Part shown: positions 1 through 32,372 of the stretch, in pieces
How the letters are laid out: each line of letters starts with the position of its first letter
How positions within the stretch are numbered: the first letter of the stretch is position 1
Assembly: GCA_019306365.1 (NCBI GenBank)
Contig: JAFDLS010000004.1
Coordinates: 1-32,372 of the forward strand
Length of the DNA: 32,372 nt
Direction: 5' to 3'
Source of the DNA: Deltaproteobacteria bacterium
Lineage (GTDB): Bacteria; Desulfobacterota; Desulfarculia; Adiutricales; JAFDHD01
Notes under the pieces: generated by a model
The model's input: only the letters and a program-made list of their open reading frames with translations
Told to the model about the DNA's origin: nothing
Databases searched by the model: none
Translations under genes and position numbers: made by a program

Positions 1-1746
1 CAAATTATAAATCAAAATGGAATAACCTACCTGGGCGTCCGGCTTGCGGTCTCTCAGCCAAGCGAGGGTTTCGGGCGTGATCCATACCGGAGGATCCACA
101 TAGGTCGCCGGGTATGGCAGGCCCATGACCAGGTTGACACTTGCCGCCAAGGGGGCTTCAGCCGGAATGTTTGAAGCCATGTCAAAATCAATGCCGTAAA
201 TCTTCGGATCCGCGTGCCCGAAGTAGGCCAGGGTTATTTTATCCAGGCCCTGCCGGTCCATAAATGTTTTGAGGTGTTTTAAATCCTGTCCCCAATCCAG
301 GTTCGAGTCGATAAGATGAAATCGGGCTTTGGATCGGCTGGTAAAAACCGGGTTGAAATAGGCCAGGTAATGCGGAAAGGCCATGAGGCTGTCCGCGAGA
401 AAGAGTCCGATCAAGAATACAACCAGGATTCGTTTGAACAGACGGGGTCCTAATTGGAAGCGGCCTAAAGAGCCGATAAAAACGAAGATCAACGGGAAGG
501 CCGGTAAAAGATACCTCAGCCCCGCATTGATATTGTTAAAAAACGACAGGATTACCCAGAGGAGGACAACCGGGAACAACAGGTAGGCTATATTCTTCAA
601 GCCTCTAAACCTGTCCCAGCCCCAGAGCCCCAGGGCCAGAAGCAGGGCTATCTGCACGGCCAAAGGAGTTTTAAGAAGCCAGGCGTAAGAGAAGTAATAC
701 CACCACCCCTCCTGACTAAAGCGTCCGTTCAGATAGTTGGGGAAAACACCCTCTTCCACGTCTCGCTGCTGACGGTCAAATCCTTCAAGGTAATCCTGAG
801 GCACGGGCCATGGAAAAGCGCTCAAGGGACTCTGGCTTATGCCCTGGAAAAATCGGCTGCCGACAGGCATCTGTCTGACATTAGTCGGCGTCTCCCGAAG
901 TCCGTAACCTATATTCAAGACCAGGAGGGCGATTAAACAGGCCGCGACCAGCCCGGCTGCGCCTTTAGTTGCAAATATTTTTTTTTGACCAGCAGGGCGG
1001 AAGGCGATTTCAACGAAGTACAGGATCAGGAAGAGGGGCAAAAGGAGCAATCCGGTGAATTTGGAAAGGAGGGCCATTCCCAGAGACAGCCCGGTCAGGG
1101 TGGCTGAACCGACAGCAGGCCGTTTGTAAAAGCGCCACAGGAGAAACAGGGTCAAGGTGGTAAAAAGCGAAAGGGACAGGTCAGGCGTCACCAACCGGGC
1201 GTGGCCCAGCATATTCGGGGAAAGAGAGTAAACCAGCAGCGCGATCAGACCGCCTCTGGGGCCGAAAAGGGCTTGGGCCCAGAAAAAAACCACCAGCCCC
1301 AGACAGGCCGAAAACAGCAGATTGGGCAGTCGGCCGTAAATAAAAAGGCGGTGGTACTGTTCTGGGTTATCCCGCATGAACTGGGTGCCATAGATCCAGG
1401 GACGCCAGTCACCTGCCTCATGAAAACTGGGCTCACCTCTGACCTTTGCGCCAGCCGCCAGGAGGGGCCAGCCGCACCAGAGTTTGGCCAGGGGAGGGTT
1501 TTTGCCGTAAAGGGAAAAATCGCCGGTTTTCAGGTAATAAGCGCCAGCGGTCAGATGAGCAAATTCATCCACCGTGGGTGATTTATCTTTTAAACTGAAA
1601 AACGCCAAGCCTATATGAATAAGAAGCAGCAAGACGACTGTAAGAACAAGCCAGGTTTTTAAGGGCCTAAACCCCTCGGTTTCGGACTCAAACCTCGGCC
1701 GGGTTGACGTCTGGCCGTCCTGTTTGTTTTTTCGTTTAAAGGCCAT
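1..1746 (-). CDS. ArnT/PMT-like GT39 family membrane glycosyltransferase (C-terminus cut by window edge)
   Basis: The frame is open from an ATG at 1746 to the left edge with no stop, so at least 582 residues are present and the C-terminus lies outside. A hydrophobic helix near residues 30-50 is followed by a loop reading SPTVDEFAHL, the acidic DE loop of dolichyl-phosphate-mannose or ArnT-type transferases, which move a sugar from a polyprenyl-phosphate donor outside the membrane. Many further hydrophobic segments follow. A soluble C-terminal part contains DSNLDWGQDL, common in bacterial GT39-like proteins. It starts 5 bases after the stop of the neighbouring TPR glycosyltransferase on the same strand, so the two are probably co-transcribed. 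Donor and acceptor sugars cannot be told from sequence. Confidence 0.82.
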   Translation of the reverse strand, partial: MAFKRKNKQDGQTSTRPRFESETEGFRPLKTWLVLTVVLLLLIHIGLAFFSLKDKSPTVDEFAHLTAGAYYLKTGDFSLYGKNPPLAKLWCGWPLLAAGAKVRGEPSFHEAGDWRPWIYGTQFMRDNPEQYHRLFIYGRLPNLLFSACLGLVVFFWAQALFGPRGGLIALLVYSLSPNMLGHARLVTPDLSLSLFTTLTLFLLWRFYKRPAVGSATLTGLSLGMALLSKFTGLLLLPLFLILYFVEIAFRPAGQKKIFATKGAAGLVAACLIALLVLNIGYGLRETPTNVRQMPVGSRFFQGISQSPLSAFPWPVPQDYLEGFDRQQRDVEEGVFPNYLNGRFSQEGWWYYFSYAWLLKTPLAVQIALLLALGLWGWDRFRGLKNIAYLLFPVVLLWVILSFFNNINAGLRYLLPAFPLIFVFIGSLGRFQLGPRLFKRILVVFLIGLFLADSLMAFPHYLAYFNPVFTSRSKARFHLIDSNLDWGQDLKHLKTFMDRQGLDKITLAYFGHADPKIYGIDFDMASNIPAEAPLAASVNLVMGLPYPATYVDPPVWITPETLAWLRDRKPDAQVGYSILIYNL

Positions 1747-1751
1747 CCCTG

Positions 1752-3686
1752 TTATTTCAATTGCTTGCGGATTTCTTCAGGCGAGCCTAATGGGTTGAGA
1801 TCCGGATCCTTCGGCGCCTGAAGAGCCAGATCAGGTCTCAACCTGGACGCGGTTCGAAGGTGTTTCCAGGCTTCATTAACAAGATTCAACTGCGCCAGCA
1901 CGCAGGCCAGGTTATAGTGAGCTTCGGCCTCAGCAGGTTGCAATGCCAGAGCCTTGTCATAAGCGTCCCGGGCTTCTTGAAAACGTTTGCGGGAGTGAAG
2001 TGAGAGTCCCAGACCTACATAGGCTTTGGCCGCCAGCGGGTTGTTTTTGATAGCCTTTTCAAAAATCGTTTGGGCTGTCTCAAAGTGTTCGAAATCCAGG
2101 TAGATCTTGCCCAGGTTCAGATAAGCCGGGATGAATTCGGGATTAATGGAAAGGGTTCGTAAATACTGTTCTTTGGCCAGATCGTATTTTTCTTGAGCCA
2201 GATAACTGTTTCCCAGGTTATAAAGCGCTTGGATATATTTAGGGTTGACCTCAAGGGCCTGCTTGTAATACTGGGCGGCTTTTTCATGATCTCCTGTTTG
2301 AGCCGCCGCGATGCCCAGCGTGGTATAAGGGGAGTCCATGGTCTTGGCTGGCGAGTAAAACGGCCAGTGGCTGAGGGTTATAAGAATTGCCAGGGGAATT
2401 ACAGCAAGAATCAGGCGTGGCCATTGTTTGGCCCGAAGCCGGTCATAGACCCACCAGAGCGTTATCGCTGTACCGCAAAGAAGCAGGAGCGTTACAGGCA
2501 TGCGGTAGCGGGCAGCCATGTGAAAAGGCGCGATGGAGATCAGGTAGCCCAGGAAAAACAAGGCGGCCAGAGAAAAGCGGCGGCGGTCAGGCCAGAGAAG
2601 GGCCAGGCCGATCAAGCCGAAGGAAACCGTAAGACCGAAGGAAAGCGGCAGCCATTTAAGCAGCGGCGCCTGCTCTTTGGCAAAATAGTAATTGTAATTA
2701 TCTGGAACCTCGAAATTGTTGAAGAACATGGCTGTTTTATGGCTAAACAGTTCCAGGGCGCGGCCTGGGTTTTCCCATATAAATTTAAGCCCCTGCCTCA
2801 TCCAGAAGCTGGAGATCTCGGAAGGTTTCATTTCCTGTCTACCCGTGAGCCGCAGGGCTTCCTGCCGGAAATCATCTTCCTCGTATTGTGGTTCGAGACG
2901 AATGTGTTTCGGGTTCTCAAAAAATCCGCCGGCTCGCGGGTTGTTGCCAATATAAAAATTTTGACCTGCTTGAGCCGTTGTCAGAACCAGGTCGCGGCCT
3001 ACAACCCAGTTTCGAATTGTGACCGGGCTGATTATTAAAACCAGGCCCAGGATAAAACAAACAGCTAAAACGAAACGTTTGGAAAGCTTGGGACCTGGAA
3101 CCAGGAAGATCCACAGCGCGATCAAAGGAGTGATTAGAAGCAGGTTGCCTCTGGTAAGGGCGGCCAGCCCAAAGGTCAGCCCCGCCAACAGCCACGGCCA
3201 GGGCCTTTCTCGCGCCGCTGCCCAAAAAAGGGCAAGCAGGGCCAGATTGATAAGAAAAAGCCCCGGACCGTCCTTACCTATAACCCCGTCATAGAAACAA
3301 AACAGCCCATAGACCAGGAAAAGGGCTCCCGTCAGGATACCGACGCGTCGGCCTCCCAGCCGCTTACCAATAAAGTAAACCAGGACCGCGTTGAGTGATC
3401 CCAGAACTATTTGGATCAGTCGAACCGGGAAGGCAGCTATTCCAAAGATTTTATAAACGATGGCCAGAAAATAAGGATAAAGCGGGTCCTGATAAAAGAC
3501 TGTCTTGCCCAGCCAGTCACCGCCGAGTATTTCCTGAGCCCTGATATCATAGGCCTGTGGGTCCAGCAACAGGGTCTCGAAGTAAGGCTGACCTTCAATT
3601 TGAGCCAGGAAGATCAGACGTATTACCAGCGCGAGCAGAAACAACCCGGCCGCATACAACCAGTCTTCACTTCGCTTGATCATCAT
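1752..3686 (-). CDS. GT39-family membrane glycosyltransferase with C-terminal TPR repeats
   Basis: This is a 644-residue protein. The N-terminal two thirds are strongly hydrophobic with roughly ten or more membrane segments. The first periplasmic loop carries DPQAYDIRA and, further on, YQDPLYPYFLA, resembling the acidic loop of PMT_2/GT39 transferases. From about residue 455 the chain becomes soluble and contains about five tetratricopeptide repeats (for example the AYLNLGKIYLDFEHFETA unit), probably a protein-interaction platform. The start is ATG-ATG at 3686/3683 with no good Shine-Dalgarno. It precedes the partial ArnT-like gene by 5 bases. A role in extracytoplasmic glycan or protein glycosylation is inferred; the substrate is unknown. 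Confidence 0.82.
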   Translation of the reverse strand: MMIKRSEDWLYAAGLFLLALVIRLIFLAQIEGQPYFETLLLDPQAYDIRAQEILGGDWLGKTVFYQDPLYPYFLAIVYKIFGIAAFPVRLIQIVLGSLNAVLVYFIGKRLGGRRVGILTGALFLVYGLFCFYDGVIGKDGPGLFLINLALLALFWAAARERPWPWLLAGLTFGLAALTRGNLLLITPLIALWIFLVPGPKLSKRFVLAVCFILGLVLIISPVTIRNWVVGRDLVLTTAQAGQNFYIGNNPRAGGFFENPKHIRLEPQYEEDDFRQEALRLTGRQEMKPSEISSFWMRQGLKFIWENPGRALELFSHKTAMFFNNFEVPDNYNYYFAKEQAPLLKWLPLSFGLTVSFGLIGLALLWPDRRRFSLAALFFLGYLISIAPFHMAARYRMPVTLLLLCGTAITLWWVYDRLRAKQWPRLILAVIPLAILITLSHWPFYSPAKTMDSPYTTLGIAAAQTGDHEKAAQYYKQALEVNPKYIQALYNLGNSYLAQEKYDLAKEQYLRTLSINPEFIPAYLNLGKIYLDFEHFETAQTIFEKAIKNNPLAAKAYVGLGLSLHSRKRFQEARDAYDKALALQPAEAEAHYNLACVLAQLNLVNEAWKHLRTASRLRPDLALQAPKDPDLNPLGSPEEIRKQLK

Positions 3687-3697
3687 AATAGTTTGGA

Positions 3698-3727
3698 AGT
3701 ATAGCCCAGACCGTGCGTTTAAGGCAA
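3698..3727 (-). promoter_or_regulatory. Candidate sigma-70 promoter of the glycosyltransferase pair
   Basis: Read on the minus strand, TTGCCT (3727-3722) is separated by 18 bases from TATACT (3703-3698), and the ATG pair begins 11 bases further on. The -10 is a good match and the -35 moderate. The implied leader is very short, consistent with the lack of a clear ribosome binding site. Confidence 0.4.
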
Positions 3728-4102
3728 GGCGGATTAGACGCGGATTTGACGCTCAAAGTAAAACACGTTTAATTTTTTCGAAAATCTCCTTGGTTCAATA
3801 AAGGAAGGCAATCGCCTTCAGGTTTCTGCTACAATGGAAAAGTGAACAAGACAATCAGGATGGAAAATCGTAAAATCCGTGTTCTTCATAATAGATATGG
3901 TCTTCGGTCATAACTGATCGCGCCATTGTATCCGATGCCTTGGTGGCCGCAATGGTTTTGGGGGATTTCCCCCACCCCCTTTTCCTGAGAACATGCGCTT
4001 AGCCTTAAGCCGCTTACTGGAACAATTGCATACAGCCGGCGAGAGAAAAATCTTGCCTCCGGGGCCTAATAAATCGTAAAATGGAAAAACATAAGGATAT
4101 CT
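3728..4102. other. Gene-free stretch between divergent genes
   Basis: No credible reading frame or RNA gene was found here. The only local structure is a GC hairpin at 3960-3973 (five G, ATTT loop, five C) followed by a second C-run and four T. It has no obvious upstream plus-strand gene to terminate. The ribosome binding site of the channel gene (AAGGA at 4093-4097) lies at the right end. Confidence 0.5.
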
Positions 4103-5176
4103 ATGGAAAATAATAGCTCGCGCCGTAACTTAATAGTCTCGATTTGTTTGAGTTTGCTCATCCTTCTTTGTGGCACAATTGGGTATACGCTGATCGAGGG
4201 GTGGCCCCCTCTGGACGCGCTATATATGACTATTATCACCGTAGCCACGATCGGCTATGGCGAAATCAGACCGCTCAGTCCCCTTGGCCGGGTTTTTACT
4301 ATCTTTATTATTTTATTCGGTGTGGGCAACGTGGCTTATCTGGTCGGCCAGCTCACTAGAACCATGGTCGAAACCAGTCTGAGAAGAATCATGGGGAGGC
4401 GTAAATTGGAAAGACAGATCAAGGCGATCAAGGATCATTATATTATCTGCGGTTATGGCCGGATCGGCAGGGTTATCGCGAAGGAGATAGCGGCTAAAAA
4501 CCTACCGCTGGTCATCATTGAAAATAACCACGAGGTCATCGAACAGATCGATCAAAGCGGTTACCTCTATATCATAGGCGAAGCCGTTGATGATGAAAAA
4601 CTGATTGCGGCCGGTATTGAGCGCGCCCGCGGCCTGGTGTCTGTGGTAAATTCGGACGCGGATAATGTTTACATCGTCCTGACAGCCAGAGCCATGAACG
4701 AAAACCTGTATATTGTAACCAGAGCGGGCCATGAAAAGTCGGTGAGCAAACTCAAGCGTGCCGGTGCGGACAAGGTGGTGTCGCCCTATCAGATCGGGGC
4801 CCGTAATATGGCTCAGACCTTACTTAGGCCCGCGGTTTCGGATTTTATCGAGAGCACGGTCCACGGCCAGGGAGACCTGGATTTGGCCATGGAGGAAATT
4901 TTGGTTACGTCTCAGTCCGAACTTAAAGATATCACCCTCAAAGATTCAAATATACGGCAGGGCCTTGACTTGATCGTGATCGCTATCAAAACGGCTGAAG
5001 GCAAGATGATTTTTAACCCCTGGGCCAATGCCCGCTTTCAGGTCGGTGATACCCTCATCGCGGTGGGTGAGCGAGGAAACATGAACAGGCTGGCTAAAAT
5101 GCTGGGGGCTGATTCCTTAACCCGGTATCCTACCCGAAAAGCTCCTAACTCGGAATCCCAAAAGAATAATGTTTGA
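4103..5176 (+). CDS. Two-TM potassium channel with RCK (TrkA-N and TrkA-C) domains
   Basis: This is a 357-residue protein. TM1 covers about residues 9-29. The pore helix and selectivity filter read TIGYGE at residues 49-54 (TVGYG-type filter), and TM2 covers about 62-84. A cytosolic RCK/TrkA-N Rossmann domain begins near residue 111, with GYGRIG at 117-122 and an acidic EN pair at the end of the second strand that would contact NAD(H) or another nucleotide. A TrkA-C-like domain fills about 240-340. The layout matches MthK/Kch-type ligand-gated K+ channels, so a role in membrane potential or K+ homeostasis is expected. AAGGA 5 bases before the ATG supports the start. It stands alone, with no partner gene beside it. 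Confidence 0.9.
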   Translation: MENNSSRRNLIVSICLSLLILLCGTIGYTLIEGWPPLDALYMTIITVATIGYGEIRPLSPLGRVFTIFIILFGVGNVAYLVGQLTRTMVETSLRRIMGRRKLERQIKAIKDHYIICGYGRIGRVIAKEIAAKNLPLVIIENNHEVIEQIDQSGYLYIIGEAVDDEKLIAAGIERARGLVSVVNSDADNVYIVLTARAMNENLYIVTRAGHEKSVSKLKRAGADKVVSPYQIGARNMAQTLLRPAVSDFIESTVHGQGDLDLAMEEILVTSQSELKDITLKDSNIRQGLDLIVIAIKTAEGKMIFNPWANARFQVGDTLIAVGERGNMNRLAKMLGADSLTRYPTRKAPNSESQKNNV

Positions 5177-5202
5177 GTTGACCTTTCGGTCGATGGTATT
5201 TG

Positions 5203-5378
5203 TAGAAGCCATCTCAAAAAAGTTTGTTTACCCTAACTCATGAGCGCCGCTTCGCTCACGCTGCAGCGGCATATGTCGTACGAAAATTAAAGTCCTCGAA
5301 ATATTAAACATATTCCTGCGGGTTTAATTTTCTTTCTCCGCGATTTAGACCAAAACACTAATTTTGAGATAGCTTGTA
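5203..5378 (+). repeat. MITE-like repeat with TA ends, copy 1
   Basis: This non-coding element of about 176 bases begins TAGAAGCCATCTCAAAA and ends TTTTGAGATAGCTTGTA, so its ends are imperfect inverted repeats (15 of 17 positions) bounded by TA. Almost the whole sequence recurs in reverse orientation at 20095-20268. An internal hairpin pairs GCCGCT with AGCGGC. TA-bounded short elements of this kind are typical of MITEs mobilised by IS630/Tc1-type transposases, but no transposase is present. Confidence 0.75.
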
Positions 5379-5492
5379 GTAGATGTTATAATTATTTTCT
5401 TAGTTATAGTGTTTGAAGGGATGACGGTTTTCCTTCATTGCCGTGCTAGTGAGGTCGAGAACCCTGCAAAACCATTAATTTAACTCGGAATT

Positions 5493-5512
5493 CCCTGTAG
5501 CCCGCTACAGGG
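5493..5512. repeat. Perfect hairpin (8-bp stem)
   Basis: CCCTGTAG and CTACAGGG enclose a CCCG loop. The downstream bases are not T-rich, so a classical terminator is unlikely. With the hairpin at 5573-5592 it forms a pair of GC-rich stems each followed by a GTTCAT-type motif, resembling a REP-like unit. Confidence 0.5.
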
Positions 5513-5572
5513 ATGGTTCATAAAAGGTTACATTCCACATTATTGGCGGGATGTAATGGAGCCGACGGGATG

Positions 5573-5592
5573 CCCCGCGGCTTGTTGCGGGG
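5573..5592. terminator. GC-rich hairpin, possible terminator
   Basis: CCCCGC pairs with GCGGGG across an 8-base loop. A TTTTTT run follows about 10 bases later, which is too distant for a strong intrinsic terminator. It may end the channel transcript or be part of a REP-like pair with 5493-5512. Confidence 0.3.
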
Positions 5593-5668
5593 AGAGTTCA
5601 TTTTTTGATTTTTGATAAAACGGTCAAAGAGCGGTAAGAATCAGGTATTTTCTTACATTTTTGTATTT

Positions 5669-5725
5669 TTTAACCCTAATTGGTGACAAATTTGTCGTAA
5701 TATTAGTAAGCATTAGAGGGTTAAA
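5669..5725. promoter_or_regulatory. Nested inverted repeats upstream of glnB (candidate enhancer)
   Basis: A perfect 12-base palindrome, GACAAATTTGTC (5685-5696), is flanked by outer inverted arms: TTTAACCCTAAT (5669-5680) and ATTAGAGGGTTAAA (5712-5725). It lies about 80 bases upstream of the -24 element, the usual position for an enhancer-binding activator of sigma-54. A related GACAA-N2-TTGTC palindrome occurs at 19870-19881 upstream of the second sigma-54-like promoter. The activator is unknown. Confidence 0.5.
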
Positions 5726-5773
5726 TAATATGTTTTTATGTATTATCAGGACTTTATGCAGCCAATCCCTTGT

Positions 5774-5788
5774 TGGCCTGACTCTTGC
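5774..5788 (+). promoter_or_regulatory. Sigma-54 (-24/-12) promoter of glnB
   Basis: TGGC (5774-5777) and TTGC (5785-5788) are separated by exactly 7 bases, matching the TGGC-N7-TTGC core of RpoN promoters. Transcription would begin near 5800, about 60 bases before the glnB ATG. Sigma-54 control of glnB/glnA operons under nitrogen limitation is well established in proteobacteria. Confidence 0.72.
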
Positions 5789-5831
5789 CCCGATTGTTAG
5801 GCGCCGAGTCCGGTTAAATACAGGAGAATGA

Positions 5832-6200
<369 letters not shown>

Positions 6201-6205
6201 TAAAA

Positions 6206-8800
6206 ATGGTTGATTTTATTGAGGAAAAAACAAAGCTTATCACGGCTCTTGATCAGGGCTTCTCAGGAGTTGATTTCTCTGCCGCCTACACCGCCTTATT
6301 AGATAGTTATTTGAAAGATCTATACCGGGAAGCCTTAAACGGAAAAGAGGCGCCCAAAGGGCTGGCTCTGGTAGCCCTGGGTGGTTATGGCCGGAGTGAG
6401 GTATCTCCTTATTCTGACGTGGATTTGCTTTTTCTCTATGGTTCTGGCCTGGGTGAAGAAAGGGTCCGCCCTCTGGTGGAGGCCGTTTTATATCCTCTGT
6501 GGGATCAAAAACTCGATGTGGGCCATGCCAGCCGCACGGTTGACGAGTGTCAGAGCATGGGTCGATCTGACTTCGCAACGTTGGTTTCCCTGATTGAGTC
6601 TCGTTTATTAATAGGAGATGAAGATCTTTTTTTAAATTTCCTAAGACAGTTACGCTACTGGCTAAGTTCAAAGACTCAGCGCAGGAGCTTCTTTACCAAC
6701 CTTAAAAATAATGTTGAGGCCAGGTACCGGAAATATGGACAGAGCCCTTATCTTCTGGAACCTGATGTCAAAAACGGTCAGGGGGGGCTGAGGGATATCC
6801 AGGCCATTTCCTGGGCTGGCCTGGGTATATATGGGATTTCAGGATTTGATGAGTTGGCTGAGGCAGGGCTTCTGCCCAAATATGGGGCGCTTGCGCTTAA
6901 AGAAGACCGGGATTTTATGGTTTGGGTTCGGGCTCAGCTTCACCGCCTCGCCGACAGTAAGAATGAAACGCTCACCCTTATGTATCAAGAAAATCTGGCC
7001 AACCGCTTTGGGTATGAGGACGAGGGTGATATTACGGCTGCGGAAGGTTTCATGCATGTCTATTATACCCATGTTTATTCGGTCAGTAATAATCTCGATT
7101 TTCTTTTAAGCCGGGTTGAAGAGGACCTTCGTCCTACTTCTGTAAAACGGATAACCCAGCATGCCCGCACAGTGGAAAAGGGCCTGTTGGTGCGTCGTGG
7201 GCTGGTGGAATTGGTTTCCTCGACGGACGTACGCCGCCGGTCGGTTTTGATGATGAGGGCTTTTGAAGTTGCCATGAGTGAAGGACTTCAGCTCAGTCAT
7301 CAGACTCTGGACGTTATTCGCTCTAACATTGATCTGATTGACGATAATTTTCGGCGAAACCCGGAAGCCGCCCAGTCTTTTTTCCGGGCCATCTCGGCCA
7401 TCCCGTCCAATACTCCTGCCAGGCCGCGTAATATCGAGGCCATGCAGGAAATAAATTTCCTGGCCGCTTATATCCCGGAACTGGCGCCTGTCAAAGCGCG
7501 GGCACAACATGACGCCTACCACCTTTACACGGTAGACGTGCACCTTGTCCTAACTCTGTGGGAGCTTAAAAAGATCGCATCCAAGCAGGGGGAGGAGGAT
7601 AGGGATGATTTTGAACTTTCGATTTTGGAACAGGTAAAAAAACCGGAGGTTTTATATTTAGCCGCGTTAGTTCATGACATCGGCAAAGGTCTTGGGCATG
7701 ATCACGCCCGCCGGGGAGCCGAACTGGTCCCCCAAATTGGTGAGCGTTTGGGGTTAAGTCCTGATGAAATAGAAGCTCTGGTCTTTCTGGTGGCTGAACA
7801 TCTATTTCTCATCGAAACGGCTACTCGCCGGGATTTGACCGAGGAAAAGCTGATTCTTACTTCCGCCCAGCGTGTAGGGGATATTGATCGGCTGAACATG
7901 CTTTATCTCCTTACAGTGGCTGACTCCAGGGCCACCGGCCCTACGGCTTGGAGCCAGTGGAAGGCTTCTTTGCTTCGTGATCTTTACACCAAGGTTTATC
8001 ACGTGCTAACCCGGAGCGATTTAGCTGGCAAGGAAGCGGCTAATCGAAGGGAGAAGCTGAAAATTGAGGTGAAAAAGATTTTGAAGAACAAGCTGGACCC
8101 GGAGCGGGTCGAGTTCGGACTTGAAAACGTATCAGCGCATTATCTTTCGGTGATGAACGCCAATCAGATCGCCCGTCATCTGCTTTTGGAGGATAGATTC
8201 GGCGACGGGGTCATGGTCTGGGAGGTCCGGGACACGAACAAGGGGTTTTATGAAGTTACCCTGGTGACCAAAGACCGGCCAGGCTTGCTGGCCAGCATGG
8301 CCGGAGTTTTCTCCCTCAACAGTATAAATATTTTAGGCGCTCAGGTTTTTACCAGGGCCAATGGAATCGCTATTGATATATTCCATGTTGATTCACCCCC
8401 AGACCCCATTTTTATTGAGGAGGCCTGGGCCAAGGTCAAAGAAGACGCGCGTAAGGTTCTGATCGGTGAAATGACCCCTGATTTTCGTTCATCACATCGG
8501 CGGCCGGTGTTTAAAGTTACTCAAAAGGTCCCGCATCGTCCATCCAGAGTTGAGGTGGATAATGAGGTGTCCGATTTCTATACCGTGATTGAGGTCTTTG
8601 CCCATGATCGTCTGGGCCTGCTTTACGATTTGACTCAAACGATTTTCAATCAGAACCTCACGATCCATATCGCCAGAATTTCCACCAAGGTTGATCAGGT
8701 TGTGGACGTCTTCTACGTCCGCGACTTTGACGGACAGAAACTGGATGAAAAGGATATTCAGGCTTTAAAAGAAGCTCTGGCATTAACTCTTGAAGAATAG
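6206..8800 (+). CDS. glnD: [Protein-PII] uridylyltransferase / uridylyl-removing enzyme
   Basis: This is an 864-residue bifunctional sensor of glutamine. The nucleotidyltransferase motif spans residues 59-73, with GGYGRSE followed by the metal-binding D71-V-D73. A helical GlnD_UR_UTase segment follows. An HD phosphohydrolase motif (LVHDIGKG, near residue 490) removes UMP. Two C-terminal ACT domains (about 680-735 and 790-850) bind glutamine. Length and domain order match family members. The start is 5 bases after the glnB stop, so the pair is translationally linked, and its substrate PII is encoded immediately upstream. All catalytic motifs appear intact. Confidence 0.95.
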
Positions 8801-8861
8801 ACAGGTACCTCGAACCGCTGAGGTTTCCCCTTATTTATGCAATATTAACAAGGAGAAAAAG

Positions 8862-10274
8862 ATGACACCCGAAAAAGTATTGGAGATGGCTAAGAAGAAA
8901 AAAGCCGTAATGGTTGATCTGAAATTTATGGACTTCCCCGGCATGTGGCAGCACTTCACCCTGCCAATCAAATCATTGGATGCAGCAGCCTTTGAAGACG
9001 GCTTTGGTTTTGATGGCTCAAGTATTCGAGGCTGGCAGCCCATTCACGCCTCGGACATGTTGGTCATCCCCGACCCGACAACGGCCCTGATAGACCCCTT
9101 CACCGAGGCCTCAACTCTGTCGCTGATCTGTAATATTGTGGATCCAATCACCAAGGAATCATATTCCCGGGATCCGCGATATATTGCCCAGAAGGCAGAA
9201 GCTTACATGAAATCAACCGGCCTGGCTGACACAGCCTGTTTTGGGGCGGAAGCTGAATTTTTCATCTTCGACGACGTTCGCTATGACAGCAATGAGCACA
9301 GCTCCTACTACTTTGTGGATTCGGAAGAAGGTTTCTGGAATACCGGCCGGGTAGAAAACCCGAACCTTGGTTATAAGCCGAGATATAAAGAAGGGTATTT
9401 CCCTGTTCCTCCCACAGACTCTCTTTATAATCTACGAAACGAGATGGCCCTGCAGCTCATGGAGTCTGGCATAGAGATCGAGGCTCAGCACCACGAGGTG
9501 GCCACGGCCGGCCAAAGTGAGATAGACATGATGTACTCCCCTCTGGTCGAAATGGGGGACAAGCTGATGCTTTTTAAATACATAGTAAAAAATGTCGCCC
9601 GGAAACATGGGAAAACGGTGACCTTTTTACCAAAACCGATTTATTCAGATAATGGTTCAGGCATGCACGTCCATCAGAGCCTGTGGAAAAAAGGCAATCC
9701 TTTGTTTGCCGGGGATGAGTACGCCGGTCTTTCCCAGATGGCTCTTTACTACATTGGCGGAATCCTGACTCACGCCAAGGCGCTATGCGCCTTCTGCGCG
9801 CCCACAACCAACTCCTACAAGAGGCTGGTCCCGGGTTTTGAAGCCCCGGTAAACATGGCCTACTCCAGCCGAAACCGTTCGGCCGCCATCAGGATTCCTT
9901 TGTATTCGCCAAGCCCGAAAGCCAAGAGGGTCGAAGTCAGGTTCCCTGATCCTTCCTGCAATGGCTACATGGCCTTTTCCGCCATGCTCATGGCTGGGTT
10001 GGACGGTATCCAGAACAAGATCCATCCGGGCGAACCACTGGATAAGGATATCTACGCACTCTCTCCGGAAGAGCTTGAAGACGTGCCTTCCGCGCCCGGT
10101 TCTTTGGAAGAGGCACTCAAGTCCCTGGAAGAGGATCATGAGTTTTTAATGAAGGGCGACGTCTTTACCCGTGACGTCATTGATATGTGGCTGGAATACA
10201 AGATGGAAAATGAGGTGAACGAACTGCGTCTCAGGCCTCATCCCTTTGAATTCAGCCTGTATTTTGATGTCTAA
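8862..10274 (+). CDS. glnA: Glutamine synthetase type I (GSI-beta, adenylylatable)
   Basis: This 470-residue enzyme makes glutamine from glutamate, ammonia and [14 protein letters not shown], the AEAEFFIFD metal site, [10 protein letters not shown] and the [13 protein letters not shown] loop are all present. Tyr398 in [11 protein letters not shown] corresponds to the E. coli adenylylation tyrosine, so this is the target of the GlnE encoded next. The frame runs open to 8790 inside glnD, but AAGGAG at 8850-8855 and family alignment place the start at 8862. It lies 61 bases after glnD and probably belongs to the glnB transcript. Confidence 0.96.
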
Positions 10275-10283
10275 TAATTGTAA

Positions 10284-10309
10284 GGGAAAGACCAGTCAAG
10301 GGCTTTCCC
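10284..10309 (+). other. Hairpin between glnA and glnE
   Basis: GGGAAAG (10284-10290) pairs with CTTTCCC (10303-10309) across a 12-base loop. There is no T-run, so full termination is unlikely. It could lower glnE expression relative to glnA or stabilise an upstream mRNA 3' end. Confidence 0.35.
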
Positions 10310-10365
10310 ATACAAGATAAAGAATTACAGGGGGCGAAGCTGATAATAAGCGGAAGGCGGGATTG

Positions 10366-13278
10366 GTGGCTCAGATAGAAAAAAAAGGCCATGATCGCAG
10401 CGAGATCATACTCAGCCTGTTTCCTTCGGCTGAGCGTAAGATAATCACAGGCGATGAGCCCACGGCCAGGGCCCTTTGGGCGCTGGCCTCCTATTCCCCA
10501 GCCTTGACACAGGCGCTGGCCGTAAGGCCGGAAATTGCCCGCTGGCTTTTTTTGAACCGCTCTTTCCAGCGTCCGGCTTCTTCTCAAACAATGTCAGGGA
10601 AGCTCGCCGCCCAGGCAGCGGATGTTTCCAGCCTGAAGGAACTTCAAACCTGCTTGCGTTTTTTTAGGCTCAAAGAGTTAACCCGCCTGGCGATCCGTGA
10701 CTTAACCGGACGGGCTGATCTGGCCGAGGTAATAGAAACCTTAACTACCCTGGCTGAGGTTTGTTTGAGGATGGCCCTGCGTTTCGCGGTACGGTCGGCG
10801 GCGACTCGCTGGGAACTTTCTCCGGATGATCTGGGATTGGTACCGATAATACTCGGTATGGGGAAACTTGGTGCAAGGGAATTGAACTACAGTTCGGATG
10901 TGGATTTGATTTACCTGTACCAGCCAGATCACACCTCCTTTAGATCGCCTGATCCAGGAGTTGTGGCTGAATTTATTTTCACCACGGTGACAAAGGCCAT
11001 GTCCGAGGTAACCGAGGATGGTTTGGTTTTTCGGGTTGATCAGGACCTCCGTCCCGGCGGCAAGGACGGAGCACAGGCCCAGTCAATCGAAGCGGCCTCA
11101 AAACATTACCTGGCCCTGGGTCAGCCCTGGGAAAGAATGGCCTTGCTTAAAGCCCGGCCTGTTGCCGGTGATCTGACTGCCGGACAGGAGTTTCTTGACA
11201 CACTGGTTCCGTTCATTTTTCGCCGTTACCTGGATTACACGGCTCTGGAGGAGCTTAAAGCCCTCAAGGTGCGGTTTTCCGAAGAAAAAAGAATCAAGGC
11301 CCGGCGGGTGAATGACCATCGCCTGCATCGGTCTGATATAGATGTCAAGCTTGACGGCGGCGGTATTCGAGAGGTTGAGTTTTTTGCCCAGGCCCTGACC
11401 ATTACTTTCGGCGGCCGCCTGCCGCACCTTCGCCAGGCCGGAACGCTCGATGCCCTTGCGGCCCTGGCCGATGAAGGAATTATCAGCCCGGAAGACGCAA
11501 GGGAGCTATCTGAAGCTTACACTTTTTTGCGTACCGTCGAACATCGACTCCAACTTCGGGAACTGACCCAGACCCAAACCCTGCCCAGAAGTGAAATAGC
11601 CCAGGATAACCTGGCCCGTTCCATGCACTTTGAAACGGAAGGGAAAAAGGCCTTTTTTGACGAACTGAATGGCCATATGGACCTTGTCAGTGCCAGATTC
11701 AGTCTTTTACTGGCTGACCCGGATGAGGCGGAAACGAGAACGAGCGAGATTCATCAGGAAGACGCGGAGGCAAAGGTCCGCCTGCTTTTGGAGACTCTGG
11801 ATAATGAGACCTCAAGCCTGAAGCTCCTGCAGGAACTTGGCTTTAAACGCCAGGAAGCGGCCCTGGCCGCTTGCCGGACCATCCAACGGGAACGCTATCT
11901 TCCCGATCGCCTGGCGCGGTATCGAGAGCAGTTGGAAAGACTTATGCCTCCCCTGATCGCTCAGGCCGCGGCGGCCCCGGATCCCGACCGCGCTCTGGCT
12001 CACCTTGAGCGATTCTTAACCCGGATCGGCCCCATGGGCGGCTTTCTTCTTTTGCTTGAGGAAAATCCCAAACTGATTTACCTCCTGGCCACGCTTTTTG
12101 GCACCAGCGAATACCTTTCCGGGATCCTCATAAATCATCCCGGGATTCTGGACAGCCTCATAGATCGCCGCAGCGCGCGTTTGGTGAAAAATCGAACCGC
12201 TCTGGCTGAGGATCTCTCAACCGCCCTGCTTGGCGAGGAAGACCCTGAATCGCAGCTCTCACTTATACGCCGTTTCAAAAATGACGAGATTCTTAGACTG
12301 GGGCTTTATGACATCCTGGGCGAATTGAGTCTTGACCAGGTGCAAGACCAGTTGACCTCCCTGGCTGAAATAACCATGGATTATACCCTGGCTCTCGCCG
12401 CCGAACTGGTTCGGGGAGGTCAGGGCCTGCCGCTGGCTGTAATGGGTTTGGGTAAGCTGGGCGGGCGCGAACTTAGTTACCGCTCTGATCTGGACCTGAT
12501 TTTCGCGCTGGGCGGTTATCCAAACGGCGGGAAAGCAGATATCGAGGTTGCTGTTCGCGTGGTGCAGCGCTTTATCTCTTTTCTCTCGCTGCCTCTGCCA
12601 GAGGGACCGGGTTATGAAATCGACTCGCGGCTTCGGCCTTCAGGAACATATGGGCCCCTGGTGGTCACGCCGGTTTCCCTGGACCGTTATCATCAAACCT
12701 CACAGCTCTGGGAACGGCAGGCTTTACTCAAGATGCGGCAAGTCCTGGGTCCGGTGAATCTGGGGGGGCGGATCAAGAGTCTGGCAAACAGAGCTGTTTT
12801 TAGCGGCCCGTTTCCTTCTGACGCGGCTGAACGGATCCATCAGCTTCGGCTTCGAATGACCACGGAGCGAGGTAAACTCAGGCCCGGGACGATCAGTTTC
12901 AAATTTTCGCCGGGCGCCCTGGTTGATGTCGAGTTTATAGCCCAGTATCTTCAGATGATCCATGGTCGTAAATATAAAGGCTTCATCCGATCGGTCTCCA
13001 CTAAAAAGGCTTTGTTGGCCCTGAGTAACAAAAGGCTCGGGCCAAGAGGGTTGGGAGACGTGGCCGAGGTTTATGAATTGATGTCCCGAATGGTAAACCG
13101 GTTGGGGTTGATCCACGCCAGGGGAGGGGACGAGGCAGCCTACACTGAACAGGAGATCGACGCCCTTAACCTGCCCGGAATACCCGAACAGCCAATGTCC
13201 GCGCTTAAGAAGGGCATGGACCTAGTTAAAGGTATTTACGCCGAAGTTTTTAATCAGGATATTGAACATGCAGGTTAA
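10366..13278 (+). CDS. glnE: Bifunctional glutamine synthetase adenylyltransferase / deadenylylase
   Basis: This is a protein of about 970 residues, close to the usual GlnE length. It has two nucleotidyltransferase halves. The N-terminal half carries GMGKLGARELNYSSDVD with the catalytic pair D179/D181. The C-terminal half carries GLGKLGGRELSYRSDLD with D709/D711 (numbering from the TTG at 10363). One half adenylylates and the other deadenylylates the GlnA tyrosine under PII and glutamine control. GGAAGG at 10352-10357 fits a GTG start at 10366 better than the TTG at 10363. The 3' end overlaps the next gene, which is a degenerate copy of one GlnE half. Confidence 0.94.
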   Translation: MAQIEKKGHDRSEIILSLFPSAERKIITGDEPTARALWALASYSPALTQALAVRPEIARWLFLNRSFQRPASSQTMSGKLAAQAADVSSLKELQTCLRFFRLKELTRLAIRDLTGRADLAEVIETLTTLAEVCLRMALRFAVRSAATRWELSPDDLGLVPIILGMGKLGARELNYSSDVDLIYLYQPDHTSFRSPDPGVVAEFIFTTVTKAMSEVTEDGLVFRVDQDLRPGGKDGAQAQSIEAASKHYLALGQPWERMALLKARPVAGDLTAGQEFLDTLVPFIFRRYLDYTALEELKALKVRFSEEKRIKARRVNDHRLHRSDIDVKLDGGGIREVEFFAQALTITFGGRLPHLRQAGTLDALAALADEGIISPEDARELSEAYTFLRTVEHRLQLRELTQTQTLPRSEIAQDNLARSMHFETEGKKAFFDELNGHMDLVSARFSLLLADPDEAETRTSEIHQEDAEAKVRLLLETLDNETSSLKLLQELGFKRQEAALAACRTIQRERYLPDRLARYREQLERLMPPLIAQAAAAPDPDRALAHLERFLTRIGPMGGFLLLLEENPKLIYLLATLFGTSEYLSGILINHPGILDSLIDRRSARLVKNRTALAEDLSTALLGEEDPESQLSLIRRFKNDEILRLGLYDILGELSLDQVQDQLTSLAEITMDYTLALAAELVRGGQGLPLAVMGLGKLGGRELSYRSDLDLIFALGGYPNGGKADIEVAVRVVQRFISFLSLPLPEGPGYEIDSRLRPSGTYGPLVVTPVSLDRYHQTSQLWERQALLKMRQVLGPVNLGGRIKSLANRAVFSGPFPSDAAERIHQLRLRMTTERGKLRPGTISFKFSPGALVDVEFIAQYLQMIHGRKYKGFIRSVSTKKALLALSNKRLGPRGLGDVAEVYELMSRMVNRLGLIHARGGDEAAYTEQEIDALNLPGIPEQPMSALKKGMDLVKGIYAEVFNQDIEHAG

Positions 13279-14578
13279 TCCGTCAGATACGGGCACTAAA
13301 CCCATTTTGAGTGATAGACAGCTTTTTGAAACCAGTCCATTTCTGGCTGAAATGGTGGACGGAGGAACTTGGAAGGAGAACAAAGAACAGGGTAATGTAA
13401 CTGATGGTCTTTCTTCCTCATTTTCTTTTAAAGATTTTCGCAAGCAGATTCGCCAGGTTGCTGGCGATCCGGAGGCGGCTCTGCCTTTGCTGAGAAAATT
13501 ACGAATTCAAACCCTGCTCGAAGTGGCTCGCGCCGACTTGGAAAACCGCCTGAAACCTCACCAGATTCAGGCTGAGCTAAAACAGCTGGGTGATAAGCTT
13601 CTATACGGAGCCTGGACTGTGGCCGAAACAGTACTTCGCCGAAAGTATGTACATCCGTTGATCCTGGAGCGCCGTAATATAATATCTCCCGTGGCCATAT
13701 GTACCCTGAGCCGGCTCGGATCTGCCGACCCGTTTTACACCACTGCGCCGGCCCCTATTTTCGTCCACTCCCGGGCCGCTGAGTTTTCGCCGGCCCTTAA
13801 GGAAAAAGACTTGATTCAGGCCCGGCGTTCACAGAAGGAGTGGCTCCCGGCCCGCGATTACTTCCTGCGTTTGACCAGCCGTACGATCTCATACCTGTGG
13901 GCTTCTGACGCTCAGGGGAATAGGTTCAACCCCATGGGGGAAGATCACCTTCTCGATAGATCTGTCCTTCTGCCCGGTCCGCTGGTAATTCTTTTTTCAG
14001 CCTTTGAAGATCACTTCTTGAAGAACCAGCCCCCCGCGCAGGCCCTTTCCCTTCTCAGACTTCGTTTTTCCGTCGGTCAGACGCTTTTGGGTCAGGCTGT
14101 GGAGGCGGCTTCCCGAGAGATATTATTAAGAGCCGCTTCCTTGCTTGGCGGCCGGCTCAAGAACGCTCTTAATGCGTGGTTCCTGGAAAGGGCCAAGGCT
14201 GAGGGCCTTTCAATGGTTTCAGGCGGTTTACTTGATATCGAGAAGGTCATACGTTTTCTTCAGTTCAAGTATGCGCCTGATGATATTACACTTTTAAGTT
14301 CTTCACCCCAAAAGGCCCTTAACCTTATGGTCCGGAAGGGTTTAGTGGACCCTGAGCATAGAAAGATTTTGTCACGATCTTACACCTGGCAGTGGTTCAT
14401 CATTAACCGCCTGGCGCTTTTTGACCGCCGGAACACACTGACCCCACAAGCCTTGCGCTCAAACCTGCTCGATCGCGAAATCGGTCTTGAAGGAGCCTCA
14501 GACAAGACCTTGAGCCTGATGAAATCAGCCCGCTCCATATGCAGGGACCTGCTTTGGGAAGGGACAGAAGGTGTCTGA
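13268..14578 (+). CDS. GlnE-like pseudo-adenylyltransferase (half-length, DxD lost)
   Basis: This 436-residue protein is a diverged relative of one GlnE half. Its AICTLSRLGS...YTTAPAPIFV aligns with IILGMGKLGA...YSSDVDLIYL of the adjacent GlnE, placing Ala160 and Ala162 where the two catalytic aspartates should be. Further matches are GPLVILFSAFED with GPLVVTPVSLDR, and SGGLLDIEKVIRFLQ with PGALVDVEFIAQYLQ. The LRKLRIQTLLEVARADL helix near the start resembles LRFFRLKELTRLAIRDL of GlnE. An intact 436-codon frame and an ATG overlapping glnE by 11 bases (AGGA 8 bases before it) argue for a translated protein rather than a decayed pseudogene. It is probably catalytically dead and may regulate GlnE, GS or PII; that role is inference. 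Confidence 0.82.
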   Translation: MQVNPSDTGTKPILSDRQLFETSPFLAEMVDGGTWKENKEQGNVTDGLSSSFSFKDFRKQIRQVAGDPEAALPLLRKLRIQTLLEVARADLENRLKPHQIQAELKQLGDKLLYGAWTVAETVLRRKYVHPLILERRNIISPVAICTLSRLGSADPFYTTAPAPIFVHSRAAEFSPALKEKDLIQARRSQKEWLPARDYFLRLTSRTISYLWASDAQGNRFNPMGEDHLLDRSVLLPGPLVILFSAFEDHFLKNQPPAQALSLLRLRFSVGQTLLGQAVEAASREILLRAASLLGGRLKNALNAWFLERAKAEGLSMVSGGLLDIEKVIRFLQFKYAPDDITLLSSSPQKALNLMVRKGLVDPEHRKILSRSYTWQWFIINRLALFDRRNTLTPQALRSNLLDREIGLEGASDKTLSLMKSARSICRDLLWEGTEGV

Positions 14579-14581
14579 ATC

Positions 14582-14771
14582 TATAGTAATTGCCAGAATT
14601 AAGTTCCGTTTGATTACTAATGTAAATCAAGGCTCTAACAACGGCTGTCATGTTATAAAAAACGGCAATTACATGATGTTTTGGCGTTTGTCGTAAGGTG
14701 GCTTACGAGAATGGCCGAAATTAAACCTTCTCTTACCCTAAGGCCAAAAGGAACATATTTATGACAAACGC
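14582..14771 (+). repeat. ~190-bp interspersed repeat family, copy A
   Basis: It begins TATAGTAATTGCC 3 bases after the GlnE-like stop and ends GACAAACGC. Related copies are at 16269, 19610 and, inverted, 28496. It contains GTAATTGCC and GGCAATTAC, plus GCGTTTGTC and GACAAACGC, as inverted arm pairs. The third arm pair has two mismatches here. It is non-coding. Confidence 0.85.
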
Positions 14772-14807
14772 TCTTATTACCGCCGGCCCATAGCGGGAAG
14801 ATACAGT

Positions 14808-14836
14808 TTGACTCAGTGAACTGAGATGAATATATA
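14808..14836 (+). promoter_or_regulatory. Sigma-70 promoter of glnA2 with palindrome in the spacer
   Basis: TTGACT (14808-14813), a 17-base spacer and TATATA (14831-14836) make a good housekeeping promoter. It starts just downstream of repeat copy A and about 26 bases before the glnA2 ATG. A perfect palindrome, CTCAGT-GA-ACTGAG (14812-14825), overlaps the -35 and fills most of the spacer, an ideal repressor position. Confidence 0.6.
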
Positions 14837-14861
14837 TAGGGTCATCCATTTGGAGGAAAAA

Positions 14862-16190
14862 ATGAACAGTCTTGCCGAAGAGGATATTCTTAAAAAAATC
14901 AGTGATTTAGAGGTAAGTTTCGTTCAGTTCTGGTTTACTGACGTTCAAGGCAGACTCAAGAGCCTGGCTGTGGACGCCACAGACCTGGATGAAGCGCTCA
15001 AAGACGGCATAGGCTTTGACGGCTCGTCCATTGAAGGTTTTGCCCGAATCGAAGAGAGTGACATGATCGCCAAGCCGGACCTGTCTACCTTTCAAATCCT
15101 GCCCTGGCGTCCTGCCGATAGACCCGTGGCCAGAATGTTTTGTGATATCTATGAGCCTGAAGGCACACCTTATCCAGGTGACCCCCGCCATACCTTGAAG
15201 GACCTGATCGATCGGCTTCTGGGTGATACTTATAAATACATGGTCGGTCCTGAGCTCGAATACTACTATTTCAAGGACAACCGGACACCGGAACCAGTGG
15301 ACCAGGGAGGGTTCTTTGATACCAGGCCGCTGGACCTCTGCACCGATCTGAGACGGGCGAGTATCTTTGCCTTGCAATCCATGGGCATTAAGGTCAACTA
15401 CTCGCACCACGAGGTTTCGCCGGGGCAGAACGAGATACATCTTCGTTACGACGAAGTCCTGCGCATGGCCGACAACACCATGACCTACCGGATCGTTCTC
15501 AAAGAGGTGGCACACCAAAACGGGGTATACGCATCTTTCATGCCCAAGCCAGTTCAGGATTTGAATGGTTCGGGCATGCATGTTCATCAATCCCTGTTTA
15601 AGGACGGCCGAAACGCTTTTTATGACCCTGATGATCCGAACCGGCTTTCAAAACTGGCCAAGCACTTCATGGGCGGTTTGCTCTATCACGCGCGCGAAAT
15701 CACGGCTATTACTAATCAGTGGATCAATTCATATAAGCGGCTGGTTCCTGGTTACGGGGCGCCATCCTACATAGCCTGGGCCAAGCGCAGCCGTTCCGCG
15801 TTGATGCGTGTTCCGGTTTACAAGCCTGGCAAGGAGAACTCAACACGGTTCGAATACCGCGCCCCGGATCCGGCCTGTAACCCGTATCTTGCCTTTGCCG
15901 TAATGTTGGCGGCGGGGATGGAGGGTGTCAAGTACGAATATCCCCTGCTTGATCCCGTTGACGTGGATATTTCCTCCTTGAGCAGACAGGATCAGGAAAA
16001 AATGGGGATCTCCTTTTTACCAGGCAACCTTTATGAGGCCTTGCAGGAGTTGGAGAAGGGCGAACTGGTCAAGAGCGCCATCGGCGAGCATATTTTCAAC
16101 AAGTTCATAGAAAATAAGAAGATCGAGTGGGAGAGGTACCGCAGCCAGGTCACCCAGTTCGAGATCGCACAATACTTCCCTACTTTATAG
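14862..16190 (+). CDS. glnA: Glutamine synthetase type I (GSI-alpha-like)
   Basis: This 442-residue second glutamine synthetase is shorter than GlnA1. It has GIGFDGSSIEGFARIEESDM; Arg62 in this stretch matches the feedback-inhibition arginine of Bacillus GSI-alpha. [12 protein letters not shown] and [13 protein letters not shown] are intact. The C-terminal region contains no tyrosine in an adenylylation-type context, so GlnE is not expected to control it. GGAGG 9 bases before the ATG at 14862 fixes the start, although the frame is open from 14826. It has its own promoter. Two GS classes side by side suggest control by adenylylation for one and by feedback or transcription for the other. Confidence 0.93.
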   Translation: MNSLAEEDILKKISDLEVSFVQFWFTDVQGRLKSLAVDATDLDEALKDGIGFDGSSIEGFARIEESDMIAKPDLSTFQILPWRPADRPVARMFCDIYEPEGTPYPGDPRHTLKDLIDRLLGDTYKYMVGPELEYYYFKDNRTPEPVDQGGFFDTRPLDLCTDLRRASIFALQSMGIKVNYSHHEVSPGQNEIHLRYDEVLRMADNTMTYRIVLKEVAHQNGVYASFMPKPVQDLNGSGMHVHQSLFKDGRNAFYDPDDPNRLSKLAKHFMGGLLYHAREITAITNQWINSYKRLVPGYGAPSYIAWAKRSRSALMRVPVYKPGKENSTRFEYRAPDPACNPYLAFAVMLAAGMEGVKYEYPLLDPVDVDISSLSRQDQEKMGISFLPGNLYEALQELEKGELVKSAIGEHIFNKFIENKKIEWERYRSQVTQFEIAQYFPTL

Positions 16191-16268
16191 AATATCAGCC
16201 CAACGTAAATCGGCTGAACCCATAAGCATTTAAACTGGTGCAGGATTGTTATGCTTTCAGGTTGGAAT

Positions 16269-16455
16269 TATAGTAATTGCCAGAATTACGTTTCGTTTGG
16301 CTACTAAGGCAAATCAAGGCTCTAACGGCGGCTGACATGATATAACAAATAGCAATTACATGATGTTTTGGCGTTTGTCATAAGGTGGCTTACGAGAATG
16401 GCCGGAACTAATTCTTCTCCTACCCCAAGGCCAAACGAAACATATTTCTGGGACA
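16269..16455 (+). repeat. ~190-bp interspersed repeat family, copy B (3' end eroded)
   Basis: It starts TATAGTAATTGCC and follows the family to CATATTTC, but the terminal GACAAACGC arm is lost and runs into the 3' end of nrpR. The middle arms GTTTCGTTTGG (16290-16300) and CCAAACGAAAC (16431-16441) are perfectly complementary and differ from those of copy C by two paired changes. Confidence 0.8.
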
Positions 16456-16460
16456 TGACA

Positions 16461-17468
16461 CTAGATGTAGCTGAGGATACGTGTATCCAGCTCCTTGTAT
16501 GAGAACAGCGTCGAGTATTCGGTCAGCGCGGCCAGAGCCCGATTTTGGATCCGTATACCATACTCTTCAAGGATTGCGGTCGGATTCAGCCCACCAATCA
16601 CGACGGCTCCCAGACGTCCTTCGCTGACGGGAATCTCCAGCAGGGGCTGACCAGGCCAGCCCACAGACATGAAGCCGTTTAAACCGACTTCTTCAAGCTT
16701 TCCGGCCAGGCTGAGTACGCTGTCCCGGCTGCCCGCGGGCACCTCGCGAAAGCTGGCGCCGATCCTGCCGTTGCCGGTTGAGGTCGCCCCGATATAATCG
16801 GTCATACCCCCGCGAATAAAAACCTCGAGAGGATCCAGAGTTGTGCCTTCATAATGGATGAGTTCCACAAACCGGGTTGGTTTTTTATCCTGAACCTCCA
16901 AAAGACCGCCGAACCGTGAATGAGTCGGGATGCCATGCGCCAGAAGCACTCCGTTTAGAGTGACCGAACACACGGTTCCGATCCCCACCGATTCCTCCCG
17001 TACTATCACGTCACCAATTCTTTCACCCGGGCCGAACAGCGTCAGAAGCTGTCCCATGGCATAACCGGAACTATAAACCCGCTTCATCAAAGGCACTGCT
17101 TGTTCAAGTTGATCATGCTCAATGATGCTCGCGTTTATCACCACGGTACCACGCTTTTCCACGAGATTGAAATCCATGTTGTAGGTCAGCTGATCGATCC
17201 TGGCCGCCAGGTAGCCAACTTTTTCATAGGCCCTCGCGACGGATAATTCCTTCAAGCCCCGTTCGGTAATCCTGTGGCCGCGTTTGCCGAGGATTTCAGT
17301 CATCCCCTCGCGATCCAACTGCTGGAGGTAAAGACGGACCGTTCGCTCACTCACCTCATGGCCCATGGCCAGAAGCTGCTGATTAATTATTGAGCTGCTT
17401 AAGGGTTTGTTGGAGCCCTGCAGAATCCTCAAAACGGCTAGACGTTTTTTCTCTCTTTTTTCCCGCAT
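16461..17468 (-). CDS. nrpR: NrpR-family nitrogen repressor (winged helix plus one NrpR/DUF128 domain)
   Basis: A winged-helix domain occupies about residues 1-80 (KKRLAVLRILQ to KRGHRITERGL). It is followed by an NrpR domain with signatures such as VGIGTVCSVTLNGVLLAHGIPT, SRFGGLLEV and GAVVIGGLNPTAILEE. In methanogens NrpR represses nitrogen-assimilation genes and is released by 2-oxoglutarate. The frame is open to an ATG at 17582, but ATG 17468 is preferred: the DNA-binding domain begins there, and an almost perfect promoter ends 7 bases upstream, leaving the mRNA nearly leaderless. Only one NrpR domain is present (335 residues). It faces away from the FMN glutamate synthase gene, a likely target. 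If the promoter call is wrong, 17510 or 17582 could be the start. Confidence 0.87.
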   Translation of the reverse strand: MREKREKKRLAVLRILQGSNKPLSSSIINQQLLAMGHEVSERTVRLYLQQLDREGMTEILGKRGHRITERGLKELSVARAYEKVGYLAARIDQLTYNMDFNLVEKRGTVVINASIIEHDQLEQAVPLMKRVYSSGYAMGQLLTLFGPGERIGDVIVREESVGIGTVCSVTLNGVLLAHGIPTHSRFGGLLEVQDKKPTRFVELIHYEGTTLDPLEVFIRGGMTDYIGATSTGNGRIGASFREVPAGSRDSVLSLAGKLEEVGLNGFMSVGWPGQPLLEIPVSEGRLGAVVIGGLNPTAILEEYGIRIQNRALAALTEYSTLFSYKELDTRILSYI

Positions 17469-17475
17469 AAATTGA

Positions 17476-17504
17476 ACTATATCGGCAAATATGCCTTTTG
17501 TCAA
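17476..17504 (-). promoter_or_regulatory. nrpR promoter, near-consensus
   Basis: On the minus strand TTGACA (17504-17499), a 17-base spacer and TATAGT (17481-17476) match 11 of 12 consensus positions. Initiation 7-8 bases downstream falls on or beside the A of the ATG at 17468, so a leaderless mRNA is possible. The spacer holds the dyad at 17484-17495. Confidence 0.65.
17484..17495. promoter_or_regulatory. Operator-like dyad inside the nrpR promoter
   Basis: GGCAAATATGCC is a 12-base dyad (GGCA/TGCC arms) between the -35 and -10 of nrpR. A near-identical element, GGTAAATTTGCC, lies 31 bases away at 17515, three helical turns. The arrangement suggests autorepression by NrpR binding two sites on one DNA face. 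Confidence 0.55.
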
Positions 17505-17514
17505 ACGCATAACT

Positions 17515-17526
17515 GGTAAATTTGCC
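17515..17526. promoter_or_regulatory. Second operator-like dyad upstream of nrpR -35
   Basis: GGTAAATTTGCC sits 10 bases upstream of the nrpR -35. The identical 12-mer occurs again at 17668-17679 in the intergenic region, which is unlikely by chance within 170 bases. Confidence 0.5.
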
Positions 17527-17667
17527 TGTTTTTTAATGCTGTTGCCTGTCTGGATTAAGTTCTCGAAATTGACTAACGTCACGGTTTATAAAGGTTTTAG
17601 GTCAGTTTAGCCTTTTTCTGAATAGGAAAAAATGCCGACTCATAAAAGCCTATATTAAAAACAAAAG

Positions 17668-17679
17668 GGTAAATTTGCC
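17668..17679. promoter_or_regulatory. Third operator-like dyad, between nrpR and the glutamate synthase gene
   Basis: GGTAAATTTGCC is identical to 17515-17526 and is followed by GATTACC, which could extend the symmetry. It lies 74 bases upstream of the -35 of the glutamate synthase promoter. Confidence 0.45.
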
Positions 17680-17752
17680 GATTACCATCCTTGGATTATG
17701 CGCGCATTACCCCTTTTTTTTCGATATTCAGTGTAAAAATTGATATTTAGGG

Positions 17753-17781
17753 TTGACAGGTGTAAAAAGATATGCGATAGA
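17753..17781 (+). promoter_or_regulatory. Promoter of the FMN glutamate synthase gene
   Basis: TTGACA (17753-17758) is a perfect -35. After 17 bases GATAGA (17776-17781) is a weak -10. Transcription would start near 17787, within the palindrome at 17785-17798, leaving a leader of about 140 bases. Confidence 0.5.
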
Positions 17782-17784
17782 AAA

Positions 17785-17798
17785 GGCAATATCTTGCC
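17785..17798. promoter_or_regulatory. Palindromic operator at the predicted start site (NrpR candidate)
   Basis: GGCAA-TATC-TTGCC is a perfect 14-base dyad over the predicted +1. Its outer geometry (GG-N10-CC) equals the known methanogen NrpR operator GGAA-N6-TTCC, and its half-sites resemble the 12-base dyads near nrpR, though with two more central bases. Confidence 0.5.
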
Positions 17799-17928
17799 GG
17801 ATGATCGAGCGCGATTTCATAAGTGAAATAAGTAAGAGGCTTTTTAAGTCGAGATAACTTTCATTAATATAATAAAAAAGCAAAACTGGCAATATATGAC
17901 CGTACTATAATCTTTTGGAGGAAAAGAA

Positions 17929-19542
17929 ATGAACCTAAGCAGACCCAATAGTAATGAAGCCGTGCAAACAGCCAACAGATCACGATTTGTCGCACCGCAA
18001 TCGGGAATCTGCAGCCGTTGTATAGATGGATGTAAGGGCAACTGTGATCTTTTCAAGGCCACCTTTCGCGGACGCGAACTGCTTTATCCCGGACCTTATG
18101 GGGAAGTAACCGCCGGGGCGGACAAGGATTATCCCGTTGATTACTCACACCTCAATATCATGGGATACGCTCTTGGAGCTGAAGGAGTGGCCGCGGATCC
18201 CGACCATGCCACCTTCCCAGCCGTTGATACCAAAACAGTATTTGGGACGGACAACCCTGTCAAGATGAAGATCCCAATCTTTACCGGAGCTTTGGGCAGC
18301 ACGGAAATCGCGCGCAAGAACTGGGAGCATTTCGCTATTGGAGCGGCCATTACAGGTATCAGTTTGGTCTGTGGTGAGAATGTCTGTGGAATCGATCCGA
18401 AGCTGGAGTTGGACGGTAACGGCAAAATCAAGGAAGCGCCGGACATGCGCCGCCGGGTGGAAGCCTACCGCCGCTACCATAATGGTTATGGCGATATTCT
18501 AGTTCAGATGAACGTTGAGGATACCAGGCTGGGCGTGGCTGAGTATGCCATCGAAAAACTGGACGTGGAAACGATCGAGTTAAAGTGGGGTCAAGGCGCT
18601 AAATGTATCGGCGGCGAGATCAAGGTGGATTCCCTGGAACGGGCCATTGAATTGAAAAAACGCGGATATATAGTCACGCCCGATCCTGAGATGCCGTCTC
18701 ACCAGGCCGCCTTCAAGGCGGGAGCCATAAAACAGTTCGAAAGACATTCACGCCTGGGTTTCGTTGATGAAGAGGGTTTTGCCAGGGAAGTCGAGCGGCT
18801 TCGCGCTTTGGGCGCCAAACGCGTTACATTAAAGACCGGCGCATATCCCATGCGCGAACTGGCTATGGCTATCAAATGGTCTTCCAACGCCAAGATTGAC
18901 CTGTTGACTATCGACGGCGCGCCCGGTGGAACCGGCATGAGTCCCTGGCGGATGATGTCTGAATGGGGTATCCCATCCATCTATTTGCACTCCATGGCTT
19001 ACGAGCTGTGCGCGCGTTTGGAAAAACAGGGCGCCCGGGTGCCTGATATCGCATTTGCCGGTGGGTTTTCCGCAGAGGATCATGTCTTCAAGGCTCTTGC
19101 CCTGGGAGCCCCTTACTGCAAGGCCGTTTGTATGGGCCGCGCCTTGATGATCCCGGGCATGGTCGGTAAGAATATCGGCAACTGGCTAAACGGCGAGGCC
19201 GGTGGCCTGCCCAAGACCGTTTCCAAGTTTGGAGCTACTAAGGAAGAAATCTTCTTCTGTTATGAGGACCTGAAAGAGGTGTACGGCTCTGATGTGGAGA
19301 ACTTCCCGCTGGGCGCGATAGGTGTATTTAGTGTGGGTGAAAAGATTAGAATCGGCTTACAGCAGCTTATGGCCGGCGCGCGTAAATGGAAAGTGGAATA
19401 TATGTCTCGAAATGACCTGGCTGCTTTGACCGAAGAATGCGCCAAGATTACCGGCATCTCCTACATTATGGATGCTTATCGAGAGGAAGCGCTTGAAATA
19501 ATCGACGCCGAACCCCGCAGCAACTCTATCGCAGCCGGTTAA
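17929..19542 (+). CDS. Standalone FMN-binding glutamate synthase family protein
   Basis: This 537-residue protein has the FMN/synthase barrel of GltB but no amidotransferase domain. An N-terminal Cys cluster, C28-x2-C31-x3-C35-x3-C39, could hold an iron-sulfur centre. Barrel motifs include KWGQGAKCIGGE (about 220-231), LTIDGAPGGTGMSP (about 326-339) and a glycine-rich FMN-phosphate segment, DIAFAGGFSAEDHV. GGAGG 7 bases before the ATG supports the start. Whether it makes glutamate from 2-oxoglutarate using free ammonia or a separate glutaminase is unknown. It diverges from nrpR, carries a palindrome at its promoter and ends at a strong terminator, so it is probably a single-gene transcript under NrpR control. 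Confidence 0.88.
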   Translation: MNLSRPNSNEAVQTANRSRFVAPQSGICSRCIDGCKGNCDLFKATFRGRELLYPGPYGEVTAGADKDYPVDYSHLNIMGYALGAEGVAADPDHATFPAVDTKTVFGTDNPVKMKIPIFTGALGSTEIARKNWEHFAIGAAITGISLVCGENVCGIDPKLELDGNGKIKEAPDMRRRVEAYRRYHNGYGDILVQMNVEDTRLGVAEYAIEKLDVETIELKWGQGAKCIGGEIKVDSLERAIELKKRGYIVTPDPEMPSHQAAFKAGAIKQFERHSRLGFVDEEGFAREVERLRALGAKRVTLKTGAYPMRELAMAIKWSSNAKIDLLTIDGAPGGTGMSPWRMMSEWGIPSIYLHSMAYELCARLEKQGARVPDIAFAGGFSAEDHVFKALALGAPYCKAVCMGRALMIPGMVGKNIGNWLNGEAGGLPKTVSKFGATKEEIFFCYEDLKEVYGSDVENFPLGAIGVFSVGEKIRIGLQQLMAGARKWKVEYMSRNDLAALTEECAKITGISYIMDAYREEALEIIDAEPRSNSIAAG

Positions 19543-19573
19543 CAAACCAACCTGAAACACAATACAAAACCTG

Positions 19574-19607
19574 AAAAGGGGGGTTAATAATCGACCCCCT
19601 TTTTTTT
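19574..19607 (+). terminator. Intrinsic terminator of the FMN glutamate synthase gene
   Basis: GGGGGT (19579-19584) pairs with ACCCCC (19594-19599) across a 9-base loop, with AAAA before and an 8-T run directly after. It lies 32 bases past the stop codon. Confidence 0.88.
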
Positions 19608-19609
19608 AT

Positions 19610-19799
19610 TATAGTAATTGCCAGAATCACGTTCCGTTTGATTACTGAGGTAAATCACGGCTCTAACAGCGGCTGCCATGATATAACAAATGGCAATTAC
19701 GTGATGTCTTGGCGTTTGTCGTAATGTGGTTTGTGGGAAAAGCCGAAACTAAATCTTCTCCTGCCCCAAGGTCAAACGGAACATATTTATGACAAACGC
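19610..19799 (+). repeat. ~190-bp interspersed repeat family, copy C (best preserved)
   Basis: It starts directly after the terminator T-run. Three perfect inverted arm pairs are interlocked: GTAATTGCC (19614-19622) with GGCAATTAC (19692-19700), GTTCCGTTTGA (19631-19641) with TCAAACGGAAC (19772-19782), and GCGTTTGTC (19712-19720) with GACAAACGC (19791-19799). Confidence 0.87.
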
Positions 19800-19869
19800 G
19801 CAGGCAATAAGATTTATCCAGAGGATTAAGAACGTGGCTTTTCGGGAGACCCGCTTCATTTTTTAAAGC

Positions 19870-19881
19870 GACAATTTTGTC
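19870..19881. promoter_or_regulatory. GACAA-N2-TTGTC palindrome (candidate enhancer)
   Basis: GACAATTTTGTC has the same arms as GACAAATTTGTC at 5685-5696 and lies 133 bases upstream of the second -24/-12-like promoter. This is within the usual range for a sigma-54 activator site. Confidence 0.45.
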
Positions 19882-20013
19882 AGGTTTAATTTTCAATGAG
19901 CGCGGAAACCCGTGATATGGAAAAATGAGTTAAAGGAAGGTATGTTTTAATAACGGCTATAACTGTTTTATTTCATAGGCTTCTTTTATTTCAGCGGGTT
20001 AATGTATTTTCCT

Positions 20014-20028
20014 TGGCACGAAACTTGT
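20014..20028 (+). promoter_or_regulatory. Sigma-54-like promoter of the mvhD-metVF-GOGAT operon
   Basis: TGGCACG-AAAC-TTGT matches the RpoN consensus TGGCACG-N4-TTGC at every position except the final C. The spacing is exact. The start site would fall near 20040, about 294 bases before the mvhD ATG, with the repeat at 20095-20268 inside the leader. Confidence 0.55.
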
Positions 20029-20094
20029 AAAATCCACTCTTGAAGAAACAAGCTGCCGTTTATTTAGAAACCGACCACACGGCAAAGATATGGC

Positions 20095-20268
20095 TAGAAG
20101 CTACCTCAAAATTAGTGTTTTGGTCTAAATCGCGAAGAAAGAAAATTTAACCCGCAGGAATATGTTAAATATTTCGAGGACTTAAATTTTCGTATGACAT
20201 ATGCCGCTACAGCGTGAGTGAAGCGGTGCTCATGAGTTAGGATAAAAAAACTTTTGAGATGGCTTCTA
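20095..20268 (-). repeat. MITE-like repeat with TA ends, copy 2 (inverted relative to copy 1)
   Basis: The 174-base element reads TAGAAGCTACCTCAAAA at the left and TTTTGAGATGGCTTCTA at the right. Its reverse complement aligns end to end with 5203-5378, with scattered substitutions and short indels. It lies in the leader of the metVF operon. Confidence 0.78.
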
Positions 20269-20333
20269 ATAATTAATCAAGTTAAAACAGACTTTTGAAA
20301 CAAAAATAGGCCGAACACAGGCTGGTAATTGTT

Positions 20334-20744
20334 ATGTCTAAAGATAAAATAAGAATCGTAGTTCGGGGCTGTCACAACCAGGCCCCATTTTTAACACTTG
20401 CTAAAAAAAACGCCCCTGATTTACCTCCAGGGATCGAGTTGGCCCTTTTACCCTGCAGTGGCAAGATCGAATCTCACCAGATTTTAAAATTCTTTGAGCA
20501 AGGAGTGGACGGGGCGCTTATCATAGCCTGCCCCGAGGGGGCCTGCCGTTTTGTGGAAGGTAATTTAAGGGCCGTCAAACGCGTAGCTTACGCGCAAGAA
20601 TGGATGGAAGAATTGGATCTGGAGCCGGATCGTGTCAAATTTCATATGCTTGATTCCCAGGCTTCTGAAGATATAAATGAGATAATAAATACATTTTACT
20701 CAGCCATGTGTGAGCTTGGTCCAACCGATCTCACCGGCCTATAA
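20334..20744 (+). CDS. mvhD: MvhD/FlpD-family iron-sulfur electron-transfer subunit
   Basis: This 136-residue protein matches the MvhD/FlpD family ([2Fe-2S] subunit of hydrogenase/heterodisulfide reductase complexes). The cysteine signatures are RGCHN, LPCSGK and ACPEGACRF-x2-GN, the last close to the family's GC-x4-C-x4-GN pattern. In acetogens and sulfate reducers this subunit links HdrA-type flavoproteins to MetVF or hydrogenases. It is the first gene of a tightly spaced operon and precedes metV by 17 bases. No hdrA is present in the window, so its flavin partner must be encoded elsewhere or replaced by the Fe-S proteins further down the operon. The ribosome binding site is weak. Confidence 0.87.
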   Translation: MSKDKIRIVVRGCHNQAPFLTLAKKNAPDLPPGIELALLPCSGKIESHQILKFFEQGVDGALIIACPEGACRFVEGNLRAVKRVAYAQEWMEELDLEPDRVKFHMLDSQASEDINEIINTFYSAMCELGPTDLTGL

Positions 20745-20761
20745 GATAAATGAGGTAGGAA

Positions 20762-21430
20762 ATGATTGTCGCAGAAAAAAAACCGCTTGCCGAAATAAAG
20801 GCTTCCTTGGGTTCAGCCAGGCGGATTCTTTTGATCGGTTGTAACACCTGTGTGGCCGAGTGTGCCGCCGGCGGTCCTAAAGAAACGGCCCTGATGGCTT
20901 CAGCCCTCAGGATCGCCTATGACAAAGCTGGTGAAAAGATTGAGGTGCGTGAGGCCTCCCTGGATCGCCAATGCGTTCATGAATTCCTGGCCGAGGTGGG
21001 AGAAGAGGTCAATTGGACGGAAGCGGTTCTTTCTCTGGCTTGCGGAGCGGGTGTGCAGGCCCTGGCCCGTTTTTACCCACAGTCGGTAATTATTCCAGCT
21101 TTAAACACTCAGTTCATCGGCACCACCGTGGAAGCCGGGGTCTGGGCTGAAGACTGTTCAGGCTGCGGAAACTGCAAATTGGCGTATTTCGCCGCCGTGT
21201 GCCCTCTTACCCGCTGCGCAAAGAAACTGCTCAACGGTCCCTGCGGAGGTTCTAATAATGGAAAATGCGAGGTTTCACCGGATCTTGATTGTGCCTGGCA
21301 GATGATCTACGACCGCCTGACGGCGCTCAACCAGCTTGATCGTCTCAAGGAGTTTGTGCCGCCCAATGACTGGTCCACCTCTCATTCCGGCCGGCCGCGG
21401 GTCATTATCAGGGAGGATCGTCGCGTATGA
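20762..21430 (+). CDS. metV: MetV, Cys-rich partner of methylenetetrahydrofolate reductase
   Basis: This 222-residue protein of the MTHFR C-terminal family partners MetF in acetogens and other Wood-Ljungdahl bacteria. An N-terminal IGCNTCVAECAAGG Cys segment is followed by a C-terminal Cys-rich region, CSGCGNCKLAYFAAVCP to LNGPCGGSNNGKCE, consistent with iron-sulfur or zinc sites. AGGTAGGAA directly precedes the ATG. The TGA overlaps the metF ATG by 4 bases (ATGA), so the two are translationally coupled, as expected for complex partners. Confidence 0.92.
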   Translation: MIVAEKKPLAEIKASLGSARRILLIGCNTCVAECAAGGPKETALMASALRIAYDKAGEKIEVREASLDRQCVHEFLAEVGEEVNWTEAVLSLACGAGVQALARFYPQSVIIPALNTQFIGTTVEAGVWAEDCSGCGNCKLAYFAAVCPLTRCAKKLLNGPCGGSNNGKCEVSPDLDCAWQMIYDRLTALNQLDRLKEFVPPNDWSTSHSGRPRVIIREDRRV

Positions 21431-22365
21431 ACTTAGAAAGCAGGTTAGCACGGGTTTTAGCGGCGGGCCATTTTGCTGTAACCGCGGAGTGCGGCCCCCC
21501 GCAGGGAGCTGATTCTCAGCCGATACAGGAAAAAGGCAAGTTGATTAAAGACGTGGTTGACGCGGTCAACGTGACTGATAATCAAACCGCCGTGGTGCGC
21601 CTCTCTTCATTGGCCTCTGCCGTTCTTTTAAAGGAGATGGGCATTGAGCCGGTCCTGCAAATAGTAACCCGCGACCGCAATCGGATCGCTTTACAGTCTG
21701 ATCTTCTTGGAGCTTCGGCCCTTGGGGTTCGAAACGTGCTCTGCCTCACCGGTGATCATCAGAGTTTTGGCAACCAGAAGGCCGCTCAAGGGGTTTATGA
21801 CCTGGATTCAATCCAGCTTGTCTACGCGGCCAGAATAATGAGAGACGAGGGGCGTTTGCTGGATGGAACCAGGCTAAAATCGTCCCCAAAATTATTTATT
21901 GGCGCGGCAGCCAACCCGTTTGCCGATCCATTAGGGTTAAGGGTAACGCGCCTAGCCAAGAAGATTTATGCCGGGGCCAATTTTATCCAGACCCAGTGCA
22001 TATACGATACGGCCAGGTTCGAGGTTTGGCTCAACGGGGCCCGCCAGGAAGGCTTGACTGAAAAAGTTTATATCCTGGGAGGTGTCACACCACTCAAATC
22101 TGTTCGTATGGCAGAGTATATGAAGGCAAACGTGGCTGGGATTGAGGTTCCGGACGAGGCTATAAAGAGAATCAAGGGAGTTCCGAACAAGGATCAAGGC
22201 GCTGAAGGGATTAAGATGGCCGTGGAGACGATTGAATGGCTGAAAGGCCTTGACGGTGTGGCCGGTGTGCATGTGATGGCTATTGGCTGGGAGGAAAAAG
22301 TTCCGGAGATACTGGAAGCCGCAGGTCTCTCTCCCCGCGCGAAACTGGAAAAGGCAAGTCAATAA
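21427..22365 (+). CDS. metF: 5,10-methylenetetrahydrofolate reductase
   Basis: This 312-residue FAD-dependent TIM barrel of the usual length interconverts methylene- and methyl-tetrahydrofolate in the methyl branch of the Wood-Ljungdahl pathway. Family motifs include TAECGPPQGAD near the N-terminus, NVTDNQTA, VLCLTGDHQS and NFIQTQCIYD. It overlaps metV by 4 bases and is followed after 1 base by a glutamate-synthase-like gene. Because MetV and MvhD are encoded together, electrons probably come from ferredoxin or an Hdr-type complex rather than NADH alone; this is inferred from acetogen complexes. Confidence 0.94.
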   Translation: MNLESRLARVLAAGHFAVTAECGPPQGADSQPIQEKGKLIKDVVDAVNVTDNQTAVVRLSSLASAVLLKEMGIEPVLQIVTRDRNRIALQSDLLGASALGVRNVLCLTGDHQSFGNQKAAQGVYDLDSIQLVYAARIMRDEGRLLDGTRLKSSPKLFIGAAANPFADPLGLRVTRLAKKIYAGANFIQTQCIYDTARFEVWLNGARQEGLTEKVYILGGVTPLKSVRMAEYMKANVAGIEVPDEAIKRIKGVPNKDQGAEGIKMAVETIEWLKGLDGVAGVHVMAIGWEEKVPEILEAAGLSPRAKLEKASQ

Positions 22366-22366
22366 G

Positions 22367-23779
22367 ATGCCCGGGAAGTATCATATTGAAGCCAAACTCT
22401 CACCAAACCGCCACCGGGTTCCTGGGCGTGTGTCTTTGATCGATTGGGAGGAGGGATGCCTCAAATGCACTGTCTGTGTTAAGCAGAAGTGCGTTTACGG
22501 CGTCTATAAGGATCGTCAGATTGATCCGGTGTCACTGGCCGATACGGCCGATATGCTGTGCAGGCACTGCTACCAGTGCGTTCAGGGCTGTCCCAACAGG
22601 CTCATATCCAAGTCCATCAATCCTGAATACGAGATGATGGGTGATGAATATTGGACACCGGCCATTCTAACTCAGCTTTACAACCAGGCCGAGACAGGTA
22701 AAATACCGATCTCCGGGGCTGGCTATACCGGCCCCTTTTCCGGTCCTGGGTTTGATTCCATGTGGACTGATATGTCCGAGATCGTTCGGCCGACACGAGA
22801 CGGAATTCATGGCCGTGAATACATAAGCACGTCAACCGACCTGGGCGCTAAACCCTCGTACCTTTCCTTCCTTTCGGACGGCAGCCTGGACATGATGCCC
22901 GCTTCATTCGTTGAAATTCCAGCGCCTTTTATCCTGACTATGCCTGAAGACCGCTTGGTCAGCCCTGGTCTGAGCGAGGCTTTGGCCGAAGCGGCTGCCG
23001 ATTTGGGGACCTTGTTCCTTAACTCAGCCGAAAACATAGAAGAAGGTTCAGGCCGGGCAAAGCGGCATCTTATGCCTCGGCTGAATAAGGGTTCACTCTG
23101 GCCTGACCTTAAGGCTTACGAGCGGTTTAAAGTTGTTGAGATTGATTACTGGCCCGGTTTAGAAAGATGGCTGAATGTTTTTAGAAAGGTCAATCGTCAC
23201 ACGGTCATCTCGGTGCGTTTGCCTTTCTCGCCAGGTTTTACCGGCCTTCTCGGTCCTCTGGTGGAAGCAGGGACAGGGGTGCTGCATCTAACGGCGGACA
23301 ATCATGGCCGTGGTTTGGGTTTTGAATCCAACTCACAGGACGCTCCTGTATTGATTGACCTCATCCGTGAGGCGCACTTTCACTTAGTGGATTTGAATAT
23401 ACGTGATGAGGTGACGATTTTAATAAGCGGTGGAATCGCTCTGGCCGAACATGTGGCCAAGTCCATTGCCTGCGGGGCCGACGCCGTGGCCTTGGATCTC
23501 GCCTTATGGGCGGCTTTGGAATGCCGCGTCTGTCGTGACTGTCTGGTGCAAAAAGCCTGTCCGGTTGAAATAGAGTCTTCACCCGTCAATTGGGCCAGGC
23601 AAAGGTTTGTGAATCTGGCCGGGGCCTGGCACAATCAGCTTCTCGAGGTTCTTGGTGCGATGGGCCTGAGGGAGGTTCGTCGATTAAGGGGCGAAGTTGG
23701 CCGGGTGATGTTTTTTGATCGGCTTGAAGAGGAATCCTTTGGCCCCATTTTCGGGCGGCGAAAGGATGGAAAAAAGTGA
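22367..23779 (+). CDS. Ferredoxin-domain glutamate-synthase-like protein with degenerate FMN site
   Basis: This 470-residue protein has two Cys quartets near the N-terminus: C31, C34, C37, C42 and C65, C68, C71, C75, each suitable for a [4Fe-4S] cluster. A DMSEIVRPTRDGIHGREY segment and a barrel related to the next gene follow. The FMN-binding stretch that reads LDGSYGGTGAAP in its neighbour is LTADNHGRGLGF here, and the KYAQGAKPGLGG segment has no counterpart, so flavin catalysis is doubtful. CRVCRDCLVQKACPVEI keeps a cluster-like cysteine set. The start is 1 base after metF, and the end overlaps the next gene by 4 bases. It is probably an electron-transfer or structural subunit of the following synthase, or of MetVF. 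Confidence 0.82.
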   Translation: MPGKYHIEAKLSPNRHRVPGRVSLIDWEEGCLKCTVCVKQKCVYGVYKDRQIDPVSLADTADMLCRHCYQCVQGCPNRLISKSINPEYEMMGDEYWTPAILTQLYNQAETGKIPISGAGYTGPFSGPGFDSMWTDMSEIVRPTRDGIHGREYISTSTDLGAKPSYLSFLSDGSLDMMPASFVEIPAPFILTMPEDRLVSPGLSEALAEAAADLGTLFLNSAENIEEGSGRAKRHLMPRLNKGSLWPDLKAYERFKVVEIDYWPGLERWLNVFRKVNRHTVISVRLPFSPGFTGLLGPLVEAGTGVLHLTADNHGRGLGFESNSQDAPVLIDLIREAHFHLVDLNIRDEVTILISGGIALAEHVAKSIACGADAVALDLALWAALECRVCRDCLVQKACPVEIESSPVNWARQRFVNLAGAWHNQLLEVLGAMGLREVRRLRGEVGRVMFFDRLEEESFGPIFGRRKDGKK

Positions 23780-25257
23780 AGCCTGCAATAAAACCTGTTC
23801 CATCTAGATATAAGAATCCCTTAAGTAAATTTAAGGTTACCAGGGCGAACGCCTGCGTGAATTGTTTGACCTGCGTTCAGGTCTGCCCGCACGGTGTTCA
23901 TTGGGATAGCGGGGGAAAAATACAGATGCCGCGTGACAATCTTTGTCATGGCTTTGCCTGCATGAACAAGGATTGTTACTGCGTTGATCAGTGCCCGTCC
24001 CGGGCCCTGAGGGTTACGCTCAATCCGGTCTACGATGTTTTGGGAGACCGCCGCTGGACGGCGGATCTGCTCCTCTCCACCTGGCATATGGCGGAAACCG
24101 CCAGTGTGCCTGGAAACAACCTTGAATATAAAACAGGTGATTCCGGCGGCGGATTCGATAGGATAGAGTTGATCTTGCCTGATAAAAAGGTTAAAGCCTC
24201 CGAAAAGGAGAAGGTTTCCACCAGTCTCCTTCTCAACCGTCGCGATGATGGCCGTATCAAGTTGGAAATTGGCCTGCCGTTTTATGGTGGAGGCATGTCC
24301 TTCGGATCGGTCAACCTGGGGACGATGCTTTGTCGAGCCCGCGCTTACTCCGCCTGGGAAAGTCTGGTTTGTACGGGAGAGGGCGGTTTTCCCGAAGAGT
24401 TGATTCCTTACCAGGATCATGTCATCACCCAGGTGGCAACAGGGCTGTTTGGGGTTCGGGAAGATACGGTTCAGCGGGTGCCTATGATTGAATTCAAGTA
24501 CGCCCAGGGAGCCAAACCCGGCTTGGGCGGCCATCTTCTGGGAGACAAGGTTACGCCCGCTGTGGCCCGGATGCGCGAAGCGGTGGCTGGCAATTCGCTC
24601 TTTTCACCCTTTCCGTTTCATAGTGTGTATTCGATCGAAGATCATCAGAAGCATATTGACTGGATCAAGCAAATAAATCCCCGGGCCCTGGTTTCGGTCA
24701 AGGTTTCCACGCCAAACGACGTGGATATGGTGGCGGTGGGTTCTTATTACGCCGGGGCGCATGTTATTCATCTTGATGGCTCTTATGGAGGCACCGGGGC
24801 GGCGCCGGATATCGCGAAAAAGAATATTGCCATGCCCATTGAGTACGCCATCCCCAAGGTGCACCGATTCTTGACCCAGGAAGGCGTGAGGGACAAAATA
24901 ACCCTTATCGCCAGCGGCGGACTGCGGACAGCTCATGATGTGGCCAAGGCCATCGCCCTGGGAGCCGACGGGGTTGTTATTGGTACGGCTGACATGGTGG
25001 CCCTGGAGTGTCTTCGCTGTCACAATTGTGAGAGCGGCCGCGGTTGCCCCAGGGGTATAGCAACCACTGATCCGGAACTGAAGCTGATGCTGGATGAGGA
25101 CTGGGGCACTCAGCGATTGATCAATCTCTTTAGCTGCTGGAGAGATCAGCTTGTCGGATTTTTAGTAAAATGGGGCATGAAAAGCATAACCGAACTTGTC
25201 GGGCGGACCGATTGTTTAAGACATCTGGATTATGAGCCGTCCAGCGAGGAACAATAA
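23776..25257 (+). CDS. Archaeal-type glutamate synthase, FMN subunit with ferredoxin domain
   Basis: This 493-residue protein starts at a GTG overlapping the previous stop (GTGA). An N-terminal ferredoxin-like region carries CVNCLTCVQVCP (C27-C37) and a second cluster set within C57-C73. The synthase barrel has EFKYAQGAKPGLGGHLLGDK (about 239-258), HLDGSYGGTGAAPD (about 333-346), a phosphate-binding ASGGLRTAHDVAKAIALGAD and a CHNC...GCPRGIAT cluster segment. These motifs fit an active GltB domain 2, which reductively aminates 2-oxoglutarate. Electrons probably arrive through the ferredoxin clusters, since no NADPH-type GltD is present. Ammonia would come from the amidotransferase encoded next. 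Confidence 0.88.
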   Translation: MKPAIKPVPSRYKNPLSKFKVTRANACVNCLTCVQVCPHGVHWDSGGKIQMPRDNLCHGFACMNKDCYCVDQCPSRALRVTLNPVYDVLGDRRWTADLLLSTWHMAETASVPGNNLEYKTGDSGGGFDRIELILPDKKVKASEKEKVSTSLLLNRRDDGRIKLEIGLPFYGGGMSFGSVNLGTMLCRARAYSAWESLVCTGEGGFPEELIPYQDHVITQVATGLFGVREDTVQRVPMIEFKYAQGAKPGLGGHLLGDKVTPAVARMREAVAGNSLFSPFPFHSVYSIEDHQKHIDWIKQINPRALVSVKVSTPNDVDMVAVGSYYAGAHVIHLDGSYGGTGAAPDIAKKNIAMPIEYAIPKVHRFLTQEGVRDKITLIASGGLRTAHDVAKAIALGADGVVIGTADMVALECLRCHNCESGRGCPRGIATTDPELKLMLDEDWGTQRLINLFSCWRDQLVGFLVKWGMKSITELVGRTDCLRHLDYEPSSEEQ

Positions 25258-25258
25258 A

Positions 25259-27895
25259 ATGACAACCCGTAAATCAAGTACAGATAGATTTGTAAGGGCC
25301 ATTATTGAAGCCAGAAGACCGCTGGCCCGGCTGGCGCTTCCCAGGTCAACTGTTAATCCGGAAGAGGAAGGCGGCTGCGGCGTAACCGGTTTTGCTTCCA
25401 GTGTCAAGGTTAAAGGGCGTCATATCTTTGAGCCCTCCCGCCAGATGCACAATCGGGGTAATGGAAAGGGCGGCGGTATCGCCGCGCTGGGGCTCGATCA
25501 TAACGATCTGGGCGTCTCAGCGGAAATCGTGACTGAGGATTATCTCTTGCAGATCGCTTTCCTGGATATGAACTGCCGCCGGGCCGTGGAGGATAAGTAT
25601 GTTAACCCCTACTTCCGGATAGACCACATTGACTCTTTAACACCGGTAGACGATTATCATGACGTCGAGGGTCTCGAAATTCGTCCTCCGGACGTGGTTC
25701 GATACTTCATTCGCGTCAAGAAGCCTGTTCTTCAGGATTTTATCATGAAAAAGGGCTTGCGTTTCACGGATGACCGTAAGGCTGAGGATGAGTTCGTCTA
25801 CCAGAATACCTTTCGGTTGAATAGTGAGTTTTACGCCGGCGGCGAGCAGCGCGCCTTTGTCTTGTCTCATGGTCGAAATTTGATTGTCCTCAAAGCTGTT
25901 GGCTACGCGGAACAGGTGGTTCAGTATTATCAGCTCGACAATCTCAAGGCTCACGCCTGGATTGCCCATCAGCGTTTCCCGACCAAGGGGCGGGTCTGGC
26001 ATCCCGGCGGAGCACATCCTTTCGTTGGTCTGAACGAGGCTCTGGTTCACAACGGGGACTTCGCTAATTATCAGAGTATTGTTGACTACCTGCGTCAGCG
26101 AAACATCTTCCCCCTCTTCATGACTGACACCGAAGTCAGCGCGTATTTGTTTGATTTGCTGACCCGTGTTTACAGCTATCCCCTGGAATATGTGATTGAG
26201 GCCCTGGCTCCAACCAGCGAAATGGATCTGGACCAGCTCTCCGAAGACAAGCAGAGAATTTACTCCCTCGTTCAAAACAGTCACATGCACGGCTCGCCGG
26301 ACGGCCCATGGTTTTTCATTATCGCCCGGAATAACGTTGAGGATCAGACCCTTCAACTCATTGGCATCACCGATACATCCATGCTTCGGCCACAGGTGTT
26401 CGCCCTTATGGACGGTGAAGTCAAGGTGGGGCTGATATGCTCTGAAAAGCACGCGATTGACGCCACCTTGAGAAGTCTGGCCGATGAAGATCCCCGGTTT
26501 GGCCGCGTCGCGGATACCTACTGGAACGCACGCGGCGGATCTCACACCGACGGCGGCGCGTTCATTTTTAATATCAAACCGGGCAAAAATGGGGAGGCTG
26601 AACTCACCTGCACTGATAAATTCGGACAGGCCATTAACATCCCCGAGTATCAGAAACCCTGTCCTTTCCCCCGTCCGCATGGTGTTACGCGTTCGGAAGT
26701 TATTTCAAGAATGGAGCAGATGCTGGCCGCGGGAGACGCGGTGGGCTTATATAAGATGGTTGTGGCTGACCTGTCTGAACCGGGTTACGAAAGGTTTTTG
26801 GGTACGGTTGAGTGGCTGAAAAGGGCGGCGATCCGAGACGATCAAACAAAAAGTACGGTTTTAAAGATTCTTACGCTGCTTTTAGACAGGCGTTACGATC
26901 CGCATGACAAACGCCGGCGTTCCCTGTTAGAGGTTCTCAATCAGGCGATTGATGATATCCTGCTGGCTTGTCCGCTGGTAGGTTCTGAATCTTCCAGCCG
27001 GTACGCGCGCATTGATTTTACGAACCGGGAACGCCTGGGACCGCCTCAGGGCGAACAGGAGATACTGGTCATAGATGCCTTTGATTTTAAGCCCGAAGGT
27101 TGCGACTGCGACGCTCGGCTCCAGGTCGAGGCTTACCGTTTGGGGTGGCGGCGGTTTATCTGCTTTCGATATCGGGGACAGCGTTTCACGGCCACCGGTC
27201 TGGGTTTGGGTACGGATGAAGTTCGTTTCGATATCTATGGCGGTTCAGGTGACTATCTCGCTTCAGGCATAGACGGTCTTCACATTTACGTTCACGGTAA
27301 CGCGCAGGATCAGCTTTGTCAGATCATGAAAAATGGCAAGCTGGTCATATATGGCGATGTGGGGCAGACCTTCATGTACGGCGCCAAGGGGGGCGAGGCC
27401 TATATTATGGGCAACACCGCTGGCAGGCCCTTAATCAACGGCGTGGGTCGTCCCCGGGTTGTTATCAACGGAACAAGTCTGGATTATCTGGCTGAGTCTT
27501 TTATGGCTGGCGATCCGTTGAAAGGCGGCGGTTTCGCTATTCTCAACGGCGTAACTTTTGACTGGCAGGGCCGGCTCAAGGAACTACCCACGCCATACCC
27601 CGGATCTAACCTGTTTTCCCTGGCTTCCGGCGGGGCAATTTACATCCGGGATCCCCATGACAAAATCGTTGAAGAACAGCTAAACGGTGGGATTCTGGAC
27701 TTTATTACCCTGGAAGACTGGGAACTCATCCGGCCTTACCTCAAGGAGAATGAACGCTTGTTTGGTATTTCTCTCGAAAAAGACCTGCTCACGGTTGACA
27801 ATCATCTGCTTGACCCCGGTCGGATCTATCGTAAAGTCAAAGCGGTGAAGAGTACTATCCTTGCCGGAAGCGAGGAAAGCCTTGTGCCTGAATAG
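25259..27895 (+). CDS. Glutamate synthase amidotransferase fused to GXGXG domain
   Basis: This 878-residue protein has a class II glutamine amidotransferase domain at about residues 40-420. Cys40 in GGCGVTGF is the probable nucleophile after removal of a 39-residue propeptide. The domain also contains AWIAHQRFPTKGR, LVHNGDFANY and HGSPDGPW. A C-terminal GXGXG beta-helix spans about 620-830 (for example GDVGQTFMYGAKGGEAYIMG). The FMN domain that lies between these in standard bacterial GltB is absent and is supplied by the upstream gene. GAGGA 8 bases before ATG 25259 fixes the start, 1 base past the previous stop. It completes a split GOGAT, so glutamine hydrolysis and the ammonia tunnel are expected. 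Confidence 0.9.
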   Translation: MTTRKSSTDRFVRAIIEARRPLARLALPRSTVNPEEEGGCGVTGFASSVKVKGRHIFEPSRQMHNRGNGKGGGIAALGLDHNDLGVSAEIVTEDYLLQIAFLDMNCRRAVEDKYVNPYFRIDHIDSLTPVDDYHDVEGLEIRPPDVVRYFIRVKKPVLQDFIMKKGLRFTDDRKAEDEFVYQNTFRLNSEFYAGGEQRAFVLSHGRNLIVLKAVGYAEQVVQYYQLDNLKAHAWIAHQRFPTKGRVWHPGGAHPFVGLNEALVHNGDFANYQSIVDYLRQRNIFPLFMTDTEVSAYLFDLLTRVYSYPLEYVIEALAPTSEMDLDQLSEDKQRIYSLVQNSHMHGSPDGPWFFIIARNNVEDQTLQLIGITDTSMLRPQVFALMDGEVKVGLICSEKHAIDATLRSLADEDPRFGRVADTYWNARGGSHTDGGAFIFNIKPGKNGEAELTCTDKFGQAINIPEYQKPCPFPRPHGVTRSEVISRMEQMLAAGDAVGLYKMVVADLSEPGYERFLGTVEWLKRAAIRDDQTKSTVLKILTLLLDRRYDPHDKRRRSLLEVLNQAIDDILLACPLVGSESSSRYARIDFTNRERLGPPQGEQEILVIDAFDFKPEGCDCDARLQVEAYRLGWRRFICFRYRGQRFTATGLGLGTDEVRFDIYGGSGDYLASGIDGLHIYVHGNAQDQLCQIMKNGKLVIYGDVGQTFMYGAKGGEAYIMGNTAGRPLINGVGRPRVVINGTSLDYLAESFMAGDPLKGGGFAILNGVTFDWQGRLKELPTPYPGSNLFSLASGGAIYIRDPHDKIVEEQLNGGILDFITLEDWELIRPYLKENERLFGISLEKDLLTVDNHLLDPGRIYRKVKAVKSTILAGSEESLVPE

Positions 27896-27983
27896 CTTAC
27901 GTTCGAATCTACATATCGGTATCAGTTTTTTTTATTACTCTGCACCATGCCGCTTTTGACATGACATACACTGAAGTGTGAAA

Positions 27984-28424
27984 ATGGATTATCGCGTTGG
28001 CCGAATCAATCGTGTTTTTTTTGTTCGTTTTGATGACGGGGAAGACCTTCGAACCTGCGTGGAAGAGTTGGCGCACCGGGAAAAAATAGAACAGGGTTTG
28101 GTTCTTGTCACCGGCGCCATGAAAAAGGCTGAGCTGGTGGTTGGTCCTAAAGAGACCGCCATACCTCCGGAGCCTGTCTGGTCAGGGTTCGAAGATAGCA
28201 GGGAAATTCTGGGTGTAGGAACCCTGGTTCAGGATCCAGAAGGGATGTCGCTGCATTTGCATCTGGCCGCCGGACGCGGTGATGAACCCGTAAAGGTAGG
28301 TTGTCTGCGCGGGGAAAATCAAGTATATCTGGTAGCCGAGGTGGTTATATTGGAAATAAACGGTCTGGAGGCTGCCCGGATACCGGATGAGGCCTCGGGA
28401 CTTACTCTTCTATCCTTTCGCTAA
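27984..28424 (+). CDS. PPC/DUF296-domain protein
   Basis: This small protein of about 146 residues matches the PPC (DUF296) fold throughout. LVLVTGAMKKAELVVG is followed by REILGVGTLVQDPEGMSLHLHLAAGRGD, whose H-x-H resembles the metal-binding histidines of bacterial members. Related domains occur fused to AT-hook proteins in plants. The bacterial role is unknown, with a metal-dependent or DNA-linked function suggested. GTG at 27978 is an alternative start. It follows the glutamate synthase gene by 88 bases and may be the last gene of the operon. Confidence 0.78.
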   Translation: MDYRVGRINRVFFVRFDDGEDLRTCVEELAHREKIEQGLVLVTGAMKKAELVVGPKETAIPPEPVWSGFEDSREILGVGTLVQDPEGMSLHLHLAAGRGDEPVKVGCLRGENQVYLVAEVVILEINGLEAARIPDEASGLTLLSFR

Positions 28425-28466
28425 CCTCCCAGGATAACCAGCCATATACGCTTTTTCCTTGTCCCG

Positions 28467-28490
28467 CTCTTTTTGTTAAGGTAAAAAGAG
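28467..28490. other. A/T stem-loop after the PPC gene
   Basis: CTCTTTTT (28467-28474) pairs with AAAAAGAG (28483-28490) across an 8-base loop. The T-run lies inside the stem, so it is only a weak terminator candidate on either strand. Confidence 0.3.
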
Positions 28491-28495
28491 TTAGA

Positions 28496-28686
28496 GCGTT
28501 TGTCATAAATAAGTTTCGTTTGGCTTTGGGGCAGGAGGAGATATAGTTTTGGCCATTACCCTGAGCCACTTTACGGCAAACGCCAAAACATTATGTAATT
28601 GCCGCCTGTTTTGCCATATCAGCCGCTGATAGAGGCTTGATTTCGCTTAGTAATCAAACGGAAAATAATTCTGGCAATTTACTATA
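28496..28686 (-). repeat. ~190-bp interspersed repeat family, copy D (inverted)
   Basis: The reverse complement starts TATAGTAAATTGCC and ends GACAAACGC, matching copies A-C. It lies between the PPC gene and the M23 peptidase gene, ending 34 bases before the latter's ATG. Its outer arms are kept with single changes, and its middle pair is mismatched. Confidence 0.83.
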
Positions 28687-28720
28687 TCAGGTTTTTTCTT
28701 ACCTCGGCCTGCGGTAGATA

Positions 28721-30049
28721 ATGAAAATCGGAAATCGTTACAACAATGTCTTTCAGTCCACCCGCCAACGACGGCGCCGGCTGCTCGTATTTCTTTTAGT
28801 TCTTGTTTTAATTTTTATCGCTCTTATAGCCTTTAATATTCGCCGTCCTGAAATAGCAGCCAAAGAAAAATCAAAGCCGGATCAGGAACTTTATTCGAAA
28901 CTGCCCGCGTTACACCCGGGCCCGTTTCAAGCCGAAGCGGACTGGGCGAATAAAGTCCAAATGGTAAAGGTTAAAATAAGGAAAAATGAGACGGTTAGCA
29001 GCGCGCTGACCGGTCAGGGATTAGATCGTCTTCAGGTTTTTAACCTGACTCAAGCCTGCGCCAAGGTTCTTGACTTGAAAAAGGTTCGGCCGGGAACTGA
29101 ATTTACGTTGTATCTAGATGAAAATCACAAGGAAGTCGAGAGGTGTGAGATTTCATACAACCAGGGCCATCGGGTGGTCGTGCTGAGAACCCCTGGTGGG
29201 CACGTGGCCGCGTCACAGGCTTTTGAACCGGTTGTCTGCCTGGAGTTTGCTGAAGGTGAGATCGAACTTTCCTTATGGGGCACGGCGGTTGAACGTCTTA
29301 AGATAAACCCGGAAGTGATCCTGAGTTTTTCTGATATTTTTGCGTATGATGTTGATTTTTTTACTGATGTTCAAGCCAAGGACACGTTTTCGCTTTTATA
29401 TGAAAAGAAGTATTTGAATGGACATTTTATCGGACCAGGCCAAATTCTCGCGGCTGAGTTTGTCAATAAGGGACGAAAGCTGGAGGCCTATTATTTTAAG
29501 AATGCCAAAGGGGAAGCCGGATACTACAATGCAAAAGGCCGGTCCCTGCGCAAGATGTTCCTAAAATCACCGCTTAGATATCGGCGCATAAGTTCTTACT
29601 TTTCCAGGGTCAGATTTCATCCTATTCTTAAAATTTACCGCCCGCACCTGGGTATAGATTATGCCGCACCTGTTGGCACGCCCGTGGAAACAGTGGGAGA
29701 CGGACGGGTTGTCTTCATGGGGCGAAAAGGCGGTTATGGAAAGTTTGTCAAGATTAAACATAATAGAGCCTACACCACCACATATGCGCATCTTTCCCGC
29801 TACGCTAAAGGTCTTAAAAAAGGGAAATGGGTACGCCAGGGGGATTTGATCGGTTACGTTGGTTCGACAGGTCTTTCGACAGGGCCGCATCTCGATTACA
29901 GGATAACTAAAAATAATAAATTTATCAATCCCTTGTCTTTAAAATTAGAGCCTGCTCCTCCCATTGCCTCTTCGGAAAGGCCACGTTTTTTTGCCCAGAT
30001 AAAACAGGTTCAGGCCGCGACATCCAGGCTTCAGGCCGCCCGCAGGTAA
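28721..30049 (+). CDS. Membrane-anchored M23 family peptidoglycan endopeptidase
   Basis: This 442-residue protein has a basic N-terminus followed by one membrane helix (about residues 20-40), so most of the chain is periplasmic. A LysM/OapA-like region (about 80-130) is followed by the M23 (lysostaphin-type) domain at about 295-405. H309-x3-D313 (HLGIDYAAP) and H357 match the catalytic pattern. The final H-x-H is H390-L-D392, so the third zinc ligand would be Asp instead of His. The overall form resembles MepM-type cell-wall hydrolases that open cross-links during growth. No clear ribosome binding site is seen; the repeat copy D is just upstream. Activity is likely but should be regarded as unproven because of D392. 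Confidence 0.88.
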   Translation: MKIGNRYNNVFQSTRQRRRRLLVFLLVLVLIFIALIAFNIRRPEIAAKEKSKPDQELYSKLPALHPGPFQAEADWANKVQMVKVKIRKNETVSSALTGQGLDRLQVFNLTQACAKVLDLKKVRPGTEFTLYLDENHKEVERCEISYNQGHRVVVLRTPGGHVAASQAFEPVVCLEFAEGEIELSLWGTAVERLKINPEVILSFSDIFAYDVDFFTDVQAKDTFSLLYEKKYLNGHFIGPGQILAAEFVNKGRKLEAYYFKNAKGEAGYYNAKGRSLRKMFLKSPLRYRRISSYFSRVRFHPILKIYRPHLGIDYAAPVGTPVETVGDGRVVFMGRKGGYGKFVKIKHNRAYTTTYAHLSRYAKGLKKGKWVRQGDLIGYVGSTGLSTGPHLDYRITKNNKFINPLSLKLEPAPPIASSERPRFFAQIKQVQAATSRLQAARR

Positions 30050-30095
30050 CACTTTCGTTTTTTAACTTTTTTTAAGTCAGTACAAAAATTTTTCC

Positions 30096-30125
30096 TTGAC
30101 AAATAGTGGTTTATTTAATTAGTTT
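30096..30125 (+). promoter_or_regulatory. Weak candidate promoter of cdhD
   Basis: TTGACA (30096-30101) is perfect, but the best -10 (TAGTTT at 30120-30125, 18-base spacer) is poor. The rest of the 270-base gap between the peptidase gene and cdhD holds no other recognisable feature, and the start would leave a leader near 190 bases. Confidence 0.3.
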
Positions 30126-30304
30126 AAACGGCGGAAAAGACAAGGAAGGACGTAATTTTTTTTAGCTTGTCTATGTGCGAAAATTCACTAGATTTTGATT
30201 TGTTTAAGTGTTGCAGCGCATCCCGTAAACGCGGAGCCCTTTGTGGGTTTAGAATAAAAAGTGAAGGTGACGCTGAGCCTTGAAGCCTTACCTTAACCTT
30301 AAAG

Positions 30305-30311
30305 AAGGAGG
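30305..30311 (+). promoter_or_regulatory. Ribosome binding site that selects a TTG start for cdhD
   Basis: AAGGAGG lies 8 bases before TTG 30320, the in-frame start. An ATG at 30313 is only 1 base past this site and would give a five-residue peptide, so it is not the start. Confidence 0.7.
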
Positions 30312-30319
30312 TATGAATT

Positions 30320-31891
30320 TTGGCTTTTGAAATGAAAACCGTTCCGTATTCGGGCGAGATAAGAGAAGTTAAACTGGGCTCGAAACAGGACGTAACTGTA
30401 GGAGGAGAAACCTCTTATCCCTTCTTTCTTTTTGAAGGGAAAATGCCCAATAAACCAAAAATTGCCATGGAAGTATGGGATATGGACCCTGGCGAAGAGT
30501 GGCCGGAGTCTGTGAAAGAGCCTTTTGCCGATGTATTGAATGACCCGGGGGCTTGGGCTAAAAAGTGTGTGGAATACGGCGCGGACATCGTGGTGGTACA
30601 ACTCAAAAGCACAGACCCCAACGGACTCGACAATGGCGCTAAAGAGGCGGTGGCCGCCGTAAAGGCCGTTGTTGAAGCTGTGGATGTGCCTATTGCCGTT
30701 TATGGTGTGGCAAACGAGCAGAAAGATATTGAAACTCTGAGCGCCGTCGCTGAGGCATTTCAGGGCCAAAACTTAATCCTGGGGCCGGTTGAAGAGAAAA
30801 ATCACAAGCAAATAGGCGCTCAGGCCCTAGCCTATGGACACATAGTGGCCGCCAACACCCCTATTGACGTTAACCTAGCTAAACAGCTCAATATTCTCCT
30901 GGAGAACCTGGGCGTAACCTACGACAAGATTTTGATCGATCCCACCACTGGCGGTCTTGGTTACGGCATGGAGTACTGTTATTCAGTCATGGAACGGCTT
31001 CGTATGGCCGCTTTGGCGCAACAGGACCAGAACCTCCAGCAGCCCATCATCAATAACATGGCTTTTGAGATCTGGAAAACCAAGGAAGCCAAACAGGATA
31101 TGGATGAAGTCCAGACAATGGGTTATAGCGACGATCGCGGCATCCTCATGGAAATCACCGCTTCCGTGGCTTTGCTTTTAGCCGGTTCTGATATTTTGTT
31201 CATCCGCCATCCTGAATCCGTGAAAATCGTAAAACAGTATATCGATCTTCTGGCTGACGGTGGTGAGGCCACTGCCGAGGGTGTCAAAGAGGTCGGGGTC
31301 GTACCTCTGGATATGCTGCCCAAGGTAGAAAAGAAAGCCGCGCCTTCACCGAAGAAGGAAGAGAAGACTGAGAAGAAGGCCGCGCCAAAGAAGAAAGCCG
31401 CGCCAAAGAAGGCCGAGGTGAAAAAGGAAGCCGCGCCCGCCAAGGAGAAGAAAGAAGAGAAGAAAGCCGCCGCCCCTGAGAAAAAGGTTGTACCCATTGA
31501 CGAGGCCAAGGTCAAAGCTGAGGAAGAGGCCAAGGCTAAAGCTGAGGAAGAGGCCAAGGCTAAAGCGGAGGCGGAAGCCAAGGCAAAAGCGGAGGCGGAA
31601 GCCAAGGCAAAAGCGGAGGCGGAAGCCAGGGCTAAAGCCGAGGAAGAGACCAGGAAGAAGGCCGAGGCGGAAGCCAAAGCCAAAGCCAAGGCTGAGGCCA
31701 GGGAGAAGGAACAGGCTCTCAGGGCAGCCCGGGCTAAAGAACGGGAGGAACTTGAAGCTAAACATGCGGCTAAACAGGCTGCTGGACCTCGCAGCATGAA
31801 GAAAGCGGAAGTGGTAGTGGAGAAGGAATTTGTGGTGGCAGAGGATATTTTGGCCAGCTTAGTTCGGGTTCACCGCCGGTTTATTACATAG
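30320..31891 (+). CDS. cdhD: Acetyl-CoA decarbonylase/synthase delta subunit (corrinoid Fe-S protein small subunit) with long KAE-rich tail
   Basis: This is a 523-residue protein with a TTG start. Residues 1-334 are a typical CdhD/AcsD TIM barrel (VTVGGETSYPFFLFEG, VVVQLKSTDPN, DPTTGGLGYG, DDRGILMEITAS). With CdhE it carries the corrinoid that moves the methyl group to acetyl-CoA synthase. From residue 335 a tail of about 190 residues is Lys/Ala/Pro-rich and then forms about eight octad repeats of KAEAEAKA type (residues 399-462), a probable long single helix or coiled coil. Known CdhD proteins end near the barrel, so the tail is unusual. cooS follows after 92 bases. Confidence 0.9.
   Translation: MAFEMKTVPYSGEIREVKLGSKQDVTVGGETSYPFFLFEGKMPNKPKIAMEVWDMDPGEEWPESVKEPFADVLNDPGAWAKKCVEYGADIVVVQLKSTDPNGLDNGAKEAVAAVKAVVEAVDVPIAVYGVANEQKDIETLSAVAEAFQGQNLILGPVEEKNHKQIGAQALAYGHIVAANTPIDVNLAKQLNILLENLGVTYDKILIDPTTGGLGYGMEYCYSVMERLRMAALAQQDQNLQQPIINNMAFEIWKTKEAKQDMDEVQTMGYSDDRGILMEITASVALLLAGSDILFIRHPESVKIVKQYIDLLADGGEATAEGVKEVGVVPLDMLPKVEKKAAPSPKKEEKTEKKAAPKKKAAPKKAEVKKEAAPAKEKKEEKKAAAPEKKVVPIDEAKVKAEEEAKAKAEEEAKAKAEAEAKAKAEAEAKAKAEAEARAKAEEETRKKAEAEAKAKAKAEAREKEQALRAARAKEREELEAKHAAKQAAGPRSMKKAEVVVEKEFVVAEDILASLVRVHRRFIT
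31514..31705 (+). repeat. 24-bp coding tandem repeat in cdhD
   Basis: About eight imperfect 24-base units encode octads such as KAEEEAKA and KAEAEAKA. Neighbouring units differ mostly by synonymous or conservative changes, indicating growth by slippage or unequal crossing over. The opposite strand shows long open frames here only because of this low complexity. Confidence 0.75.
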
Positions 31892-31983
31892 TGATGTGTA
31901 GACATAATTATACCCATAGGATATATTAATAATCAGGATTTTTAACTTAAACCCGGAATTTAAAATGTGAGGAGGAACCTTTC

Positions 31984-32372
31984 ATGTCAGCCGATGAGGA
32001 TAAAGGCAAAAAGGAAAAGGGTGTAAGGGCGGAAGAGGTATCTGTAGACACCGCTAGTATCAAAATGATTAAAAAAGCCCAGGCCGAAGGTATCGAGACG
32101 ATTTTCGACCGGGCCAAGACGATGAAACCATGTAATATCGGAGTGGAGGGGATCTGTTGTAAGAACTGTTCGCAGGGCCCTTGCCGTTTACCCCTGACCA
32201 AAAAGATAAAAGAAGGCGTTGAAGAAGATAACCGGAAAGGCCTTTGCGGGGCTACACCCGAAACAATCGCCGCCCGGAATTTTGCCCGCATGGTCGCCGC
32301 AGGCGCTGCCGCTCATTCAGACCATGGCCGCGGCGTGGCCGAGGTCTTTCTGGCCGCCGCCCGCAAGGAGAC
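31984..32372 (+). CDS. cooS: Anaerobic carbon monoxide dehydrogenase catalytic subunit (N-terminus only)
   Basis: The first 129 codons of a CooS/AcsA-type Ni-Fe-S CO dehydrogenase are present, and the frame runs off the right edge. C50 and C58 would bridge the D-cluster; C59, C62, C67 and C88 fit the B-cluster (KPCNIGVEGICCKNCSQGPC). The enzyme interconverts CO2 and CO for acetyl-CoA synthesis or oxidation. GAGGAGG 8 bases before the ATG supports the start. It follows cdhD by 92 bases, with no terminator seen between them, so the genes probably belong to one acetyl-CoA synthase operon. Confidence 0.93.
   Translation, partial: MSADEDKGKKEKGVRAEEVSVDTASIKMIKKAQAEGIETIFDRAKTMKPCNIGVEGICCKNCSQGPCRLPLTKKIKEGVEEDNRKGLCGATPETIAARNFARMVAAGAAAHSDHGRGVAEVFLAAARKE

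Follow-up and report, generated by a model that had tools for sequence, protein, structure and literature searches.

The adenylylation cascade of glutamine synthetase (GS) is a founding example of reversible covalent control. It is usually drawn complete with GlnB, GlnD, GlnE and GlnA. Non-covalent control of GS is also established, e.g. by the cyanobacterial inactivating factors IF7 and IF17, which are by description small, unrelated proteins without the GlnE fold and so set apart from the protein described here.

In the nucleotidyltransferase fold, three conserved acidic residues bind two metals; an active enzyme can miss one acid, e.g. the RelA/SpoT synthetases (PMC11646218). PII and PII-UMP both bind E. 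coli GlnE (PMC12409994). The present protein, pseudo-GlnE, resembles regulatory pseudoenzymes such as pseudokinases (PMC12409994): the fold is kept, the catalytic residues are lost, the protein is conserved, and a role as allosteric partner or scaffold would be expected. Pseudoenzymes are a known kind. A GlnE-derived, glnE-coupled pseudoenzyme was not found in a literature search mostly confined to non-subscription papers.

The closest described system is the AT half of GlnE (3K7D, PRK11072, PF03710). Shared with it are about 330 homologous residues, the same predicted fold and the same operon, and AT halves are the best relatives of pseudo-GlnE. Unlike it, pseudo-GlnE is a stand-alone half without an AR half or central regulatory domain, lacks DxD, the third Asp, GxGK, the WE of WERQ and D.RLRP.G, and has a new conserved stretch. 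The AR half of GlnE (1V4A) belongs to the same fold family (Foldseek probability 1.0), but scores lower and carries the DxD missing in pseudo-GlnE.

Gene cluster and coupling to glnE

The window is the whole stretch of DNA analysed, 32,372 nucleotides of contig JAFDLS010000004.1 from a deltaproteobacterial genome (G000). It carries a complete gln cascade set on the forward strand, in the order glnB, glnD, glnA1, glnE, pseudo-glnE and then glnA2. glnB (5862..6200, +) encodes PII with a uridylylatable Tyr51 (Pfam P-II; sequence). glnD (6206..8800, +) encodes the PII uridylyltransferase (TIGR01693, 663.9 bits, over the cut-off). glnA1 (8862..10274, +) encodes a type I GS with the target Tyr (its codon at position 10053; TIGR00653, 670.6 bits). 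glnE (10363..13278, +) is full-length (PRK11072, 567.8 bits, cut-off 487), with motifs of an intact AR half (DxD at 10894-10914) and an intact AT half (DxD at 12484-12504, third Asp at 12622). Scans for promoters, terminators and sigma-54 sites gave results at chance level, and Rfam gave no match.

pseudo-glnE (13268..14578, +) reads open through 436 codons and encodes a 436-aa protein. Its ATG lies at 13268 and the glnE stop at 13276-13278, an overlap of 11 bases (13268..13278, +). The intact frame and the overlap given in the preliminary description are thus confirmed in the sequence. glnE stands directly 5' of pseudo-glnE and overlaps it in G000, G003 and G005. In the fourth genome with the gene, G001, adjacency is deduced from contig ends: glnE and pseudo-glnE each stand at the end of a separate contig, and the two contigs carry the two different termini of an insertion sequence (IS) with a 16-bp inverted repeat, nine exact copies in the genome and TA flanks. 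When the two flanks are joined with one TA, a single frame of 1407 aa runs from GlnE into pseudo-GlnE. This suggests an IS between the two genes in G001 and an earlier glnE-pseudo-glnE fusion, which depends on joining the two contigs.

glnA2 (14826..16190, +; TIGR00653, 508.8 bits) encodes another type I GS, in which the target Tyr is missing and VDVDISSLS occupies the position of adenylylation. It is regarded as a neighbour outside the unit. In G001, G003 and G005 pseudo-glnE has no second GS beside it, and G001, which keeps pseudo-glnE, has no second GS at all. The earlier idea that pseudo-GlnE protects the second GS that follows is rejected on these grounds.

Fold and lost catalytic residues

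The frame, the Pfam, PDB and Foldseek matches and three orthologues identify pseudo-GlnE as a half-length relative of GlnE, homologous to its AT domain and, judged by sequence, catalytically inactive. It scores 28.2 bits against PF03710 (Pfam GlnE, cut-off 24) and 38 bits against PRK11072 (NCBIfam, cut-off 487). The layout of two halves and a central regulatory domain (about 950 aa) is not found: 436 aa correspond to one half. In a PDB search by sequence only, the E. coli GlnE adenylylation domain (3K7D) was the single match, with E=8.5e-6; with a profile of the four orthologues the E-value against 3K7D is 5e-18. A profile of the gene gives up to about 100 bits with C-terminal AT halves and about 27 bits with N-terminal halves, which makes pseudo-GlnE an AT-half homologue. 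GlnE landmarks named in the preliminary description were located at R149-L150-G151, GPLV 237-240 and GGLLDIE 319-325; the last of these (14222..14242, +) is the retained motif of the GlnE helical domain.

The AlphaFold2 model has a mean pLDDT of 73 and a pTM of 0.77, and is weak around residues 150-200 and 213-236 (pLDDT <50 at 213-236). Its strong PDB matches by Foldseek are GlnE domains only (3K7D, TM 0.67; 1V4A, TM 0.64; probability 1.0), followed by DrrA. A control model of the resident AT half, built on the same six sequences, reaches TM 0.75 with 3K7D. Resident AT sequences were included in the input alignment of the model, so the independent evidence for the fold is the sequence-only PDB match.

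Alignments of AT and AR halves and orthologues place the codons for A160-P161-A162 (13745..13753, +) where the catalytic D-x-D is expected. In the 3K7D alignments, E. coli YSSDLDLIF aligns with YTTAPAPIF, with A160 and A162 at both Asp, and the half-length GlnE homologue with AxA described earlier is borne out. All 35 AT halves and all four AR halves compared have the Asp pair. Of the 35 AT halves, 29 were taken from GlnE loci spread over the phylum; the others are the four resident halves and those of G041 and G058. The same columns read A/A, A/A, G/V and G/A in the four pseudo-GlnE. The third Asp, of D.RLRP.G, is likewise present in 35/35 AT halves and is M or L in the four pseudo-GlnE; the aligned region is FNPMGED (residues 220-226; 13925..13945, +), of low pLDDT. 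S-R-L-G-S (residues 148-152; 13709..13723, +) stands in place of G-K-L-G-G of the nucleotidyltransferase signature. This change of GxGK to SxSR is constant, with S and R in all four pseudo-GlnE; among AT halves the second G is found in 35/35 and the K in 33/35. The W-E of WERQ is gone from the four proteins, one E excepted.

No acidic pair replacing the lost Asp was seen in the aligned active-site columns of pseudo-GlnE. An intact pair elsewhere in the active site, named earlier as evidence against the loss, is thus not observed in those columns, and the third Asp and GxGK are gone too. From known chemistry, nucleotide transfer by the usual mechanism would be excluded for pseudo-GlnE.

Orthologues, selection, origin and distribution

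pseudo-GlnE is known from four draft metagenome-assembled genomes of two families, i.e. from few independent data. The orthologues are 46-67% identical (G001:C132, 67%; G005:C199 on JAHJTB010000251, about 52%; G003:C284 on JAGVGV010000315, 46%). All four copies are open frames without DxD. Between G000 and G001, dN/dS is about 0.16 for pseudo-GlnE, 0.09 for the resident AT half, 0.15-0.20 for the AR half, 0.03 for glnA1 and 0.07-0.08 for nrpR; these values are rough because dS exceeds 1, and are less reliable for deeper pairs. In the same pair pseudo-glnE differs by 0.51 at third and 0.19 at second codon positions. The earlier expectation of a maintained gene with DxD lost in orthologues by glnE agrees with these results (4/4 without DxD, no frameshifts). 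pseudo-GlnE is almost certainly a maintained pseudoenzyme.

Conservation is highest over the former active site, at residues ~157-206. Residues 157-200 (13736..13867, +) are hyperconserved among the four orthologues and read YTTxPxPxFxHSRAAEFxPALxEKDxxxARRxxKEWxPAR. Invariant positions make up 30/44 of this segment, which was picked post hoc, and 120/392 elsewhere (Fisher p=2.5e-6). The best 40-residue window starts at residue 167 and has 28 invariant positions, a count matched in 3/5000 shuffles. Invariant polar or charged residues at the old active site are H167, S168, R169, E172, E179, K180, D181, R186, R187, K190, E191 and R196. The corresponding loop is short in resident AT halves and of similar length in some other GlnE proteins, which points to an old loop fixed in sequence and to no clear insertion. 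pseudo-GlnE is a clear case of conservation shifting onto a dead active site.

Phylogenetic analysis of 43 domains groups the four pseudo-GlnE in a single clade (100/100) with a long stem (2.78), placed among AT halves and apart from AR halves. The pseudo-GlnE and resident AT trees agree: G000 pairs with G001, apart from G003 and G005. An origin by recent copying of the 3' part of the resident glnE is rejected: a clade joining pseudo-GlnE to the four resident AT halves gives AU p=0.0098. A clade that also includes the G058 AT half is not rejected (AU p=0.18). Long branches make the exact placement unsure in both the tree and the AU test. These outcomes point either to a split older than the radiation of resident glnE in the order or to a gene from another lineage. 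Origin from an AR half is rejected by the profile scores (about 27 vs about 100 bits) and by tree placement. The protein had been called a GlnE paralogue; membership in the glnE family stands, and copying of the resident 3' half does not, subject to the long-branch caveat.

Within the order, four of 41 genomes have a PF03710 GlnE, and exactly these four also carry pseudo-GlnE. G041 and G058, of the same class, have GlnE and no pseudo-glnE beside glnE. No other copies were found in 63 genomes of the class or 395 of the phylum, which gave ordinary GlnE only (up to about 104 bits). GTDB contigs, scanned both with one sequence and with an alignment at pattern-limited sensitivity, yielded only the G005 and G003 copies, and none was found in viral contigs. 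Extra PF03710 matches in G353, G374, G391 and G410 are fragments or weak matches. In the sister family neither GlnE nor a full GlnD is present, and most of the GS matches there come from frames of about 740 aa, a size resembling type III. Co-occurrence thus points to the whole cascade rather than to GlnE alone, and fails to tell GlnE from an adenylylatable GS I or GlnD as the partner.

Proposed role in GS control

As a pseudoenzyme kept by selection, pseudo-GlnE probably serves nitrogen control by binding or regulating other components, and not as an enzyme. Homology, fold, loss of catalytic residues, selection, conserved coupling and the cluster are directly supported. The reading preferred, with moderate confidence, is that of a pseudo-adenylyltransferase acting as a non-catalytic regulatory partner of GlnE. 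All three metal-binding Asp would have been lost in the common ancestor of the known copies. The protein would be made beside GlnE via overlapping translation, and would bind GlnE through the kept GlnE fold and a new surface over the dead active site (~157-206). GS or PII handled by GlnE may be bound as well. The balance of adenylylating and deadenylylating activity of GlnE toward GlnA1 would then be set by pseudo-GlnE, the direction of this effect being presumed. Weighing against this reading are G041 and G058, where glnE has no such neighbour, the small number of genomes, and a co-occurrence that would fit GS I or GlnD as partner equally well. More tentatively, a new layer of the GlnB-GlnD-GlnE-GlnA cascade may be envisaged, i.e. 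a dedicated pseudo-adenylyltransferase subunit, apparently once a GlnE-fused third dead domain in one lineage, and with a novel surface for sensing or binding over its former active site. Such a catalytically dead half-GlnE, conserved and coupled to glnE, would extend the cascade by one component. It would also offer a natural tool separating GlnE docking from GlnE chemistry.

Docking of pseudo-GlnE on GlnA1 at the place of GlnE, in competition with it and with no modification of GlnA1, would keep GS active or protected. Such a shield accords with descent from a GS-recognising domain, with the kept C-terminal helical GlnE domain and its G..xDxE motif, and with co-occurrence with a Tyr-bearing GS I. 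It is nevertheless unlikely: the overlap and the fusion deduced in G001 suggest that its amount follows that of GlnE, which would ill suit a competitor of an abundant dodecamer; D.RLRP.G and the WE of WERQ have disappeared; and GlnA2, without the Tyr, is ruled out as the target. Coupled translation and the presumed fusion favour action within a GlnE complex over that of a free competitor for GS.

Binding of GlnB or GlnB-UMP, by which pseudo-GlnE would titrate PII or present it to GlnE, is improbable. glnB (with Tyr51) and glnD open the same cluster, and E. coli GlnE is itself bound by PII and PII-UMP (PMC12409994), but pseudo-GlnE is an AT half only, lacks the central regulatory domain that separates AR from AT, and shows no PII-specific signature. 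A new nucleotide or metabolite site, or another catalysis, formed by YTTxPxPxFxHSRAAEF...KEWxPAR is a distant prospect. The clustering of invariant polar and charged side chains where the active site used to be and the precedent of SelO, a pseudokinase with another activity (PMC12409994), agree with it; the stretch holds no recognised motif, however, and the model is weak around residues 150-200 and 213-236. Decay of a functionless duplicate, which would accord with the lost catalytic residues and the long stem branch (2.78), is largely refuted and highly improbable given intact frames in four genomes, a dN/dS of 0.16, conservation focused in a new place and a retained location.

Apparent insertion at the glnE/pseudo-glnE junction of G001

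In G001, a genome of the same order, an IS occupies the contig ends carrying glnE and pseudo-glnE (L016:9010-9120 and L013:1-112), with a 16-bp inverted repeat, ATTAGTGCCTGTCCGG, and TA flanks. The repeat is present in nine exact copies in the genome of G001. The junction is apparently the insertion point of the IS. The empty site, with the IS removed, is read as one fused frame of 1407 aa.

Surroundings of the gln cluster

A sigma-54-like sequence, TGGCCTGACTCTTGC, is located at 5774-5788 of the window, 73 bases upstream of glnB; a pattern scan of the window found such sequences at chance level. Next to the gln cluster, the minus strand encodes a regulator (16461-17582) that carries a winged helix together with the NrpR regulatory domains NRD1/2; an NrpR-type regulator adjoins the cluster in G001 too. 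Nitrogen repressors of this type are best known from archaea. Glutamate synthase genes are split (17929-27895), the FMN, GXGXG and amidotransferase parts each having an ORF of their own, and are interspersed with FlpD, MetV-like and MetF-like genes.

GlnD and GlnE in other genomes

The glnD adjoining glnE in G005, of the same order, consists of two frames of 141 and 836 aa (G005:C199:3605-6159), possibly frameshifted close to the N-terminus; a second, intact glnD is on C73. The GlnE domain of G126 (C15:13254-14018) is read through one in-frame TAG, which could reflect pyrrolysine use, sequencing error or decay. GlnE of G041, of the same class, has 1269 aa (L017:5847-9656), about 300 above the usual length.
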